From Sphaerochaetaceae bacterium (GTDB lineage Bacteria; Spirochaetota; Spirochaetia; Sphaerochaetales; Sphaerochaetaceae), in assembly GCA_028532765.1 (NCBI GenBank), contig JAQQAR010000072.1:1-64000 (forward strand): DNA of 64,000 nt. Reading direction: 5' to 3'. Of the stretch, positions 1 through 64,000 are shown piece after piece. Both the position numbers and the translations under genes were made by a program. The first letter of the stretch is position 1; every line of letters begins with the position of its first letter. The notes beneath the pieces are model-generated. The model was not told the origin of the DNA. It saw only the letters and a list, made by a program, of their open reading frames with translations, and ran no database searches.

Positions 1-2
1 CC

Positions 3-281
3 GCCCTGTTTATCATCCTGGCAGCCCGGGTTGAGTTTGCCGCCATTGCCGATCTGGGCTGGGGGCTGGTCGCGGTACTGGCCTGCCTTATGCTGATTGC
101 GCGTCCCGTCAGTGTCTTTCTCTCAGCCATCGGCACTTCGCTGAACTGGCGAGAGAAGCTCTACCTGAGCTGGATTGCCCCCCGGGGGATTGTCGCAGCG
201 GCGGTCTCGGCCCTGTTTGCCTTCCAGCTTGAACGCATTGGTTACGAACGAGATTCTTGCTTCCTTGACGAGATTGCTTGA
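3..281 (+). CDS. Partial Na+/H+ antiporter (CPA1/NhaP type), truncated at both ends
   Basis: The open frame from base 3 encodes alternating hydrophobic membrane segments followed by WREKLYLSWIAPRGIVAAAV, the pattern of the late transmembrane region of CPA1-family sodium/proton antiporters of the inner membrane. The gene begins before the window. The family-like sequence ends at about ...LERIGYE (base ~247), after which the frame continues for ten unrelated residues to a stop. The coding bases to ~246 are clearly richer in G+C than everything that follows. I read this as a fragment joined to unrelated DNA, not a native gene end. Family assignment is fairly sure; its belonging to this genome is doubtful. 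Confidence 0.7.
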   Translation, partial: ALFIILAARVEFAAIADLGWGLVAVLACLMLIARPVSVFLSAIGTSLNWREKLYLSWIAPRGIVAAAVSALFAFQLERIGYERDSCFLDEIA

Positions 282-304
282 TCATCTGGATGAGATGCTG
301 GGCT

Positions 305-1558
305 CTACAAGTCAAAAGCCTGTTTAGGATTATCATAGAGAAGCTTTTTGCTCAGTATCTTTGCCTGATCCATGTCAATGCGCTCTGCTTCAATGAGTCG
401 TGAGAGGCATGCTGAAATATTGTCCTTTGTCATCCTTACATGCCCGGCAACCAAATCAATCACCTTGCTGTCCCCACCGAATGCCAGGATTTTATTTGAT
501 GGTACCGTTTCTAGGAGTTCCTCCAAGAACTGAATGCTGCTATGGGGAGAGACCACATGTGCCCAGCTCATATCAACCAACACATTGGGAAAACTCTTGA
601 CCAACACTGCCAGTTGTCCTTGGTAGGGATACCCTATATGTAATAGATGAAACTTGGCTTGGGGATATGCGAGAAACAGATTGGTAAGCAGCAGCGGGTC
701 ACTATTACAGAGGTAGTTGCCGTTTCCTGCCTGTAGACCGGTATGGACCTGAATATTCCAGCCCTCTTGATTCGCAATTGATAAAATTGCATGGAGTATG
801 TAATTCTGGGTAGCTGGTTCCATCGCAGTGGCTGTCCCGTCTAGATAAGCTCTACTTGCTTTTTTGGCTGTATGGTAATCAGTAAGGGGGAAAGAGAGGC
901 TTCTTGTATAGGAGAGACCCAGCTTCAGGGCTTTTGCCCCACGTGCGATTGCTTGCTTGACAATTATCTGGCATGCATCAATATACTGCGCGAAAGAGTC
1001 AATACGAATGCCGGATATACGTGCTATTTTACGGAGCTCCTGCGTACCGAGTGGGTGTACAAGGCGATCAATTCTGCAGACGGGATGGGCGTAAGGGCTG
1101 TCATAATCGCTCTGGTAGTTCTCAGTATCATTGATGCATGTCTCGATGTTCATCCGTTTGAATAGCTCGGTGATATATAACTTATTTGAAATCTGCTTGG
1201 AATACTGCGCATTCAGCTCGGTTATATTCTCTCGAGTGATGCCAGCGACCCCATACAACTCCATTGCCGTTGCATCGAGTTGCCTTCCGTAGCCGGTAAA
1301 GCGACAAGACTCCCAGTAGGGTTCCAATATGTCCCATCGTTCTAGTAGTGGAATGTTACTGTCCAATGCTTTGGCATAGAGTTCCTGGCTGAGGCCACTT
1401 GAGAAAAGATCATATCTAAAATAATGGCTTATGTATTCAGCCAATATGTCTGGATGTTGCTTTCGGTCTGACTGGTGAGAAGGTAAATGCTCATGCGTGT
1501 CGATGACTGACAGATCTTGTATGTATACCCGAATTTCCTCGTATGTTGTTGCATGCAT
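305..1558 (-). CDS. Amidohydrolase-2 family metal-dependent hydrolase
   Basis: 417 residues. The N-terminus carries DTHEHLPSH at about residues 20-28, the HxH metal-binding pair of the TIM-barrel amidohydrolase superfamily. Later family-like landmarks are KALKLGL (candidate bridging Lys), IQVHTGLQ (His), HLLHIGYP (His) and AFGGDS (the C-terminal Asp). This resembles the amidohydrolase_2 / uronate-isomerase-like branch, but the substrate cannot be read. No signal peptide, so cytosolic. It starts nine bases after the stop of the YcxB-like gene and probably shares its transcript, which reads away from the LacI regulator past two LacI-type operators. A role in the same sugar-acid pathway is an inference from that arrangement. 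Confidence 0.8.
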   Translation of the reverse strand: MHATTYEEIRVYIQDLSVIDTHEHLPSHQSDRKQHPDILAEYISHYFRYDLFSSGLSQELYAKALDSNIPLLERWDILEPYWESCRFTGYGRQLDATAMELYGVAGITRENITELNAQYSKQISNKLYITELFKRMNIETCINDTENYQSDYDSPYAHPVCRIDRLVHPLGTQELRKIARISGIRIDSFAQYIDACQIIVKQAIARGAKALKLGLSYTRSLSFPLTDYHTAKKASRAYLDGTATAMEPATQNYILHAILSIANQEGWNIQVHTGLQAGNGNYLCNSDPLLLTNLFLAYPQAKFHLLHIGYPYQGQLAVLVKSFPNVLVDMSWAHVVSPHSSIQFLEELLETVPSNKILAFGGDSKVIDLVAGHVRMTKDNISACLSRLIEAERIDMDQAKILSKKLLYDNPKQAFDL

Positions 1559-1567
1559 CGCTCTTCC

Positions 1568-2107
1568 TTATCTCTTCACAAAGGATTTGGTCTTTTCTGT
1601 TCCAAGCTTCTCTTGGAGGAATTGCCATACCTGGTCGGGTGATGCGTTGATTTCAATATCTACATCTGGAAGTATGAAGCACTTTGCCTTGGTCACATAG
1701 AGGTAGCAATAGCCTTTCACTCGATATGCACCATAACAGATATCCCAAGGGTATTCTGCACTCTCCCTCTGGTTGCTTACCTGAATACCGCTCTCTTGTA
1801 AACGGATGGTATAGGCAATTCTGCTTTTTTCGAGGTTGAAGCGTTTTACTTGATTGGCCACGCTCCGTGAGTGGAATCCAAGATATCCGAGGGGAAGCAG
1901 GAAAGCGAAAATCAAGAAGAGAACCCCCAATGTAGTGTCATGGTTGAAAAAATGCATAAGGGAAAGCACAACCATTAGAAAGGGAAACGAGAAAAACGTA
2001 ACACCTCTTCTATTGAAGGTGAAATTATTGAATTTACTGAATGTAGTAAACACCTCTGTATTCACATGGGTGGTGATGAGTATCGATTTTGGAACACGTT
2101 CTTGCAT
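1568..2107 (-). CDS. YcxB-like membrane protein
   Basis: About 179 residues from the ATG at 2107, which has a GAGGAG box seven bases upstream. A longer frame to 2152 exists, but its extra codons run through the LacI-type operator and have no ribosome site. A hydrophobic pair of helices (FFSFPFLMVVLSLMHFF and LGVLFLIFAFLLPLGYLGF) precedes a soluble C-terminal domain with IRLQESGIQVSN, YPWDICYGAYRV and YLYVTKAKCFILP, the pattern of the YcxB-like family. Function of the family is not known. First gene of the leftward operon with the amidohydrolase. Confidence 0.65.
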   Translation of the reverse strand: MQERVPKSILITTHVNTEVFTTFSKFNNFTFNRRGVTFFSFPFLMVVLSLMHFFNHDTTLGVLFLIFAFLLPLGYLGFHSRSVANQVKRFNLEKSRIAYTIRLQESGIQVSNQRESAEYPWDICYGAYRVKGYCYLYVTKAKCFILPDVDIEINASPDQVWQFLQEKLGTEKTKSFVKR

Positions 2108-2129
2108 ATTTAGACTCCTCAATAAGCAT

Positions 2130-2145
2130 ACCATAACGTTTTGGT
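2130..2145. promoter_or_regulatory. LacI-family operator, leftward operon copy
   Basis: ACCATAACGTTTTGGT is a 16-bp palindrome with one mismatched pair and a central CG, the usual geometry of LacI/PurR-family operators. It lies 23 bases upstream of the YcxB-like start. An almost identical site precedes the LacI-type gene at 2291. Binding by that regulator is inferred. Confidence 0.75.
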
Positions 2146-2249
2146 ATTTCAAGAGGAAATTTCATGATATTGAAATATGTTTTCATAAAAATATATACAA
2201 ATAGCGATAAATATTGTCTAATATGTACAAAATTTATGATAATTTTTTA

Positions 2250-2278
2250 TTGACAACAGCCAAAATCGCCTCTATGCT
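2250..2278 (+). promoter_or_regulatory. Sigma-70 promoter of the LacI-type regulator and TRAP operon
   Basis: TTGACA at 2250-2255 and TATGCT at 2273-2278 are separated by 17 bases. The predicted start of transcription (~2285) lies just before the operator at 2291-2306, so a bound repressor would block initiation. Confidence 0.7.
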
Positions 2279-2290
2279 ACTAAAAGAAGA

Positions 2291-2306
2291 ACCAAAACGT
2301 TTTAGT
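2291..2306. promoter_or_regulatory. LacI-family operator, autoregulatory copy
   Basis: ACCAAAACGTTTTAGT, a 16-bp palindrome with one mismatched pair, centred about 14 bases after the predicted transcription start and 17 bases before the regulator's ATG. It shares the ACCAAAACGTTTTGGT consensus with the site at 2130, so both divergent units are probably controlled by one regulator. Confidence 0.75.
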
Positions 2307-2322
2307 AATTTATGGGGATTTT

Positions 2323-3390
2323 ATGGGAAAGCGAATTACAGTCAAGGACATTGCGCAACATGCTGGAGTCTCTCTTGGAAGTGTACATTGTGCATTAAGC
2401 GGGAAGCCTGGCGTAAGTGATTCTACACGGGAGCGCATTGTACAGATCGCAAATGAGCTTGGATATCGTCCCAATGCTATTGCTGCATCGCTAAAACGAA
2501 AGAAATTGAAAATTGCTGCTGCTATCCCTGCCTTGGCTGGAGAGAATCGATTCTATTACCAAGCAATCTGGGAAGGTGTGACTGATTATATAAACACACT
2601 TAGTGACTATAATGTCGAATTGGTCTCCTCACCTTACTATGAAAATGAACAGAACAGTCAGGTTGTGGAGATGCAGAGCCTGATGGAACGTGATGATATC
2701 AGTGGACTGATCTCTGTAGGATATACACCCACAAAAGGCTTGATCGGTCTCCAGGCCGTAAAAGAGAAACAAATTCCCATGGTCCTGGTTGGCAATGATG
2801 TACCACACTCGGGAAGATTATGTTGTGTACTACCAAACTATCGCATGGTGGGACGCACCATGGCTGAACTCATGGTACGGGTGGTAGGTAAAGATGCCCC
2901 TCTGCTTGTCTGTGCCGGGTACGTGCAGATTCCTTCAAACTATGAGGTTGTGGAAGGATTTGAGGAGTACCTCAGAGAGAGTGGATGTACCAACCCGGTA
3001 TATAAAGTACATTCCTCATCTACCGATAAGCCAGGGGAAGTTGTCTGCAACCTCATCAAGGAAAAGGCGATCAAAGGGTGTTGTGCTGTTACCGCACGTA
3101 GCTCTGCCATGCTTGGTCGTGTTTTGGAAGCATACCAATTGAGTGATGATGTGTACTCGATCGGTATGGACTTGTTTGATGAGACCATGGACTTCCTCCG
3201 TAGGGGAGTGCTCTCTAACTTAGTACAAAACAATCCCTATAAGAGTGCCTATCTGGCAACAAAAATCTTGGCTGAGTATCTGCTCAAGGATATTCGCCCC
3301 GTCATGCCAACCATGTACGTTGGTAGTGAAATGGTGTTCCCGAGCAATCTGCTCATGTATGAAAACGGGTATTACCGGTTACTGATGTAA
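2323..3390 (+). CDS. LacI-family transcriptional regulator
   Basis: 355 residues. The N-terminus has the LacI DNA-binding helix-turn-helix (TVKDIAQHAGVSLGSVHCAL, about residues 5-24) and hinge (SLKRKK). The rest is a periplasmic-binding-protein-like effector domain with ISVGYTPT, VLVGND and SIGMDLFDE. Note the ALSGK hinge-proximal motif in place of the commoner VLN. Between the two operators it is divergent from the YcxB/amidohydrolase pair and lies 30 bases upstream of dctP, so it is probably autoregulated and controls sugar-acid uptake and catabolism. The inducer is likely a uronate or a derivative, judged only from the downstream genes. Confidence 0.9.
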   Translation: MGKRITVKDIAQHAGVSLGSVHCALSGKPGVSDSTRERIVQIANELGYRPNAIAASLKRKKLKIAAAIPALAGENRFYYQAIWEGVTDYINTLSDYNVELVSSPYYENEQNSQVVEMQSLMERDDISGLISVGYTPTKGLIGLQAVKEKQIPMVLVGNDVPHSGRLCCVLPNYRMVGRTMAELMVRVVGKDAPLLVCAGYVQIPSNYEVVEGFEEYLRESGCTNPVYKVHSSSTDKPGEVVCNLIKEKAIKGCCAVTARSSAMLGRVLEAYQLSDDVYSIGMDLFDETMDFLRRGVLSNLVQNNPYKSAYLATKILAEYLLKDIRPVMPTMYVGSEMVFPSNLLMYENGYYRLLM

Positions 3391-3420
3391 CCGGATTAGA
3401 AACATTTCTAGGAGGAATTC

Positions 3421-4437
3421 ATGAAGAAAGTATTCGCAATGATTCTGTGTGTTGCCGTTCTCGGTTCTTTTGTTTTTGCATCAGGTAATGCTGAGACAAC
3501 CGATGCATCCGGTAAGAAGAACTATGTATTGAAGTATGCTGAGTTGAATCCTGATGGGCACATCATGGATCAGGCTGGAGATTACTTTGCAAAGTTGGTA
3601 GAAGAGAAGTCCGAAGGTCGCATCAAGATCCAGGTGTATCCTGCAGGCCAGCTCGGTGATGAGAAGACCATGTACCAGACCCTGCAGATGGGCGGTGGAG
3701 CCATCGACATCTGTCGCGGTAATACCAATAGCTTGGGTGATTTTGGTATGAAGAAACTAACGCTCTTTGGGCTTCCGTTCATTTTCCGGGATCGTGCTCA
3801 CCTCTGGAGCGTCCTGAACAGTCCTCTTGGTGAGGAATTCCTCAATGAGCCGGAAGAACTTGACTCTGGATTTGTTGGCTTGTTCTACCTTGATGAAGGT
3901 GCTCGTAACTTCTTCACTGCCAAGAACGTTGTGATTGACAGCATTGATGATTACCAAGGGCTCAAGTTGCGCGTTCCTACTACTGATTTGATGACTGAGA
4001 CCGTTTCCGCTCTCGGAGTACAGTCCACCCCCATCAGTTTCAGTGAGCTGTATAGTGCACTGCAGACAGGAACGGTTGATGGTGCTGAGCAGCCACACAG
4101 CGGTTACTACTCCAACAAGTTCTTTGAAGTAGCTCCAAACTACATCCTCAGTGGTCACACCTATAGTCCTTCAATCGTCATCATGAGCGCTTCCGTATAC
4201 GAGAAACTTGATGCTGAAGCACAGGCCATTCTCGAAGAGGCTGCCAAGGAGACTGCTGATTGGAACCGCCAGAGTATCGAGAAACTGGACAACGAATTGC
4301 TTGAGAAGATCAAGGCAGCTGGTGCAAACGTAGTTGAAGTCTCTGACAAGACTCCGTACATCGAAGCAACCGCTGATGTTGTCAAGAAGTATGCAGCTGG
4401 ATACGAGACATACTACGAACAGATTCTTTCTCTGTAA
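3421..4437 (+). CDS. dctP: TRAP transporter solute-binding protein (DctP family)
   Basis: 338 residues with a Sec signal peptide (MKKVFAMILCVAVLGSFVFA, probable cleavage near SGNAE) and no lipobox cysteine. The mature part begins LKYAELNPDGH and contains QVYPAGQLGDEK, LRVPTTDLM and GTVDGAEQP, all typical of DctP/UehA-type periplasmic binding proteins; the Arg in LRVP is the usual carboxylate ligand of the family. AGGAGG precedes the ATG. With DctQ and DctM it forms a sodium-driven importer; the surrounding uronate genes suggest a uronate or other sugar acid as substrate, which the sequence alone does not prove. Confidence 0.93.
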   Translation: MKKVFAMILCVAVLGSFVFASGNAETTDASGKKNYVLKYAELNPDGHIMDQAGDYFAKLVEEKSEGRIKIQVYPAGQLGDEKTMYQTLQMGGGAIDICRGNTNSLGDFGMKKLTLFGLPFIFRDRAHLWSVLNSPLGEEFLNEPEELDSGFVGLFYLDEGARNFFTAKNVVIDSIDDYQGLKLRVPTTDLMTETVSALGVQSTPISFSELYSALQTGTVDGAEQPHSGYYSNKFFEVAPNYILSGHTYSPSIVIMSASVYEKLDAEAQAILEEAAKETADWNRQSIEKLDNELLEKIKAAGANVVEVSDKTPYIEATADVVKKYAAGYETYYEQILSL

Positions 4438-4462
4438 GAATAATTTGTTACCGTAATATTGG

Positions 4463-4478
4463 GGGGGCTTCGGCCCCC
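4463..4478 (+). promoter_or_regulatory. UUCG-tetraloop hairpin between dctP and dctQ
   Basis: A GGGGGC stem closes a UUCG loop against GCCCCC. No run of T follows, so it is more likely an RNA stability or processing element that raises binding-protein mRNA over the membrane subunits than a full terminator. It ends nine bases before the dctQ ribosome site. Confidence 0.65.
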
Positions 4479-4496
4479 TGCTATTTGGAGGTCTGT

Positions 4497-5060
4497 GTGA
4501 ACCACGTTACAAAATTCTTTGATGCCGTTTACTGGTTTTTCATGACCATGTGTAAACTGTTCTTCATTGCTATGGTTGCAATTACCGCATATGTGGTATT
4601 CAACCGGTATGTAATCAAGAACAGTCTCGTATGGGGAGAACCGGTAGTATTGATGTGCATGGTGTACATGTCTTTGGGAAGTGCTGCACTGGCAATTCGC
4701 AAGGACACCCATATTCGTATGCAGATTATCGACTATCTTGCACCAAAGAAGTTCATCCAAGTGATGCGCGGTGCGGCACATGTCTCAATCTTTGCCTTCG
4801 GGATCTTTATGATTGTGTATGGCTGGCAATTTTCAATGCTGGCAAAACGTAATCTCATGACTGGAGTAGGGATTACGAGTATGTGGTTGTATCTTGCTTG
4901 TCCGTTTGCCGGAATTGCTGTTGTGCTCATGGAAATTGAGCGTTTCATTAATTTCTGCTATCGCATTACCCATGGGCAGACTCTTGAAGCCGAAACGATT
5001 AAGGAACAATCCAAACATATGGCTGAAGAGGCTAAACACGAACTCGAGGAGACCACGTAA
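4497..5060 (+). CDS. dctQ: TRAP transporter small permease (DctQ family)
   Basis: About 187 residues from a GTG start at 4497, chosen because TTTGGAGG lies four to five bases upstream; the open frame itself extends to a TTG at 4485 inside that box. Four hydrophobic segments are visible, with the DctQ-type NRYVIKNSLVWGEP loop between helices 1 and 2 and RKDTHIRMQ further on. The C-terminus is a charged tail. Its stop codon shares one base with the dctM start, so translation is coupled. Small integral subunit that partners DctM in the inner membrane. Confidence 0.9.
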   Translation: MNHVTKFFDAVYWFFMTMCKLFFIAMVAITAYVVFNRYVIKNSLVWGEPVVLMCMVYMSLGSAALAIRKDTHIRMQIIDYLAPKKFIQVMRGAAHVSIFAFGIFMIVYGWQFSMLAKRNLMTGVGITSMWLYLACPFAGIAVVLMEIERFINFCYRITHGQTLEAETIKEQSKHMAEEAKHELEETT

Positions 5061-6364
5061 TGGATACCAATACCACTGCTGTTTTAATTCTCGTAGGGAG
5101 CTTTGCCGTGATGTTGATCTGCAGGTTCCCCATCGCTTTTGCTATTGGCATCTCCAGTGTGCTTACCACCATGTTCCTGGGGCTTCCCTTAATGCAGATA
5201 GCCCAGTTGATGGTCAAGGGAGTGAATGTCTTTACCCTTATGGCTGTACCGTTCTTCATTATCGCTGGAGAGCTCATGGGAGCCGGTGGAATCTCAAAAC
5301 GATTGATTGCTCTCAGTGATGCATTGGTCGGTTGGGTCCGCGGTGGGCTTGCCATGGTCAATATTGTTGCATCCTTGTTCTTTGGAGGTATCTCTGGTTC
5401 ATCAACCGCTGATACAGCCTCTCTTGGTACCATCTTAATTCCCATGATGAGGGACCAGGGGTATGATGATGAGTTTTCCACCAATGTTACGATGTGTTCT
5501 TCCGTGGAAGGCTTGCTGTTGCCACCCAGTCATAACATGGTCATGTACGCCATGGTTGCTGGTAGTGTGTCGGTTGGACGACTTTTTCTTGGGGGGATCA
5601 TACCCGGGTTAATTTTAGGTTTTGCTTTAATGATCTATAGTTATGTACTCAGTGTCAAACGCAACTATCCAAAGGGCGATGCGTTTAGCCTACGTCATGC
5701 GCTCTTGACGCTGAAGGATGCCATATGGGGGTTGATAACGGTCCTCATTGTTGTCTTTGGTGTAGTAAGTGGTGTCTTTACTGCTACTGAAAGTGCTGCT
5801 ATTGCCGTTGTTTGGGCGATGATTGTCAGTGCATTTGTCTACAAGGAACTGACCTTGAGAAAAATGTGGCGTCTTATCGAACGTTCTCTGGGTACCCTTG
5901 CAATCGTTATGATCCTCATCTCTACCAGTCAGGTGTTTGGTTGGTTGTTGACCTACCTGAGGTTGCCTGAGATGGTTGCGAGCGGAATCCTTGGATTAAC
6001 TGACAACAAGATAGTGATCATGATGATTCTCAACTTGTTGATGTTGTTCCTGGGTACGATCATGGATATGTCTGCCATCATCTTGGTTGCAACCCCAATC
6101 CTCTTGCCGATAGCAATCGAGTGTGGCATGGATCCAGTGCATTTTGGTGTTGTCATGATCTTGAACTTGGGTATCGGTCTGATCACGCCTCCCGTTGGTG
6201 GAACCTTGTTTGTGGGTTCAGCCGTCTCGGGTGTACCTATCGAGAAGCTGATAAAGACACTTCTGCCTTTCCTCGCCGTTATGGTTATTGTTCTCATCAT
6301 CATAACGTATGTGCCAGGCTTGATTATGTTCTTGCCGAACTTGTTCCTGCCGGTTATTGGATAA
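5060..6364 (+). CDS. dctM: TRAP transporter large permease (DctM family)
   Basis: 434 residues, about twelve hydrophobic helices. Family landmarks include VPFFIIAGELMGAGGIS near residue 60, FFGGISGSSTADTASLG near residue 108, LLLPPSHNMVMYA and the C-terminal GLITPPVGGTLFVGSAVSG. This is the ion- and solute-translocating subunit. It overlaps dctQ by one base and is followed after four bases by the esterase-like gene, so the transporter and the catabolic genes are probably one transcript. Confidence 0.94.
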   Translation: MDTNTTAVLILVGSFAVMLICRFPIAFAIGISSVLTTMFLGLPLMQIAQLMVKGVNVFTLMAVPFFIIAGELMGAGGISKRLIALSDALVGWVRGGLAMVNIVASLFFGGISGSSTADTASLGTILIPMMRDQGYDDEFSTNVTMCSSVEGLLLPPSHNMVMYAMVAGSVSVGRLFLGGIIPGLILGFALMIYSYVLSVKRNYPKGDAFSLRHALLTLKDAIWGLITVLIVVFGVVSGVFTATESAAIAVVWAMIVSAFVYKELTLRKMWRLIERSLGTLAIVMILISTSQVFGWLLTYLRLPEMVASGILGLTDNKIVIMMILNLLMLFLGTIMDMSAIILVATPILLPIAIECGMDPVHFGVVMILNLGIGLITPPVGGTLFVGSAVSGVPIEKLIKTLLPFLAVMVIVLIIITYVPGLIMFLPNLFLPVIG

Positions 6365-6368
6365 GCAT

Positions 6369-7118
6369 ATGGAACAATTTGCTTGTCCGTTCTCTTCAGC
6401 CACGGTTGAGTATGAGCGGACAACCGGTGCTCACAGTGTTGTGCTCATCTGCCCAGGGGGTGCCTATCAGTGGCTTTCCCCAAGGGAGATGTGGCCGGTT
6501 GCTCATGCATTCCAGGAGAATGGGTTTAGTGTTGCTGTGCTGCAGTATACTGTGGGAAAACAGCTGGGGAGTCTTCCCATGAGAGAAGCCTCCTGGGCGA
6601 TTGCAGCGATCAAGGAACAGAGTCCAGGACAGAGCGTTGTATTGATAGGGTTTTCTGCCGGGGGGCATCTCGCTGCCAGTGTTGCAGTGCATGCAGAGCG
6701 AATGCAACTTGCAGCTCCCGATGCCCTGGTCCTGTGTTACCCTGTCATCAGTGCAGGCAAGATGGGGCATGTGCAAAGTATGGAGAATTTAGGAGAAGCA
6801 CCAGAGCCCGATTTTTTCTCACTTGAGAAGTGGGTTCATGCCAAGGTACCCCCTACATTTCTCTGGCATACCGCAGAAGATATGGAGGTTCCAGTCCAAA
6901 ATAGCTTGGTGTTTGCTGAAGCACTTGCCGAGGCCAACGTCCCCTTTGCGTTGCATGTGTATCCCCATGGAGTACATGGGCTCTCCTTGGCCACCAAGGA
7001 AGTCGAAGAGATTGAGAAAGCCAGATTTGCAGATGCGCAAGTTGCATCATGGTTTACGCTCTGCCTACAGTGGTTGGGCGATTTGATTGAAGGAGAAGGG
7101 AATGAAATTGTGGAATAA
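6369..7118 (+). CDS. Alpha/beta hydrolase (esterase-like)
   Basis: About 249 residues from the ATG at 6369. [13 protein letters not shown] is the oxyanion-hole region of BD-FAE/xylan-esterase-like alpha/beta hydrolases, GFSAGGH carries the nucleophile Ser, TAEDMEV the acid and HGVHGLS the His. No signal peptide, so a cytosolic esterase. In this operon it may deacylate an imported acylated uronate or open a lactone; this is inferred from position. Its last codons overlap the RraA-family start by 17 bases. Confidence 0.85.
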
Positions 7119-7767
7119 TGAGGCTGAAATGTTTGCCTTGATGAAAGAGAAACTGTATACACCGGTTGTTGGTGATATTCTTGATGTCATGGGGTATACC
7201 CACCAGTTTTTGCCCCAGGAGATCAGGCCTTTGCGTGATGATATGAAGTTGGCAGGGAAAGCCATGACTGTGCTGATGATTGATGTGTTTGGACCGCAGA
7301 AGAAACCGTTTGGTTTGCTTACTGAAGCCTTGGACCAACTCAAGGAGCATGAGATTTACCTTGCTACCGGTGGGTCCAAACGTTGTGCGTACTGGGGTGA
7401 GCTACTCACAGCCACCGCTCGTACTCGCAAAGCTGTAGGGGCAGTGGTGAATGGTTGGCACCGTGATACTCCCCAAGTCCTAGAACAGAACTGGCCTGTT
7501 TTTTCTTGTGGTTGTTATGCCCAGGATAGCAGTGTTCGCACCCAAGTCGTTGATTTCCGGTGTCCTATTGAGATCGGGCAAGTAACCATCAATGATGGTG
7601 ATTTGCTGTTTGGGGATGTTGATGGCGTACTAGCCATACCTCGGGAAATTGCAGAGGAAGTAATTGTCAAATCATTGGAGAAAGCCAGTGGTGAGAAGGT
7701 TGTACGGAAGGCTATCGAAGAGGGGATGAGCGCAACAGCAGCGTTCGAAAAGTTTGGAATTCTCTAG
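7102..7767 (+). CDS. RraA-family protein (HMG/oxoacid aldolase-like)
   Basis: 221 residues from the ATG at 7102, with AAGGAGAAGG just upstream. [12 protein letters not shown] opens the RraA/HMG-aldolase fold, and [11 protein letters not shown] holds the Arg-Asp pair used for metal and substrate binding in 4-hydroxy-4-methyl-2-oxoglutarate aldolases. [17 protein letters not shown] is also typical. The family is often labelled as a regulator of RNase E, but members inside catabolic operons act as aldolases or oxoacid decarboxylases. Here it lies between an esterase and a split dehydratase, so a retro-aldol step on a 2-keto sugar acid is plausible. Confidence 0.85.
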
Positions 7768-7776
7768 GAGCAGATC

Positions 7777-8103
7777 ATGCAAAAAGCTTTTCAAATCGGT
7801 TCTGAGGATACAGTAGCCACGTGCTTGACTGAGGTGGTCGAGGGGCCTGTTTCTTTGAATCATGACGCTTCGATTCAGCAACTCGAGGCAATAGAGGCGA
7901 TTCCTGTAGGACACAAGATCTCATTGAAAGACATCAAGAGAGGGGAACCTGTCTTGAAGTATTCAGTGGTAATCGGTGCGGCCAGCGAGTATATCAAGAA
8001 GGGGAGCTGGGTTCATTTGCATAACTTGAAGAGCTGTTATGATGAACGTTCCAGCCATCTGGATGTGCACACCGGAGCACCACAGGATATACAGTACGAA
8101 TGA
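7777..8103 (+). CDS. Altronate-dehydratase-like small subunit (SAF domain)
   Basis: 108 residues forming one SAF domain: NHDASIQQLEAIEAIPVGHKISLKDIKRGEPVLKY-type sequence is seen (IPVGHKISL near residue 46, GEPVLKYSVVIGAA near residue 60). In the UxaA/GarD family this is the N-terminal domain; here it is a separate gene. The next gene encodes the C-terminal catalytic part and overlaps by four bases (ATGA), so the two products presumably form one heteromeric dehydratase in equal amounts. Confidence 0.87.
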   Translation: MQKAFQIGSEDTVATCLTEVVEGPVSLNHDASIQQLEAIEAIPVGHKISLKDIKRGEPVLKYSVVIGAASEYIKKGSWVHLHNLKSCYDERSSHLDVHTGAPQDIQYE

Positions 8104-9329
8104 GTGAGGAATGCATGGATCTAGGAACAATGACTTTCTCTGGCTATAAACGTAGGGATGGTAGATTGGGTATCCGAAACCGGGTATTGGTGATCTACAC
8201 AGTGGAGTGTGCTGCCTTCGTTGCGCAGAAGATTGCCTTACATTCAAATAATCTTGATGTTGAATGCATAGGCTTTGAGGGTTGTACCGATAATGAGTAT
8301 GCCGTGAGGATGCTTATCTCCATGATTCGCCATCCCAATATCGGGGCTGTGTTGACAGTCGGCCTTGGGTGTGAATACATCCAACCACAGTGGTTGGCTG
8401 AAATAGCTGAACAGGAGGGCAAGCCAGCCGACTGGTTCTTCATTCAGCAATCTGGTGGAACCTCTGCTTCCATAGAAAAAGGATTGACGATCGTTAAACG
8501 TATGCTCAACGAGCTGGAGCATACCGAACGATCCCCCATGGGGCTGAAAGACCTGGTCATCGGGGCAGAGTGTGGAGGATCGGATTATACCAGCGGTTTG
8601 GCAGGGAATGTGGTAGTTGGTAATTTCTTCGATTTCCTTGTGGATGTTGGTGGAACAGCTATCTTTGAGGAGATTGTTGAAGCAATAGGATTGGGTGACC
8701 TTCTTGCAGCAAGAGCTGCGGATGAGGAAGCGAGACAAGCGATTGTCTGCACCTACAAGAAGGCTTTGGATTATTGCAAATCGGTACGTCAGTACTCGGT
8801 GAGCCCAGGCAATTTTGCAGGTGGCCTTTCCACAATTGAAGAGAAAAGTATGGGGGCGGTTATCAAGAGCGGGAGTCGGCCTATTTGCGGCGTGCTTAAG
8901 GTAAGCCAGAAAGTACCATACCCTGGCCTATGGTTGCTGGACTCTACCCCAGACCCACATTGGATGCAATTCGGTATTACGAATCCCAATGACAATGAAG
9001 GGCTGATGGACCTTATCAGTTGTGGGGCTCATATTACGTTCTTGGTGACAGGAAGAGGTACAGTGGTAGGTAGTGCTGTCGCCCCTGTTATCAAGATTAC
9101 GGGAAATAGTGCCACCTATAAGAAAATGGAATCTGATATGGATTTTGATGCAGGGAAGGTCCTATCTGGAATATGTAGTCAGCAAGAGCTTGCACAGGAG
9201 CTTGCTGGAATGGTTGTAGAGGTTGCTTCCGGGAAACTGACAAAAAGTGAAGCACTTGGCCATAAGGAGTACTTCATTCCCTATAAGTTTCAGGAGAAAG
9301 AAGTAGTACTGCGCGCTTGTGAACAATAA
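8100..9329 (+). CDS. Altronate-dehydratase-like large subunit (UxaA family)
   Basis: 409 residues matching the catalytic part of UxaA/GarD dehydratases: FSGYKRRDGRLGIRN at the start, GFEGCTDNEYA, VGLGCEY, VIGAECGGSDYTSG near residue 155, LWLLDSTPDP and VTGRGTVVGSAVAPV. The conserved Cys residues in CTDNEY, GCEY and ECGGSD are expected metal ligands of this Fe-dependent family. It would dehydrate a sugar acid to a 2-keto-3-deoxy acid. Whether that is altronate is unproved; nearby UxaC makes it reasonable. Translationally coupled to the SAF subunit. Confidence 0.9.
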   Translation: MSEECMDLGTMTFSGYKRRDGRLGIRNRVLVIYTVECAAFVAQKIALHSNNLDVECIGFEGCTDNEYAVRMLISMIRHPNIGAVLTVGLGCEYIQPQWLAEIAEQEGKPADWFFIQQSGGTSASIEKGLTIVKRMLNELEHTERSPMGLKDLVIGAECGGSDYTSGLAGNVVVGNFFDFLVDVGGTAIFEEIVEAIGLGDLLAARAADEEARQAIVCTYKKALDYCKSVRQYSVSPGNFAGGLSTIEEKSMGAVIKSGSRPICGVLKVSQKVPYPGLWLLDSTPDPHWMQFGITNPNDNEGLMDLISCGAHITFLVTGRGTVVGSAVAPVIKITGNSATYKKMESDMDFDAGKVLSGICSQQELAQELAGMVVEVASGKLTKSEALGHKEYFIPYKFQEKEVVLRACEQ

Positions 9330-9343
9330 GAAGGGGAAAGATA

Positions 9344-10114
9344 ATGATAGATATGAATGAAATGTATTCTCTCGAGGGTAGATGTGCCGTAGTTACCGGT
9401 GGTTCGACTGGATTGGGCCTTGCGACAACCCGTGCATTGGTTGCAAGTGGTGCAAAGGTCCTGGTGTTGAGTTTTGAGACCAAGGAACAAGCCTCCGAGG
9501 CGTTGGCGGAGTTCGGTGATCGTGTGGCATTTTATCAGTTCGATATCACTGATACAGACAATACGCCAGCATTGGTGGAGACCTTGATCGCCGAACATGG
9601 CCCTATCACCATATTGGTGAATAATGCTGGTAACCATTGCAAGAAACCAATTGAAGAGATGAGTGTGGCTGAATACCAGAAGGTGCTCGATGTCCACCTT
9701 GTAGGTGCCTTTGCACTGACCAAAGCATTGGTTCCCCATATGAAAGCACAGAAGCTTGGAAGTATCATCTTTATGGCCAGCATGACCAGCTATATTGGAC
9801 AACCTGCCGTGGCCGGTTATTCCACTGCCAAGGCTGGTATTCTTGGGTTGGTACATACCCTTGCAACTGAATGTGGTCCGGAGAATGTGCGTATCAATGC
9901 AGTGGCTCCAGGGTGGATCGACACTCCCATGTTCCATAAGGCTACTGATAACGATCCTCCCCGGCTCAATAAGATTCTTGGGCGGATCCCGATGAACAGG
10001 GTGGGCGATCCTATGGACATCGGTATGGCAGTTTCTTTCTTGAGCAGCGAGGCGGCAAGATACATCAATGGGATTTGTTTGCCTGTTGATGGTGGTGCAC
10101 TTATTGGATTCTAG
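9344..10114 (+). CDS. SDR-family oxidoreductase (gluconate 5-dehydrogenase-like)
   Basis: 256 residues, classical short-chain dehydrogenase. TGGSTGLGLA is the dinucleotide motif (about residues 19-28), NNAG the structural motif, MASM the Ser region and YSTAK the Tyr/Lys catalytic pair (about residue 165). APGWIDTPM and PVDGGALIGF end the fold. No mannitol-dehydrogenase-type UxaB/UxuB occurs in the cluster, so this enzyme may be the keto-uronate reductase that links UxaC to the dehydratase; that is an inference. An ATG at 9353 is an alternative start. Confidence 0.9.
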   Translation: MIDMNEMYSLEGRCAVVTGGSTGLGLATTRALVASGAKVLVLSFETKEQASEALAEFGDRVAFYQFDITDTDNTPALVETLIAEHGPITILVNNAGNHCKKPIEEMSVAEYQKVLDVHLVGAFALTKALVPHMKAQKLGSIIFMASMTSYIGQPAVAGYSTAKAGILGLVHTLATECGPENVRINAVAPGWIDTPMFHKATDNDPPRLNKILGRIPMNRVGDPMDIGMAVSFLSSEAARYINGICLPVDGGALIGF

Positions 10115-10126
10115 GGAGGAGTGGGA

Positions 10127-11518
10127 ATGCAAGGTTTTCAGGAAGATTTATATCTTGATACTCCTCTCGCGAAGCATCTCTATACTACCTATGCAAAGGA
10201 TATGCCGATAATCGACTATCATTGCCATCTGGTAGCCAAAGAGATTTTCGAGAACCAGGAGTTCGAGGACTTAGGCCAAATGTGGCTTGCCCATGACCAT
10301 TATAAATGGAGGGCAATGCGAACTTTCGGGATTGATGAGATGTATATAACCGGTGAAGCCTCCTTTGAGGAGAAGTTCTACCGGTTTGCAGAGATCCTTC
10401 CTCTTCTCATCGGGAATCCTCTGTATATCTGGTGTGCGTTGGAGCTGAAGCGGTACTTTGGGATTTCTGAGCCGCTCAGTGCAGATAATGCAAAGGAAAT
10501 GTATAGCAGAACCAAGCAGATGATCCGAGAGAATCATATGACTCCGCAATGGTGTATGGAGAAGAGCAATGTCGAGTTGGTCTGTACTACCGAGGACCCA
10601 ACGGATGATCTTCTCTATCATAAGAAACTGCTTGGGAAGACAAAGACAAAGGTCCTTACTGCATTCAGGCCAGACAACGCAATGTTCTGTGAGCGTACTG
10701 GGTTTGCTGCCTACATCCAGAAACTGGGGAGTACGAGTTCATTGCCGGTCAGCACATTTCATGGGCTTATCGATGCGCTTGAGAACCGGTTGCTGTACTT
10801 CAAGGAGCTGGGAACCACGGTCAGTGATGATGGGATTCCAGAATTTACCTATGTAGCTGCGGATGCAAAAGAAATAGAGGACATCTACCAGAAGGCATTG
10901 GGCAACCAGGAACTGAGTAAGCATGAGATTGATGCCTATCGAACAGCATTTCTCCTTGCAATGGGGAGACTGTATCATCGGCACGGTTTCGTCATGCAAC
11001 TGCATGTAGGTACCTATCTTGATGCCAATACCACGAGAGTTGCGTCCATTGGGCAATCAACAGGGTTTGACTGTACTGACGATGCTACCAAAGTCAAGAG
11101 TATCGGATTCCTGCTCAACGCACTCACGAGCGAAGGTGCCCTACCCAAGACTATTCTCTATCCACTCGATGGCACAAACATTGAAAACTATGCGGTTTTG
11201 GCTGCTGGTTTCTGTGATAGTGATGCCAAGGCGAAAGTCCAGCTTGGTGCACCTTGGTGGTTCAATGACCAGGTGTATGGGCTGGAAAGACAATTTGCCG
11301 CTGCCGGTAATCTGTATCCACTCTCCTTGAGTGTAGGCATGCTGACCGATAGTAGAAGTTTCCTCAGCTATCCGAGGCATGAGCTTTATAGACGATTGCT
11401 CTGCAGATTCCTCGCCCAGGTGGTGGAGCGTGGTGAATATTTCTCAGGTGAGTCGTATCTGAAGAGAATCATCGAGGATGTTTGTTACCACAATGTGAAA
11501 GAGTACTTCGGCTTCTAG
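10127..11518 (+). CDS. uxaC: Glucuronate/galacturonate isomerase
   Basis: 463 residues from the ATG at 10127; AGGGAGGAG ends six bases before it, and an in-frame GTG at 10121 falls in that box. PIIDYHCHL has the HxH metal motif, and LGQMWLAHDHYKWRAMRTFGI-type sequence (seen at about residues 45-65) is the uronate isomerase signature. LHVGTYLDANTTR and LGAPWWFNDQ further support UxaC. It isomerises D-glucuronate to D-fructuronate and D-galacturonate to D-tagaturonate. Last gene of the operon; a hairpin terminator follows. Confidence 0.95.
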   Translation: MQGFQEDLYLDTPLAKHLYTTYAKDMPIIDYHCHLVAKEIFENQEFEDLGQMWLAHDHYKWRAMRTFGIDEMYITGEASFEEKFYRFAEILPLLIGNPLYIWCALELKRYFGISEPLSADNAKEMYSRTKQMIRENHMTPQWCMEKSNVELVCTTEDPTDDLLYHKKLLGKTKTKVLTAFRPDNAMFCERTGFAAYIQKLGSTSSLPVSTFHGLIDALENRLLYFKELGTTVSDDGIPEFTYVAADAKEIEDIYQKALGNQELSKHEIDAYRTAFLLAMGRLYHRHGFVMQLHVGTYLDANTTRVASIGQSTGFDCTDDATKVKSIGFLLNALTSEGALPKTILYPLDGTNIENYAVLAAGFCDSDAKAKVQLGAPWWFNDQVYGLERQFAAAGNLYPLSLSVGMLTDSRSFLSYPRHELYRRLLCRFLAQVVERGEYFSGESYLKRIIEDVCYHNVKEYFGF

Positions 11519-11548
11519 TAATGTCAGCTCAGGAAAAATGCATGTATA

Positions 11549-11577
11549 GGGTGCCCCGTTTTCGGTGGCACCCTTTC
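11549..11577. terminator. Bidirectional intrinsic terminator
   Basis: GGGTGCC at 11549-11555 pairs with GGCACCC at 11567-11573, with an inner CCG/CGG extension, then TTTCTT. It lies between the convergent uxaC and enolase-superfamily genes and could serve both strands. Confidence 0.8.
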
Positions 11578-11591
11578 TTGGACCTCAATAC

Positions 11592-12710
11592 CTAGATTCT
11601 TTGTTCACGGTAGTGTTTGCATTGACGTTTGATGAGATCCCAGTCAAGTTCTACGCCAATACCAGCCTGTGTAGGTACCTCAATCATACCATCCTTGGTG
11701 ATTGGTAAATTCCCTTTCATGGGCAACTGATAGTTCTCTTCTGGTACAAAATACTCAAAATACTCTGTATTGCGGATTGCACACCCTACATGAAGGTTTG
11801 CTACATCCATGTAGTTCATGGTCGTAGTATGCAGCTCGCAGTTCATCCCGAATCCTTCGGCCATATGTGCAATCTTCATTGAACCAGTAACCCCATCTTT
11901 CCAACTCACATCAGCTCGCACGATATCGGCAGCCTGGAGGGCAATGGATTGGGCTACACCCCAGTGGCAACCACGTGTTGTTTCAGTGGCTGCAATAGGG
12001 AGGTCCAAAGCAGAACACAGCTGTTTGTATTTATTGAGCTCAAAGTCACGGAATGGTTCTTCAAGCCAGTGATAACCAAGTTCCTCCAGCTGACGACCTA
12101 CGGTAATGGCTTCATGGAGTTGGTATTCGGCTACCGGGTCACTCATCAGGACATACTCATCCCCAACTGCTTTCCTGATCGCCTCATGTACCTTCATGTC
12201 AAAGGCCAGTGGTCCACCGGGATGGGCTTTGTATGCGGTAATGCCGCGTTCCTTGTATTTCAAAGCTTCTTCCACATACTCCTCTATGGTTGCGTGGAAG
12301 TTTCCACTTGCATAGACCGGCAGCTGCGTGCGATAGGCGCCCAGATACTGGTAGAGAGGAAGCTTAGCTTCCTTGGCTGCCAGATCCCACAATGCAACAT
12401 CAACAGGTCCGGGAAGATAGACAGGAAAGAAAGTGAGGTGTCGGTCAATCGTCCAGAGCTCATGCCAGATCTTCTCTCGGTCATGCATGTCACGACCGAG
12501 TACAACGGGTGCAATCGTTTCATGCAGATAGCTTTCGGTGATATTCCCACTTCTGGCAGCCAGCGCGGTGGCAATGCCTTCGAGACCTGTATCTGTGGTG
12601 AGTTTCAATACGACCACATCCCACGGCATGGCAGCGCTTCCTTGGCGTTTCTTATCGAATAGACATTGGTTGCGCTCAACCCACCATGTTTCGAATCGTT
12701 CAATTTTCAT
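11592..12710 (-). CDS. Enolase-superfamily sugar-acid dehydratase (MR-like), copy 1
   Basis: 372 residues. Barrel landmarks in order: YKAHPGG (K161-x-H163), SDPV (D191), LEEPF (E217), ATETT (E243) and ELHTTT (H294), i.e. three metal carboxylates plus a general acid/base His. The second Lys of the mandelate-racemase KxK motif is a His here, as in some acid-sugar dehydratases. It has AAGGAG before the ATG and lies downstream of the GntR gene on the same strand. Substrate cannot be named; an aldonate or uronate-derived acid is likely. Confidence 0.87.
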   Translation of the reverse strand: MKIERFETWWVERNQCLFDKKRQGSAAMPWDVVVLKLTTDTGLEGIATALAARSGNITESYLHETIAPVVLGRDMHDREKIWHELWTIDRHLTFFPVYLPGPVDVALWDLAAKEAKLPLYQYLGAYRTQLPVYASGNFHATIEEYVEEALKYKERGITAYKAHPGGPLAFDMKVHEAIRKAVGDEYVLMSDPVAEYQLHEAITVGRQLEELGYHWLEEPFRDFELNKYKQLCSALDLPIAATETTRGCHWGVAQSIALQAADIVRADVSWKDGVTGSMKIAHMAEGFGMNCELHTTTMNYMDVANLHVGCAIRNTEYFEYFVPEENYQLPMKGNLPITKDGMIEVPTQAGIGVELDWDLIKRQCKHYREQRI

Positions 12711-12843
12711 GACAGTAACTCCTTGAGGATTGATAATGGTATATTACAGTTGAATCGATATACCTTTGATAATTACATGAACTAAGAAAAATATTTAAAA
12801 ATGTATATATCTGTTTGAAATAATGAGCAATCGTTAATATATA

Positions 12844-13497
12844 TTAGGTAAGAGAAGCGAGTGCACTGATCTGTGCCTCATTCAAATGCTCGATGAACGT
12901 GTTCCTGATAGCTTGGGCATCCTCTGCGAGAATTGCCTGAACGATTTGGTGGTGCTGTGTATAGGTCTCTTCACAACTCCGGTTGGTATGTGTTTTTACC
13001 CCGTACATCCCAATACGTAAGCCTTCAAGAAAAAGAGGTTGGCAAACACTGATCAGTTTCTCGTTCGCTGAGCAACTGATAAGGTATTCATGGAAGGCAA
13101 TATCTGTCTTATAGAAATCAAGGATTGACTCACGAGCGTTGTTCGTGCATACAGTTTTAAGTTTCTTGTCATGCTCAAGCAACGTCAATAGATCAATCTG
13201 ATGCAAGAATTGTACAGCCACAGCAGGTTCAATAATCTTTCGCAGGGAGAAGAGTTCCAGCACCGATTTACTGGTTATCGGTTTTACGATTGTCCCCTTT
13301 CTTGGAAACATCTCAACAAGTTGCTCATTCTGCAGGATAAGCAGAGCTTCCCTGACTGGGGTCCGGCCGACTGAGAGTTGTTCCATAACATCCTTTTCAC
13401 TGATGGTCTGTCCAGGAAGCATTTCACACGTAAGAATACTCTGCTTAAGAAAGTCATATACGTTTTCTTTTAGTGAGTTGTTATGGATTTCAGTCAT
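12844..13497 (-). CDS. GntR/FadR-type regulator with FCD domain
   Basis: About 217 residues from the ATG at 13497, preferred because GGAG lies seven bases upstream; an in-frame ATG at 13509 is less well placed. SVGRTPVREALLILQNEQL (about residues 47-65) is the winged-helix GntR signature, and the C-terminal helical FCD domain has the metal-binding pattern DIAFHEYLISCS and HHQIVQAI. Such regulators respond to small organic acids. Divergent from the second enolase/SDR pair and upstream of the first enolase gene, it probably controls both. Confidence 0.9.
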   Translation of the reverse strand: MTEIHNNSLKENVYDFLKQSILTCEMLPGQTISEKDVMEQLSVGRTPVREALLILQNEQLVEMFPRKGTIVKPITSKSVLELFSLRKIIEPAVAVQFLHQIDLLTLLEHDKKLKTVCTNNARESILDFYKTDIAFHEYLISCSANEKLISVCQPLFLEGLRIGMYGVKTHTNRSCEETYTQHHQIVQAILAEDAQAIRNTFIEHLNEAQISALASLT

Positions 13498-13591
13498 TGC
13501 TATCTCCATATGATATATTAGAAGCTTCTATATCGTAATCCAAACCTCGTAATTCCGCAAGAGTAATTATTCCAAAACACGTAATAAATGC

Positions 13592-13620
13592 TTGAATCAT
13601 TAAAAACACCATGATATAGT
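13592..13620 (+). promoter_or_regulatory. Promoter of the enolase-2/SDR-2 operon
   Basis: TTGAAT at 13592-13597 and TATAGT at 13615-13620 with 17 bases between. The predicted start is about 13626, immediately before a palindrome likely bound by the GntR regulator. Confidence 0.6.
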
Positions 13621-13631
13621 CTAGTGTATTC

Positions 13632-13641
13632 TGATATATCA
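13632..13641. promoter_or_regulatory. Candidate GntR operator
   Basis: TGATATATCA is a perfect 10-bp palindrome just after the predicted transcription start of the enolase-2 operon. Related cores occur before the GntR gene (TGATATATTA, 13511) and before enolase-1 (TCGATATACC, 12755). The three-site match is short and AT-rich, so this is tentative. Confidence 0.45.
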
Positions 13642-13658
13642 ACAAAAGGAATGAAACA

Positions 13659-14756
13659 ATGCATGCATCCATCCAGGATATTCATCTCTATCGTGCGGTA
13701 TCGCCTATCAGCCAACCGATTGCTGACGCAACGCATACCATCTCTTCCATTCAATTTTACATCTTGGAAGTCGTTACCAAAGGGGGAACAATCGGACAAG
13801 GATACTTGCTGAGTTTTCATTATTCCCCCATGGCAATTGAAGGTGCCTTGATGGATCTACGCTCGTTTGTGCTCTGTCATGACTATCAGGTTCATGAAAC
13901 ACTGAAAATTCGGGAAGATTGGGATAGGGAAACAGAGTATTTTGGGAGTGCAGGGTTACAGAGATGGGCCTATGCCGTCTTGAATGTTGCCATGTGGGAT
14001 GCTTGGGCCAAGTCACTTGGTGTTCCTGTATATCAATTATTTGGTACGAAAACAACTAAAATTCCTGTCTATGGTAGTGGGGGTTGGCTTAGCTACAGTA
14101 ATGAGGAGCTGATCGATGAGGTGGTAGGCTATAAGAAACGTGGTTTTACCGCTGTAAAGGTCAAGGTAGGTAGCCCCAACCTTGAGCGTGACAGAGAACG
14201 ACTGCATAAGGTCCGGGAGGCTGTTGGTGACGAGGTGAGGATCATGATGGATGCGAACCAAGGACTCTCGGTGGGTGATGCTCTCACACTGGCTCAGACA
14301 GTGCAAGATATCGGTATCACCTGGTTTGAGGAGCCTGTTTCCAATACGGATTTTGCAGGGTATGAACTGATTCGAAGCAAAACAGGGATATCATTGGCGA
14401 TGGGAGAACGTGAGTACGATGTACAGGCATTGAAAGAACTCATAAGACGGAATGCACTCGATCTTTGGCAACCTGACCTGCTTCGTATTGGTGGGGTGGA
14501 AGCCTATCGTGATAGCGCTGCGCTTGCCCATGCCTATCATATTCCTTGCCTGCCTCACTACTATAAGGATTATGATGTACCACTGTTGGCCACGCTTTCC
14601 AGTCCATATGGCGCAGAGAGCTTTGACTGGATAGATGGTATCATCGATAATCAGATGCAAATCGAGAACGGCTATGCCATTCCCCGCGAGGGGGCTGGTT
14701 GGGGCTTCTCCTTCAAGGAGTCGAGTCTAGAGCCAATTGAAGGAGGTCAAAAATGA
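13659..14756 (+). CDS. Enolase-superfamily sugar-acid dehydratase/racemase, copy 2
   Basis: 365 residues. AVKVKVG supplies the KxK pair (K167, K169), MMDANQG a metal Asp (D198), WFEEPV (E224), MGERE (E250), and LPHYYKD the catalytic His (H300), so the mandelate-racemase/dehydratase set is complete. Compare copy 1, which has KxH. AAAGGA precedes the ATG. The stop overlaps the next SDR start by four bases, so the two enzymes probably act in sequence on one acid sugar under GntR control. Confidence 0.88.
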   Translation: MHASIQDIHLYRAVSPISQPIADATHTISSIQFYILEVVTKGGTIGQGYLLSFHYSPMAIEGALMDLRSFVLCHDYQVHETLKIREDWDRETEYFGSAGLQRWAYAVLNVAMWDAWAKSLGVPVYQLFGTKTTKIPVYGSGGWLSYSNEELIDEVVGYKKRGFTAVKVKVGSPNLERDRERLHKVREAVGDEVRIMMDANQGLSVGDALTLAQTVQDIGITWFEEPVSNTDFAGYELIRSKTGISLAMGEREYDVQALKELIRRNALDLWQPDLLRIGGVEAYRDSAALAHAYHIPCLPHYYKDYDVPLLATLSSPYGAESFDWIDGIIDNQMQIENGYAIPREGAGWGFSFKESSLEPIEGGQK

Positions 14757-15496
14757 TTAATTTACAGGGATATCGCGGTATTGTAACTGGAGCTTCAAGC
14801 GGGATTGGGCTCGCTATTTCCAAAGTCTTGTCTGAGTGTGGGGCAACCGTATTTTGTATCAGCAGGACAGGAAAACCCAAGAATGATGAAGAGGCAATCC
14901 CACAGGGTGTTGTTCACCTCAAGGGGGATATCTGCGACAATGAAGAAATGAGGCAGATCATTACCAAGATTGGGGATGATGGAGGTATTGATTTCCTGGT
15001 CAATAATGCCGGCATCACGATCAAGCGGCGTGCTGAATTGTTGCAACCTGAAGAGTTTGCAAAGGTGCAAGAAGTGAATGTCTGTGCACCGTTCAATCTG
15101 AGTCTTCTTTGTTTTCCCTATTTATCAGCATCGAAACACACCGGAAGGATCATCAATATTTCCAGTATGGCAGCTCACCTAGGATTTTCAGAAGTAGTCC
15201 CCTACAGCGCAAGCAAGAGTGGGATTGTCGGATTGACCAAGGGCCTTGCTGTTGAATGGGCCAAGAACAATGTGACGGTAAACAGTATTGCTCCAGGTTG
15301 GTTCCCGACCGAGATGACCAAGCAAGTGATGGATGATGAGAGAAAACAACGGATTCTTTCCCGTATGCCGATGCATGCCTTTGGGAATGCGAATGATCTG
15401 GGAGCAATGGCCGCCTTCCTGCTCAGTGAACACGCTACCTACATTACTGGAGTAGATTACGCTGTAGATGGAGGCGCACTGGCCTACGGATTTTGA
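14753..15496 (+). CDS. SDR-family oxidoreductase
   Basis: 247 residues. TGASSGIGLA is the cofactor motif, NNAG follows near residue 87, SSMAAH supplies the Ser and YSASK the Tyr/Lys pair near residue 150. APGWFPTEM and VDGGALAYGF complete the classical SDR fold. Translationally coupled (ATGA) to the enolase-superfamily gene. A dehydrogenase for a sugar acid or its keto product is likely. It is only distantly similar to the SDR at 9344. Confidence 0.9.
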   Translation: MINLQGYRGIVTGASSGIGLAISKVLSECGATVFCISRTGKPKNDEEAIPQGVVHLKGDICDNEEMRQIITKIGDDGGIDFLVNNAGITIKRRAELLQPEEFAKVQEVNVCAPFNLSLLCFPYLSASKHTGRIINISSMAAHLGFSEVVPYSASKSGIVGLTKGLAVEWAKNNVTVNSIAPGWFPTEMTKQVMDDERKQRILSRMPMHAFGNANDLGAMAAFLLSEHATYITGVDYAVDGGALAYGF

Positions 15497-15657
15497 GTTC
15501 TGGTACAATCTGTTCCCCTCCTGGTATCTTTTGGAATACTGAAGCTTTCTCCTGCCTTCTGCGCTATTGGTACAAATGTATTGTGTGAGAAAAAATTTGA
15601 ATACAACAGAGGTGGTTTATGGTAGGATAATCGGGATACTACGAGAAGGTGGAAATA

Positions 15658-16629
15658 ATGGGGAAGAGACTGAGAAAGTTTGGAAAGATCCTCCTTTGGA
15701 TATTTGCGGTGATTGCTGTTGTCTTGGTGATAAGTTCTGTATTGCATGCAACACTCTTCAGGCAACGAAGAAATGCAATTACCCCATATGGGCACCTAGT
15801 CCCTGTCTTCGATGGACAGATGCACATTACTGATCTAGGTGAGGGTGGCCATACCATAGTGTTGCTTCCTGGAATGGGTGTAGCTCTACCATCTGCTGAC
15901 TTTGGGCCATTGCAGCGGGCCTTGGCTGAGGATTATAAGACGCTCGTAGTTGAGTACTTCGGGGTGGGGTTCAGTACCACCACTGAAAGAGAGCGTACGA
16001 GCGAGCACTATGTAGAAGAGATCAGGGAAGCGCTCAGTGTTGCTGGGTATGAACCGCCCTATGTGTTGATCCCTCATTCCATCTCCAGTGTATATAGCGA
16101 ACACTACGCTTCCCTCTATCCAGATGAGGTTGAGGCAATCATCAGCTTGGATGGTACATCCACCGCCTACTACGCGGAAACCCCTGCCTTTGTTGCTGCA
16201 TTGCTCCCCATCGCCAAGATACAAGAATTCCTAGGATTGACCAGCTTGCTCGGTCCCCTGGTTACCAATAAGAGTGATGCAATGGAGCTTGGATACACAG
16301 AGAAGGAAGTGGATGATATGCTTGCCTTTGCCGGGTTCTCGATGAATGACACCCTCCTTGATCAGATTGCCCATGCTACTGAATTCATTCGGGAGACAAT
16401 GGATCTTCCGTACCCAAAAGAGGTCCCTTTCTTCAAGGTTATTGCCAAGGACACGTATGAGAAGCCCAATCCACAGATTCCTCTCTCTCCGAAAGAGTAT
16501 CAAGAGCAACATCTTGAACGTATCGGAGCGCAAGCTCAGTTTGAAGTTCTTGAAGGAAACCATTTCATCTACCAGAGTAATGCTGAGGCAATTGCTGCGA
16601 TTGTAGAAAAGGTGTTGGCCGATTTATAG
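15658..16629 (+). CDS. Membrane-anchored alpha/beta hydrolase
   Basis: About 323 residues from the ATG at 15658 (AAGGTGG five bases upstream; a GTG at 15649 is the frame start). One N-terminal transmembrane helix (ILLWIFAVIAVVLVISSVL) is followed by an alpha/beta hydrolase domain: HTIVLLPGMG, VVEYFGVGFS, IPHSISSVYS as the nucleophile elbow, and EGNHFIYQ with the final His. The elbow reads PHSIS where GxSxG is usual. Substrate unknown. Its end overlaps the convergent kinase gene by six bases. Confidence 0.8.
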   Translation: MGKRLRKFGKILLWIFAVIAVVLVISSVLHATLFRQRRNAITPYGHLVPVFDGQMHITDLGEGGHTIVLLPGMGVALPSADFGPLQRALAEDYKTLVVEYFGVGFSTTTERERTSEHYVEEIREALSVAGYEPPYVLIPHSISSVYSEHYASLYPDEVEAIISLDGTSTAYYAETPAFVAALLPIAKIQEFLGLTSLLGPLVTNKSDAMELGYTEKEVDDMLAFAGFSMNDTLLDQIAHATEFIRETMDLPYPKEVPFFKVIAKDTYEKPNPQIPLSPKEYQEQHLERIGAQAQFEVLEGNHFIYQSNAEAIAAIVEKVLADL

Positions 16630-19428
16630 GCCGAGGTACGAGCGAGCTTGAGCAAGCACATGTTCAAGCTCCTCGATTGTCTTATTCCACAATGCATGGT
16701 CATCAGTAGGCTGCTCATGTTGCAACTCTGCACACAACATCTGTGCGCCTGTTGCCCCAATAGCTCCACAGCTGCCCTTTGCTCGGTGAGCAAGTTCTGC
16801 TACTTCATTCCAGTCCTGGTTGTCCCAGGCTCTGTTCAGGTCATCAACCAAGTCGGTCATCTCCTTGATGAAAGTACCGAGAAGAATCCTGTAGGCTGCC
16901 TCATCACCGCCAATCTGTTGAATTCCCTTGTGGTAGTCGATGGAAGCTTCAGCAGGTTTCTTGGTTGGATGATATGCCTCTGCAAGGCTCTGTACCTTTC
17001 TTTGAAGCTCCAAGGGGTTGTAGGGCTTACCGATGACCTCAGTTACTCCAATCTCCTTGCATCGCTTTAGGACACTGGAGATCAAGTCTGCTGAGGTTAT
17101 CAGAAGGGGAACCTCCTGGTTCTTCTCCCTGATCAGCTTGCTTGACTCATACCCATCCATGACATCCATGTGAAGATCCATCAAGACGCAGTCAATGATA
17201 TCCTCGTGTTCGAGGAACCGTTCATACCCCTCTTTCCCATTGGAAGCAAGGTAGACGGTTGCATCTATCTGCTCGAGCAGTTCCTTTGCAATGATCTGGT
17301 TTGTTGCATTGTCTTCGACAACTAATACAGTGAATGATGCATTTTTCCTTCTCTGTACCTCATTATTCGCGGTTCGAAGTGATGAGGTGTTTGTTCCAAA
17401 CAACTGGAGCAACCCATTGAACAGAACGCTGGTAATAAGGGGTAGCATAAGAACCAAGTCACAGGGGATTTGCAGCTCTTTTTCTAGCTCCAACTGGTTG
17501 TTTGAAAATACTAGAAGTTTCGGACGCAATTCATCGTGAGTGTTGAATATATTTCGAAAATTATCCGGTATAACCATGGATTTACGATAATCCAATACCA
17601 CAAGGTCATAATTTTGATTTCCTTCGAGTGCCTTGGCTGCTAGATTGAATGAGGTAACCCCTTCATATTGCATGTGATACTCATTGAATACTATAGCGAG
17701 ACGGTTATAGAGCATCCTGTCCTGAATGACGAGTAATGCTCTGAGAGAGGAGAAATCAACGGAAGTCTGCGATTTTTCTTCCTGGTCAGTATTCAATTGC
17801 ATGGGGAGAGACACTGTGAAGCGGGTCCCTTCATCTGGGTTGCTCTCCACCTCCAGCTTCCCCTGCATCTTCTCAACCAGTTCTTTCACAATGGAGAGGC
17901 CTAGGCCGGAACCTCCATACTTACGGTGGATTGTTTCATCTGCCTGCACGAACGGGGTGAAAATGGTATCGAGTTGTTCCTTGCTCATCCCAATTCCTGT
18001 ATCAGATATCTCCAGAGAGAGGGTACAGGTTGTTTCTTCTTTTTGCTGAGCAGTAATTGAGAGAGTAACAAAGCCATCTTCAGTAAATTTCACTGAATTG
18101 TTCATGAGATTGATGAGAATCTGGGAGAGACGTGTTGGGTCCCCGATAAATTGCTTTGGAACTCCGGGAGTTTCATTAATTCTGAAACTCAATCCCTTTT
18201 GTTGGATCAGGTGTTGTTCAATTGATACACAGTTCTCCAGTACATCATCAAGATGAAATGGAACTGATTCAAACGTCATCCTATTTTCTTCCAGACGAGA
18301 GTACTCCAGAATATCATTAATGATCTGCTGCATAGTCTCCGTTGCTGTGGAGATGCTGTGAATATAGCGAAGCTGGTCTGTAGATAAATTAGTCTTCTCA
18401 AGGAGATAACTCATTCCTCTCACTCCATTGAGTGGGGTCCGTATCTCATGGGAGATGCGAGCCAGGAATCGGCTTTTCTCCCGGTCTGCTTCCTCGGCCC
18501 GTAGCTGGGCTTCTTCTTTCTCATGGATGGCCTTCTTCAAGCGAACAATCCAGTAGGAAGAGAGAACGAAGGCAAGGATTATGATGATTGCAATGACAAT
18601 TGCAATTCTGATGATGGGCCAGTAGTCTATCTTTGTCTCATAACGAATCCATTTATTGAAAATTTGCGCTCGCTCTGCATCACTAATGGAATCGAGCCCC
18701 TTTCGCAGGATATTCGCCAGTATTGGTTCACTACGTTGTACTGCTATATGGAGCGTTTGATCTGCGTCTTCAGTAATGGGAATAATCGTAAGCTCAGTCA
18801 GTCCGAGCAATCTGCTGAGATATACACTTGTTGCTTCATTTCCCACAAAGGCAACCTCTTCCCCATGGTTTACCGCGAGCAGAGCTTCTTCCACCGTATC
18901 GTAGAGTCGGTGAGTAATGGACGGATAGGACGTTAAAAAGCCTTCATGAGAGCTTTCCCTCTGTACTGCTACCTGCCTTCCCAGAAGGTCGGAAAAGGAG
19001 GTAACTGAGGTATTGCTCTTCTGGACAATGATAGCTCGCTGGAAGTAAATGTAGGCAGGAAGGTAGCTCAGATACGCTTCTCGTTCTCTCGTATACCCAA
19101 CTGCAGACAATACCTCAATGGTCCCTTCTCTGGCTTGGCTGATCGTTTCAGTCCAGCTTAGGGTAGGGTCATAGGTAAATGACAATCCGGTTCTCTCTGA
19201 GATAAGGGAGAGCAAGTCTGCAGCAATTCCAGTATGGATTCCCTGTTCATTGAGGAACTCAAACGGCATGAATTTTGGATCGATACCAAGTCTCACTGTT
19301 TGATGTTCCTCGATGAATTGATACTCTTCCTTGGAAAACAGCTGGGACTCTTCTGCGTACACAACATTGGCCAAGCACAGAAGCATTCCCATGATAAGAA
19401 TCAGGTTCCTGTATTTGGACCGCAGCAT
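16624..19428 (-). CDS. Hybrid sensor histidine kinase with periplasmic SBP3 sensor, REC and Hpt domains
   Basis: 934 residues. Signal peptide (1-25), a bacterial solute-binding (SBP_bac_3-like) sensor at about 35-262 with VRLGIDPKFMPFEF, a transmembrane helix at 272-294, then a histidine kinase: ISHEIRTPLNG (H327), NLMNNSVKF (N box), DTGIGMS and GGSGLGLSIV. A degenerate receiver (LLVIQDRML, LDYRKS) precedes an intact one (VLVVEDN, LMDLHMDVMDGYES), and an Hpt domain ends the protein (LAHRAKGSCGAIG). It probably senses an amino acid or similar solute and runs an internal phosphorelay. Same operon as the REC/HD-GYP protein, 18 bases apart. Confidence 0.93.
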   Translation of the reverse strand: MLRSKYRNLILIMGMLLCLANVVYAEESQLFSKEEYQFIEEHQTVRLGIDPKFMPFEFLNEQGIHTGIAADLLSLISERTGLSFTYDPTLSWTETISQAREGTIEVLSAVGYTREREAYLSYLPAYIYFQRAIIVQKSNTSVTSFSDLLGRQVAVQRESSHEGFLTSYPSITHRLYDTVEEALLAVNHGEEVAFVGNEATSVYLSRLLGLTELTIIPITEDADQTLHIAVQRSEPILANILRKGLDSISDAERAQIFNKWIRYETKIDYWPIIRIAIVIAIIIILAFVLSSYWIVRLKKAIHEKEEAQLRAEEADREKSRFLARISHEIRTPLNGVRGMSYLLEKTNLSTDQLRYIHSISTATETMQQIINDILEYSRLEENRMTFESVPFHLDDVLENCVSIEQHLIQQKGLSFRINETPGVPKQFIGDPTRLSQILINLMNNSVKFTEDGFVTLSITAQQKEETTCTLSLEISDTGIGMSKEQLDTIFTPFVQADETIHRKYGGSGLGLSIVKELVEKMQGKLEVESNPDEGTRFTVSLPMQLNTDQEEKSQTSVDFSSLRALLVIQDRMLYNRLAIVFNEYHMQYEGVTSFNLAAKALEGNQNYDLVVLDYRKSMVIPDNFRNIFNTHDELRPKLLVFSNNQLELEKELQIPCDLVLMLPLITSVLFNGLLQLFGTNTSSLRTANNEVQRRKNASFTVLVVEDNATNQIIAKELLEQIDATVYLASNGKEGYERFLEHEDIIDCVLMDLHMDVMDGYESSKLIREKNQEVPLLITSADLISSVLKRCKEIGVTEVIGKPYNPLELQRKVQSLAEAYHPTKKPAEASIDYHKGIQQIGGDEAAYRILLGTFIKEMTDLVDDLNRAWDNQDWNEVAELAHRAKGSCGAIGATGAQMLCAELQHEQPTDDHALWNKTIEELEHVLAQARSYLGL

Positions 19429-19446
19429 TGAGGCTCCTTGGATTGT

Positions 19447-20493
19447 CTAGGTACGACTTAACTTGTTTGCAATGGAGAGAAAGGCCTGAAACACTACTGG
19501 GTCGAAGTGTCTGGGAGCCTCCTCTTTCATTACCTGTATTGCTTCCTCTGGAGAAAGCGCATCCTTGTACACACGCTTGCTGGTAAGTGCATCATAGACA
19601 TCAATCACGGCCATCAAACGTCCAGAGAGAGGAATCTTGGAATCTTTCAAACCTACTGGATACCCTGATCCATCGTACCACTCATGGTGGCTCGCGATAA
19701 GGGAACGAGCAGTTTCAATGAAGCTGATCGGAGCTTCATCCTTGTCTGTGCCATAGTCGAGCGCTTCCACTCCATTCAGTACGTGTTTTCTCATGAGTTC
19801 AGTCTCTTCCTTGGTCAATCGCCCCGGCTTGAGAAGAATACTATCAGGGATACCCACCTTCCCTATATCGTGCAGCGGTGCTGTGTCAACCAACTCCTGG
19901 ATTTCCCTATCAGTGAGGTGATAAGAGTTATCATCTTGTTTCTGGAGTTCGTTACAAAGGAGTCGCATCATGTTCTTGGTGCGTTTAGAGTGGTCACTGG
20001 TCTCAACATTGCGGATTTCCAACAACCTCACCAGTGCATTGATGGTAATCGCGGTGGTTTTTCGAATCTCTTCGGTACGTGCCTCCACCAAACGCTCAAG
20101 CTGTTTATTGTATTCTATCATCTGCCTGTTGGCTTTTTTTAGATTAAGCTGTAATTCAATGCGTTTTTGGAGGGAACGAAAGTTCAGTGGTTTACGGATA
20201 AAATCGACGGCACCCTTTTCAAGGCCGAGAATTTCCTTTTCTATCTCCTCAGAGTTGGTCAGGATGATGATTGGAATCTCTATCGAAATAGCCTTGCACT
20301 GGTCCAGAAAGGCAAACCCGTCCATCTTTGGCATATGCAGGTCGAGTAGTATTAAGTCAATTTCCGGATGCGCGCTGAGCACCAGTAAACCTTCCTCGCC
20401 ATCCCCTGCAGTAAGTACCGTACAGCAGGAAAGCGTATACTGGATCACGGCAAGATCGGTGGAAGAATCATCAATGGCAAGGACAACTGACAC
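19447..20493 (-). CDS. REC/HD-GYP response regulator (cyclic-di-GMP phosphodiesterase type)
   Basis: 348 residues. The N-terminal receiver has AIDDSS and LLDLHMPKMDG (phosphoacceptor D51). After a coiled linker (about 125-150) comes an HD-GYP domain: HSKRT, HDIGKVGIPD, LLKPGRLT, HHEWYDGSGYPVGL and DVYDALTSKRVYK. Such proteins hydrolyse cyclic di-GMP when phosphorylated. Its gene precedes the hybrid kinase, whose Hpt domain is the likely phosphodonor. Confidence 0.94.
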   Translation of the reverse strand: MSVVLAIDDSSTDLAVIQYTLSCCTVLTAGDGEEGLLVLSAHPEIDLILLDLHMPKMDGFAFLDQCKAISIEIPIIILTNSEEIEKEILGLEKGAVDFIRKPLNFRSLQKRIELQLNLKKANRQMIEYNKQLERLVEARTEEIRKTTAITINALVRLLEIRNVETSDHSKRTKNMMRLLCNELQKQDDNSYHLTDREIQELVDTAPLHDIGKVGIPDSILLKPGRLTKEETELMRKHVLNGVEALDYGTDKDEAPISFIETARSLIASHHEWYDGSGYPVGLKDSKIPLSGRLMAVIDVYDALTSKRVYKDALSPEEAIQVMKEEAPRHFDPVVFQAFLSIANKLSRT

Positions 20494-20594
20494 TGTTTCT
20501 CTCTCCTTTGTATTATGATGGTACCATTAGGCATACCATAGGTAAAGAAAAGGAAGTTGAGAATAAGCAAGAAAAGTAATAAGATTTCAGAACT

Positions 20595-21908
20595 CTAGTT
20601 TCCCGTGAGATATTGCAACGTCTGGAAGGCGCTCCAAGCTTCTATATTCAGTTGATGCTCATGAATCTGGGATGAGAGCAGATTCATCTCGGCTTGAAGC
20701 AGCTCATCTCTGGTTCCGTATCCGCTTTGATGAAGCTCTTCATTCGTTCTCACACGTTGCTCCAGGGCCGTCTGCTTCCTCTGTTCCAAGTCAATTTTCT
20801 GCATGGAGGTCTTCAGCAGTAGATACTGCTGCTGTACCTCTTGGGAAATGCGCTGCCTTGCTTGTTGTAGGTCAAGGGTAGCGGACTCCTCTTGGCTCTC
20901 TGCACGTTTGATGGAATTGGCAATCTTCCCTCCATCAAAGAGCGTAGTCTTCAGTCCTACCGAAACGGATATGCTGTATGCATCCTGATCATTCCAGTCT
21001 GATTCTGACAAGGGAAAATTCGGGCTACTGTAGCCTGCCGACATAACCAAGGCAAGGTCTGGTTTGCCATAGAAAGAGCCCTTGGCAAGCCTCCCGGCTG
21101 CCTCCGTTGCTCTTTTCAGAGCAGAGAGTGCCCTCAAGGATGACTGTCTTGGAGAGAGGGATGCCTCAATGAGTGTTTCGACTGGTAGTTGCAATAACTC
21201 CTTGATTACCTGCTCATCGAAGGTATGGGGATAAATATCTTGGTCACTGGTCAATGCCTGCAGGTTGAGTGTTTGTTCGGTGATCGCATAGTCACTCTCC
21301 AAGATGGCAAGCTCGATATCCTGGAGAGCTACCTCTGTCTCGAGCTGTTCCAATTCCAGCATCATCCCGGATGCAACAGCTTCACTTGCAAGAGAGACTA
21401 GCTCCCTTCCAAGCGAATGTTGCTGCTTGAGCAACTGCGAAATTGCCTCCAGGGCGGTGAGTGTTACCGCCCTCGTGGAAATCTCAGCCAGGAGTTCTTT
21501 CTCTTTGTTGTGAAGTTCTTGGAGCTTTGCTTCAGCAATAGCTTCCTGTACATCCACCGATGCATTGATCTTTCCCCAGGTAAAGAGTGGCTGGGTGATG
21601 TTCACCGAGAAGTCATACATACTCGATTCCATTCCCTCGAATAAGGTGAGGTTACTTGGTGGTGTACCTGGACCCAAGGATCCTGCAGGGAGTGTGATGG
21701 GCCCGATGAGCGGGTTGCTCATATACGTGCCGCTGAGCTCGAGCTCAATGGTAGGCCAACGGGAAGCCTTTGCATCGCGTACATCGAGTATGGCTTGGTT
21801 GACCTCCTCCTGAAGAGTGGCGAGTTCAAGATTCCCGGGAATTGCACCAAGAAGCGGGAATGAGAGGGAGATCAGTACTGTACAAAGAAAGATGCTTCTT
21901 TTTTTCAT
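20595..21908 (-). CDS. TolC-family outer-membrane efflux protein
   Basis: 437 residues with an N-terminal signal peptide ending near LLGAIPG. Long amphipathic helical stretches rich in Gln/Glu/Leu, arranged as two repeats (about 30-220 and 225-437), match the outer-membrane efflux protein family; PLFTWGKINASV and TLFDGGKIANSIK are the repeat-equivalent signatures before the coiled coils. Third gene of an adaptor-pump-channel operon and coupled to the RND gene by an ATGA overlap. Confidence 0.92.
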   Translation of the reverse strand: MKKRSIFLCTVLISLSFPLLGAIPGNLELATLQEEVNQAILDVRDAKASRWPTIELELSGTYMSNPLIGPITLPAGSLGPGTPPSNLTLFEGMESSMYDFSVNITQPLFTWGKINASVDVQEAIAEAKLQELHNKEKELLAEISTRAVTLTALEAISQLLKQQHSLGRELVSLASEAVASGMMLELEQLETEVALQDIELAILESDYAITEQTLNLQALTSDQDIYPHTFDEQVIKELLQLPVETLIEASLSPRQSSLRALSALKRATEAAGRLAKGSFYGKPDLALVMSAGYSSPNFPLSESDWNDQDAYSISVSVGLKTTLFDGGKIANSIKRAESQEESATLDLQQARQRISQEVQQQYLLLKTSMQKIDLEQRKQTALEQRVRTNEELHQSGYGTRDELLQAEMNLLSSQIHEHQLNIEAWSAFQTLQYLTGN

Positions 21909-24900
21909 CTGCTGTCCCTCATATACTGCTTTTTCAAGATGATCCTACGCTCAGTCATATAGTACAGGATTGGTATGATGAAGAGCGTGATCAAGGTGGA
22001 ACTGAGCAAGCCTCCTGCAATGGCTTGTCCAAGCGGGGCATAAATTGCAGCTCCTTCCCCGGTTGCTAGAGCCATGGGGATTACCCCGAGCATCGTGGTG
22101 AGGGTGGTCATCAGGATAGGGCGGAGGCGGCTGGCGCCTCCATTTGCCACACTCATGCGTAACATTTCCAAGCTCTCTTCTCCTTCGGTTGCCTCCTCTT
22201 CTCTCAGCACATTGATTGCATCGATCAGGATGATGCCGTTGTTCACTACAATTCCGCCAAGAGCTATGAGAGCCATGAAGCTGATCAGGGAGATGGAGGA
22301 ACCAAATAGAAGGAGACCTAGGATTACCCCGATCAAACTGAATGGGATGGATGCCATGACGATCAGGGGCTGGCGGAATCTCTCGAACTGGATGACCATA
22401 ACGGTATAGACGAGGAAGATTGCGATGGCAAGGGCGGTAGCCATTGGTTTGATGGAGTCTGCAATGAGTTCCATCAAACCTCCACTTGCTGTCTTGATCC
22501 CTTCAGGGAGCGGGTGTTTAGCTAGGTGGTCCTGCATCCTTGCAGAAACCCCTTTGGTATCTTCACTGATAAGCGTTGCAGAGACTGTTACGGTTTTCTC
22601 CCTGTCCTCGCGGACGATACGGCTTACTGCCCGCTCTTCTCTCAGCTCAGCCAAGCTGGCAAAGCTGATGAGCTCTCCAGTGGATGCTGGAACTTCTGCG
22701 GAGAGAAGGGTGGAACTGGTGATGGGTAAGTCCTTGAGGTCTGACTCCAGCCTGATCGGATATCGCTCTCCCTGTGCATTAGTGAGATTGCCTACCTCCA
22801 TTCCCTGGAACAGAAGGTTGGCTGTCAGCCCCGCTTCGCTGCTGTTCACCCCAAGGTTGCTCATAAGCTGGTGCGACATATCCATGACCAGGATGTGCGC
22901 ATCATAACTGGTGTCGATACTGGCAACGAGGACCTCAGGATCTTCCTGTAGTTTCACTCTCAGGGACTCTGCAGTCTCATGCAGGAGTTCCATATCCTCT
23001 CCAACAAGCTTCAGTCCATAGCCACCACCACCCGAGATGTATCCAACCAAGGCATCAAACCCTCCATTTGTGGTGTTGACTGTGGCGTCAACAATGCTGG
23101 AGGAGAGCAGATACTGCACCTCATTGATGATCTCATGCACAGAACGCTTACGTTCCTTGGTTGGCACCAACACAACGCGGATACTTGCCTGGTTGGGAGA
23201 TGAGAAACCAAATCCAGTTCCTTGTCCGGAAAAGAGTACGATGGAATCAATTTCTGGGACCTGTGAGCTCACCAAGGCTTGGGCTTCAAGAGCCCGGTCC
23301 CTGGTATGCTCCAGGCTGTAACCTTGGGGAAATGTGAGAGCAATGTTGAAATCGCCATTATCAGTTGAGGGAATGAAGGTAAGCCCCAGGATTCCTCCTG
23401 CCATGATGACCAAGGCAAGAGAGAGAAGGGCAAGGGTCAGGATGAATTTCCGGTTGCTTAAGCTCCATGCCAGCCCCTTTCGATATCCTCCTTCAAGACG
23501 ATTAAGAAATAGGGAGAAGCGCGGTTCTCGCTTTCTCACTTTCTCCGGGACGTTCAAAACCAAACGAAGGATGAAGGGAACGACCACCAATGCCACCAGT
23601 AGGCTGGCTACCAGGGCAAGAATCAAGGTAAGGGCAACATCACGGAGAATTGACCCTACAATGCCTGAGAGCAGGGAGAGTGGGATGAATACAGCGAGCG
23701 TCGTGGTGGTGGAAGCAAGAATAGGGGAGCCCACCAGGTCCGCACCGCGGTGCAGTGCTTCCTCGCTGGGTATCTTGTGTTCTTTGTGTAAACGCATGAC
23801 TTGTTCGAGCATGACGATGGAACCATCCACCACCATACCCAAGGCAACCACAATGCCAGAGAGGCTCATTAGGTTGATGGTCACACCAGCCACACGCATG
23901 CCGATGAAGGTAAAGAGAATACTGAGGGGGATGGAGAGGGCGATGGTAATGGTCGCCCTTGGATCGCTCAGGAACAGAAAGATGACAAACACAGCCATAA
24001 GGATGCCGAGTAGTCCTGACTGGGAAACCTTCATCAGGGAGGCAATGATGTTCTTGCTGTCATCACTGAGTATCTGGAAAGACGCGGCTCCTCCCGTTTC
24101 CTCTTGTGCGTCAGAGAGAACCTTCTTGATCTCCCGAACAATGGAAAGGGTGTTGCCATCGCTACGTTTGGTAACTGAGATCACGACCCGTGGAACTTGG
24201 TTTGCATCAGCATAGGCATTCATCTCTGCTGTCTCGAATGCAATATCTGCCACATGGCCAAGTCTGATCACCTCCCCCTCCTCGGTTGCCCCGATAGGGA
24301 GGTTCCTCAACTGTTCAAGCGATTCCAGGCTCCCCTCATAGCGGAGATTTGCACTATTCCCATGCCATACTGCGTTCCCTACAGGCAGGCGCATATTGGC
24401 ATACTGGAGTACCTGATACACCTGCAGCATGGAGATTCCTCTTGCCCTCAGGTCCTCGGTTCTTACCGTAACACGTACTTCCTGGGTCTGCATGCCGGTT
24501 ACCGACACTTCTCCAACTCCCTGGATTCTGGTAATCCTTGGGATGAGATTGTCTTCCACATAGGAGGAGAGATGACTGGTATCCTCGCCTGCATCAACAC
24601 TGAACATCATTACCGGAAGCATGGTGGCACTGCCTACGATTGCTACGGGCTCTCCCTCAAGATTGTCGGGAAGTTCTGCTTCCATCTGTCTGATACGGTT
24701 GCGGATTTCCCCAAGCATATCGTATGGGTCTACCCCATCTCGGAAGGTGATGGTTACCCAGGAAAATGATCCACTGCTTGTTGATTCAATGCTCTTGAAA
24801 TCAGGGAGGGTGACAAAGTGCTCTTCGAGCACCTTGCTTACATCCCTCTCCACATCTTCAGCGCTTGCTCCAGGATAGACTGCGAGGACTTCCACGGTAG

Positions 24901-25027
24901 GAAGACTGATATCAGCCATGAATTCAACATTCAGACCAGTCAGGGCATAGAGACCGAAGGCGATCAAGGCAATGAGGAGCATCCCGATAACCGCCGGGTG
25001 TCGCACTGCAAAGTGGGAAATCTTCAT
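21905..25027 (-). CDS. RND-family efflux transporter
   Basis: 1040 residues, with the RND layout: an N-terminal helix (FAVRHPAVIGMLLIALIAFGL), a large periplasmic loop (about 35-330), six helices (about 340-540), a second helix and loop, and six C-terminal helices. ALGMVVDGSIVMLEQ in helix 4 corresponds to the proton-relay segment, with one Asp retained where many pumps have two. IALGGIVVNNGIILIDAIN is the second-half counterpart. A proton-driven exporter of drugs, metabolites or envelope components. Confidence 0.94.
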   Translation of the reverse strand: MKISHFAVRHPAVIGMLLIALIAFGLYALTGLNVEFMADISLPTVEVLAVYPGASAEDVERDVSKVLEEHFVTLPDFKSIESTSSGSFSWVTITFRDGVDPYDMLGEIRNRIRQMEAELPDNLEGEPVAIVGSATMLPVMMFSVDAGEDTSHLSSYVEDNLIPRITRIQGVGEVSVTGMQTQEVRVTVRTEDLRARGISMLQVYQVLQYANMRLPVGNAVWHGNSANLRYEGSLESLEQLRNLPIGATEEGEVIRLGHVADIAFETAEMNAYADANQVPRVVISVTKRSDGNTLSIVREIKKVLSDAQEETGGAASFQILSDDSKNIIASLMKVSQSGLLGILMAVFVIFLFLSDPRATITIALSIPLSILFTFIGMRVAGVTINLMSLSGIVVALGMVVDGSIVMLEQVMRLHKEHKIPSEEALHRGADLVGSPILASTTTTLAVFIPLSLLSGIVGSILRDVALTLILALVASLLVALVVVPFILRLVLNVPEKVRKREPRFSLFLNRLEGGYRKGLAWSLSNRKFILTLALLSLALVIMAGGILGLTFIPSTDNGDFNIALTFPQGYSLEHTRDRALEAQALVSSQVPEIDSIVLFSGQGTGFGFSSPNQASIRVVLVPTKERKRSVHEIINEVQYLLSSSIVDATVNTTNGGFDALVGYISGGGGYGLKLVGEDMELLHETAESLRVKLQEDPEVLVASIDTSYDAHILVMDMSHQLMSNLGVNSSEAGLTANLLFQGMEVGNLTNAQGERYPIRLESDLKDLPITSSTLLSAEVPASTGELISFASLAELREERAVSRIVREDREKTVTVSATLISEDTKGVSARMQDHLAKHPLPEGIKTASGGLMELIADSIKPMATALAIAIFLVYTVMVIQFERFRQPLIVMASIPFSLIGVILGLLLFGSSISLISFMALIALGGIVVNNGIILIDAINVLREEEATEGEESLEMLRMSVANGGASRLRPILMTTLTTMLGVIPMALATGEGAAIYAPLGQAIAGGLLSSTLITLFIIPILYYMTERRIILKKQYMRDSR

Positions 25028-25036
25028 CGGCTACCC

Positions 25037-26152
25037 CTACCTGGTCTGCTGAACGGAGACTGTCTGCCCATCCAGTACTGTATGATGTCCTCCCACGATG
25101 AAAGATGCATCCTTATAGGCCGGATCAATGGCTACAAGGGAGTCATTCTCAGCAATGATGGCAAGTTTCTCATAGCGAGCTGTGTTGGTCTCTTCATCAT
25201 ATACGTAGAAGGCACCATCGACCGTACGGTCCTCTTGCCTTAGGAGATATACCCCTTCAATTTGGTTGTAAACGATTCGGATCGTCACGGCCATCCCTGG
25301 CACAAACGAGCCATCTTGCTCTTGAAGTGTGCTGACCAGTGAGAAGGTATTCGAAGAGGGGTTGATTGAGGGTGAGATTGCCTTGAGTCTTGCCTGTGCT
25401 AGATGCACTTTGCCCGAGGAATCCGTTCTGCTCACCTGGATTTGCAGTTGTTCCTTCTTTGCTTGGATGATGTCAAAATAGTAAGAGGGGATCTCAGCCT
25501 TTATGCTCAAGGAATCAAGATCGGCTATCAGGGCTATAGGCTGCTGGGAGGAAGCAACATTCCCCTGTGATGCGTACTTTTCGATGACCGTCCCGGATAT
25601 CGGGGCCTTGATGGCAGTATTCTTCATCTGCAATTCCGCCAGTTCCCACTGAGCCAGGGTCGCATCCCTATTTGCCTTTGCTTCCTCATAAGCCTGCTCA
25701 GTGACTGCCTTTGCCTGAAAGAGTCTCTCAACACGTGTGAAGGTTGTTTGGGCTACTGCTTTTGCTGATGTTGCTTGAGCACGTTGTTGCTCATAGGGTT
25801 CACTGTCTATCTGTGCCAGTACTTGCTCTTTCTCAACCTGGTCTCCCAGTTCAAAGGAGACCGTTTCCAGTTCTCCACTTACCAAGGGTAGGAGCGCAAC
25901 CATGTGGTCGCTTTGGACATGTGCCGTAAGGGAGATGCTCTCTTGCAGTGTCCCATACTCCGCTTTTGCAGTGGTGACCGGAACCGGGGTAGGGGTTTTC
26001 TCTGCAAGGCTCTTGTTCGAGAACTGCATGATGCCGTAGGCGATCATGGCCGTACCGAGCAGGAGAATGAAGTAGCGAAGAAAGACGAAGAACGATCGTT
26101 TTCCCAAGGGTTTTGCTCCTCTATGAATCTGAGCAAAACCTACCACAGCCAT
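25037..26152 (-). CDS. RND efflux periplasmic adaptor (membrane fusion protein)
   Basis: 371 residues with an N-terminal membrane anchor (FVFLRYFILLLGTAMIAYGI). VSFELGDQVEKEQVLAQID is the first half of the lipoyl domain, an alpha-hairpin follows (about 125-180), and NTAIKAPISGTVIEKYASQG is the second lipoyl half. The beta-barrel domain is near 210-300. First gene of the efflux operon, bridging the RND pump and the TolC-like channel. Confidence 0.92.
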   Translation of the reverse strand: MAVVGFAQIHRGAKPLGKRSFFVFLRYFILLLGTAMIAYGIMQFSNKSLAEKTPTPVPVTTAKAEYGTLQESISLTAHVQSDHMVALLPLVSGELETVSFELGDQVEKEQVLAQIDSEPYEQQRAQATSAKAVAQTTFTRVERLFQAKAVTEQAYEEAKANRDATLAQWELAELQMKNTAIKAPISGTVIEKYASQGNVASSQQPIALIADLDSLSIKAEIPSYYFDIIQAKKEQLQIQVSRTDSSGKVHLAQARLKAISPSINPSSNTFSLVSTLQEQDGSFVPGMAVTIRIVYNQIEGVYLLRQEDRTVDGAFYVYDEETNTARYEKLAIIAENDSLVAIDPAYKDASFIVGGHHTVLDGQTVSVQQTR

Positions 26153-26197
26153 GAGCTGTAATCAATAGACATGCAATGGCCTCTGTATTAGGGCGCC

Positions 26198-27163
26198 TCA
26201 GTACTTTCGTGAGAAATCCACCAGATTCTTCATCTTTCGGTCTCCCAGGTAGTGTCCCAGATTCTCTAGGAATAGAGCAAAGACCTGATGTGGGTCACTT
26301 TCAGAGAATCCGCTTGCATGCGGGGTGATCAGGACATTGGGGAGTGTCCACAGCGGACTCTCTTCCTCCAGTGGTTCCCTCTGGGTGACATCCAAGCCGG
26401 CCGCAGCAATATGGCCATCCTTCAAGAGTTCAACCAAGGCTTCCTCATCGACGAGCGAGCCACGAGCGACATTGATCAGGATGGAGCCCTTTTTCATGCT
26501 TTGGAGTCTCTTTCGGTCAAGCAGATTCTCTGTATCGGGAGTCGCCGCAGCGCAAACCGCTACATAATCTGCCTGGGGGAGTAGCTCATCCAGAGAATCA
26601 GAGGTGTAGATTTCATCGACATGTGACGGAATATCCATAGGGGTTCTCTTCACCACAATGACGCGCATTTCATGGGCTTTTGCCCGCAGAGCTAGATTTG
26701 TCCCAATATCCCCATACCCGATGATAAGCAGGGTGCTGTCCCACAGGTCCTTTGTAGGCCAGTGGCTCTCCCAGTTCTTTTGCTTCATTTGCTCATGATA
26801 GGTCAAGAGATTATGATTGAACGCAATAATCATACCCAACACATGGTCGGCAATCTGCCTGCCATACGTTCCTTTTGCATTGGTGAGGATGATATCTTCG
26901 TGGACATACAGCGAAGTGTCAACAAAGGGGGTGACCCCACTGCTCTGAGCCTGGAACCAGCGGAGGTTCTTGGCTTCCCTCAGATCACGACGCCTTGGAG
27001 TGCCTACCAGAATTTCTGCCTTGGCTAGTTGCTCTATGGTATAGTCTTTCCCTTCAACAACGGTCAGGGAGACCTGAGGGTAACGTTCCTTGAGCAGGGT
27101 AATCTCTGCTTCATCAGGGCAGAAATGGGTGCTGGTGAGAAAGAGTATTTCAATGGTTCTCAT
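26198..27163 (-). CDS. D-2-hydroxyacid dehydrogenase family protein
   Basis: About 321 residues from the ATG at 27163 (AAGGA six bases upstream; a longer frame to 27178 lacks a site). LIIGYGDIGTNLA is the NAD-binding Gly motif, INVARGSLVDEEALVELL carries the catalytic Arg, LDVTQREPLEEESPLWTLPNVLITPHASG has the Glu and the active-site His. It reduces a 2-keto acid to a D-2-hydroxy acid or the reverse. Stands alone between the efflux operon and the GGDEF gene. Confidence 0.92.
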   Translation of the reverse strand: MRTIEILFLTSTHFCPDEAEITLLKERYPQVSLTVVEGKDYTIEQLAKAEILVGTPRRRDLREAKNLRWFQAQSSGVTPFVDTSLYVHEDIILTNAKGTYGRQIADHVLGMIIAFNHNLLTYHEQMKQKNWESHWPTKDLWDSTLLIIGYGDIGTNLALRAKAHEMRVIVVKRTPMDIPSHVDEIYTSDSLDELLPQADYVAVCAAATPDTENLLDRKRLQSMKKGSILINVARGSLVDEEALVELLKDGHIAAAGLDVTQREPLEEESPLWTLPNVLITPHASGFSESDPHQVFALFLENLGHYLGDRKMKNLVDFSRKY

Positions 27164-27231
27164 AACGTATCCTTGCAAACGGTATTAATTACGATACAGT
27201 ACCGGTCATCAGGATAGATTGCAAGCATCTT

Positions 27232-28395
27232 TTATGAGAGAGAGGATGCGCTGTTGCGTTTTTCCTTGTATAGATTAACATCAGCCTCACTGATCATATC
27301 CTCAATACTGGATCCTTTGTTCCAAACCTTGGAGCCAATACTTACCGTAAAGCGTTGCATTCCAAGTTCTGGGATGATGATATTTCTCACCTCTTCCTGA
27401 ATCATTCGTTTCACTCTCAGTGCCTGCATGTTTTCTGCTTGTGGTATGAGTACTGCAAACTCATCACCACCATAGCGGAAACAGAATTGCTCTTGATCCG
27501 ATGCATAGAGAATGGCCTTGGCAACGGCTACCAATACCTTATCCCCGACAGGATGCCCATACTCATCATTGATGTTCTTGAAGAGATCAATATCCATCAG
27601 GAGTACTGCATAGGGCCGTTTGAACCGGATTGCTTGGGAATGGAGGTGTTTCAATGCACGGTTGAAGGCTCTCTTGTTGCCGAGTTTGGTCAGTTCATCG
27701 GTGTGTGCTTTCTCATGGGCAATGAGGATAATCGTCTCCAACGCGATGCTTGTCAGTAAAGTGATCAATGCAAAACTGATGATTAGTATCTGAGCAATAC
27801 GCTTGATGCGATCTTGAATGAAATCTGCAGAATAGTCGACACCTACCAAACCCACCATGGTACCATCACGGTAATCAATGATCGGGCTGTATCCAGTGAG
27901 GAAAGATCCCCAATCAGGATCGGTTTCTACGTCACTGGCCATGCTTTTTTGTTGTTGGTAGGCCAGAAGTTCAGTAGGATTCATGCCATCAGTACTGCCG
28001 AAGGGTGAGAAAAGTTCACTCTCTGGATCTTCTCCATCCAACACATAGCCACTGGTCTGGTCATCAATATAGCGTCCGGTGAAGATGAAATCAGCATCAG
28101 CCTTCCTTTTTATTGACCTCATCATCTCGTTCAGTTTCTGGTAGTAAGGCCATAGCTCATCATCCTTGTTCAGATTCTCAGTTTCAGAGAGCTTTCTGTA
28201 CATGTCAATCTCCATCTCCAAGACAGAGGAGATGGTGTGTGCGATATCCACCGCTTTCGACCCTACTTCTTCAGTCAATACAGCTTTTGTGCGGCGTAAG
28301 AGATAGAAGGCAGGAAAAGACAATGAGACAGCAATAGTAAGAAAGAGGATGAGAAAGAGTATATGTTTCCAGGTCAGGATACGCCCGGTTCTCAT
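27232..28395 (-). CDS. Membrane diguanylate cyclase (GGDEF)
   Basis: 387 residues. A transmembrane helix near 10-32, an extracytoplasmic sensor domain to about 195, a second helix (IAQILIISFALITLLTSIAL), then GGDEF: DELTKLGNKRAFNRAL, LLMDIDLFKNINDEYGHPVGD and CFRYGGDEFAVL. The active-site motif is intact, so cyclic di-GMP synthesis is expected. With the HD-GYP protein at 19447 the window encodes both making and breaking of this messenger. Confidence 0.93.
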   Translation of the reverse strand: MRTGRILTWKHILFLILFLTIAVSLSFPAFYLLRRTKAVLTEEVGSKAVDIAHTISSVLEMEIDMYRKLSETENLNKDDELWPYYQKLNEMMRSIKRKADADFIFTGRYIDDQTSGYVLDGEDPESELFSPFGSTDGMNPTELLAYQQQKSMASDVETDPDWGSFLTGYSPIIDYRDGTMVGLVGVDYSADFIQDRIKRIAQILIISFALITLLTSIALETIILIAHEKAHTDELTKLGNKRAFNRALKHLHSQAIRFKRPYAVLLMDIDLFKNINDEYGHPVGDKVLVAVAKAILYASDQEQFCFRYGGDEFAVLIPQAENMQALRVKRMIQEEVRNIIIPELGMQRFTVSIGSKVWNKGSSIEDMISEADVNLYKEKRNSASSLS

Positions 28396-28569
28396 GGTTA
28401 TATTACCTCATTGTTATAATTGGAAAGGGTATAGGCATCTTTCCTACTTATATCGTATTCACTAGGTGCTGTCACCCGTTGAATGGATGAAAACAGGGAA
28501 AAAAGTGGAAAGTTTCTCCTCTTGCCAGGGAGTGGGAACGGGCATACCATGACTCAAGAGGTACAATGT

Positions 28570-29082
28570 ATGGAGATGACAAGAGAGGACGCAAGGGAAT
28601 TGTTGTCCCGTCCGACCTATCGGCGGTTTCTTGGGGCGTATAGCACAGCCTTTGATCTGAATAGCACTTCCCACGAACAGTTCCTGCAAGATTTAGTATC
28701 GCTGGTAGCAGAGACCGAGTATGAGCTGTTCCATGACTGGGATTCAACCTCATTCCTTGCCCACGATATTCTGCAACCCATCTGCGTCGATTTTCTCCGT
28801 GAGAGAACCAGAGGTGCAGTTATTTTAGGATCCAGAGTCTCTTCTGTCCTCTTCCGCTCTCGTTTGGTGCAGAACGCCCTCAATGAGTGGGTCGACGAGC
28901 AGTCATTTTCCTTGGATGATGAAGCCTTGGCCATGTTTGCGTGGTACTGCCACAGCAGATACCACGATTGGTTCATGGATTTTGCACCGTATGAGCTGCA
29001 TATGGGTGGGTATGACTGGAGGGCAGAGATTGCAGCAAAGTGGGCTCACTTTCTTGAGTACTGCAACCGGGGTGGGCATTAG
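28570..29082 (+). CDS. Conserved-looking protein of unknown function
   Basis: About 171 residues from the ATG at 28570, which has AAGAGG eight bases upstream; ATGs at 28549 and 28483 are also in frame. The protein is acidic and rich in Trp, Tyr and Phe, with no signal peptide or membrane helix: RPTYRRFLGAY, DWDSTSFLAHDIL, CHSRYHDWFMDFAPYELHMGG and AAKWAHFLEYCN. I do not recognise the family. It is convergent with the lipoprotein gene at 29092. Confidence 0.6.
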   Translation: MEMTREDARELLSRPTYRRFLGAYSTAFDLNSTSHEQFLQDLVSLVAETEYELFHDWDSTSFLAHDILQPICVDFLRERTRGAVILGSRVSSVLFRSRLVQNALNEWVDEQSFSLDDEALAMFAWYCHSRYHDWFMDFAPYELHMGGYDWRAEIAAKWAHFLEYCNRGGH

Positions 29083-29091
29083 GAAACCCTA

Positions 29092-29544
29092 TTAACGAGA
29101 ACGCTTGGTAATTGTGAGGGTGAGCGTCTCTTGTTCAAATACACTGAGTAGTGGTTCTTGTGCCACAACGTTTACTTCAGAGTTTCCGATAGGAAGTACT
29201 GAAGTATCGAGCTCTAAGGTGTGTTCATCCAGGGTTACTCCAGATGTGGCGTCTGTAAGCTCTTCCCCATCCAAGAACCAACGGTAGGTGAGGGCAAGCT
29301 CCTCAGTGGAGTCTGCTACTGCAGAGAACCTCAATAAGGTTCCTTGTTCTACTTGTACCATTGAGTCTTCTCTGGCGGTTTCGGGGGAAACTTGAATCTG
29401 TAGAGTTACTGAGAGACCTTCAGAGAAACCAAGGCGTGCATTCCCATGTTCCCCTAGTTGCATGAGAAGATCACTGCAAGAGGAAAGGAAAATCAATATC
29501 AAGCTTATAAGAATGCCAATAACCAAGCGTTTACTGTTTTTCAT
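29092..29544 (-). CDS. Small lipoprotein with WFLDG (PKD-like) module
   Basis: 150 residues. LILIFLSSC is a lipobox, so the mature protein is lipid-anchored from about residue 23. The rest is beta-rich and ends with a module containing LTYRWFLDGEELTDATSGV, the same kind of 'x-Y-x-W-y-DG/NG-E' segment seen in the large lipoproteins at 33423-37662. Ten bases after the upstream outer-membrane-like gene, so one operon. Function unknown; likely linked to the neighbouring lipoprotein system. Confidence 0.7.
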   Translation of the reverse strand: MKNSKRLVIGILISLILIFLSSCSDLLMQLGEHGNARLGFSEGLSVTLQIQVSPETAREDSMVQVEQGTLLRFSAVADSTEELALTYRWFLDGEELTDATSGVTLDEHTLELDTSVLPIGNSEVNVVAQEPLLSVFEQETLTLTITKRSR

Positions 29545-29553
29545 GCTCTCCTC

Positions 29554-30438
29554 CTACCAATTCATCCGTAGCCCAGCTTCCAAGCTTATCAGCTGTCCAA
29601 TTGCTCCTTGCTCAAAGAAGCACGAGTAACCAGGTGAAACCAAGAACTGGACACCATCTGCAGAACCAAGGAGCAATGTAGCAGCTATGCGGGCTATAGG
29701 GTCCAGATATAAGGTATAACTCTGTGGTTCCCCAGATTGGGCACTCCAGGCAATGATATGTTGCATAATTCCAGCCTCAATGTCGATTGATACCTTGAGA
29801 GCAGGATTCGCAAGAAGGGGAAAGCCGAGGCCCAAGGTGGTTCCAATGATTTGGAAGGAAGATACCAAGCTGGTTGAGGATTTTGGCCTCTGGTAGAAGA
29901 GAGTGGTATAGGGAAGCAGGGAGTCCGAATTTCTGAAAGAACCAGAAGAGGAGAAATTAATCTGCAATTTTCCACCAAATCCAGTACCGTAGGATTCGCT
30001 GCAGAGTCCTAGAGGTAATAGGTACTGACCCCGTATGTCGATAGACGATGCTCCAAAGGTACTCTTCTCTTGCACGGGATCTTGTGCAGGAATCGGAGCA
30101 ACATTTGCTTTGGAGAACGTTTCCCACTTGTTATCTGTGGTATTGAACCTGAAGAGTATTTCTTGCCCCCAGGACGTTCCATTGCTGGATTGTTGGATTG
30201 TGAGCACTCCATTGCTTTTGTCAAAGTCCTCAAGGGTAATCAGGGGGGACTTGATATCGGAAGTGACCCAAGGGGAGTTGCCATCCTCACTTATCCTGTA
30301 GCGGAACTGGGAAATTTCAGGGGATGTTGGACAAAATTCAAGATACACCGGCTCTGCTACGAGTGTTTGCGCGAGGCAAAGGAGTATGAGCATGCAGAAC
30401 ACCATTGTCGATCTGCTGAATGGTATCGGTTGTGTCAT
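29554..30438 (-). CDS. Exported outer-membrane-like protein of unknown function
   Basis: About 294 residues from the ATG at 30438, which begins directly before a signal peptide (MVFCMLILLCLAQTLVAEP). Longer starts (30453, 30513) are possible, but the longest would reach the regulator site. The first 130 residues after the signal look like a beta-sandwich that repeats FRYRISEDG and ITIQQSSNGTSW-like strands. The C-terminal half has alternating Gly/hydrophobic strands and ends in ...LEAGLRMNW, with a terminal aromatic residue, as in outer-membrane beta-barrels. Co-transcribed with the small lipoprotein. Confidence 0.6.
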   Translation of the reverse strand: MTQPIPFSRSTMVFCMLILLCLAQTLVAEPVYLEFCPTSPEISQFRYRISEDGNSPWVTSDIKSPLITLEDFDKSNGVLTIQQSSNGTSWGQEILFRFNTTDNKWETFSKANVAPIPAQDPVQEKSTFGASSIDIRGQYLLPLGLCSESYGTGFGGKLQINFSSSGSFRNSDSLLPYTTLFYQRPKSSTSLVSSFQIIGTTLGLGFPLLANPALKVSIDIEAGIMQHIIAWSAQSGEPQSYTLYLDPIARIAATLLLGSADGVQFLVSPGYSCFFEQGAIGQLISLEAGLRMNW

Positions 30439-30518
30439 GAGGTTGTTGTTCATCACAGCACATACTAGTAGCAAGATTGTCTTGTAATCAAACGTAAAGA
30501 AGGGGTATGTCATGAAAA

Positions 30519-30534
30519 GTATCGCAAGCGATAC
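30519..30534. promoter_or_regulatory. Candidate LAL-regulator site, leftward operon
   Basis: GTATCGCAAGCGATAC is an inverted repeat with 7-bp arms about two bases, upstream of the outer-membrane-like gene and upstream of the regulator gene. A near-identical site (GTATCGGAAGCGATAC) lies at 33254 on the other side of the regulator. Two copies flanking one regulator suggest that it binds them. Confidence 0.65.
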
Positions 30535-30608
30535 GAGAATTATGTGCGTATCAAAACTCTAGGCGATGAAATGATGCTGACAGTAATTCTGGTCTCCAAG
30601 AAAAAGGT

Positions 30609-30636
30609 TTGTCTCATGTAGTAGGTATGATATGAT
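30609..30636 (+). promoter_or_regulatory. Probable promoter of the LAL regulator gene
   Basis: TTGTCT at 30609-30614 and TATGAT at 30631-30636, 16 bases apart. The -10 box lies within a GGTAT...ATACC dyad (30624-30639), which could allow a second control. Confidence 0.45.
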
Positions 30637-30684
30637 ACCTAGCGAATGTTTATGCATTGATCCAAGAGAAGTTACGGGTGGCAG

Positions 30685-33252
30685 ATGATTGAATCAGAAA
30701 AACAGTACTTGCTAAGGCGCCAGGCATTGCAAACTTCCTTGCAATCGATTGAGACAATCCCTTTGATAGTAGCAGTGGCAGCCATAGGGTATGGAAAAAC
30801 GACAGCGATAAACCAGTTCATGGAAATGCATCCTCAGATGCGATTCGTCTATGTCAATCTGCCACATGAAACGAGCAATGCAGACTATCTATGGAAGCGA
30901 ATCATTAAGAGAATTCAACTGGTTGATCCAGATCTGGGAAAAGAGCTGGAGGCAATTCCTGTCCCTCGTACAGTTGAGGAGAGAGAGCTCTGCGCAGAGG
31001 TTATCGAGCGTGAGCTGTGTGATGATTCCTTGATACTTGTTTTGGATGATTACCACCATGCAAAAAGCAAAGACTTGGATTTGCTCATAGAGCATCTTGC
31101 ACAATATCCCAAACTTGGGTTGCATATATTGGTGTTCTCGAGAACCAGTGTAAGCTTGCCTGTTGATGAGTTGGTGCTCAAGGGATGCTGCAAGATGCTT
31201 CCTGCTGATGTCTTCCAGTTTGATAAGGAAGATATTCATGCCTATACCGAATTGTGTGGAGTGATACTCACTCCTGTCCAAGAGTATCAACTACTTACCA
31301 TGAGTGAAGGATGGGTTGCAGCGATTCATCTTATACTGGAACAGTTTCGTAGTACGGGAAGACTTGCTCCCAGTACCTCCCTGTATCGTTTGATTGCAAG
31401 CAGTGAAATACCTCGTTATAGCAAGCAAAAGTTCTGGTTGCTACAAATTCTTTCGGCCTTGCAGGAGTTCAATGCTTCCTTGGCAAGTAGCGTATGTGGG
31501 TGTGATATCTCACCCCTGATGGCGGAGCAGTTCGAACACGAGAGTTCATTCATCTATCACGATGAAGAGAAGGGGATGTACCGTATGCATCCGTTATTCA
31601 GGGAGTATCTGCAGCAAGAATATGCAAAGCACTCTCTGCTGCAACAGAACAACAAAGCACGACTTGACCCACTTCAGATTGATCTTGAAACCATATTTTT
31701 CCGTGCAGGAACGTGGTATCTTGAGCGTCAAACTCCAGTCCTTGCTTTTACGTACCTGCTGAAAGCTCATGCCTATGACACCATTATGGAGGAGTTTTCC
31801 AAGGCTTCAAGGAATCGCCTTCTCGACGCAGAACCTTCTTTCATTGTTTCCTTGTTCAATACCATCCCCAATGAAGTACGTAATCGACATTTCTATCCAT
31901 GGCTGGCTTATATTGGTTTCTACATCACCAATATTGACATCACAGCAGCTGAGACGTTGCTCGCTGAGGTTCAGTCCGTCCTGCATGCAAGGCGCAAATC
32001 GCTTGGCGAACAACAGGTTCAAGCAATTGAAGGTGAAATGGCTCTTATGAGAGCATATGCGTTTTTCAATGATGCGAAAGTGATGGCGCAGAATTTTCGT
32101 GAGGCTTTTAAATTACTCGGTGGACGTTCCAAGATTGCAGATAAGGATAAGATCATTACCTTTGGATCGCCGCACTCTCTCTACCTGTACTATAGAGAGA
32201 AGGGGAGCCTCGATGAAACCTTGAAAACTGTACTCGCGATGTTTCCATTTTACAGTGAGATGGCAGGTGGTTGTGGCAAGGGATTGGATGACCTGCTGCG
32301 TGCAGAGTACTGTCTTGAGCGGGGTGAAATGCAGAAAGCCCACATATGTGCTTACCGAGCATTCTACAAGGCATCTTCCCTTGATCAGCAAGAGGTCATG
32401 CTCAGCGCCCAATTCTGTCTTGCTCGTCTTGCAGCCAGCAAGGGAGAGATTCATGAGGCATCATCCATTATGGAATTGCAGAGAGAAAAGATTGCTGGAC
32501 TCAATAGTCCAATTCTCCAAGCCTCATATGATTTGTCTGTAGCCTATATAGCTTCAATGCTGAACAGGCCCGATGACATCGCCCAGTGGATCCGAAATGG
32601 TGAGATAGAATGCACTCCGATCCTCTATCATGCACGGGGTTTTGTGTATTTGGTCTATGGCAAGTATCTCCTCATGCAAAAATCATACATCCAGCTAGAG
32701 GTTCTCTGTGAAAAGATGAAAGAGACCTTCAGAATATTCTCCAACCAGTTGGGATATCTCCACACATATATTCAGGAAGCTATAGCAAAAAATCACCTGT
32801 ATGATGCAACCAGTGCAGAGATTTCCCTTATCAGGGCATTGGAGATAGGATTTTCGGATGATCTAATTGTTCCGTTTGCAGAATACAGCTCAGATATCAT
32901 GGATATCCTTCTCAATGTCAAGAAGCGGTACCAGGCAGGTATGTTGCTTCCCCAGAACGCACAAACCATTGCTTTTTCTACATATTTAGACAAGGTTATC
33001 TCACTTGTGCTCGATTACTTTGCCACCATGAAAGATGGACTTGATGATGTGAAGGTATTGAAGATGCTCAGTAGTCGTGAGCTCGAAATCCTTTCGTTGT
33101 TGGTTCAAGGTAAAACAAATCAGGCAATTGCGAGCCGCCTATTTGTTGCAGAGGTAACGGTACGGAAGCATCTGACTGCCCTATACAAGAAATTGGATGT
33201 ACGAAAAAGAGCTGAAGCCGTCAGAAGAGCTCTTGAACTAGGTATCGTCTAA
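30685..33252 (+). CDS. MalT-like LuxR-family transcriptional activator (LAL)
   Basis: 855 residues. A STAND-type P-loop ATPase opens the protein: VAAIGYGKTTAINQF (Walker A, about 31-45) and LILVLDDYHHA (Walker B, about 115). A long helical, TPR-like region (about 330-770) follows. The C-terminus is a LuxR helix-turn-helix: LSSRELEILSLLVQGKTNQAIA, VAEVTVRKHLTALYKKLDV. Such proteins oligomerise on ATP and a ligand and activate transcription from sites near -40. The paired inverted repeats on either side of the gene suggest that it drives both lipoprotein operons. Confidence 0.93.
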   Translation: MIESEKQYLLRRQALQTSLQSIETIPLIVAVAAIGYGKTTAINQFMEMHPQMRFVYVNLPHETSNADYLWKRIIKRIQLVDPDLGKELEAIPVPRTVEERELCAEVIERELCDDSLILVLDDYHHAKSKDLDLLIEHLAQYPKLGLHILVFSRTSVSLPVDELVLKGCCKMLPADVFQFDKEDIHAYTELCGVILTPVQEYQLLTMSEGWVAAIHLILEQFRSTGRLAPSTSLYRLIASSEIPRYSKQKFWLLQILSALQEFNASLASSVCGCDISPLMAEQFEHESSFIYHDEEKGMYRMHPLFREYLQQEYAKHSLLQQNNKARLDPLQIDLETIFFRAGTWYLERQTPVLAFTYLLKAHAYDTIMEEFSKASRNRLLDAEPSFIVSLFNTIPNEVRNRHFYPWLAYIGFYITNIDITAAETLLAEVQSVLHARRKSLGEQQVQAIEGEMALMRAYAFFNDAKVMAQNFREAFKLLGGRSKIADKDKIITFGSPHSLYLYYREKGSLDETLKTVLAMFPFYSEMAGGCGKGLDDLLRAEYCLERGEMQKAHICAYRAFYKASSLDQQEVMLSAQFCLARLAASKGEIHEASSIMELQREKIAGLNSPILQASYDLSVAYIASMLNRPDDIAQWIRNGEIECTPILYHARGFVYLVYGKYLLMQKSYIQLEVLCEKMKETFRIFSNQLGYLHTYIQEAIAKNHLYDATSAEISLIRALEIGFSDDLIVPFAEYSSDIMDILLNVKKRYQAGMLLPQNAQTIAFSTYLDKVISLVLDYFATMKDGLDDVKVLKMLSSRELEILSLLVQGKTNQAIASRLFVAEVTVRKHLTALYKKLDVRKRAEAVRRALELGIV

Positions 33253-33253
33253 A

Positions 33254-33269
33254 GTATCGGAAGCGATAC
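33254..33269. promoter_or_regulatory. Candidate LAL-regulator site, rightward operon
   Basis: GTATCGGAAGCGATAC, with 6-bp arms GTATCG/CGATAC, two bases after the regulator stop. A TACAAT at 33294-33299 would put transcription near 33306 and the site centre near -44, the position of a class II activator site. No good -35 box is present, which fits dependence on an activator. Confidence 0.65.
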
Positions 33270-33422
33270 TGTCTCCATCTTATATACACTCAGTACAATT
33301 TGATTGGTATGGCCATATGTCATGCCCAGAAGAATGTGAAGTATCCATGCTCTGAAAGAAGCGAGGCAAGGATAGTTCTCGTTTCAGTACTGTGTATGTT
33401 CGCAAAAAAGGAGATAGAAACA

Positions 33423-34901
33423 ATGAAAAGGCGATGGAACAATTACCTGATGCTTACCATGGCATTCCTTGCATTTTTACTTATTCCAGGGTGTAGCATG
33501 GAATCTGGAGTGCTTGAAGGGAGTCTTGTTGTCCAGGTGCAGGAGGCGATGACCAGGAATATCTTTACAAGCACCAATACCCTTACTGGCAATGATATGA
33601 ATATTGAGGGGTACAAGATTACGCTCATTTCTCCAGGAACTGATAGGGGCTTTGATGGAATGGTGTATCATCGCAAGGCAGATGGATCACCGATTGTCCT
33701 TGAGGCCTTGGAACCTGGGCTTTGGGGTATGGAAATTGCAGGCTACAATGGGTGGAATGATAACACCAACGAAGTTTCTGGTGAGCAAATTGCCTACTTG
33801 GATCAAGGTTCTACTACATTTTCTATCCAACGAGGTACAATTACCAGCAAACAGGCTGTCTTGGTTCCTATGCGGAGTGATACCGGAGCTTTAGATATTG
33901 TTATTGACTGGGCTGCACTGAATTCTGTGGATGAACAGAAACTCTACAATAATCCTGATGTAAGTGTAAAAGTTACCCAGATTAATGATAGATTCAGCAA
34001 CTATCCAACCACGAATTGGAACGACGCATCTAGCAAATCAGTTACTACCGAGACAAAAGCAGGTACTTTGGATGCTGGGGGAAATTCCTCCACCATCTCC
34101 TTTACCGAACTACCTGTCGGTTGGTATGAGGTAGTTGCCACCTTGACCTCCTCCAGTAGTCAGACCAGCAACGTTACTCAGCTGAAACGTATGGGGTATG
34201 TGCGAGTCATTGATGATGGTGCTAGTGCAGATGCGGTTAAAACAACTGGGACATTCACCATTACTGATGCAACCAGCTTCGCAACAGGAAGCCTCGATCT
34301 CTCGATCAGTGAGGATATGGATCCGCTTAGCGTAAGCTTCACTGAGATGGGAAGCCCAGAAGGTATCAACTATCCGAATACTGATGGATTTGGCTCAGAA
34401 GCATACGGTTCCTTTGAAGTCGAAGCCACTGGTGCGGATGAAGCAAACACCTTGAGCTATGCCTGGTATGTGAATGGAGAGTTGGTAAGTGACCAAACTG
34501 CTGCTTCCATGATCTATTCCTTCAGCGAGGCTGGCCAATACACGGTTACAGCGGTGGTGTATGAGAAAAATGGAGAGACTGCAGTCAACTGGGGTAGTGC
34601 ATCCCATGAGGTGGTGGTCGGCTCTGGTCTTGGAACGAAAGAGTTGCTGAATGTTACAGTTGCAGAGGATACAGAATCACCTGGAACTTATGTTGCTACC
34701 GTAACTTATGATAGTAATCCTGTTACAGGCCTTACCTATGTCTGGTATGGCGATGGCGGAGCGTTCCTTGAGAAAACCACGAGCAACACATGCACCGTAT
34801 CTATCTCACAAGGACTGTGTGTCTTTGCCTACGAGCTAGATAACACTACTGGAAACCTGACTCGTTGGGGGAGCGACACGTTTGAAATTGGATTTAATTA
34901 A
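33423..34901 (+). CDS. Surface lipoprotein of the paralogous array, member 1
   Basis: About 492 residues from the ATG at 33423; AGGAG lies upstream, and the longer frame to 33300 lacks a signal at its start. MAFLAFLLIPGC is a lipobox. The conserved N-terminal domain (about 25-175) has IEGYKITL, LEPGLWGMEIAGYNGW, and TITSKQAVLVPM. A PKD-like module follows with LSYAWYVNGELVSD and YSFSEAGQYTVTAVV, then a second with LTYVWYGDG. It heads the four-gene lipoprotein operon behind the LAL site. Ligand or role unknown; adhesion or glycan binding is possible. Confidence 0.78.
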   Translation: MKRRWNNYLMLTMAFLAFLLIPGCSMESGVLEGSLVVQVQEAMTRNIFTSTNTLTGNDMNIEGYKITLISPGTDRGFDGMVYHRKADGSPIVLEALEPGLWGMEIAGYNGWNDNTNEVSGEQIAYLDQGSTTFSIQRGTITSKQAVLVPMRSDTGALDIVIDWAALNSVDEQKLYNNPDVSVKVTQINDRFSNYPTTNWNDASSKSVTTETKAGTLDAGGNSSTISFTELPVGWYEVVATLTSSSSQTSNVTQLKRMGYVRVIDDGASADAVKTTGTFTITDATSFATGSLDLSISEDMDPLSVSFTEMGSPEGINYPNTDGFGSEAYGSFEVEATGADEANTLSYAWYVNGELVSDQTAASMIYSFSEAGQYTVTAVVYEKNGETAVNWGSASHEVVVGSGLGTKELLNVTVAEDTESPGTYVATVTYDSNPVTGLTYVWYGDGGAFLEKTTSNTCTVSISQGLCVFAYELDNTTGNLTRWGSDTFEIGFN

Positions 34902-34918
34902 AACAGGAATATAACGTG

Positions 34919-36118
34919 ATGAGAAACAGGGGCAACGAACAGAGAATATTCAACAGACTGTCAATCTTCTTGATTGGCTCTTTCGTTGTGCTTCTGCTCT
35001 TTGCCTCCTGCACTGCTTCGCCAGGAGGAGCGGTCCATATTTCCTTGGACCGCTCAATAGAGAAAACCAAGGAAACAGCTTTCATAAACCCTGACCTCGA
35101 CCTTGAGATTGCCAGCTATGATCTAACCCTCTATGGTCCTGAGCGTACAACTCTGGTTTTGGAGCGAACGCTCGATTCTGAGGTGCAACAGACTACCTTC
35201 GATACCTTGCCAACCGGAACTTGGAAGCTCCGGGTACAAGCAAAGAATACAGAGGGCAAGATGCTTCGCTCCCTTGGGTATGACTCAACCCTGCAGGATC
35301 GATTAATCTCCTTTGAGGTAAGACGGGGTGAGGTTTCAGTTGTTGATTGCACCTTGGTTCCCTACTGGGTAGGAGAGGGAGAGCTTTCCCTCTCCTTGGA
35401 CTGGTCCCTTGTTGATCTCGATCTCCTCTCTACCAAACCAGGTTTGGCAGTGTCCATAACCCCTTTGAGTGAGGTGTTATCCTTACAAGGGGTGCAAGTT
35501 GCTACCCCTCTGGGTGGGTACACCATCACCGGCCAAGAGACAGATGACGCTCTCTCTGTAGAGCTTTCACCGGAAACTGGAATGCTTCCAGAGGGAAGAG
35601 CTATTCAGCTTGCACTCAGTGCCCTCCCTGCTGGGTTGTATGAAATCTCGGTAGAACTCCGCACAGAAGCATCTTTTGTAAGGCTCTGGAAGGGAGTTCA
35701 GTTTGCGAGTGTTATGGATGATGGGACTACTTCCTTGGATATCTCCTTGCTTGATCCAGCCCTACAAACAGGAAGTATAACAATCCCGATAGAGGAACAT
35801 CTCGATCCTCTTGGGGTTTCTTTCACTTCCACTGCTCCCTCTACCTTGGACCCTGATCAGAAAGGGGAGTTCACCGTTGCTGTCACCGGTCAAGGAAGTG
35901 AATCTTCTCTGTCCTATACCTGGTATGTGAATGGAGAAAAGGTGGAAAGCGAAACTGAAAGCGATGAGGTTCCCCCAGAGATCCTTCTCTATAGTTTTAC
36001 AGAAGCTGGTCAGTACACCATCACCAGCAGCGTAACAGAAGAAGATAGCGGTGGGATTCTTACCAACTGGGGAATGGCACAGTGGGAGCTCACGGTGGAA
36101 CAAGGGGAGGTTGACTGA
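34919..36118 (+). CDS. Surface lipoprotein of the paralogous array, member 2
   Basis: About 400 residues; a GTG at 34916 is an equal choice of start. LLLFASC is the lipobox. The shared N-terminal domain is present (IASYDLTLYGPE, LPTGTWKLRVQAKN, RRGEVSVVDCTLVPY), then one PKD-like module: LSYTWYVNGEKVESE and YSFTEAGQYTITSSV, a close match to member 1 (YSFSEAGQYTVTAVV). It ends after this module with no DUF1566-type domain. Stop and next start overlap (TGATG), so translation is coupled. Confidence 0.75.
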   Translation: MRNRGNEQRIFNRLSIFLIGSFVVLLLFASCTASPGGAVHISLDRSIEKTKETAFINPDLDLEIASYDLTLYGPERTTLVLERTLDSEVQQTTFDTLPTGTWKLRVQAKNTEGKMLRSLGYDSTLQDRLISFEVRRGEVSVVDCTLVPYWVGEGELSLSLDWSLVDLDLLSTKPGLAVSITPLSEVLSLQGVQVATPLGGYTITGQETDDALSVELSPETGMLPEGRAIQLALSALPAGLYEISVELRTEASFVRLWKGVQFASVMDDGTTSLDISLLDPALQTGSITIPIEEHLDPLGVSFTSTAPSTLDPDQKGEFTVAVTGQGSESSLSYTWYVNGEKVESETESDEVPPEILLYSFTEAGQYTITSSVTEEDSGGILTNWGMAQWELTVEQGEVD

Positions 36119-37662
36119 TGAAACATATTCGCCCCTCTTTGATTCTGCTTTTTGTTCTCTCTTTCCTGTTTCTTTTTAGTGGTTGTGCTGAGTATAGCTC
36201 CACTGAATCTGGGGGACTCGCGATTCATTTTTCTGAGCCAAAGGCAAGGGAAATCTATCTTCCTTCCATCCCCTTGGATATAGCCTCCTACAAGATTACG
36301 TTGACCAGTGGGAGTGAGACGAAAACTTATGAGGTGGGAAAACAAGATTCCTTAGTTATCGAAGGACTGCTTCCTGGAATCTGGACCATCGAGGTTGTTG
36401 GCTACAATGGATGGGATGCAGGGGAATCCCAGGTGAGTGGTCAGCAGATAGCTACACTGGAAAAGAACCAAGAAGAAAGCAGATCGATACAGTGCAGTGT
36501 AAAACGTGGGGAAGTCACCTCTGCATCCCTTGCCATGGTTCCCATCACTGAAGGAACGGGGTCTCTCTCGCTTACCGTGAACTGGCCCCAACAAGACCAA
36601 GGTTCCTCTCTCATCCTGAATAATCCAAGATTGGAGATAGAGGTGAGGGGATACAATGAACATGCCAGTGTGTACGAGGACAACAGCAGTTATAGTGAAT
36701 TGATTGTAGTAAATGATGCTGCACATACCGCTACCAGAACCTTATCGAACTTGGTTCCTGGCTGGTATGAGATCCAGACTCGTCTTATTCCCCAGAATGC
36801 CACAGGGGATGCAACGCTCTACTATCGTAGTATCGACTTCGCCCAAGTAGTACCGAATGATGCAACCGGGACAATCGTTGTGTTGGACATCACCGATGAA
36901 ATGTTGGTAACCGGATCTATAGACTGGAGCTTTACCGAGGATATGGAGCAAGCTCTGGAGAATTTGGCTATCACCCAAGTCAGAGCTGATGAAGTAGCCT
37001 ATGCAGGTGTGCTACAACACTTCTCTTGTACCTATGAGAGCCCTACAGCCTCCTACCAGTGGTATGTTGATGGTGTTGCTATAAGCGGAGAAACAAATAA
37101 AACATTCTCCCATAGGTTCAGCGAGCATGGTACCCACAGGGTATTGGTAGCTGTGAAGGACGGAGGGGTCGTCAATGGAGAGGAAATCACCATGGCCATT
37201 AAACCAGCCTACACTATTGGCAATCATGGTCAAGCAGGGGGCTGGGTCTTCTTCTGTGATATAGAGGGAGAATATGAAGGATGGACCTATTTGGAAGGAG
37301 CACCGGAAGATCTGTCTACTCCAATGGCTTGGAGCAATATTACTAATGTACTTGTTGGAACTTCTAGGGATATAGGAAGCGGTGAGGCAAATACTGCTGC
37401 AATCATAGCCCAAGAAGGGCATACCAGCAGTGCAGCATATGCTTGTACGCAATATGGCTATCCAGATTTTACCGATTGGTTTTTACCCTCTATTGATGAG
37501 CTGGAAGCATTCGTTGCAAATAATGCAGATTTTGCTGAGTCGGTGGAATCACTTTGGCATTGGAGTTCGACTGAGAATACATATTTTTCGGTTTTTTTCC
37601 GATCATCCAAAACAACAAAAAAATATTTTGAATATGCAGTCCGCCCCATACGGTCATTCTAG
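36118..37662 (+). CDS. Surface lipoprotein of the paralogous array, member 3, with DUF1566-type C-terminus
   Basis: 514 residues. FLFLFSGC is the lipobox. Shared domain: IASYKITLTSG, LLPGIWTIEVVGYNGW, VKRGEVTSASLAMVP. A module with ASYQWYVDGVAISGE precedes a C-terminal DUF1566/Lcl_C-like domain (about 362-514): YTIGNHGQAGGWVFF, WTYLEGAPEDL, IGSGEANTAAII, DWFLPSIDELEAF, WSSTEN and AVRPIRSF. These C-terminal domains are found on surface proteins of many environmental bacteria, function unclear. Confidence 0.8.
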   Translation: MKHIRPSLILLFVLSFLFLFSGCAEYSSTESGGLAIHFSEPKAREIYLPSIPLDIASYKITLTSGSETKTYEVGKQDSLVIEGLLPGIWTIEVVGYNGWDAGESQVSGQQIATLEKNQEESRSIQCSVKRGEVTSASLAMVPITEGTGSLSLTVNWPQQDQGSSLILNNPRLEIEVRGYNEHASVYEDNSSYSELIVVNDAAHTATRTLSNLVPGWYEIQTRLIPQNATGDATLYYRSIDFAQVVPNDATGTIVVLDITDEMLVTGSIDWSFTEDMEQALENLAITQVRADEVAYAGVLQHFSCTYESPTASYQWYVDGVAISGETNKTFSHRFSEHGTHRVLVAVKDGGVVNGEEITMAIKPAYTIGNHGQAGGWVFFCDIEGEYEGWTYLEGAPEDLSTPMAWSNITNVLVGTSRDIGSGEANTAAIIAQEGHTSSAAYACTQYGYPDFTDWFLPSIDELEAFVANNADFAESVESLWHWSSTENTYFSVFFRSSKTTKKYFEYAVRPIRSF

Positions 37663-37675
37663 GGAGTTGAGATAG

Positions 37676-39553
37676 ATGCACAAGATGATAGAGAGACAAC
37701 AGAAAATACTAACACTGCTCATGCTTGCAATGCTGTTCCTGCTTGTTTTCTCTTCCTGTGATTTGAGCCTTGCTCCTGAGGGTGTGCTGAGTGTAACCAT
37801 TGTTGAACCAAGTACCGAAAAGTCCCTGAACATTGAGCCTGATGGTGTTGATCTTGTGGTTCAGACATACACAATTACTCTGACCAAGGCTGATGGGACA
37901 ATAGTCACTACCACCAAGAACAAGGGAAGCGATACCTCCTTTGTCATTGAAGGGTTAACGGTTGGAAGTTGGAGTATGCGCGTTGCAGGAAAAAATAGCG
38001 CAGGAAGCATCGTAGCTGAACTGGAGGGAGGTCCTCTTTCTGTTGCTGTGCAACGAGGGAAGGTGAGTGAGGTGTCCGCCCGTATTGTTCCCTGCTCTGG
38101 TAAAGGTACCTTGTCCATCTCCGTGGCCATCGAGGGTACCTATGATCAGATCAATGATCCCTATGTCAGGGTAAAGGTATTTGATGAGAACGGTGATAGC
38201 CAATCCATGACTACATACTCTGTTCCTTTCAATGGGATGGTTGTGCCCGATATCTCGTTGCCTGCTGGGTGGTACCAGATACAAATAATTCTGATGGATT
38301 ATACGACAATTATGGATACACAAGCCTTCTATCCCCACATTGTTGAAGGTAAGGTGACCTCGCATTCCATACGTTTTGATGTCGGCTCCTACGATATCGG
38401 GGATATCGGTCCGGCTGGTGGATTGGTGTTTTATGCGTATGATGAAGAAACAGAGCCAGATGCAGTGGGGACAAATGGAGCCTCTATACATGGACCGATC
38501 AGGTCAACCATAGATGGCTACTCGGGCATGAAGTTCTTTGACTCAGGATCGTACTTGGAGCTGAGTCAGGATCTTGCAATCATTCCCAATGTATTTGAGG
38601 CAAAAATCTATGTGTATAGCGATCATAAAGCCGCAGACAGGGTAGGGATTATTGCGGGGAATTATGATGGAACCACAGGTGCTGTGAATACCCATACCAT
38701 GGGATGGGAAGTATATACCAATGGGAATCCCCGAATATGGTGGGACGGAGGAACCCGTGACATTGTCTACAGCTATGACGTTCGTAAGGATCAGTGGATT
38801 CATTTAAAGTGGGTACGTGATGAGGTGCACCAGACGATTCGTCTGTTCGTTGACGATGGGGACGCAGACGGAACGGGTTCTGATGTATTTGAGGTAACCA
38901 ATTTAGTACGAAACAGGAATGACGGTGTTCCTGGTGCGGGAAATGATGTGTATCTCAATGCAACGGGGAGAAAGCTTCGCATCGGGAGCGACTATCCCAA
39001 TATTCGTCAAGCCTTCAAGGGATATATAGCAGATGTGAAGATCTATGATGATCAAGAGCAATTGAAGCTCTACTATCCGATGAAACGATACCTGGAAGCT
39101 GCTCCTGACGACCTACGGGTACTGGGCGATGGGACTGCCACGTGTGATAGCTCCCTTCTTGGCTATGAGACAGCAGCCAGCCAATTCCCCTTTGGCAGCT
39201 ATGGAGCTACAGAGACCTACCAAAACCTAGGCTCTGGGAGGCTCTCCACGGAGAATTTGGTTGCTGCTGGTGGAGCCACTGATGAGTATGCTCCTCGTCT
39301 TGCATCTGTCCTTGTGCATAATGGGTATGATGACTGGTTCCTTCCCAGTAAGGCGGAGATGGAAGAGATGGTTACGGTTTTACACAACCAATACAATCCT
39401 CTCTCTACTTTCCAGGAAGATTCCTTATATTGGACCTCTACACAATTCAATGATACCGCAGCGTACATTCAAAAATTCTCTCCCACATTCGTTTATTCTA
39501 CATTTGTGAGCAGTACTACCCCGTGGTGTGTCCGGCCAGCCCGTTTCTTGTAG
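37676..39553 (+). CDS. Surface lipoprotein of the paralogous array, member 4, DUF1566 domain split by a LamG-like domain
   Basis: 625 residues. LLVFSSC is the lipobox. The shared N-terminal domain is followed at about residue 238 by YDIGDIGPAGGLVFYAY, the opening of a DUF1566-type domain. A LamG/concanavalin-like domain then intervenes (about 268-461; KFFDSGSYLELS, GWEVYTNGNPRIWW, WIHLKWVRDE, FKGYIADVKIYDD). The DUF1566 sequence resumes at RYLEAAPDDL and finishes with DDWFLPSKAEMEEM, YWTSTQFN and CVRPARFL. The PKD-like module of members 1-3 is missing. The LamG insert suggests carbohydrate binding. Confidence 0.8.
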   Translation: MHKMIERQQKILTLLMLAMLFLLVFSSCDLSLAPEGVLSVTIVEPSTEKSLNIEPDGVDLVVQTYTITLTKADGTIVTTTKNKGSDTSFVIEGLTVGSWSMRVAGKNSAGSIVAELEGGPLSVAVQRGKVSEVSARIVPCSGKGTLSISVAIEGTYDQINDPYVRVKVFDENGDSQSMTTYSVPFNGMVVPDISLPAGWYQIQIILMDYTTIMDTQAFYPHIVEGKVTSHSIRFDVGSYDIGDIGPAGGLVFYAYDEETEPDAVGTNGASIHGPIRSTIDGYSGMKFFDSGSYLELSQDLAIIPNVFEAKIYVYSDHKAADRVGIIAGNYDGTTGAVNTHTMGWEVYTNGNPRIWWDGGTRDIVYSYDVRKDQWIHLKWVRDEVHQTIRLFVDDGDADGTGSDVFEVTNLVRNRNDGVPGAGNDVYLNATGRKLRIGSDYPNIRQAFKGYIADVKIYDDQEQLKLYYPMKRYLEAAPDDLRVLGDGTATCDSSLLGYETAASQFPFGSYGATETYQNLGSGRLSTENLVAAGGATDEYAPRLASVLVHNGYDDWFLPSKAEMEEMVTVLHNQYNPLSTFQEDSLYWTSTQFNDTAAYIQKFSPTFVYSTFVSSTTPWCVRPARFL

Positions 39554-40027
39554 AAGCCGGAAGATTTTGGAAGCGGAGTTTAAATGATTTGAAAGTAGGT
39601 CGACATGTCGACTAACATTCAGATGTACTCCATTTTCTCATTATTCCGATTGCTCCTATGCTCATTATTGCTAAGGTGAAAGCGCTCCATTTCTGTTATG
39701 GATGGAGAGTTCGTTTTGCAGAATTCTTGCCCTCCTTTGATACTCTTTTTGTAGGTTTAGAAGACAAATCTATGCAGGAAGAATCCCAGAAAAGTCTACT
39801 TAGAGCTATATATGAGGTAAAAATCGACAGAAGTACAAAACTGATGGATTCCCAGTATTTATATAGTAATGTTGATGATTTATTCAAAAATACACAGAGT
39901 AATATGCTTTTTATCACAATAAAACAACTCATTTTTTTTATGGAAACGTCGTTTTTAAGCCGGTGTGGTTGAATAATCGGGCCATACATGCAATGATTAG
40001 GTATAACCTTATCCATAGGGAGAAAAT
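39554..40027. other. Gap between the lipoprotein operon and pckG
   Basis: 474 bases without a convincing gene. A 104-codon frame at 39658-39972 has no ribosome site or family-like sequence. A perfect 14-bp palindrome, GTCGACATGTCGAC, sits at 39599-39612 and might bind a regulator. AGGGAG precedes the pckG start. I see no clear terminator after the lipoprotein operon, and no confident pckG promoter. Confidence 0.5.
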
Positions 40028-41923
40028 ATGAGTAAATTTGAAACATTGCTAAAAGAAAAGATGAGTGAAGAGAGTTTCCAGAAGCTTGCAGCCTTGAAAA
40101 ATGACAAGGTGATGGACTTCGTTGGAACCTTCGCTGAGCACTGTGATCCCAAATCCATCTATGTATGTGATGACAGTGAAAAAGACACCCAGTATGTAAG
40201 AGAACAGGCTCTGGCTAAAGGCGAGGAGCACCCTCTTGCAAACTCCAAGCAGACCATCCACTGGGACGGTTATGGCGACCAGGCTCGCGACAAGAAGAAC
40301 ACCCGTTTCATGGTCTACAAAGAGAACATGGATAAGATGGCTTCCTTGAACTCCGTCGAGTATGAAGAAGGCCTCAGTGAGATCATGGGCATTGCCAAGG
40401 GCATCATGAAGGGCAAGGACGCAGTTGTGTTGTTCTACTCTGAAGGTCCTACCCAGAGCCCGTTCACCATTCCTTGTGTGCAGTTCACCGATAGCTGGTA
40501 CGTTGCTCACTCCGAGAATATCCTGTACCGCACTGCATACAGCCACTTCCTCAACATGAAGGACGATGAGAAGGATGATTTCTTCCGTTTCATCCACTCT
40601 GCTGGTGAGCTTGATGAGAATGGTTGTACTGTAAACCTGCAGAACCGCAGAATCTACATGGACACCCAGAACAACATCGTATACTCCATGAACGACCAGT
40701 ATGCTGGTAACTCCGTTGGTTTGAAGAAGCACTCCATGCGTCTTGCAATCAACAAGAGCGGCCAGGAAGGTTGGCTCTGTGAGCACATGTTTGTCATGGC
40801 TGCAGTTGACAAGAAGAAAGATCGCAAGACCTACTTCTGTGGTGCATACCCCTCCGCTTGTGGTAAGACCTCCACTGCCATGATCCCCGGCGAGCAGATC
40901 GTTGGTGATGACATTGCATATTTCAGAAACATCAACGGCGAGTTCCGCGCTGTTAACGTCGAGTTTGGTATGTTCGGTATCATCAAAGACGTCAATGAGC
41001 AGGATGACCCCGTTATCTTCAAGAACCTGATGATCGACCAGGAAGTTATCTTCTCCAACGTTCTTCGTGGTAAGGACAACAAGCCTTACTGGCTTGGTAT
41101 GGGTGTTGATGCTCCCGAGGAAGGCCGCAACCACTTTGGTGAATGGAAGAAGGGCGTGAAGGATGCAAATGGCAACGAAGTTGGCGTTGCTCATGGTAAC
41201 GCACGTTACACCATGCGTCTGGACTACCTGGACAACATCGACAAGGCTGGTTTTGAAGCCAAGGACGGTGTCAAGGTTGAAGGTGTTCTCTACGGTGGAC
41301 GAGACAGTGACATCACCGTTCCTGTTGAAGAGTCCCCGAACTGGAAGGATGGTATCTTGCTGAAGGCAGCTACCCTCGAGAGTGAGACCACCAGTGCAAC
41401 CCTCGGTCAGGAAGGTGTTCGCACCCCCAGCCCGATGGCAAACATGGACTTTGTCTCCTATCCTCTCGGCACCTACACCATGAACAATATCAAGTTCGGT
41501 GAGAGTGTGAAGGATGTTCCCAAGGTATTCAGCAACAACTACTTCATGCGTGATGAAAACGGCAAGTTCATGACCAGTAAGCTCGCCAAGAAGGTTTGGC
41601 TGCACTGGGCAGAAGGTCGTGTACATGGTGAGTACGAAGCATTGGATACTCCTACCGGTAAGATCCCTCTCTATGAGGACCTGAAGGCACTCTTCAAGGA
41701 ACACCTTGATGAGGATTTCTCCAAGGAGAAGTATGACTACCTCTTTACTTTCCGCTGCACCAAGTGGGTTGATAAGCTCGAGAGGACCAAGGCTTACTAC
41801 AAGAAGATGGATCCGAATACTCCCCAGGAGATCTTCGATTACTGGGATGCAGCAATCGCTAAGATCAACAAGGCCAAGGAGCAGTATGGTGATCTGATTC
41901 TTCCCGGCGCTTTCAAGGGTTAA
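40028..41923 (+). CDS. pckG: Phosphoenolpyruvate carboxykinase (GTP)
   Basis: 631 residues. YPSACGKTSTAM (about residues 274-285) is the kinase-1a/P-loop of GTP-type PEP carboxykinase with its reactive Cys, and GDDIAYFRN the metal-binding kinase-2 motif. GGRDSDITVPV and the C-terminal FRCTKWVDKLER match the family. It interconverts oxaloacetate and PEP with GTP; in fermenters with sugar-acid diets it may run in the carboxylating direction. Codon use is strongly biased, so it is probably highly expressed, and a 551-codon mirror frame arises on the other strand. Confidence 0.96.
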   Translation: MSKFETLLKEKMSEESFQKLAALKNDKVMDFVGTFAEHCDPKSIYVCDDSEKDTQYVREQALAKGEEHPLANSKQTIHWDGYGDQARDKKNTRFMVYKENMDKMASLNSVEYEEGLSEIMGIAKGIMKGKDAVVLFYSEGPTQSPFTIPCVQFTDSWYVAHSENILYRTAYSHFLNMKDDEKDDFFRFIHSAGELDENGCTVNLQNRRIYMDTQNNIVYSMNDQYAGNSVGLKKHSMRLAINKSGQEGWLCEHMFVMAAVDKKKDRKTYFCGAYPSACGKTSTAMIPGEQIVGDDIAYFRNINGEFRAVNVEFGMFGIIKDVNEQDDPVIFKNLMIDQEVIFSNVLRGKDNKPYWLGMGVDAPEEGRNHFGEWKKGVKDANGNEVGVAHGNARYTMRLDYLDNIDKAGFEAKDGVKVEGVLYGGRDSDITVPVEESPNWKDGILLKAATLESETTSATLGQEGVRTPSPMANMDFVSYPLGTYTMNNIKFGESVKDVPKVFSNNYFMRDENGKFMTSKLAKKVWLHWAEGRVHGEYEALDTPTGKIPLYEDLKALFKEHLDEDFSKEKYDYLFTFRCTKWVDKLERTKAYYKKMDPNTPQEIFDYWDAAIAKINKAKEQYGDLILPGAFKG

Positions 41924-41961
41924 TCACTCTGTAGTTCGGGTTGAAAATACCTAAATCATAT

Positions 41962-41996
41962 ATGGCACGTATGGAATTCCATGCGTGCCATATTTC
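41962..41996. terminator. Bidirectional intrinsic terminator
   Basis: ATGGCACG at 41962-41969 pairs with CGTGCCAT at 41984-41991, and the interior ATGGAATTCCAT is itself a palindrome, so the stem is almost continuous. It is followed by ATTTCT and lies between the convergent pckG and the secreted-protein gene. Confidence 0.75.
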
Positions 41997-41998
41997 TG

Positions 41999-43180
41999 CT
42001 ATTCAGTCATGATTGATTCAATGATGGCCGATGCCAACGCTTCTCCTCGATCGAACCACTCAACTTCTACCTGCAACATGACATTCTCCTTGGTGATCTT
42101 AACGATCATGGCACCATGGATAGCTTCCTCCCCATAGGGATAGTCATAGGTATAGGTGATTACATAGAAGCGGTTCTCGTAGTCAATCTCATTCCTATGG
42201 ACTTCGCGGTTTTTGAGACTGGTATTATTCTCAAGCTGTTGTTCTATGTCCCTCTTTGATTGGAGCAAATAGTTCTGTCTTGAGATAGTTGAAGCGAGAA
42301 GAGCCTTAAGCCCTTCTATGGCTGATACCTTGCAGTAATACCCTTTCGATTGTAGCGTTTCCGTGGAAGTCTTGATGGTATGAACCTTCTTGCCTCCCTG
42401 CCCTGGAAGATACACAGAGCTGCTTCTCCAGTCAGGCTCATCATCCCAGAGGAAAGTTTCTGATGATCCGAAGAGAGGGTAGGAGTACAAGGCAGTTGTG
42501 TCCTCTTCTCTTGCTGGATCGTCTTGTACCTCCTTAGGTTTCAGAGAATCCAGAAAAGAAATCCCTGAAGCAAGGAATTGCTCGAAGACTGGTTTCCAGA
42601 TAGTCTGTTCATCTTTCGTGTATCTTGTGGTTATGGAGATAAGGGTATCTCCGGCATGGATGATGTACACCTCTGCATGGATTCCTGTGAGTGTTTCATA
42701 GCCATACTTCCATGCGAACATCCCATCGATTTCAGTAGTGGATAGATCATACCACGTCCTCACTACCTCAGACCTTCTGGTTGCTTCCTCAAATACCTTT
42801 GACGCCTCCAGGAGCTCTTCCTCACTGAAGGCAAGCGTCTGGGTGCGGAATGTTGCATTGTCACGTTCCTGGCTTAGGCGTTCAGCTTTCAAGGTGATGG
42901 TATTATTAGCAGAATTGGCCGGTTTTAAACGTTTGGTGTTCATCCCCTTGGGTTGCAGCGTATAGGTATAGGTCCCTCCCGGCTGTGCCTGGAGAGAGAA
43001 GGCTGTTTTCAAGTCTGCTACCTGTACCTCCATAGAATCGGGGACAGTGAAGGTAAAGTGGCGGGTCGTGATGGATTGTCCTGCAAAGAGTACAGAAGTG
43101 GCAATGAGGAGTAGAATGATGAGCAGTGTGAGGTGTTTGTGGTGTTTCATACGCTTGAATCCTGTTCTCCTTTTTTTCAT
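41999..43180 (-). CDS. Secreted protein of unknown function
   Basis: 393 residues. A basic N-terminus and a strong signal peptide (LTLLIILLLIATSVLFA, cleavage near AGQ) with no lipobox. The mature part has beta-rich segments (RHFTFTVPDSMEV, GTYTYTLQPKG, WYDLSTTEIDGMFAWKYGYE, FYVITYTYDYPYGEEAI) and a helical middle. I do not recognise the family. The start could be the ATG at 43150 in place of 43180. No obvious partner gene; it diverges from the NlpC/P60 gene. Confidence 0.65.
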   Translation of the reverse strand: MKKRRTGFKRMKHHKHLTLLIILLLIATSVLFAGQSITTRHFTFTVPDSMEVQVADLKTAFSLQAQPGGTYTYTLQPKGMNTKRLKPANSANNTITLKAERLSQERDNATFRTQTLAFSEEELLEASKVFEEATRRSEVVRTWYDLSTTEIDGMFAWKYGYETLTGIHAEVYIIHAGDTLISITTRYTKDEQTIWKPVFEQFLASGISFLDSLKPKEVQDDPAREEDTTALYSYPLFGSSETFLWDDEPDWRSSSVYLPGQGGKKVHTIKTSTETLQSKGYYCKVSAIEGLKALLASTISRQNYLLQSKRDIEQQLENNTSLKNREVHRNEIDYENRFYVITYTYDYPYGEEAIHGAMIVKITKENVMLQVEVEWFDRGEALASAIIESIMTE

Positions 43181-43271
43181 AAGGTGAACCGCCTCTCGGC
43201 AAGCAGTACTGAGATGTTTTTCGGTTATTCTCAGTATAGCACAAGGTTAGCGACAGTGGTTGTGATAGAAT

Positions 43272-43778
43272 ATGGCTATGAAGAGGATTGCTTTATCCTT
43301 GCTGATAACCAGTCTGCTATGCAGTTCATGTGATGGTGAACATACGGTCCCAGTAAGCGAGGAGATGAGAGAAAAGGCGTATGAGATATCATTCCAATAT
43401 ATTGGGATGCCGTATGTATGGGGTGGAGCAAGCCACTACAGCGATACTGGCGGTGGGGTGGACTGTTCTGGGTTGGTAATTGAGATATATGACGAGGTAG
43501 CAGAGAGCTTCTCAGTGCGGCTACTATTTAACGATACCACTGCCAGTGCGATGGCAAATCAGTATACTCTCCCTCTGCTTGAACCTGAGAGGGGTGATCT
43601 TATCTTCATGGGTGAGGATGGGGTAGTGAGCCATGTGGCGCTCTGTCATGCTGTGACTGACGATGATCTGGTGTTCATTGATGCCTATTCTGTAACAGGT
43701 GAGGTGGGAATTCGATCATACTCCTTTGATGACCCGAAGATTATCTCTTTTGGGAGAATGTTGGTCATTAGTGATTAG
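43272..43778 (+). CDS. NlpC/P60-family lipoprotein peptidase
   Basis: 168 residues. SLLITSLLCSSC is a lipobox, so the protein is anchored outside the inner membrane. The NlpC/P60 domain follows: GMPYVWGGAS, GVDCSGLVIEIYD (nucleophile Cys) and VVSHVALCHAV (His). LEPERGDLIFMG is also typical. These enzymes cut peptidoglycan stem peptides or related amides. The ATG at 43278 is an alternative start. Convergent with the TPR gene, six bases apart. Confidence 0.88.
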   Translation: MAMKRIALSLLITSLLCSSCDGEHTVPVSEEMREKAYEISFQYIGMPYVWGGASHYSDTGGGVDCSGLVIEIYDEVAESFSVRLLFNDTTASAMANQYTLPLLEPERGDLIFMGEDGVVSHVALCHAVTDDDLVFIDAYSVTGEVGIRSYSFDDPKIISFGRMLVISD

Positions 43779-43784
43779 CGATGA

Positions 43785-44585
43785 TCAATCCTCAGTCCAT
43801 GGTTCCTTGTTGTGAATCTCATCAATAATGAAACGCACTCCTTGGTTATCAGGGGGATTGCGACGCAATACCTTGCATGCAATTTTTTCTGCTTCTGCAA
43901 ACCGACCCAATCTCCAGAGCAATATACAGTAGCCTTGTAATGCCCTTAGGTAGGGGCGGTTCTCCAGACATGACCAGAGCGTTATACCGTCAAAATCGGG
44001 GGGCAGCTTCTTCTCTGCAATAGCAATGGCAGCACGATAACAGTTCTCTGCATTTCTATAGTAAAACTTGCTGGAAACATAGGGATTTGCGATGTGTGCC
44101 AAGGCATCGATACATTGGGGGAACTCCTCCCAGAGTTTGGTTAGGATGTCATACCGTCTCGATGGATCCATGCTGTCTGCAGCTTCAAAGACAGGGTCGC
44201 TGTCCCGACCATAAAAACCGTATCCTGTGTAGTCATGAAACTCGATGGAAGGTCTCTTTCCGCCTTTCAGACATGCACCGAGAAGGCCCTTAAGTTCGTT
44301 CCTCTCATAGTACTCAGTGGTGGAGTGGCTCTCGCCCTCATCATAGTCATGACCTTCAATTGCAAGGGAATCGAGGGAGAATGCATTGCTCTGGACTTCT
44401 CCACTGATGTAGGTAGTCTGGTTGAACTGCCACCGTTTTGATTCAAGGAATACCACTGTGTCAAGTATTGCTACCTTATAAGCTCTTGTCTTGACGGAAA
44501 CAATTTCCTTGGTATCAAGGTCTCTTGCTCGAAACCCTAGTGAAAGGATTTTAAGTACGAGTAAATTACGGGTGGTTGTGTCCAT
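43785..44585 (-). CDS. TPR-like protein
   Basis: 266 residues. The N-terminal half is of unknown type with charged loops (HDYDEGESHSTTEYYERNEL). The C-terminal half is helical: WEEFPQCIDALAHIANPY, NCYRAAIAIAEKKLPPDFDG, RPYLRALQGYCILLWRLGRFAEAEKIACKVLRRNPPDNQG, the last being a clear tetratricopeptide-type repeat with the DNQGVR ending common in one group of these proteins. Cytosolic. Function not known. Confidence 0.7.
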   Translation of the reverse strand: MDTTTRNLLVLKILSLGFRARDLDTKEIVSVKTRAYKVAILDTVVFLESKRWQFNQTTYISGEVQSNAFSLDSLAIEGHDYDEGESHSTTEYYERNELKGLLGACLKGGKRPSIEFHDYTGYGFYGRDSDPVFEAADSMDPSRRYDILTKLWEEFPQCIDALAHIANPYVSSKFYYRNAENCYRAAIAIAEKKLPPDFDGITLWSCLENRPYLRALQGYCILLWRLGRFAEAEKIACKVLRRNPPDNQGVRFIIDEIHNKEPWTED

Positions 44586-44665
44586 ACAGTTATCCTTCTC
44601 CTGGTGATTGCCATAAAAGGTTGGTTTTCAATGACAACCAACTTTTAAAATGGTAGACTTTTCCC

Positions 44666-45418
44666 ATGCATAACACAACCTCAGATACACCAATATATAG
44701 AAATTGGGTTTCCCTTAAACTGGTCATAGTTCCTGGGATTTTGGCATTGGGGACTGCCGTCCTTACTGCCTTCTATTCCTGGATCATGATATTCCCCGTA
44801 ATTTTTCTCTTGATGATGCTCTATTTTGTCTATGCGCGGCATCTGTTCTCCCCTGAGGGAAAGGATATACAGGCAGAACTCCATTCCATGCTCATCGAAG
44901 AGATAGCGTGGAATGGCAAGGGCAAGGCCCTTGATATCGGCTGCGGTAATGGAGCCCTGGCTATCCGTTTAGCGAAGAAGTACCCCGAGGCACATGTTAC
45001 CGGAATCGAATACAGAAGATTTTCTAAGGCCATCTGCAAACAAAACGCTGAGATTGAAGGGGTCTCTGACAGAGTCTCTTTCAAGGAAGGTAGCATTGTA
45101 GAGCTGCCCTTTGAAGATGATGAGTTCGATTTGGTGGTGAGCAACCTTACGTTTCATGAAGTGATTGAACTAAGGGATAGAAGAGAACTGATGGAGGAAG
45201 CCTTCCGTGTTCTCAGGCATGGGGGAGTCTTTGTATTCCAAGACCTATTCCTGACCAAGAAGATGTTTGGCAATCTTGATCCCATGCTGAAAAAGCTCTC
45301 CAGTTGGGGTGCGAAATCCGTGGAGTTTATCAATCTTGGTGAGTCTGAACGAATTCCGAGCATCCTTAGGACTCCTTTCATGGTAGGGACGATTGGGATC
45401 ATCAAGGGGAAAGTGTAA
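44666..45418 (+). CDS. Membrane-anchored SAM-dependent methyltransferase
   Basis: 250 residues. Two hydrophobic helices at about 15-60 (LVIVPGILALGTAVLTAFY, IMIFPVIFLLMMLYFVYA) precede a class I methyltransferase domain: ALDIGCGNGALAIRLA (SAM motif I, about 91-106), VTGIEYRRFS, FEDDEFDLVVSNLTFHEV (motif IV region) and RVLRHGGVFVFQD. Substrate cannot be inferred; its membrane anchor suggests a lipid or quinone-like acceptor. Alone in its orientation between TPR and lipoprotein genes. Confidence 0.88.
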   Translation: MHNTTSDTPIYRNWVSLKLVIVPGILALGTAVLTAFYSWIMIFPVIFLLMMLYFVYARHLFSPEGKDIQAELHSMLIEEIAWNGKGKALDIGCGNGALAIRLAKKYPEAHVTGIEYRRFSKAICKQNAEIEGVSDRVSFKEGSIVELPFEDDEFDLVVSNLTFHEVIELRDRRELMEEAFRVLRHGGVFVFQDLFLTKKMFGNLDPMLKKLSSWGAKSVEFINLGESERIPSILRTPFMVGTIGIIKGKV

Positions 45419-45538
45419 GCTAAAAACCTCATATTATTATCATACTAGCGGCATATGTGTAGAATTTTGTTGACAACCACCTAGGTCATAGGTCACTTTT
45501 AACACATTCGTATTAATACATTTGTAAGGATGTGTGTA

Positions 45539-46201
45539 ATGAAAAAAACATTGATGTTAGTTGTCTCTCTGGTTCTGCTTCTTGGTGTGTTCACTGGTTG
45601 TGATATGGCTATGGATACCTCTGCTCTCTCGAGTCGTGGGGTAAAAATGGATAGTCCCCTCGATTCTGAGCGTGCTCTGAAGAATAACAAGCCGGTTTCC
45701 TTTACTGCCTCTGTCCAGCTCTTCCAGGATTTCACCTCAGTAGTGACGCTGGATATGGGTAACAGTAATCACCACAAGACTATTGAAGAGACACTCTACA
45801 GCTTCATGGATCTCGGGCCCTATGGCCAGTATGGTGGCCTCGTTTCTTCTGATTGGGACCTCTTGGACGGCAAGCTGGTTGTCATGAGTAATGTAACCAA
45901 CTATAACCTCGATGAGGCTACTACTGCGATTGGGGGATCGAACCACAGTGTGATCAGCATCGTTGATCCTGTAACAGGGGAAGTTGTGGCTACCCTTGAT
46001 GCCAACGGAACAGTAAAAGGATCTCTCTTTGGTGCTGAGATTGCCATGAACTGGGTCATGAAAGAGAACAGTGCAGGAGTGAATGCAAGAGGAAAGGTTG
46101 ATGGCATTTTCACCTGGTTAGTGATTGATCCCAATACAGGGACTCCCAATCCAAACTATATCCCTAATGGTAGTTTTGTCCTGACAGGAACCTATAAGTA
46201 G
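45539..46201 (+). CDS. Lipoprotein of unknown function
   Basis: About 220 residues from the ATG at 45539, which has AAGGA eight bases upstream; the earlier ATG at 45530 overlaps that box. VLLLGVFTGC is the lipobox. The mature part is beta-rich (VSFTASVQLFQDFTSVVTLDMG, GEVVATLDANGTVKGSLFGAEIAMNWVM, NGSFVLTGTYK). Not a clear paralogue of the larger array, but of the same cell-surface class. A TTGACA at 45470 and a direct repeat of AGGTCA (45483-45495) lie upstream. Confidence 0.7.
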   Translation: MKKTLMLVVSLVLLLGVFTGCDMAMDTSALSSRGVKMDSPLDSERALKNNKPVSFTASVQLFQDFTSVVTLDMGNSNHHKTIEETLYSFMDLGPYGQYGGLVSSDWDLLDGKLVVMSNVTNYNLDEATTAIGGSNHSVISIVDPVTGEVVATLDANGTVKGSLFGAEIAMNWVMKENSAGVNARGKVDGIFTWLVIDPNTGTPNPNYIPNGSFVLTGTYK

Positions 46202-46240
46202 ATACGGTTCTCTATAACCGATTAGTTTAAAACTCTTCAT

Positions 46241-46269
46241 ACCTGCATCTGATTTCTTCAGCTGCAGGT
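46241..46269 (+). terminator. Hairpin after the 45539 lipoprotein
   Basis: ACCTGCA at 46241-46247 pairs with TGCAGGT at 46263-46269, extended by CTGA/TCAG inside. GTTTGTTGTG follows, a poor T run, so termination may be partial. Confidence 0.55.
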
Positions 46270-46349
46270 GTTTGTTGTGTCTGATGCATAATATTTGTTC
46301 TTCTATTGCTTTCTTGTTTGGATGAGAGCCATTCCTACAGAAGCGTAAT

Positions 46350-46428
46350 TATCGGATAGTATCGGATACAAGCCTTGAATTATCGGATAATTTCTATTGT
46401 ATCGGATAATAAGCGATACTATCCGATA
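46350..46428. repeat. Helically phased TATCGGATA repeats
   Basis: TATCGGATA occurs at 46350, 46360, 46381 and 46400, with the inverse TATCCGATA at 46420. Spacings of 10, 21, 19 and 20 bases are near whole turns of B-DNA. Two related units (TATTCGATA 56156, TATCCGATA 56166) precede the homologous pseudogene at 56.2 kb. Probably an operator array of the lost regulator. Confidence 0.7.
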
Positions 46429-46440
46429 CTGGGGACTACG

Positions 46441-46542
46441 ATGCATTATGACGTAATCGAGGCGAAGATTCTGGAGTTCAAGGTACGATCATTACGCCTA
46501 CTTCCAGCGTTTGATTTACTGAGAATCTGTATTGTATAAAAA
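46441..46542 (+). pseudogene. Relic of an AlbA-type regulator gene N-terminus
   Basis: The frame begins MHYDVIEAKILEFK and soon leaves family-like sequence, ending at a stop near 46540. The first ~45 bases and the upstream ACTATCCGATA segment match the start of the decayed regulator at 56.2 kb (YDAIKSKNLEFKER). AlbA_2-domain regulators begin in this way. The following gap (46543-46906) has one 33-codon frame at 46650-46751 (MEFIVADRIL...) that I do not recognise, and otherwise nothing clear. Confidence 0.55.
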
Positions 46543-46906
46543 TTACTGGGTCTCTACATTGACAAATATTGAAATGTGTATAGATACTTAAATATAGCTT
46601 AAGACATACGTTCTGAAGCATTGTTTGCTGTTTTTTAACTGTGAGCATTATGGAGTTCATCGTTGCTGACCGTATCTTGGTACGGAGTGATTTTTCAGTT
46701 GATGAGGCATTCAATGAAGTGGACTACAAGTGTAGCAAAGCTAGTGCCTAGAAGTACTAAAAAACTATATTGTAATATATTAAATATCGATATACCGCCA
46801 TAAAAGAAAAGAAATCTTCTACATTTTCTGATTTGTCTGGATTCCTTGCATATCGCTAAGGAAAGGTTTATGTGTCTTTATACAAGTGAAATTCATAGGA
46901 GTTTGT

Positions 46907-48859
46907 ATGAATACTATTGGTAAATGGATAGGAATTCTTGGACTGTTATTGATACTTATAGTCGCAGGTTGTGACATAGGCATGTCGGGTTTAGATACGA
47001 AAAATGTCGGTACCCTATTATTGCAGGTAAAACAAGGTGGGGATTTCGCAGAGAGGACTCTGGTTCCTGATATTTCCATGGATATTGTGGAATGGAGCAT
47101 TACCGGCTCTGGTCCTGATCAGAGAACATATGGGCCGCAAACCTTTGCACTCGATGCCTCTATTACCATCCCTGACCTCTACAAGGGTTCCTGGGATATT
47201 ACCGTAGAGGGATTGAATGCATCAGAACAAGTGATTGGACGAGGGTCTAAGAGCTTGGTGATTACAGCAGCCCAGACTACCAATGGGACAATCACTGTTG
47301 TACCTCTGAGCGGTAATGGAACACTGGATTTGGATGTCACTTGGCCTACAAGCCTCTTTGACAATGACATGTTTGAGGTAATACTGACTGATAAGGAAGG
47401 AGTAGCGCATGTACTGTCTCCAACCTTGGATTATACTGCAGGGACTGGTTCCTATAGTGGAACATGGGCAGCTGGGTATTATGATCTGAATGTGCAGTTG
47501 CTTGATGGGGCCACTTCGGTTTGGGGTACCTATGAATCTGTTCGAATTGTAGAAGGACAGTCTACAGAGGGAACCCTCATCTTGACTGAGGAGATGTTGA
47601 ATATCAGCAATAAAGGTGCATTGAACCTTGATATTGACGATGACATGCAGAACCCCTTTCTTGTAAGTCTCTCTGGGGTTTCGGATGAACTGACTGCCGG
47701 TACATCCATGCAAGTGAGTAGCTCGGTAGATCCATCCAGTGAGACATACAGTTATGTATGGTTTCTCAATGGTGTCATGATACCGGATGAAACCCTCTCA
47801 ACAATAACCTTTGGCGATATGCTAGCTATCGGTCACTATAATTTGGCATTGCGAGTGAGTGATGGTACGGTCATATCTTCTACAGTACACTATTTTAGTG
47901 TAGTACCTCCCGTGAATGTAGTGATTGATCCTGATTACAACTTCACCCCGGATGAAACTGATAGTACACCGTTTACTGTGGTTTCTATTGTTCCTTCCGA
48001 TCAAGCTCAAAATGTACCGGTTGGTACTTCTATCACTGTGTACTTTGATGATTTGATCAACCCAATAAGTCTGAATGATGTCTCCATGTCGGTAACTGTT
48101 GCTGACCAGGTTGTAGCCGGTACCTTTGCGCTGGAGCGTTCAACCAATGATCTATTTGCGGTACTTCACTTCACCCCGTCACAACCTTTTGCGGATAATG
48201 TGGATGTCACAGTGACGCTGAGTAGTGTGAATGGATTGCTGGACAAGGGTGGTAATACCCTGGCGAGTGAGCTTGTCTTCACATTCCATACCGCTGCAGC
48301 CTATCTGGGTGATGCTACAAACTTGGGCTTTGAAAGCGGATTGACTGGGTGGAATATCACTGGTAATGGAGGAATTGTTGATCTTCCCTTTGCTTCAGAG
48401 TTGTCTTTGGAGGGAGTCAAGGCCGCCATGATCACAACCGATTCAGCGGTTGACTACGGTCTATCTGGGACTCCATTGAATGAGGCAACCTCTATGCTAA
48501 GCAGTGGAAGTCTTGATGTTCCGGGCGGTGCGACGCTGTGCTCCTTTGATTACTACTTCCTCTCTGCTGAGTTCACAGAGTTTATTGGGTCGCAATTTGA
48601 TGATACGTTGACTATGACCTTCTCTGGGCCAAACGGTACCATCATAGAGACGATTGAGACGGTCAATTCGTATCAAGCAAGTGAATGCACAGTATTGGTG
48701 AGTAATCTTTATGACGACCTCTACCATACTGGAGCAAAGACAAAGCAGGTAGATATTTCTGGTTTGGGTAGTCCCATCACCATTAGCTTTGCTGTTTCGG
48801 ATGTCGGTGATCAGGCATATATCTCTGCTCTCTTGGTGGACAATTTCCGATTTGAGTAG
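46907..48859 (+). CDS. Surface lipoprotein with Big_5-like domain, remote member of the array
   Basis: About 650 residues from the ATG at 46907 with AGGAG five bases upstream. GLLLILIVAGC is the lipobox. The shared N-terminal domain is present (IVEWSITGSGPD, LYKGSWDITVEGLNAS, GTLDLDVTW), then a PKD-like module (YSYVWFLNGVMIPDE), then a SbsA/Big_5-type Ig domain (about 350-465; IVPSDQAQNVPVGTSITVYFDD, LHFTPSQPFADN), then a C-terminal beta-sandwich beginning LGFESGLTGWNITGNGG, as in 'choice-of-anchor' domains. Monocistronic, with a strong terminator after it. Confidence 0.78.
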   Translation: MNTIGKWIGILGLLLILIVAGCDIGMSGLDTKNVGTLLLQVKQGGDFAERTLVPDISMDIVEWSITGSGPDQRTYGPQTFALDASITIPDLYKGSWDITVEGLNASEQVIGRGSKSLVITAAQTTNGTITVVPLSGNGTLDLDVTWPTSLFDNDMFEVILTDKEGVAHVLSPTLDYTAGTGSYSGTWAAGYYDLNVQLLDGATSVWGTYESVRIVEGQSTEGTLILTEEMLNISNKGALNLDIDDDMQNPFLVSLSGVSDELTAGTSMQVSSSVDPSSETYSYVWFLNGVMIPDETLSTITFGDMLAIGHYNLALRVSDGTVISSTVHYFSVVPPVNVVIDPDYNFTPDETDSTPFTVVSIVPSDQAQNVPVGTSITVYFDDLINPISLNDVSMSVTVADQVVAGTFALERSTNDLFAVLHFTPSQPFADNVDVTVTLSSVNGLLDKGGNTLASELVFTFHTAAAYLGDATNLGFESGLTGWNITGNGGIVDLPFASELSLEGVKAAMITTDSAVDYGLSGTPLNEATSMLSSGSLDVPGGATLCSFDYYFLSAEFTEFIGSQFDDTLTMTFSGPNGTIIETIETVNSYQASECTVLVSNLYDDLYHTGAKTKQVDISGLGSPITISFAVSDVGDQAYISALLVDNFRFE

Positions 48860-48929
48860 TTTTTGCAACGAGGATAGGACGAAGCACAAGAATATCTGTC
48901 TAGCTACTGATAGTTCTATCTGTGAATAG

Positions 48930-48956
48930 GAGAGGAGGGGATTCCCTCCTCTCTTT
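48930..48956 (+). terminator. Intrinsic terminator
   Basis: GAGAGGAGGG at 48930-48939 pairs perfectly with CCCTCCTCTC at 48944-48953 around a GATT loop, then TTTCCTG. Ends the 46907 lipoprotein transcript. Confidence 0.8.
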
Positions 48957-48960
48957 CCTG

Positions 48961-49256
48961 TCTTTGAAATAGGCAACTATTGCTGAGTTCAGTCGGATGG
49001 TTGCTTGTTGTCTGGGTAGTTATAGGGATTCTTACCAGCAGGAGAGAAGGAGAATTTGGTTTCAGTCTTTATCACCAGGCTTGGTCTGTTTCTCCCGCTT
49101 GTTCCTGGGAAGTAGGAGGGGACTCTGTGCTTATAGGAAGTGGAACTGGATAGTATTCCCACTTGGAAGGTAGGAAATCTTGCAGCAAATACCACCCCTC
49201 TAAACAGTATTCCTGATAGCAAGCATGTACTTACAAGAGCTTGTGCTGGGTATCAT
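48961..49256. other. Gap between terminator and ROK regulator
   Basis: About 300 bases. A 77-codon frame on the minus strand (48989-49222) has no ribosome site or family-like sequence. I see no other feature here. Confidence 0.4.
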
Positions 49257-50456
49257 TTAGTTCTCCCCGAGGACGAGATCTACTACGCGGTTTGTTACGA
49301 GAGAAGCGGCTCCACGTGCGCCGGTATAAACATCAGTACTTCCTTGGACGATGGCAATATCCGGTGTAAGGTTTGTTTCCGTTACTTTTCTTGAAACGTA
49401 TTCAACATAATATGACCCAGCAGTAGCCATCGGGCCGCCCAAGACTATTCTGTTCGGGTTAATGATTGTTATGAGATGCCCAATGATCATGCAGACCGGG
49501 TCAGCTGCTTTCTCTACCATGGAACGGGCAAATTGATCACCTGTGTCTGCCGTCGACATAATATCCTGAAGTGTTACTGTATTGTTGCACATGAATATTT
49601 CATGTAGTGGACTATCTGGGTTTGCAGATTCATGGGTGGTAATTTTTGCAATTGTATTCGCGACTAATGCATCTTCAGATGCTACGGGAAGCGCACAACC
49701 TTTTCGCCCACAGCTACAAAAAGGACCACTGGGATCCACGATGATATGGCCAATTCCACCAGTATGGATATTTGTCGAGAACATCAACTTTCCATCGAGA
49801 ATTACTGCCGATCCCATTCCTGTCCCAATTCCGATAAAGATGAAATCTTTCTCCCCTTTCCCTTTTCCATAGAGAGCTTCGCCAAGACCAGTTGTTCTGT
49901 AGCGGTTCAGAACATAACAATCAAACCCTGTCTGTTCTTTTACAACCCTGGCAAGGGGAATATCTTTCCATCCAAGATCGACTGCTTTGACAATGGTGCC
50001 AGTATTTCTGTCAATGACACCTGGGCTCCCAATACCAATTGCAGGCAGAAGTAGTGTTTTGTATTTCTTTTGAGCATGTTTGATGGCAGCGATAAGAACC
50101 TGTAGGAAACTGTCAATGGTCATTCGATCAATGGGATGATGAAACCGCTCAATGATATTCCCTTGGAGATTGGTAATGACTAGATACCAGTCATGCTCAT
50201 CAAAAAAGGCGCCGATTGAATAGTGTTTTTTTTCTGACAAGACGAGAGGTCTTCCGGGCCTTCCTCTTCCTTGGGATTCAGAATCAAGTTCTTTGATAAT
50301 CCCTCTTGAGATCAATCTATTCACATAATTGGAGGCAGTCGTGCGGCTCAGCCCTAGTTGCTTGGCTAGAGCTGCACGAGAGGGTTTGTCAATACTTTCG
50401 GTGATATACGTTACAATCGTTTTGTATGTATTCAGTTCAGAACAATCAAAAGGCAT
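49257..50456 (-). CDS. ROK-family transcriptional regulator
   Basis: 399 residues. An N-terminal winged helix (RAALAKQLGLSRTTASNYVNRL, about 27-48) is followed by the ROK fold: GIGSPGVIDRNTG, FIGIGTGMGSAVILDG, HTGGIGHI and CSCGRKGCALPVASED, with the zinc-binding CxCGxxGC set complete. RIVLGGP closes the fold. In NagC/XylR-type proteins the sugar ligand sits in the kinase-like pocket. It lies next to an M24-like gene on the same strand and opposite a Gfo/Idh/MocA and TctCBA operon. Confidence 0.92.
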   Translation of the reverse strand: MPFDCSELNTYKTIVTYITESIDKPSRAALAKQLGLSRTTASNYVNRLISRGIIKELDSESQGRGRPGRPLVLSEKKHYSIGAFFDEHDWYLVITNLQGNIIERFHHPIDRMTIDSFLQVLIAAIKHAQKKYKTLLLPAIGIGSPGVIDRNTGTIVKAVDLGWKDIPLARVVKEQTGFDCYVLNRYRTTGLGEALYGKGKGEKDFIFIGIGTGMGSAVILDGKLMFSTNIHTGGIGHIIVDPSGPFCSCGRKGCALPVASEDALVANTIAKITTHESANPDSPLHEIFMCNNTVTLQDIMSTADTGDQFARSMVEKAADPVCMIIGHLITIINPNRIVLGGPMATAGSYYVEYVSRKVTETNLTPDIAIVQGSTDVYTGARGAASLVTNRVVDLVLGEN

Positions 50457-50479
50457 TGGTATTTCCTTGTCAAACTATT

Positions 50480-51589
50480 CTACATCAACTTTTGTAAGAT
50501 GTCAGCCCTGGAAAATGTTACATTACCCAATTTGATTTCACATGTAGGGAATAGTACCGGTTTGGTGATAAATTCAAATCCATCTGAGTTCACTAGTATT
50601 GTGTCTTCACTTTTTGTGCCTGTGATGGAGGGGTTCCAGCAAAAGCCTTGGTTCTCGACAACTGTGCGTGAATTTGAGAAATCAACGCGATAATCCCGTC
50701 CTGCATACCCGATGGGTCCTCCTTGGTGATGCTTGTTGATTTCTTCAGCATATCCTCTCTCTTCGTAGGCTTTTTTCCCAAGCTCTACTATTTCCGTAAG
50801 TGATCTTCCCACTTTTGTCTCCTGCATGAAAATACAATCTATCTCCTGATTGCATCGCATCTGATGACTAAGTTCATTCGTTACCGGTACAAAGTTTACA
50901 TAACGGGTGAGACACACTGTTAAGCCCCATTTGCGTAGATTCCCGCCAATTTGGACTCGTTCCATCGCTTTTCTATCTGTAGGTAATGGATGCCTATACG
51001 ATGAGATTCTATCATCTACAGCGCACATGAGAGAGACTACCTCCAAGCCAAGAGAACGTGCTTTTTCTGAAGCACGTGCAAGTATTTCATACTCACTGTC
51101 ATTTGGCCTGGCCAGCATTGCTGCTTCTTCGATAACCAGGGAAGCCAAGGATCCTAGTTCTCGGAATCTTGTGATTTCATTTTCAGTCAAGGACAATCGT
51201 AGTTGTTTGATGTCATCAGAAATATTCTCATATCTTGCATGTGAATAATCGCATCCGATAGATGATGAAGGGACGAGATTTTTCATGACTGTAAGCTCAT
51301 GGCTATTGTCATGCCAGAGTCCTGCATGCATGGAAAAACCAAGTTCACCAAGGTTCTCTTCTTCCATCATTCTGTTGCTTTCAATTGTACTGGTAATTGC
51401 ATGATGTGAATCATGGGTGATCAGGAGTCCACAGTTGCCCAAGTCCCCGATTCCTACATAATTCCGGCCGCCACAGGATAGCCATGCAAAGTCGTCTTGT
51501 CTTTTCAGGTAGATTGCATCCAACCCCTTTGTATCCATCAATGTCCTGATACGATGCAGTTTTATTCTAAATTCTTCATGTATTGTCAT
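50480..51589 (-). CDS. M24-family (creatinase-fold) protein lacking canonical metal ligands
   Basis: 369 residues. A creatinase N-terminal domain (about 1-130) is followed by a pita-bread fold. In active M24B enzymes the ligands are Asp, Asp, His, Glu, Glu. Here the first two fall in GGNLRKWGLTVCLTRY, where neither Asp is present; the His may survive in HHQGGPIGYAG; the next Glu is in CWNPSIT (Asn in its place); the last is kept in TKSEDT. It may therefore be a non-metallic lyase/hydrolase or binding protein, not a peptidase. Probably co-transcribed with the ROK gene 23 bases downstream. Confidence 0.8.
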   Translation of the reverse strand: MTIHEEFRIKLHRIRTLMDTKGLDAIYLKRQDDFAWLSCGGRNYVGIGDLGNCGLLITHDSHHAITSTIESNRMMEEENLGELGFSMHAGLWHDNSHELTVMKNLVPSSSIGCDYSHARYENISDDIKQLRLSLTENEITRFRELGSLASLVIEEAAMLARPNDSEYEILARASEKARSLGLEVVSLMCAVDDRISSYRHPLPTDRKAMERVQIGGNLRKWGLTVCLTRYVNFVPVTNELSHQMRCNQEIDCIFMQETKVGRSLTEIVELGKKAYEERGYAEEINKHHQGGPIGYAGRDYRVDFSNSRTVVENQGFCWNPSITGTKSEDTILVNSDGFEFITKPVLFPTCEIKLGNVTFSRADILQKLM

Positions 51590-51702
51590 GGTCCCTCCAA
51601 GCCTTATCTTTTATTGGAATCTAACACTTACTCAGCAAAATAGCAAGTAAATTGTAAATTAATGGAAATAAATAGAAAGATAATAAATAACTATATTTAT
51701 AC

Positions 51703-51769
51703 AAATTACTAATAAATTAGAATAATTAGAATAAAAAAATAACGTTTTTATTCTATGAATTAGTAATTT
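51703..51769. promoter_or_regulatory. Nested inverted repeats in the divergent M24/Gfo-Idh promoter region
   Basis: AAATTACTAAT at 51703-51713 is repeated inverted as ATTAGTAATTT at 51759-51769 (11 bp, perfect). Inside lies AGAATAAAAA (51728-51737) inverted as TTTTTATTCT (51745-51754). The outer right arm ends three bases before a -35 box. Likely operators for the ROK regulator, controlling both directions. Confidence 0.6.
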
Positions 51770-51772
51770 TGA

Positions 51773-51801
51773 TTGACAAAATAATGATTCGCTTTTAGGA
51801 T
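51773..51801 (+). promoter_or_regulatory. Promoter of the Gfo/Idh-TctCBA operon
   Basis: TTGACA at 51773-51778 and TAGGAT at 51796-51801 with 17 bases between. Inverted repeats lie directly upstream. Confidence 0.7.
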
Positions 51802-51832
51802 GGATACAAGACCTTAGGAAGGAGTTTTGTTG

Positions 51833-52882
51833 ATGAAATCATTTGGAATTGGAATCCTGGGACTTGGGACTATTGCAGACTTTCATGTTAAGGCAATACA
51901 GCAAATTCCTAATGCTCGTTTTGTAGCCGGATTTGATATTGTTCCAGGGAAAGCTGATGCCTTTTGTGAAAAGTATCAAGCAAAAGGGTATTCAGATCTG
52001 GATGCATTCCTTTCCAATCCATCCATTGATGTGGTTACCATTACGACTCCTTCCGGCTTGCATATGGATGGTGCTCTTGCAGCAATACAGGCAAAGAAAC
52101 ATGTCCTAGTGGAAAAGCCTATCGAGATTACCATCGAGAAATGTGATCAGATAATTGAAGCGGCGAAAGCAAACAAGGTAACGCTCGGGGGAATATTCCA
52201 ATCGAGATTTCATAGAGGAGCCAAAATTCTCAAGAAGGCTTTGGATGAAGGACGTTTTGGGAAAATTCTTCTGGCAACTGCCAAAGTGAAATGGTACAGG
52301 AGTCAAGAGTATTACGATGCTGTAGCATGGAGAGGCACCTGGGATTTGGATGGTGGTGGCGCACTCATGAATCAGTCAATTCATGCAATAGACCTTCTGC
52401 AGTGGTTTGTAGGAAGTGTTGAGGAGGTTGATTCAAAGGTAGCCACACTTGCTCATGAGAGAATTGAGGTCGAAGACACAGCTGTTGCTATTCTTCGCCT
52501 CAAGGATGGCGGTTTTGGGGTGGTTGAGAGCAGCACCGGAGTATTTCCAGGGTTCCTGAAACGGATTGAGATATGTGGTACGAAAGGAAGTGCGATTCTG
52601 GAAGAAGAAGATATCATCTATTGGTCTTTTGATAAGGAAACAGATGAAGACGCAGCGATAAGGGAGTCTTTCTCTTCTTTGTCTTCGACCGGTGGTGGAG
52701 CCTCCAATCCAACCTCAATCGGCATTCATGGACATGTAGAGCAGTTTAAAGACTTCCTTGGTGCTGTTGAAAAGAACCAAGAACCATTGGTATCAGGGGA
52801 AGAGGCAAGAAAATCTGTTGAGATCATACAAGCAATATATGAGAGTGCAAAAATTGGGAAATCAGTAAGATTGCCATTGTAA
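51833..52882 (+). CDS. Gfo/Idh/MocA-family oxidoreductase
   Basis: About 349 residues from the ATG at 51833, with AGGAAGGAG eight bases upstream; the frame opens at a TTG six bases earlier. GILGLGTIADFHVKAI is the dinucleotide-binding motif, VEKPIEI holds the catalytic Lys (EKP), and GGGALMNQSIHAIDLLQWF carries the conserved His of the family. NAD(P)-dependent dehydrogenase of a sugar or cyclitol derivative. First gene of the operon with TctCBA, so the transported acid may be its product or substrate. Confidence 0.92.
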   Translation: MKSFGIGILGLGTIADFHVKAIQQIPNARFVAGFDIVPGKADAFCEKYQAKGYSDLDAFLSNPSIDVVTITTPSGLHMDGALAAIQAKKHVLVEKPIEITIEKCDQIIEAAKANKVTLGGIFQSRFHRGAKILKKALDEGRFGKILLATAKVKWYRSQEYYDAVAWRGTWDLDGGGALMNQSIHAIDLLQWFVGSVEEVDSKVATLAHERIEVEDTAVAILRLKDGGFGVVESSTGVFPGFLKRIEICGTKGSAILEEEDIIYWSFDKETDEDAAIRESFSSLSSTGGGASNPTSIGIHGHVEQFKDFLGAVEKNQEPLVSGEEARKSVEIIQAIYESAKIGKSVRLPL

Positions 52883-52919
52883 ACAACCCTTATTGATAAG
52901 GGATAATAGAGGAGAGAAT

Positions 52920-53915
52920 ATGAAAAAATTTAGTAGTATTGCGTTCGCAATCATCTTGTCCTGTAGCATGTTGTTTGCACAGGGAGCCCCCGAAGCTTCA
53001 GCAGCCTCTGCTGATATGTCAAACTTTCCGGATAAGCCAGTTGAAGCTGTCGTTGGTTGGAGTGCCGGTGGTGGTGGAGATGTTGTGTTCCGTGTCATTG
53101 CAGAAGTGTTTCCCAAGTATGCAAACGGTCAGCCGTTGGTCATCAAGAATGTGCCTGGGGCTGCAGGTATTACCGGTGCTATTGAGTTCCTGGATGCAAA
53201 GCCGAATGGCTATACTGTAATGCATTGGAATAATGCTTCGCTGACAAAAACACAGCTCAGCAAGACACCTATTACTGCAACGACATTTGAGCCAGTTCTC
53301 CAGGTTGTAAGTTCTTACAATTATCTTCTGGTCAACGCAGATGCAAAATGGAATACATTGCAGGATTTCATTGATGATGCAAAAGCTAACCCTGGTATGA
53401 TTTCGATTGGTAATGCTGGTACTGCAGGTGGAAACCATATGGCTGCAATCTTGTTTGAAGATGCCATTAATGGTGAGTTTACACACATTCCTTTCAGCGG
53501 TGGTGGTCCATCAATCATTGGATTGCTTGGTAAGCAGGTTGATTCTGCGATGAATAATGCACCAGAAGGTGTTTCCAATATTGAGGCTGGTCAGCTGAAA
53601 ATGCTTGCAGTATTCTCAGAAGATCGTTATCCCTCTTTCCCTGATGTTCCTACTGCCAAGGAGCAAGGCCTTGATCTTGTTCTTCCCCAGTGGAGAGGTG
53701 TTGTATGTCCTCCAGGCACTCCTGAGAATGTAATCGAGAGATTGCATGATATCTTTAAGCAGTGTATAGAAGATCCTGTATTTGTTGAAAAGATGAAAGC
53801 TATGAACGTAAGCCCTACCTATAAGAATGCTTCTGATTATGGTCAATTCCTTGTAAGTGAAGACGCTCGTTATGAGAAGCTTGTAAAAGCGAAAGGCTTG
53901 GGTGACAGATACTAA
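52920..53915 (+). CDS. tctC: Tripartite tricarboxylate transporter substrate-binding protein (TctC)
   Basis: About 331 residues from the ATG at 52920 (GAGGAGAG upstream). Signal peptide MKKFSSIAFAIILSCSMLFAQ; a Cys lies in it but the context is not a good lipobox. The mature part has VGWSAGGGGDVVFR, VIKNVPGAAG, GNAGTAGGNHMAA, PFSGGGPSIIGLLGKQVDSAMNN and WRGVVCPPGTPEN, all typical of TctC/BugD proteins that bind carboxylates. It would capture an organic or sugar acid in the periplasm for TctAB. Confidence 0.93.
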   Translation: MKKFSSIAFAIILSCSMLFAQGAPEASAASADMSNFPDKPVEAVVGWSAGGGGDVVFRVIAEVFPKYANGQPLVIKNVPGAAGITGAIEFLDAKPNGYTVMHWNNASLTKTQLSKTPITATTFEPVLQVVSSYNYLLVNADAKWNTLQDFIDDAKANPGMISIGNAGTAGGNHMAAILFEDAINGEFTHIPFSGGGPSIIGLLGKQVDSAMNNAPEGVSNIEAGQLKMLAVFSEDRYPSFPDVPTAKEQGLDLVLPQWRGVVCPPGTPENVIERLHDIFKQCIEDPVFVEKMKAMNVSPTYKNASDYGQFLVSEDARYEKLVKAKGLGDRY

Positions 53916-53928
53916 TTCGATTAGTATA

Positions 53929-53961
53929 GATGGGGCGAATAGAGGAGTCTATCGCCCCATC
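53929..53961 (+). terminator. Long hairpin between tctC and tctB (partial terminator)
   Basis: GATGGGGCGA at 53929-53938 pairs with TCGCCCCATC at 53952-53961, and TAGA/TCTA pair inside around a GGAG loop with one bulged A. ATGTTTTG follows. Likely keeps the binding protein mRNA in excess over the permeases. Confidence 0.7.
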
Positions 53962-53984
53962 ATGTTTTGAGTATGGAGATTATC

Positions 53985-54446
53985 ATGAAGAAGAAACTGT
54001 CTGCAGAATTCTGGTTTGGACTCGGCGCCATCCTGTTTGGCATTTTTGTGATTATGCAATCAAAGAAACTGCCACAAGTTAAGACGGGTATCAGTCCTGG
54101 GGATTACCCTTCTTTTGTAGCTTATATAGTAATCATTCTGGGGGTTGTCCAAGCTGTAAAGGCTTTTGTTTCTCAAAGTGTGATTGTTGGTGGTGAAAAT
54201 GCCTATAATCCAAAGCAAGCTGCCAACGTTGCAATACTCATCGGAGGTACCTTCTTGTATGTGTTTCTCATGAAGTATATTGGGTTCCTTTTTCTGTCTC
54301 CATTCTTTCTGATGTTTTTGTTTGGTATGTTTGGGTACAAAAACAAGAAAAAGGGTGTCGTCATAAGTATCTCTGTATCTGTAGTGATTTATTTCTTGTT
54401 TATGTACGCTTTCCAGATATTGCTGCCACGATTTAATCTATTCTAA
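53985..54446 (+). CDS. tctB: Tripartite tricarboxylate transporter small permease (TctB)
   Basis: About 153 residues from the ATG at 53985, with GGAG seven bases upstream; earlier in-frame starts lack a site. Four hydrophobic helices are seen (FWFGLGAILFGIFVIMQS, YPSFVAYIVIILGVVQAV, VAILIGGTFLYVFLMKYIGFLF, VVISISVSVVIYFLFMYAF). The ISPGDYPSF segment after helix 1 is typical of TctB. Small subunit of the TTT importer, between tctC and tctA. Confidence 0.88.
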   Translation: MKKKLSAEFWFGLGAILFGIFVIMQSKKLPQVKTGISPGDYPSFVAYIVIILGVVQAVKAFVSQSVIVGGENAYNPKQAANVAILIGGTFLYVFLMKYIGFLFLSPFFLMFLFGMFGYKNKKKGVVISISVSVVIYFLFMYAFQILLPRFNLF

Positions 54447-54460
54447 TTAGGGGAAGGAAC

Positions 54461-55942
54461 ATGTTTTCAAGTGTAATTAGTGGATTTGCTTTGGTCTTAC
54501 AGCCTCTTACCTTCTCTTTGATGGTGTTTGGCGTGGTGATAGGGATAGTTATCGGTTCACTTCCAGGACTCTCTGGTTCCATGGGAATTATTCTGTTATT
54601 GCCCCTTGTTTATCAGCTTCCTGCAGATACTGCATTGGTTATGCTGTGTGGGTTGTTTTGTGGTTCTATGTATGGTGGTTCCATTTCTGCCATCCTATTG
54701 AAGACACCAGGGACACCCTCGGCTGCTGCCACATTATTGGATGGATACCCGCTCTGTGAGAGAGGGCAGGCCGGGAGGGCGTTGGGTATTTCCGCAATAT
54801 CTTCATTTATTGGTGGAGTTATTTCATCAATTTGCTTGTTCCTTATTGCACCTCAACTAGCTAAAATTGCACTCAATTTCCATGCGGCGGACTATTTTTC
54901 GCTGGCAGTATTCGGATTGTCAATAATGGCAAGTTCTTCTGGAAAAAATATTGAGAAAGGGTTGTTGGCAGGTTGTCTTGGATTGCTTATCTCTACGGTA
55001 GGAATCGATTCTATCGCTGGGACAGATCGATTTACGTTTGGAATCCCCAGATTGATGAGAGGTTTTTCCTTGCTGCCAGTCCTTATTGGAGTTTTTGCCC
55101 TATCAGAGGTATTCACGCAAGTCAACAAAGATCATAATGTGAAAAAGACAAATACACAGGTCATAACCAATATGCTTCCAAAATGGTTGGATATAAAAGG
55201 CTTTATGCTTGCAGCAGTGGTTGGTGGTGTAATTGGAGTGTTTGTAGGCATCATTCCTGGTACAGGTGGTTCCATTGCAAGTTTTATTGCATATAACGTT
55301 GCCCAGAAAATTTCCAAGCGCCCTGATGATTTTGGGAAAGGTTCCTACGAGGGGATTGCTGCTCCCGAGGCATCAAATAATGCTACTACCGGTGGTGCGC
55401 TGATTCCAATGTTGTGCCTAGGTGTTCCTGGTGATGTTGTTACTTCCGTTATGCTTGGGTCTCTTATTCTCATAGGCGTTCGACCAGGCCCGATGCTCTT
55501 TGTTGAAAGTATTGACTTGGTCTATACAATCTTTGCAGGTATGTTTCTCATTCAGTTTGTGATGCTTGGGGTTGGCTTGTTGAGCGCGAAGCACTCTCCG
55601 AAGTTGTTGAAAATCCCTTCAAATATTCTCATGCCAATCATCATCATATTGTGTGTGGTGGGATCCTATTCACTTGGCAACCAATTGTATGATGTGTACG
55701 TGGCAATCTGTTTTGGTGTTATTGGTTATTTTATGAAGAAATTCGGATACCCTGGTGCTCCACTGGTATTGGGGGTGATTCTGGGACCAATCGCAGAAGA
55801 GAACCTAAATAGGGCCTTGCTTGTGAACAAGAATGATATTACCGTATTCTTCACGCGTCCAATATCCCTTGCTTTCTTGCTTCTTACTGCATTTACGATC
55901 TTGTATTCCATATATTCCAATATAAAGAGTGAGAGAAACTAG
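54461..55942 (+). CDS. tctA: Tripartite tricarboxylate transporter large permease (TctA)
   Basis: 493 residues, about twelve helices. GIVIGSLPGLSGSMGIILLLPL near residue 27 and GVFVGIIPGTGGSIASFIAYNVA near residue 264 are the two conserved loops of TctA. LKTPGTPSAAATLLDGYP, EGIAAPEASNNATTGGALIPML and LGVPGDVVTSVMLG also match. Transport subunit. Last gene of the operon; a hairpin follows. Confidence 0.95.
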   Translation: MFSSVISGFALVLQPLTFSLMVFGVVIGIVIGSLPGLSGSMGIILLLPLVYQLPADTALVMLCGLFCGSMYGGSISAILLKTPGTPSAAATLLDGYPLCERGQAGRALGISAISSFIGGVISSICLFLIAPQLAKIALNFHAADYFSLAVFGLSIMASSSGKNIEKGLLAGCLGLLISTVGIDSIAGTDRFTFGIPRLMRGFSLLPVLIGVFALSEVFTQVNKDHNVKKTNTQVITNMLPKWLDIKGFMLAAVVGGVIGVFVGIIPGTGGSIASFIAYNVAQKISKRPDDFGKGSYEGIAAPEASNNATTGGALIPMLCLGVPGDVVTSVMLGSLILIGVRPGPMLFVESIDLVYTIFAGMFLIQFVMLGVGLLSAKHSPKLLKIPSNILMPIIIILCVVGSYSLGNQLYDVYVAICFGVIGYFMKKFGYPGAPLVLGVILGPIAEENLNRALLVNKNDITVFFTRPISLAFLLLTAFTILYSIYSNIKSERN

Positions 55943-55961
55943 ACTTAACTTGATACATGGT

Positions 55962-55987
55962 GCCTGCAATCAACGTTGGTTGCAGGC
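55962..55987 (+). terminator. Hairpin after tctA
   Basis: GCCTGCAA at 55962-55969 pairs with TTGCAGGC at 55980-55987, with further pairing inside. TGCTTCTCGTCTT follows. Probable end of the tct transcript. Bases 55988-56155 show nothing else. Confidence 0.6.
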
Positions 55988-56155
55988 TGCTTCTCGTCTT
56001 GTGCTTCAGGGATTCATGAATGGTCACTCGATTGTCCCTGATAGAACGAAGGAACCATACTCGCTGATTCGCTTGAGGGGTGCACCTCAGTTGCAAGTGT
56101 TTGTTTGGTCTGATGTTTTCATATTTCCACAAGAGGTTTCTAGAGAAGCCAAAAT

Positions 56156-56825
56156 ATTCGATACTATCCGATATTGAGTCTTGCGATACATTATGACGCT
56201 ATCAAGTCGAAGAATCTGGAGTTCAAGGAACGATTATTATTAGTATCAGGGATAGTGATCGTCTGATTGTTGGCTTGGATAGAAAAGAAATTGAGCGCTA
56301 CAGCCAAGAAATACCACAGGTCATAGCTGATGCCATATATCCACCAATTGCCGTAGACCTGTATGATAACCTCTTGCAGGAAAAACCTGCGTCATACGAG
56401 TGTTCCCTGGTCCATGAAAACCACATTCTATAAAAAGATTTGGGTATCCTTCCGGAGTTTCCCATCTCTTTGGTGCTCACAATACGAACGGGATGGCTTG
56501 ATCAAGCGAGCAGTGAGCTATGAAATCCCTCTTGATGCCATCCGTGAAGCACTTGTCAATGCAGTTGCCCACAGAGCCTATGATTATGAAGCTCCCATAA
56601 GCATAACCCATTCCAGATAGGAATGAGTTCTTGAACCCAGGAACCTTCTATGTTCCAATCAACCCTGAGAATCTAAAGGAAGGGCTTTTTTCTTCGATGG
56701 ATCTTGCTCTGTATCTTGGAAAGTCCCAAGCCATGGCCAAAAAGGTTCTCTCAGAATTACAAAAGAAGGGTATGGTCGAAAAGGTCGGTAGAGGACCTGC
56801 TACGAGATTCCGGTTTATCAGCTAA
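56156..56825 (+). pseudogene. Decayed AlbA/HATPase-type transcriptional regulator gene
   Basis: Fragments in several frames of one gene can be read in order: YDAIKSKNLEFKERL (AlbA_2 start, ~56193), a frame shift to SIRDSDRLIVGLDRKEIERYSQEIPQ (~56242), a stop near 56433, then IPLDAIREALVNAVAHRAYDY (~56524; the HATPase_c_4 signature), and after a further stop a C-terminal winged helix (LALYLGKSQAMAKKVLSELQKKGMVEKVGRGPATRF, ending at 56825). Large internal pieces are missing, since intact genes are about twice as long. A TATTCGATA/TATCCGATA pair at 56156-56174 is the remnant of its promoter array. A smaller relic lies at 46441. Confidence 0.75.
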
Positions 56826-56864
56826 TAAGGAAGTGGAGTCTCTTGAAAAAAGAGGAGATAATTG

Positions 56865-56892
56865 TTGACAGAGATATTAAACGAGTTATAAT
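56865..56892 (+). promoter_or_regulatory. Strong promoter of the GH57/ABC operon
   Basis: TTGACA at 56865-56870 and TATAAT at 56887-56892, both consensus, 16 bases apart. AAGGAGA and the ATG at 56921 follow. Confidence 0.75.
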
Positions 56893-56920
56893 AACTTATA
56901 AAATAGATAAGGAGATCAGT

Positions 56921-58042
56921 ATGATTCAATTGGGGTTCGCATTCAATTTCAATGTGCAACGTTGTGAAATAGAGGTGGGGGAAGAGGCTCAGATCATTGA
57001 GCAGGGATATCGCCCACTTATTGAGCTCTTTAAGAAGTATCATCTTAAGGCAAATTGCTTCCTCTCCGGGTTCACTACCAAGCTTCTAGAAAATGAAGCA
57101 CCTGATTTACTGGCCAGCATCAAGGAATTACAGGGAAAGACCTTGGAACTTGGTACGTATACCTACACCCATCCCATTCCGCAGTTGCTGAAGAAAGAAG
57201 AGTTCAGCAGACAGATGAGAAAGGGGTTGGATATTGATCGGGAAGTCTTGGGTGCTGAGACTGTTGGGTTCCTGCCACCTGAGTTTGCTTACAGTGCTGA
57301 AATGGGTGAGGTGTTGGCAGACGAAGGAGTGCAGTGGTTTGTTGCCTTGGCATCCCAGATCGAGAAGGGACTAAAAAGCGCAGGTATTGCCAGGGATCCA
57401 TATGTTCCGTACAAAGTGCAACTTGCTGACAAGCGTTCTCTCACCGCCGTTCCTGCAGTGTATCAACTACCACAGACACCGGCTCGTTTTTTTAAACTTA
57501 TGATGAAAGGACAAGTGCCTGTTGATACTGTCATCGAAGGGGTTCGGATGTTTGCAGAGGAGCATCCTGGTGGCTTGTTGCTCTTCAAGCGTGATGCTGA
57601 AACCATCTTCATCGATATGTTCAACAGTGGTTTTAAGGGCACATTCGAAGTGATGGATGAGTTTCTTTCAAAACTTTCCAAACTCGATTGTATCCAGCCC
57701 TCTTTCATTAGTGAAACGCTGGCATCTTGTGATGAAAGTGCTGTGATTACGCTTCCCGATTACTTGGGAAATACCAAGATAGAGACGTTCACAGAAGGGG
57801 CTGCTCAATCTATTTGGGATGCAACCGTAGCGGTGCGGGATACTTTAATTGCATGCGACCGCAAACATAAGAGCGATGAGACCATTGAGGAAGCTTGGGA
57901 GCACTTGATGCTCAGCCATAACTCTGATGGGCGTATTGGCTATTGGTTCAGCGAGTGGAATCCTGGGGAGCATGTTGTGGCACCTTCAAGAAGAGCATTC
58001 GTAGAAGATCATTTGGCACTAGCCAAAGCACTTTTGGATTAA
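56921..58042 (+). CDS. GH57-like (glycoside hydrolase/deacetylase fold) protein
   Basis: About 373 residues from the ATG at 56921, placed by AAGGAGA and by the promoter just upstream; the frame extends to 56843 but those codons span the promoter. QLGFAFNFNVQR, LKANCFLSGFTTKLL, LGTYTYTHPIPQLL and VGFLPPEFAYSAEMGEVLADEGVQWFV match GH57-type N-terminal barrels (the THP and PPE segments). At 373 residues it is shorter than most GH57 amylases, and the catalytic pair cannot be set with confidence. First gene of a sugar ABC operon; cytosolic. Confidence 0.7.
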   Translation: MIQLGFAFNFNVQRCEIEVGEEAQIIEQGYRPLIELFKKYHLKANCFLSGFTTKLLENEAPDLLASIKELQGKTLELGTYTYTHPIPQLLKKEEFSRQMRKGLDIDREVLGAETVGFLPPEFAYSAEMGEVLADEGVQWFVALASQIEKGLKSAGIARDPYVPYKVQLADKRSLTAVPAVYQLPQTPARFFKLMMKGQVPVDTVIEGVRMFAEEHPGGLLLFKRDAETIFIDMFNSGFKGTFEVMDEFLSKLSKLDCIQPSFISETLASCDESAVITLPDYLGNTKIETFTEGAAQSIWDATVAVRDTLIACDRKHKSDETIEEAWEHLMLSHNSDGRIGYWFSEWNPGEHVVAPSRRAFVEDHLALAKALLD

Positions 58043-58057
58043 AGAAGAGGCATAGGA

Positions 58058-59821
58058 ATGTTGCTCATCGATGAATCAACCATGCAGGAAATAACCATCC
58101 ACGAAATGATGGCCCATGCAAAGAGAACAGGAGTTTCCTTGTCTGTGGTACAGAAATTCCTCACATTGGTTGAGCAGGACAGAGCAACATATGCAATTGC
58201 CGTATTGAAAGCTATGTCGCTGCTGCAGGAACTGCAAATTCCTGTAGCAACGAATCGCTTGCAGACAATACTGAGAGTCAGCAAACTGAAGTTTCATGGT
58301 ACAGATGGTGTACGAGGGGTGGTTGTTTCTGCACAACAAACATTCTCAAAAAGCTTGCTCGACTATCTCGAGGATGGCTTGCTAAGTCCTGCTTTCTGCT
58401 ATCTGCTGGTGAGAGCCTTTCTTTCCTTGGCTTCTGAAGTTGGACAAGAGGGGAACCGCCATATTGTGGTAGCTGAGGATGGAAGAGACTGTACGTCTGG
58501 TCGTGCCTTGGTACGGACAGTGGCAGCTGCCGCACGTGATGAAGGATATCTGGTGGATTATCTGGGCATTCTTCCCACTCCTGGTGTTGCTGCGTACAGT
58601 CTGAAGTACAACCAGTTGGGCGTTATGATAACAGCAAGCCACAATCCTTCTCAGTACAATGGAATAAAGTGCTTTGTTCAGGGAACGAAGTTGTATCCTG
58701 ATGGATCATTGGGAGAATATGCGATCAGTGAGCGAGCTATCAATCTATCCTTCCAAGCCCAGCAGATTACGTTTCCAGCAGCTCCTGAGGCAAGACGAAG
58801 CGGAATTGAATTGCTGAAAGAGGCTACTCTCACTTGTATTTCTGAAGATGAAAATGAGTTGCTGAAGCACGCTTCAATTACTATTGACTGTGCAAATGGT
58901 GCACTTTCCCTTTGCTATCAAGACATATGTGATGCACTGGATCTTGGTTGTGATGTAGTTGCTGCTTCTGTGGAACCCGGGACCATCAACAAAGAGTGTG
59001 GTGCTGCAGAATTGGAAGACTGGTTTCATATTCCCCTTAAGCCTCCATTTGTCACACCCCTTATTGAGCACATGACAACAAGATGTCAAAAATCACAGAC
59101 AAGGCAGTTTGGATTGGCTGTTGACGGTGATGGGGACCGATGTATGGTACTGTTGCTGGAACCTGGAGCTGAGCATTGTGCGGTTTTACATGGTGATGAA
59201 CAGCTTATGTTGCTTGCGAGACGTTTCACAGAAGTGAAACACCTGGCAATCACCATTGAGAGCGATCCCCATACAAAGAGTATGCTGTCATCTCTCTTCC
59301 GGGAGAAAACTCTCAATGTGAAAGGAGTAGGGGATCGCTATCTCCGGTATGGAATGGAGTCAATAGCACTTATAGGGGCAGAGGACAGCGGTCATGTTAT
59401 TTTTCCGGTTGCGTTGGAAGAAAACCTGTTCTTATACAGTGGAAATGGGTTACTTACAGGGCTTTTGGTCATTGCAGAACTCCAAAAAGGTGGTTTTTTG
59501 CCCCTTGAACGAGTAGGTGTACAAAAGACTGTAGTCCGTGGTATCGAGCGAAAACATTGGTATGAGGGTTCTCCACTCTATGAGCAGATTAGGAAGATTT
59601 TGGTTACGGAGTTTGGCGTCTCCCTGCAACCCGTCCACTTTGTAGAGGATATGGACATGTTGGCTTGTTCTTATGAAGAGGATGACTTGCTCTATGTTCG
59701 TAGCAGTGGTACCGAACCAAAAATGCAGTTTGTTTGTCCTAATGTTTCTGATTTACGGCTGGACAGGGTGGCGCAAGCGTTTAAAAAAGCTTGCGCTCCC
59801 TATCAGATACAAGAATACTAG
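58058..59821 (+). CDS. Phosphohexomutase (phosphoglucomutase/phosphomannomutase family) with N-terminal extension
   Basis: 587 residues. LKFHGTDGVRG marks the usual start of alpha-D-phosphohexomutases at about residue 85, so the first 84 residues are an extra, mostly helical segment. VMITASHNPSQYNGIK holds the phosphoserine (near 193), VDGDGDRCMV the metal loop, GAEDSGHV the sugar-binding loop and VRSSGTEPKM the phosphate-binding loop. It moves phosphate between C1 and C6 of a hexose. Placed between the GH57-like gene and the ABC importer genes. Confidence 0.9.
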   Translation: MLLIDESTMQEITIHEMMAHAKRTGVSLSVVQKFLTLVEQDRATYAIAVLKAMSLLQELQIPVATNRLQTILRVSKLKFHGTDGVRGVVVSAQQTFSKSLLDYLEDGLLSPAFCYLLVRAFLSLASEVGQEGNRHIVVAEDGRDCTSGRALVRTVAAAARDEGYLVDYLGILPTPGVAAYSLKYNQLGVMITASHNPSQYNGIKCFVQGTKLYPDGSLGEYAISERAINLSFQAQQITFPAAPEARRSGIELLKEATLTCISEDENELLKHASITIDCANGALSLCYQDICDALDLGCDVVAASVEPGTINKECGAAELEDWFHIPLKPPFVTPLIEHMTTRCQKSQTRQFGLAVDGDGDRCMVLLLEPGAEHCAVLHGDEQLMLLARRFTEVKHLAITIESDPHTKSMLSSLFREKTLNVKGVGDRYLRYGMESIALIGAEDSGHVIFPVALEENLFLYSGNGLLTGLLVIAELQKGGFLPLERVGVQKTVVRGIERKHWYEGSPLYEQIRKILVTEFGVSLQPVHFVEDMDMLACSYEEDDLLYVRSSGTEPKMQFVCPNVSDLRLDRVAQAFKKACAPYQIQEY

Positions 59822-59857
59822 GGGCAATGTCCCCCATCAATCCAAAAGGAGGAAATG

Positions 59858-61150
59858 ATGAAAAAAAGTGTAGTTTTGATGCTGATGCTGGTGATGGTGC
59901 TCTCTTTCACCTATGCAGCAGGAGGACAGGAGACACAGGCGACTTCCGATAAGGATGTCACGGAGATTGTGTATTGGCAGTATTTCTATGAGACCAAGAA
60001 GAACCTGATGGATGAGTTAATTACGATCTTTGAGGAACGTAATCCCGATATCAAGGTTGTACAGCAGACATTCCCATATGAAAATTACAATACAAAAGTA
60101 GCTTCTTCCGTTCCTTCTGGGCAAGGGCCGAATGTGATCAACCTGTTCTATGGATGGTTGCCGTTGTATATCGACAGCGGATATTTGCAGCCACTTCCAG
60201 AGAGTGTATTCCCGAACTCCCGAATTGAAGAAGAGTTCTTCCCACTGGTAGAGGCAGCAAAGTTTGATGGTAAATATTATGCTCTCCCCACAGCAGTTCG
60301 CTCTCTCGCACTGTTCTGGAACAAGGACCTCTTCAAGGAAGCAGGACTTGATCCGGAAGTACCGCCGAAGACCATGGATGAGATGATTGCATTTGCAAAG
60401 AAGATTGCAAAACAGGACAAGAGTGGCAACTATCTGCAGGCAGGAATGACTCTTGAGCTGCGTGGCCAGATGCACCATGTGTTGCGAGAGGTCCTTACCC
60501 GTCAGTTTGGTGGGACCCCTTATAATGAGGATGCAACCCAGGTAACCTATGACTCTCAGGCCGGATACGATGCATTGCAGTGGTTCACTGATCTTGAATT
60601 GAAGCACAAAGTAGGTGTTCCGCAGTACATGACAGATGATGTAACAGCGTTCAGTGCTGGCAAGATGGGTATTACCATTGACGGGTCCTTCCGCCTTGGT
60701 AACTTCAACAAGTTGCAGGATACCTTGCACTATGGAGTAGCTGAGCTTCCTGAGATGAATGGAGTGAAATCCAACTTCGCTTCCTTCTGGGCAAATGGTA
60801 TTACCAGTACTACAGAAGGTAAGGAGCTTGAAGCTTCAATCAAATTCTTGGAGTTCCTCACCAGTGATGAAGTCATGTCGATGTGGCTTCCTGCAATTGG
60901 CGAACTTCCCGCAAAAAAGGCTCTTGCGCTCAAGGATGAGTTCAAGAACCATCCAACCTATGGGCCGTTCATCAGAGGACTTGACTATGCGCAGGCAACA
61001 AAGTTCATTGATGAAAATGCTCAGAGAATGGTTTGGATCAATGCATATGATGAAGTTGTCTTGAATGGTATGTCCGTTGAGCAGGCTGTTAACAAGGCTG
61101 CTCAGGAAGAACAGGCTGTTCTTGATGCATACTATGCAACGAAAAAGTAG
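59858..61150 (+). CDS. ABC sugar transporter solute-binding protein
   Basis: About 430 residues; the ATG at 59858 is five bases after AGGAGG, the one at 59855 only two. Signal peptide MKKSVVLMLMLVMVLSFTYAAGG. The mature protein is of the MalE/UgpB type: EIVYWQYFYETKKNLMDELI, FEERNPDIKVVQQTFPYENY, YYALPTAVRSLALFWNKDLFKEAGLDP and FSAGKMGITIDGSFRLG. Binds a sugar or oligosaccharide in the periplasm. The two permeases follow; no ATPase gene lies in the window, so a shared one is likely. Confidence 0.94.
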   Translation: MKKSVVLMLMLVMVLSFTYAAGGQETQATSDKDVTEIVYWQYFYETKKNLMDELITIFEERNPDIKVVQQTFPYENYNTKVASSVPSGQGPNVINLFYGWLPLYIDSGYLQPLPESVFPNSRIEEEFFPLVEAAKFDGKYYALPTAVRSLALFWNKDLFKEAGLDPEVPPKTMDEMIAFAKKIAKQDKSGNYLQAGMTLELRGQMHHVLREVLTRQFGGTPYNEDATQVTYDSQAGYDALQWFTDLELKHKVGVPQYMTDDVTAFSAGKMGITIDGSFRLGNFNKLQDTLHYGVAELPEMNGVKSNFASFWANGITSTTEGKELEASIKFLEFLTSDEVMSMWLPAIGELPAKKALALKDEFKNHPTYGPFIRGLDYAQATKFIDENAQRMVWINAYDEVVLNGMSVEQAVNKAAQEEQAVLDAYYATKK

Positions 61151-61166
61151 CAGGAATATGGTTTTT

Positions 61167-61194
61167 GGACTTCATCCCTACGGGGGTGAGGTCC
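61167..61194 (+). promoter_or_regulatory. Hairpin between the binding-protein and permease genes
   Basis: GGACTTCATCCC at 61167-61178 pairs with GGGGTGAGGTCC at 61183-61194 (12 pairs, two G-U). CTAAGCCTCTTTTCTG follows, so it may be a leaky terminator that lowers permease levels. Confidence 0.65.
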
Positions 61195-61231
61195 CTAAGC
61201 CTCTTTTCTGTCCTACGCAGAGAGGTGATTG

Positions 61232-62131
61232 ATGGCAACAATAGCAAAGCATTCTGTGGAACGGACAAAACGAAGATGGGCGTATGTTTTTCTCAGTGTC
61301 CCTCTTATGTTCTATGTCAGTATCCGATTTTACCCAACGCTCTTTGCGTTTTTTCTCGCCTTTACTGATTGGAACATTGTCTCCAAGAATATGAATTTTG
61401 TAGGGTTTGAGAACTTTACCAGGTTGTTTTCAGATCAAGTGTTCTGGATTACCCTGCAAAATACGTTCAAGTATGTTATTTTGGGACTGCCTATCAGTCT
61501 CTTGATAGGTTTTATTCTTGCCTATCAAATTGACCGAGTAAAGGGAGTCGATGCCCTTTACAAGGCAATGTATTTCATCCCCTATATTACAAGCATGGTT
61601 GCAGTAGCCTGGGTATGGAGATGGCTGTACCAACCTGTGCCGATAGGCGTATTCAACAACATTCTCTCTTCCTTGGGCTTTCCCACCCAGCCTTTTCTCA
61701 GCAGCACAACCCAGGCTTTACCCGCAATATTGGGAACTACAGTATGGGCCGACCTTGGGTTCCAGATGATCATTTTCCTGGCGGGGATCAAGGCTATCAG
61801 CCCCAATTTGTTTGAGGCTGCCCGTATCGATGGTGCAAACGATCGACAGATTCTTTTTCGGATAACTCTGCCTCAGATCAAGCCAACGATTGTGTTTCTC
61901 TGCATTACAGGAACCATTCGCTATTTGAGGATATTCACCCAGGTGATGAACATGACCTATCAGGGAGAGGGGGGACCGCTGAATTCAACGAAACCTTTGG
62001 TCCTCTATATTTACGACAGTGCGTTCAAGAGTTTCAAGATGGGATACGCTGCAGCTATGACTGTTGTCCTGTTTCTCCTGATTCTCCTGGTGACACTAAT
62101 ACAGATGGTGGTGGCAAGAGATGAGAAATAG
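61232..62131 (+). CDS. ABC sugar transporter permease 1
   Basis: About 299 residues from the ATG at 61232 with GAGGTG upstream. Six hydrophobic helices. N-terminal FLSVPLMFYVSIRFYPTLFAFFLAFTDWNI is typical of MalF/UgpA-type permeases, and the EAA loop reads EAARIDGANDRQILFRITLPQIKP (about residues 192-215), the contact site for the ATPase. The start of the next permease lies inside its last codons. Confidence 0.93.
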   Translation: MATIAKHSVERTKRRWAYVFLSVPLMFYVSIRFYPTLFAFFLAFTDWNIVSKNMNFVGFENFTRLFSDQVFWITLQNTFKYVILGLPISLLIGFILAYQIDRVKGVDALYKAMYFIPYITSMVAVAWVWRWLYQPVPIGVFNNILSSLGFPTQPFLSSTTQALPAILGTTVWADLGFQMIIFLAGIKAISPNLFEAARIDGANDRQILFRITLPQIKPTIVFLCITGTIRYLRIFTQVMNMTYQGEGGPLNSTKPLVLYIYDSAFKSFKMGYAAAMTVVLFLLILLVTLIQMVVARDEK

Positions 62132-62942
62132 TACACGGTTTACTACCATTCTGAGACATGGGTTGTTGTTCTTGTTCGGTCTTGCGATGTTGTTTCCATT
62201 CATATGGATGCTTGCAACATCCTTGAAGAGTGGAGCAGAGGTGTACAGCCTCTCCCTGATTCCCAAAAATCCCTCGTTCAAGAATTACCTGCGATTGCTT
62301 ACGTCAGGTGAGTTTCCTTTCTGGTTTTTCAACTCTCTCTATGTTGGAATGCTTGTTACCCTTTCTGTACTGTTTTTTGACTCACTGGTAGGATTTACGC
62401 TTTGTAAGTATGAGTTCAAAGGAAAGCGTCTGATCTTCCTGTTGATTCTATCGACCATGATGATACCAACTGAGATGTTGGTAATTCCTTGGTTCATCAT
62501 GTCAAACAATCTCAATTGGTTGGACACGTACTGGGGTATCCTATTTCCAGGTTTGATGAGTGGCTTTGGGACATTCCTTATGAAATCCTTCTTTGAAGGA
62601 GTACCAAATGATTTGTTGGATGCTGGGCGCATCGATGGTCTCTCCGAGTTCAGAATCTTTTCCAGGATAGCGCTCCCATTGGTAAAGCCCGCTCTATCTG
62701 CTCTCGCTATATTTACGTTCATCGGCAACTGGAATGCATTCCTCTGGCCGTTGATTGTAATCAATAAGGTACGGAGATATACCCTGCCTATCGGTCTTTC
62801 CTTCTTCAATGGTGAGTTTCAGACTCAGTGGGAAATGGTCATGACAGGGGCCTCTGTGGCTACGATTCCGGTCTTCTTGGTATTCCTGCTGTTTCAGCGG
62901 CAGATTGTTCAAGGAATTGCTTTGACCGGTGTAAAAGAATAA
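62121..62942 (+). CDS. ABC sugar transporter permease 2
   Basis: 273 residues, overlapping the first permease by 11 bases. MLFPFIWMLATSLKSGAEVYS and the EAA loop DLLDAGRIDGLSEFRIFSRIALPLVKPALS (about 170-199) identify a MalG/UgpE-type permease. NWNAFLWPLIVI follows the loop, as in the family. Forms the heterodimeric channel with permease 1. Confidence 0.93.
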   Translation: MRNSTRFTTILRHGLLFLFGLAMLFPFIWMLATSLKSGAEVYSLSLIPKNPSFKNYLRLLTSGEFPFWFFNSLYVGMLVTLSVLFFDSLVGFTLCKYEFKGKRLIFLLILSTMMIPTEMLVIPWFIMSNNLNWLDTYWGILFPGLMSGFGTFLMKSFFEGVPNDLLDAGRIDGLSEFRIFSRIALPLVKPALSALAIFTFIGNWNAFLWPLIVINKVRRYTLPIGLSFFNGEFQTQWEMVMTGASVATIPVFLVFLLFQRQIVQGIALTGVKE

Positions 62943-62954
62943 GGATGGATATAT

Positions 62955-63866
62955 ATGATTCAGAATCTTCCGATATTGGATTTTCATTGTCATTTTCCTG
63001 TACAGGGCGAATGGTTTCCTGATTATCCTAAACAGAAAAAGGTGTCGTTTAATGCAGCCTATACCCGCAATTATGGGGAGATCTGGCGGCAAGCCTTCAA
63101 TTTTGGTACACCAGAAGAGGCCAAATCAGATGAGGAGATGGTAGATGCCTACCTGAAGGATTTGGATGAGAAGCAGGTTGAGCGAATTGTCTGGGTTTCT
63201 GGTGGGGGGAATGAGCGACTGGCGAAGATAGTCCAGATGGCACCAGAGCGATTCACGGGGTTTGCCCATCAAAGCCCGGATGCTAAGGATGCAGCGCAGC
63301 AACTTGAGCATGCCTTCAGAGATCTCTCTCTAAAGGGATATAAGTTGCTTACCCCGGAAATTGAGACGCCGATAGATGATGAGCGATATTATCCATTGTG
63401 GGAGGTGTGTAGAGCCTATAATGTTCCTGTCTTGATGCATTTTGGTCTGCTCGGGGCAGCAGGGGGAATTCCGGTTGCCAATAACATTAGTCCCTTGCGT
63501 CTTGCAAAGATTTCACTCGATTTTCCGGAAGTGAATTTTGTCGTTCCACACTTTGGGTGTACCCATATGGGAGATTTGTTGCAACTCTGTTGGACGAGAC
63601 CTAATGTGTATGTTGATACCTCAGGTAGTAACCAATGGATTAGGTGGATGCCGTATCAGTTAACACTGGAAGACGTTATTCGCAAATTCCTGGAAACAGT
63701 GGGACCCTCAAGGATAATTTTTGCAACCGATTCGTCTTGGTTGCCTAGAGGTTTCTCTATGCCCTACTTGGAGGAGCAACACAGGATTTTCCGATTTCTC
63801 AATGTACGTGAGGAAGATTTGAAGGCCATATTCCACGATACTGGTTCTCGGCTACTGGGGATGTAA
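62955..63866 (+). CDS. Amidohydrolase-2 family protein
   Basis: 303 residues. ILDFHCHFP (HxH, about 8-16), VPVLMHFGL (His), FVVPHFGCTHMGD (His) and FATDSSWLP (Asp) complete the metal site of the ACMSD-like amidohydrolase_2 branch. AAGGATGG precedes the ATG. It follows the ABC permeases after 12 bases and is likely to be part of the same operon, acting on the imported compound or a breakdown product, perhaps a lactone. It is not closely related to the amidohydrolase at 305-1558. Confidence 0.87.
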   Translation: MIQNLPILDFHCHFPVQGEWFPDYPKQKKVSFNAAYTRNYGEIWRQAFNFGTPEEAKSDEEMVDAYLKDLDEKQVERIVWVSGGGNERLAKIVQMAPERFTGFAHQSPDAKDAAQQLEHAFRDLSLKGYKLLTPEIETPIDDERYYPLWEVCRAYNVPVLMHFGLLGAAGGIPVANNISPLRLAKISLDFPEVNFVVPHFGCTHMGDLLQLCWTRPNVYVDTSGSNQWIRWMPYQLTLEDVIRKFLETVGPSRIIFATDSSWLPRGFSMPYLEEQHRIFRFLNVREEDLKAIFHDTGSRLLGM

Positions 63867-63920
63867 CTTGCCCAGAGCAGGGTGGTTTGGTATGCTTCAT
63901 GTAAATAAGGCAGGTAATTC

Positions 63921-64000
63921 ATGGCACTTGTTACGACTACTGATGTTCGATTGGCGAATCTCCTAAAGGTATATTCCGCCTTACGGGTTGGTGGTCCGAT
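63921..64000 (+). CDS. Start of a probable ROK-type or other helix-turn-helix regulator (cut by window end)
   Basis: 26 codons are visible from the ATG at 63921, with AAGGCAGG upstream. The sequence TTDVRLANLLKVYSALRVGGP resembles the first helix of ROK-family regulators, where a '...GP(I/L)SR' helix-turn-helix follows. This is a weak match on very few residues. It begins 54 bases after the amidohydrolase. Confidence 0.35.
   Translation, partial: MALVTTTDVRLANLLKVYSALRVGGP

Follow-up and report, generated by a model that had tools for sequence, protein, structure and literature searches.

An unnamed two-domain lipoprotein module of spirochaetes and an operon of it that may serve regulated surface display

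The surface lipoproteins known from spirochaetes come mostly from a few pathogens. In the Bacteroidetes, the surface glycan-binding proteins of polysaccharide utilisation loci are built from a lipid anchor, N-terminal beta-sandwich spacers and a C-terminal binding module. The type V fimbriae of the Bacteroidia (FimA, Mfa2 and BT1062) are made of tandem transthyretin-like lipoproteins, and their genes lie in multi-lipoprotein operons beside a regulator (PMC2954217). In the Legionella protein Lcl, the C-terminal DUF1566 domain forms a C-type-lectin-like trimer that binds sulphated glycosaminoglycans, and the generic role of DUF1566 is called unclear by the same authors (PMC11162425). The locus described here lies in a window of 64,000 nucleotides from a Sphaerochaetaceae bacterium (contig JAQQAR010000072.1) and holds five related lipoproteins, named P1 to P5. 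Their lipid anchor, stalk and lectin-type heads, the private sensor-regulator and a partner that is probably in the outer membrane suggest that heads binding glycans or proteins are displayed in a regulated way on a lipid-anchored stalk, a reading to which a probability of about 0.6 is given.

A sequence-only reading of the window had proposed that five lipoproteins, each with a lipobox signal peptide, share an N-terminal domain of about 150 residues with no family name. All five open reading frames are present, and their N-terminal regions are homologous. The five are linked in an all-against-all BLASTP at E values of 1e-36 to 3e-4, with the best link of each member at 4e-5 or lower. Shuffle tests over the whole shared region gave Z scores of 4.9-48 in 10 of 10 pairs. 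The size and number of the shared domains needed revision, however, as there are two, D1 and D2, of about 120 residues each, arranged in tandem over about 245 residues. With D1 alone the Z scores were 3.4-27, the weakest pair being P1-P5. D1 and D2 are homologous to each other in a profile comparison (E 1e-5, probability 82%), and the shared base therefore goes back to an old tandem duplication. The motifs that had been picked out by eye hold across 61 non-redundant members: the glycine of G-x-W is found in 61 of 61 and its tryptophan in 59, while the aromatic residue of Y-x-I is Y, W or F in 97%. The positions conserved family-wide read G-x-W, N, G-x-G-x-L, W, G-x-Y and R-I-V, and a basic residue opens the motif [RK]-[TSN]-[IL]-x-P between strands 1 and 2 in 79% of members. 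A lipobox precedes the module in 54 of 54 complete non-redundant members (three of these were assigned by eye, the pattern having missed them), with D1 beginning 0-19 residues downstream, and two copies of the module were found in none of the 54.

The lack of a family name was borne out. D1-D2 falls outside every Pfam and NCBIfam model, a PDB sequence search returned no relatives beyond weak Ig/FN3 matches, and a literature search found no publication describing this lipoprotein family. The D1 of some relatives weakly matches the Pfam family CarboxypepD_reg (E 1e-4). In an AlphaFold2 model of D1, D2 and the PKD-like domain of P3, the mean pLDDT was 75, with D1 mostly at about 88-95. The D1 model matched prealbumin-like domains with Z scores of 7.7-9.3 and an rmsd of 2.5-3.2 over 83-88 residues, where the typical best background Z is 7-8; the matches include DUF4876, the middle domain of rhamnogalacturonan lyase and DUF3823. 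On this model, D1 is likely to resemble the prealbumin/transthyretin-like fold. The two-domain model matched BT2657, FimA, Mfa2, Mfa3 and DUF1812 proteins over 174-203 residues, with Z scores of 7.3-9.4 that lie near background and an rmsd of 8-10 A. The kinship of D1-D2 to fimbrillins is unproven. The FimA and Mfa2 families of Pfam (PF06321 and PF08842) gave no match at E values up to 1, nor did a PDB profile search of D1-D2 return a fimbrillin at that level. The genomes sampled for fimbrillin sequences contained none.

Beyond the module, the five proteins, all encoded on the plus strand, end differently. P1 (33423-34901, 492 aa) consists of D1 (33495-33872), D2 (33873-34322) and a PKD-like domain (34323-34622), and its C-terminus is a second copy of the latter (34623-34898). 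P2 (34919-36118, 399 aa) has D1 at 35012-35374, D2 at 35375-35764 and a PKD-like domain at 35765-36115, and no further head. In P3 (36118-37662, 514 aa), D1 (36187-36549), D2 (36550-36921) and the PKD-like domain (36922-37215) are followed by an Lcl_C/DUF1566 head (37216-37659). P4 (37676-39553, 625 aa) passes from D1 (37760-38092) and D2 (38093-38389) straight into its head. P5 (46907-48859, 650 aa) has D1 at 46973-47308, D2 at 47309-47632 and a PKD-like domain at 47633-47941, and continues with Big_5 (47960-48292; 49.2 bits against a cut-off of 23.6) and choice-of-anchor L (about 48530-48838; 31.1 against 27). The proposed exchange of C-terminal ends is thus real, but the PKD-like domain is not one of the alternatives, being a PKD/Ig-like third domain common to P1, P2, P3 and P5 and absent only from P4.

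The heads of P3 and P4 score 25.0 and 25.7 bits against Lcl_C (PF07603), under its gathering score of 34.9. The assignment therefore rests on the complete order of DUF1566 motifs in both (GG-x-V-F-Y, YLE-x-AP, DWFLPS, W-S/T-S and VRPxR) and on relatives above the cut-off, such as the full-length L062, which is 30% identical to P3 and scores 42.8 bits. DUF1566-like and LamG-like ends had been taken as separate; both domain types are there, and P4 carries the two together. Its Laminin_G_3 match reaches 28.6 bits against a gathering score of 27.6. The distance from GG-x-V-F-Y to YLEAAP is 218 residues in P4 and 209-219 when its orthologues are included, compared to 10-14 in 11 other proteins, so the LamG domain (about 38441-39080) is inserted between the first DUF1566 strand (about 38390-38440) and the remainder of that domain (39089-39550). 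The structure model of full-length P4 reached a pLDDT of 37 from an alignment of four sequences only, too low to be of use. Such nesting of a LamG domain within a DUF1566 head is an unusual arrangement for a binding domain.

The module is widespread. At least one member was found in 93 of the 100 genomes sampled from the taxonomic family, mostly one to three and at most ten per genome. The five proteins are likewise not the full set of their own genome (G000), which has seven, with two paralogues elsewhere (G000:C40:27446 and C24:25942). In the phylum-wide sample, 38 of 247 genomes had a match at the E 1e-5 level; many other spirochaete families have members, and E values of 1e-30 to 1e-55 were common outside the family. 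The heads found elsewhere in the phylum include FGE-sulfatase, fn3, clostripain peptidase, transglutaminase, LamG and InlB repeats, and those inside the family include peptidase M30, InlB repeats and a lactonase-like beta-propeller; Lcl_C/DUF1566 is also among the ends that module members carry. Near-universal single-copy members have a beta-propeller or no head. These comparisons support an unnamed module with exchanged C-terminal modules on the scale of the phylum. Weak, mostly partial matches in 20 of 198 Bacteroidota genomes were taken as generic fold similarity and not as family members. A search for related loci with close orthologues found two spirochaete loci only, and none in viral contigs. 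Now that the module has a profile and a signature, with its domain borders defined and its heads catalogued, many "hypothetical lipoproteins" can be annotated.

P1 to P4 (33423-39553) form a four-gene operon, with intergenic gaps of 17, -1 and 13 bases, the start of P3 overlapping the stop of P2. Upstream on the same strand lies a MalT/LuxR-type regulator (30685-33252) with an AAA/STAND ATPase, a MalT-like TPR region and a GerE helix-turn-helix. Two further genes on the minus strand complete the cassette. One (29554-30513) encodes a protein without a Pfam match that is, by its sequence, probably an outer-membrane beta-barrel, and the other (29092-29544) a small lipoprotein of 150 aa with a single domain, similar to the PKD-like one of P1-P5 (E 3e-7, eight sequences searched). 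The whole block, with 29092 and 29554 divergent from the regulator and P1-P4, is kept in four more species of the genus. G002 groups the divergent protein, the regulator and P1-P4 (26-46% identity) in a different gene neighbourhood, and G036, which belongs to another genus, has the end of the regulator with P1, P3 and P4. Of 100 genomes, 8 have the operon, one of them being the window's own species again; exactly these 8 have the regulator, always adjacent to the operon. This co-occurrence is partly due to shared ancestry, and G002 and G036 strengthen it. In a relative of the same genus (G079/L092), P1, P3 and P4 are broken and P2, the regulator and other neighbours are intact. Unless assembly errors account for the breaks, the operon therefore seems to be dispensable. 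It encodes no transporter or enzyme from which a substrate could be guessed, and a scan of nine proteins of the cassette and its neighbourhood gave no match to Sus/TonB families. P5 was considered as a fifth unit and rejected; a tree places it outside, and there is no dyad near it.

The dyad in question flanks the regulator. The sequence AGTATCG-N(2-4)-CGATAC is found exactly in both intergenic regions beside it, where none is expected by chance. One copy (AGTATCGC-AA-GCGATAC, 30518-30534) lies between the divergent protein and the regulator, and the other (AGTATCG-GAAG-CGATACT, 33253-33270) directly after the regulator's stop codon, with about 150 bp between it and P1. A scan of the window allowing up to two mismatches found the dyad at these two places only, with 0.16 matches expected. 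The same dyad follows the regulator's stop codon in G002, and the one at that place in G036 reads ACTATCG-GATA-CGATAGT, with both arms changed symmetrically. From this pattern, GTATCG-N4-CGATAC is predicted to be the operator of the regulator. Repeats at 46350-46430, upstream of P5, were rejected as related sites, as what follows them is the remnant of a different gene, of which L055 and L057 have intact copies.

The proposal that the family shows surface receptors or adhesins in the course of diversification was not supported. P1-P4 have one-to-one orthologues even in species whose copies are just 33-45% identical, and in a quick tree each forms a separate clade with its G002 orthologue (and that of G036 for P1, P3 and P4). 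P5 falls elsewhere and appears to be a separate lineage outside the local expansion. The dN/dS of P1-P5 against three related species is 0.13-0.29, with most neighbours slightly lower at 0.06-0.21. Positive selection was considered and rejected, since every usable domain estimate outside the signal peptides is below 0.5; whole-gene values above 0.5 occur only for 29092 (1.27) and 29554 (0.53) against G089, at tiny divergence. The dS shifts abruptly between domains and between adjacent genes, and as the flanking genes share this mosaicism, it is regional recombination, combined with purifying selection. P1-P4 thus look like a set of old subunits and not hypervariable antigens.

In the proposed mechanism, the lipobox cysteine, a short linker, the tandem D1-D2 pair of prealbumin/transthyretin-like domains and, usually, the PKD/Ig-like domain would form a stalk that holds exchangeable C-terminal heads away from the membrane. 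P1-P4 would be old subunits of one transcription unit, with P1 and P2 as stalk-only members, P3 tipped by a C-type-lectin-like DUF1566 head and P4 by a DUF1566 head with an inserted lectin-type LamG domain. The regulator is probably a ligand sensor that binds GTATCG-N4-CGATAC on either side of its own gene, upon which P1-P4, the divergent outer-membrane protein and the small lipoprotein would be switched on together. The most likely job of the displayed heads would be attachment to a surface or a neighbour. What the computation establishes is the homology, the domain architecture, the distribution, the cassette and the dyad, while the fold class comes from a model, and surface exposure, binding of DNA by the regulator, the kind of ligand and the joint function are inferences. 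An operon with a private regulator and a predicted operator makes this a directly testable regulated display system.

Several other readings bear on parts of this mechanism. It is possible, though unlikely, that the dyads act as RNA hairpins (attenuators or processing sites) and not as the regulator's operators. Each could fold into a 7-bp stem, a T-run on the minus strand comes after the one at 30519, and the two-arm change in G036 would suit a hairpin equally well. Nevertheless, the dyad stands on both flanks of the regulator, one copy preceding the regulator's own start, and the plus-strand copy at 33253 has no T-run after it. A dyad of this size also suits a dimeric protein of the GerE helix-turn-helix type. 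That P1-P5 are hypervariable surface antigens, with a retroelement, phase variation or fast positive selection as the source of variation, is very improbable. DUF1566 has a precedent as a variable binding fold, as diversity-generating retroelements target it more often than most domains and it ranks with their commonest targets (PMC4159848), the C-terminal ends of P1 (37-80%) and P3 (63-84%) are their least conserved parts, and the dS mosaic between domains could be read in the same way. But no reverse transcriptase (PF00078) was matched in the genome, which is 98% complete and in which the controls were positive; this is evidence against a diversity-generating retroelement and largely refutes that version. 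The low dN/dS, the mosaic dS of the flanking genes and the stable one-to-one orthology also count against this reading.

The remaining readings concern where the lipoproteins face and what they build. They may be envelope lipoproteins that face the periplasm, with a scaffold, stress or cell-envelope role, as lipoproteins can do; surface exposure of P1-P5 is itself inferred only, and the heads of the near-universal members, a propeller or none, fit such a role. LamG, DUF1566, InlB-repeat and peptidase domains are typical of extracellular proteins, however, and the family carries all of these as heads, which makes a periplasmic role rather unlikely. It is quite improbable that P1-P4 are pilin-like lipoproteins that polymerise by strand exchange, as in type V pili, P3 and P4 then forming a lectin-bearing tip. 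The tandem domain pairs and gene arrangement of the fimbrial lipoproteins of Bacteroidia speak for it, as do the structural matches of the two-domain model and the conserved [RK]-[TSN]-[IL]-x-P, a possible site for removal of the first strand. Against it stand the absent fimbrillin matches in Pfam and PDB profiles, the rmsd of 8-10 A, and the PKD-like domain and large heads that follow D2. Elsewhere, too, members are mostly encoded by single genes and end in enzymes or propellers, and type V pili have been described as restricted to the Bacteroidia (PMC11316588). A type V-pilus-like appendage or display machine of the spirochaetes' own, processed at [RK]-T-[IL]-x-P, tipped by DUF1566/LamG heads and switched by a MalT-type sensor, would be a long shot. 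Regulated display of binding heads on a lipid-anchored stalk is the preferred reading.

Compared to known systems, the locus shares features with several. As in Legionella Lcl, the DUF1566 head of P3 and P4 is C-terminal on an elongated, probably cell-associated protein (PMC11162425), but Lcl is secreted and has an amphipathic helix and a collagen stalk, whereas P3 and P4 have a lipid anchor and a putative transthyretin-like/PKD stalk, with LamG inside the head of P4. With the type V fimbriae of Bacteroidia, P1-P4 share the lipoprotein operon beside a regulator and may share the tandem transthyretin-like build; unlike them, they match neither PF06321 nor PF08842 and have the extra PKD-like domain and heads. 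The layout of anchor, spacer and binding module is also that of the Bacteroidetes surface glycan-binding proteins, although the cassette has no recognised SusC/SusD pair or glycoside hydrolase. Finally, the regulator resembles the MalT/LAL-type LuxR proteins in all three of its regions, the helix-turn-helix being C-terminal, yet its 125.2 bits against the MalT equivalog PRK04841 are far under the NCBIfam cut-off of 537, and the genes linked to it are a lipoprotein operon, not maltose genes.

At the end of the P1-P4 lipoprotein operon (33423-39553, + strand), two relatives carry an open reading frame for an AAA-type ATPase in the gap that separates P4 from the PEP carboxykinase gene (L052, 12575-13441; L054, 12923-14215), and it is absent from that gap in the window: a strain-variable insertion point adjoining the operon. 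In the same-genus genome G079, P1, P3, and P4 contain multiple in-frame stops or frame breaks (L058/L092), while P2, the MalT/LuxR-type regulator, and PEP carboxykinase are all unbroken. These breaks reflect either decay of the operon in one Sphaerochaeta lineage or a local assembly error.

The small lipoprotein divergent from the regulator (29092-29544, - strand) is 97% identical to its counterpart in one relative but only about 50% identical to those in two others, far lower than its neighbours, which points to allelic replacement of this single-domain protein. Positions 46350-46483 hold a TTATCGGATA/GTATCGGATAC repeat array followed by the initial codons of a gene, labelled AlbA_2/Schlafen-like in this analysis, that is complete in relatives (L055, 6131-7507; L057, 5639-6985). 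In the window genome, this stretch is a remnant of that gene plus its control region.

Within the family, a [RK]-[TSN]-[IL]-x-P signature is kept phylum-wide between strands one and two of D1, an N-terminal beta-sandwich domain (e.g., 36187-36300), where it may play a structural role or mark a site of processing. Three more DUF1566 proteins of the window genome lack the D1-D2 module (G000:C80:513-4624 and C37:16351-16965); one of them, 785 aa long, begins instead with an N-terminal region of another kind, which is repeated. A near-universal member with a beta-propeller head (G000:C40:27425-29476, L065; G032:C4, L071) adjoins apparent hydrogenase-type genes in genomes of two genera, a deep synteny for an uncharacterised lipoprotein.
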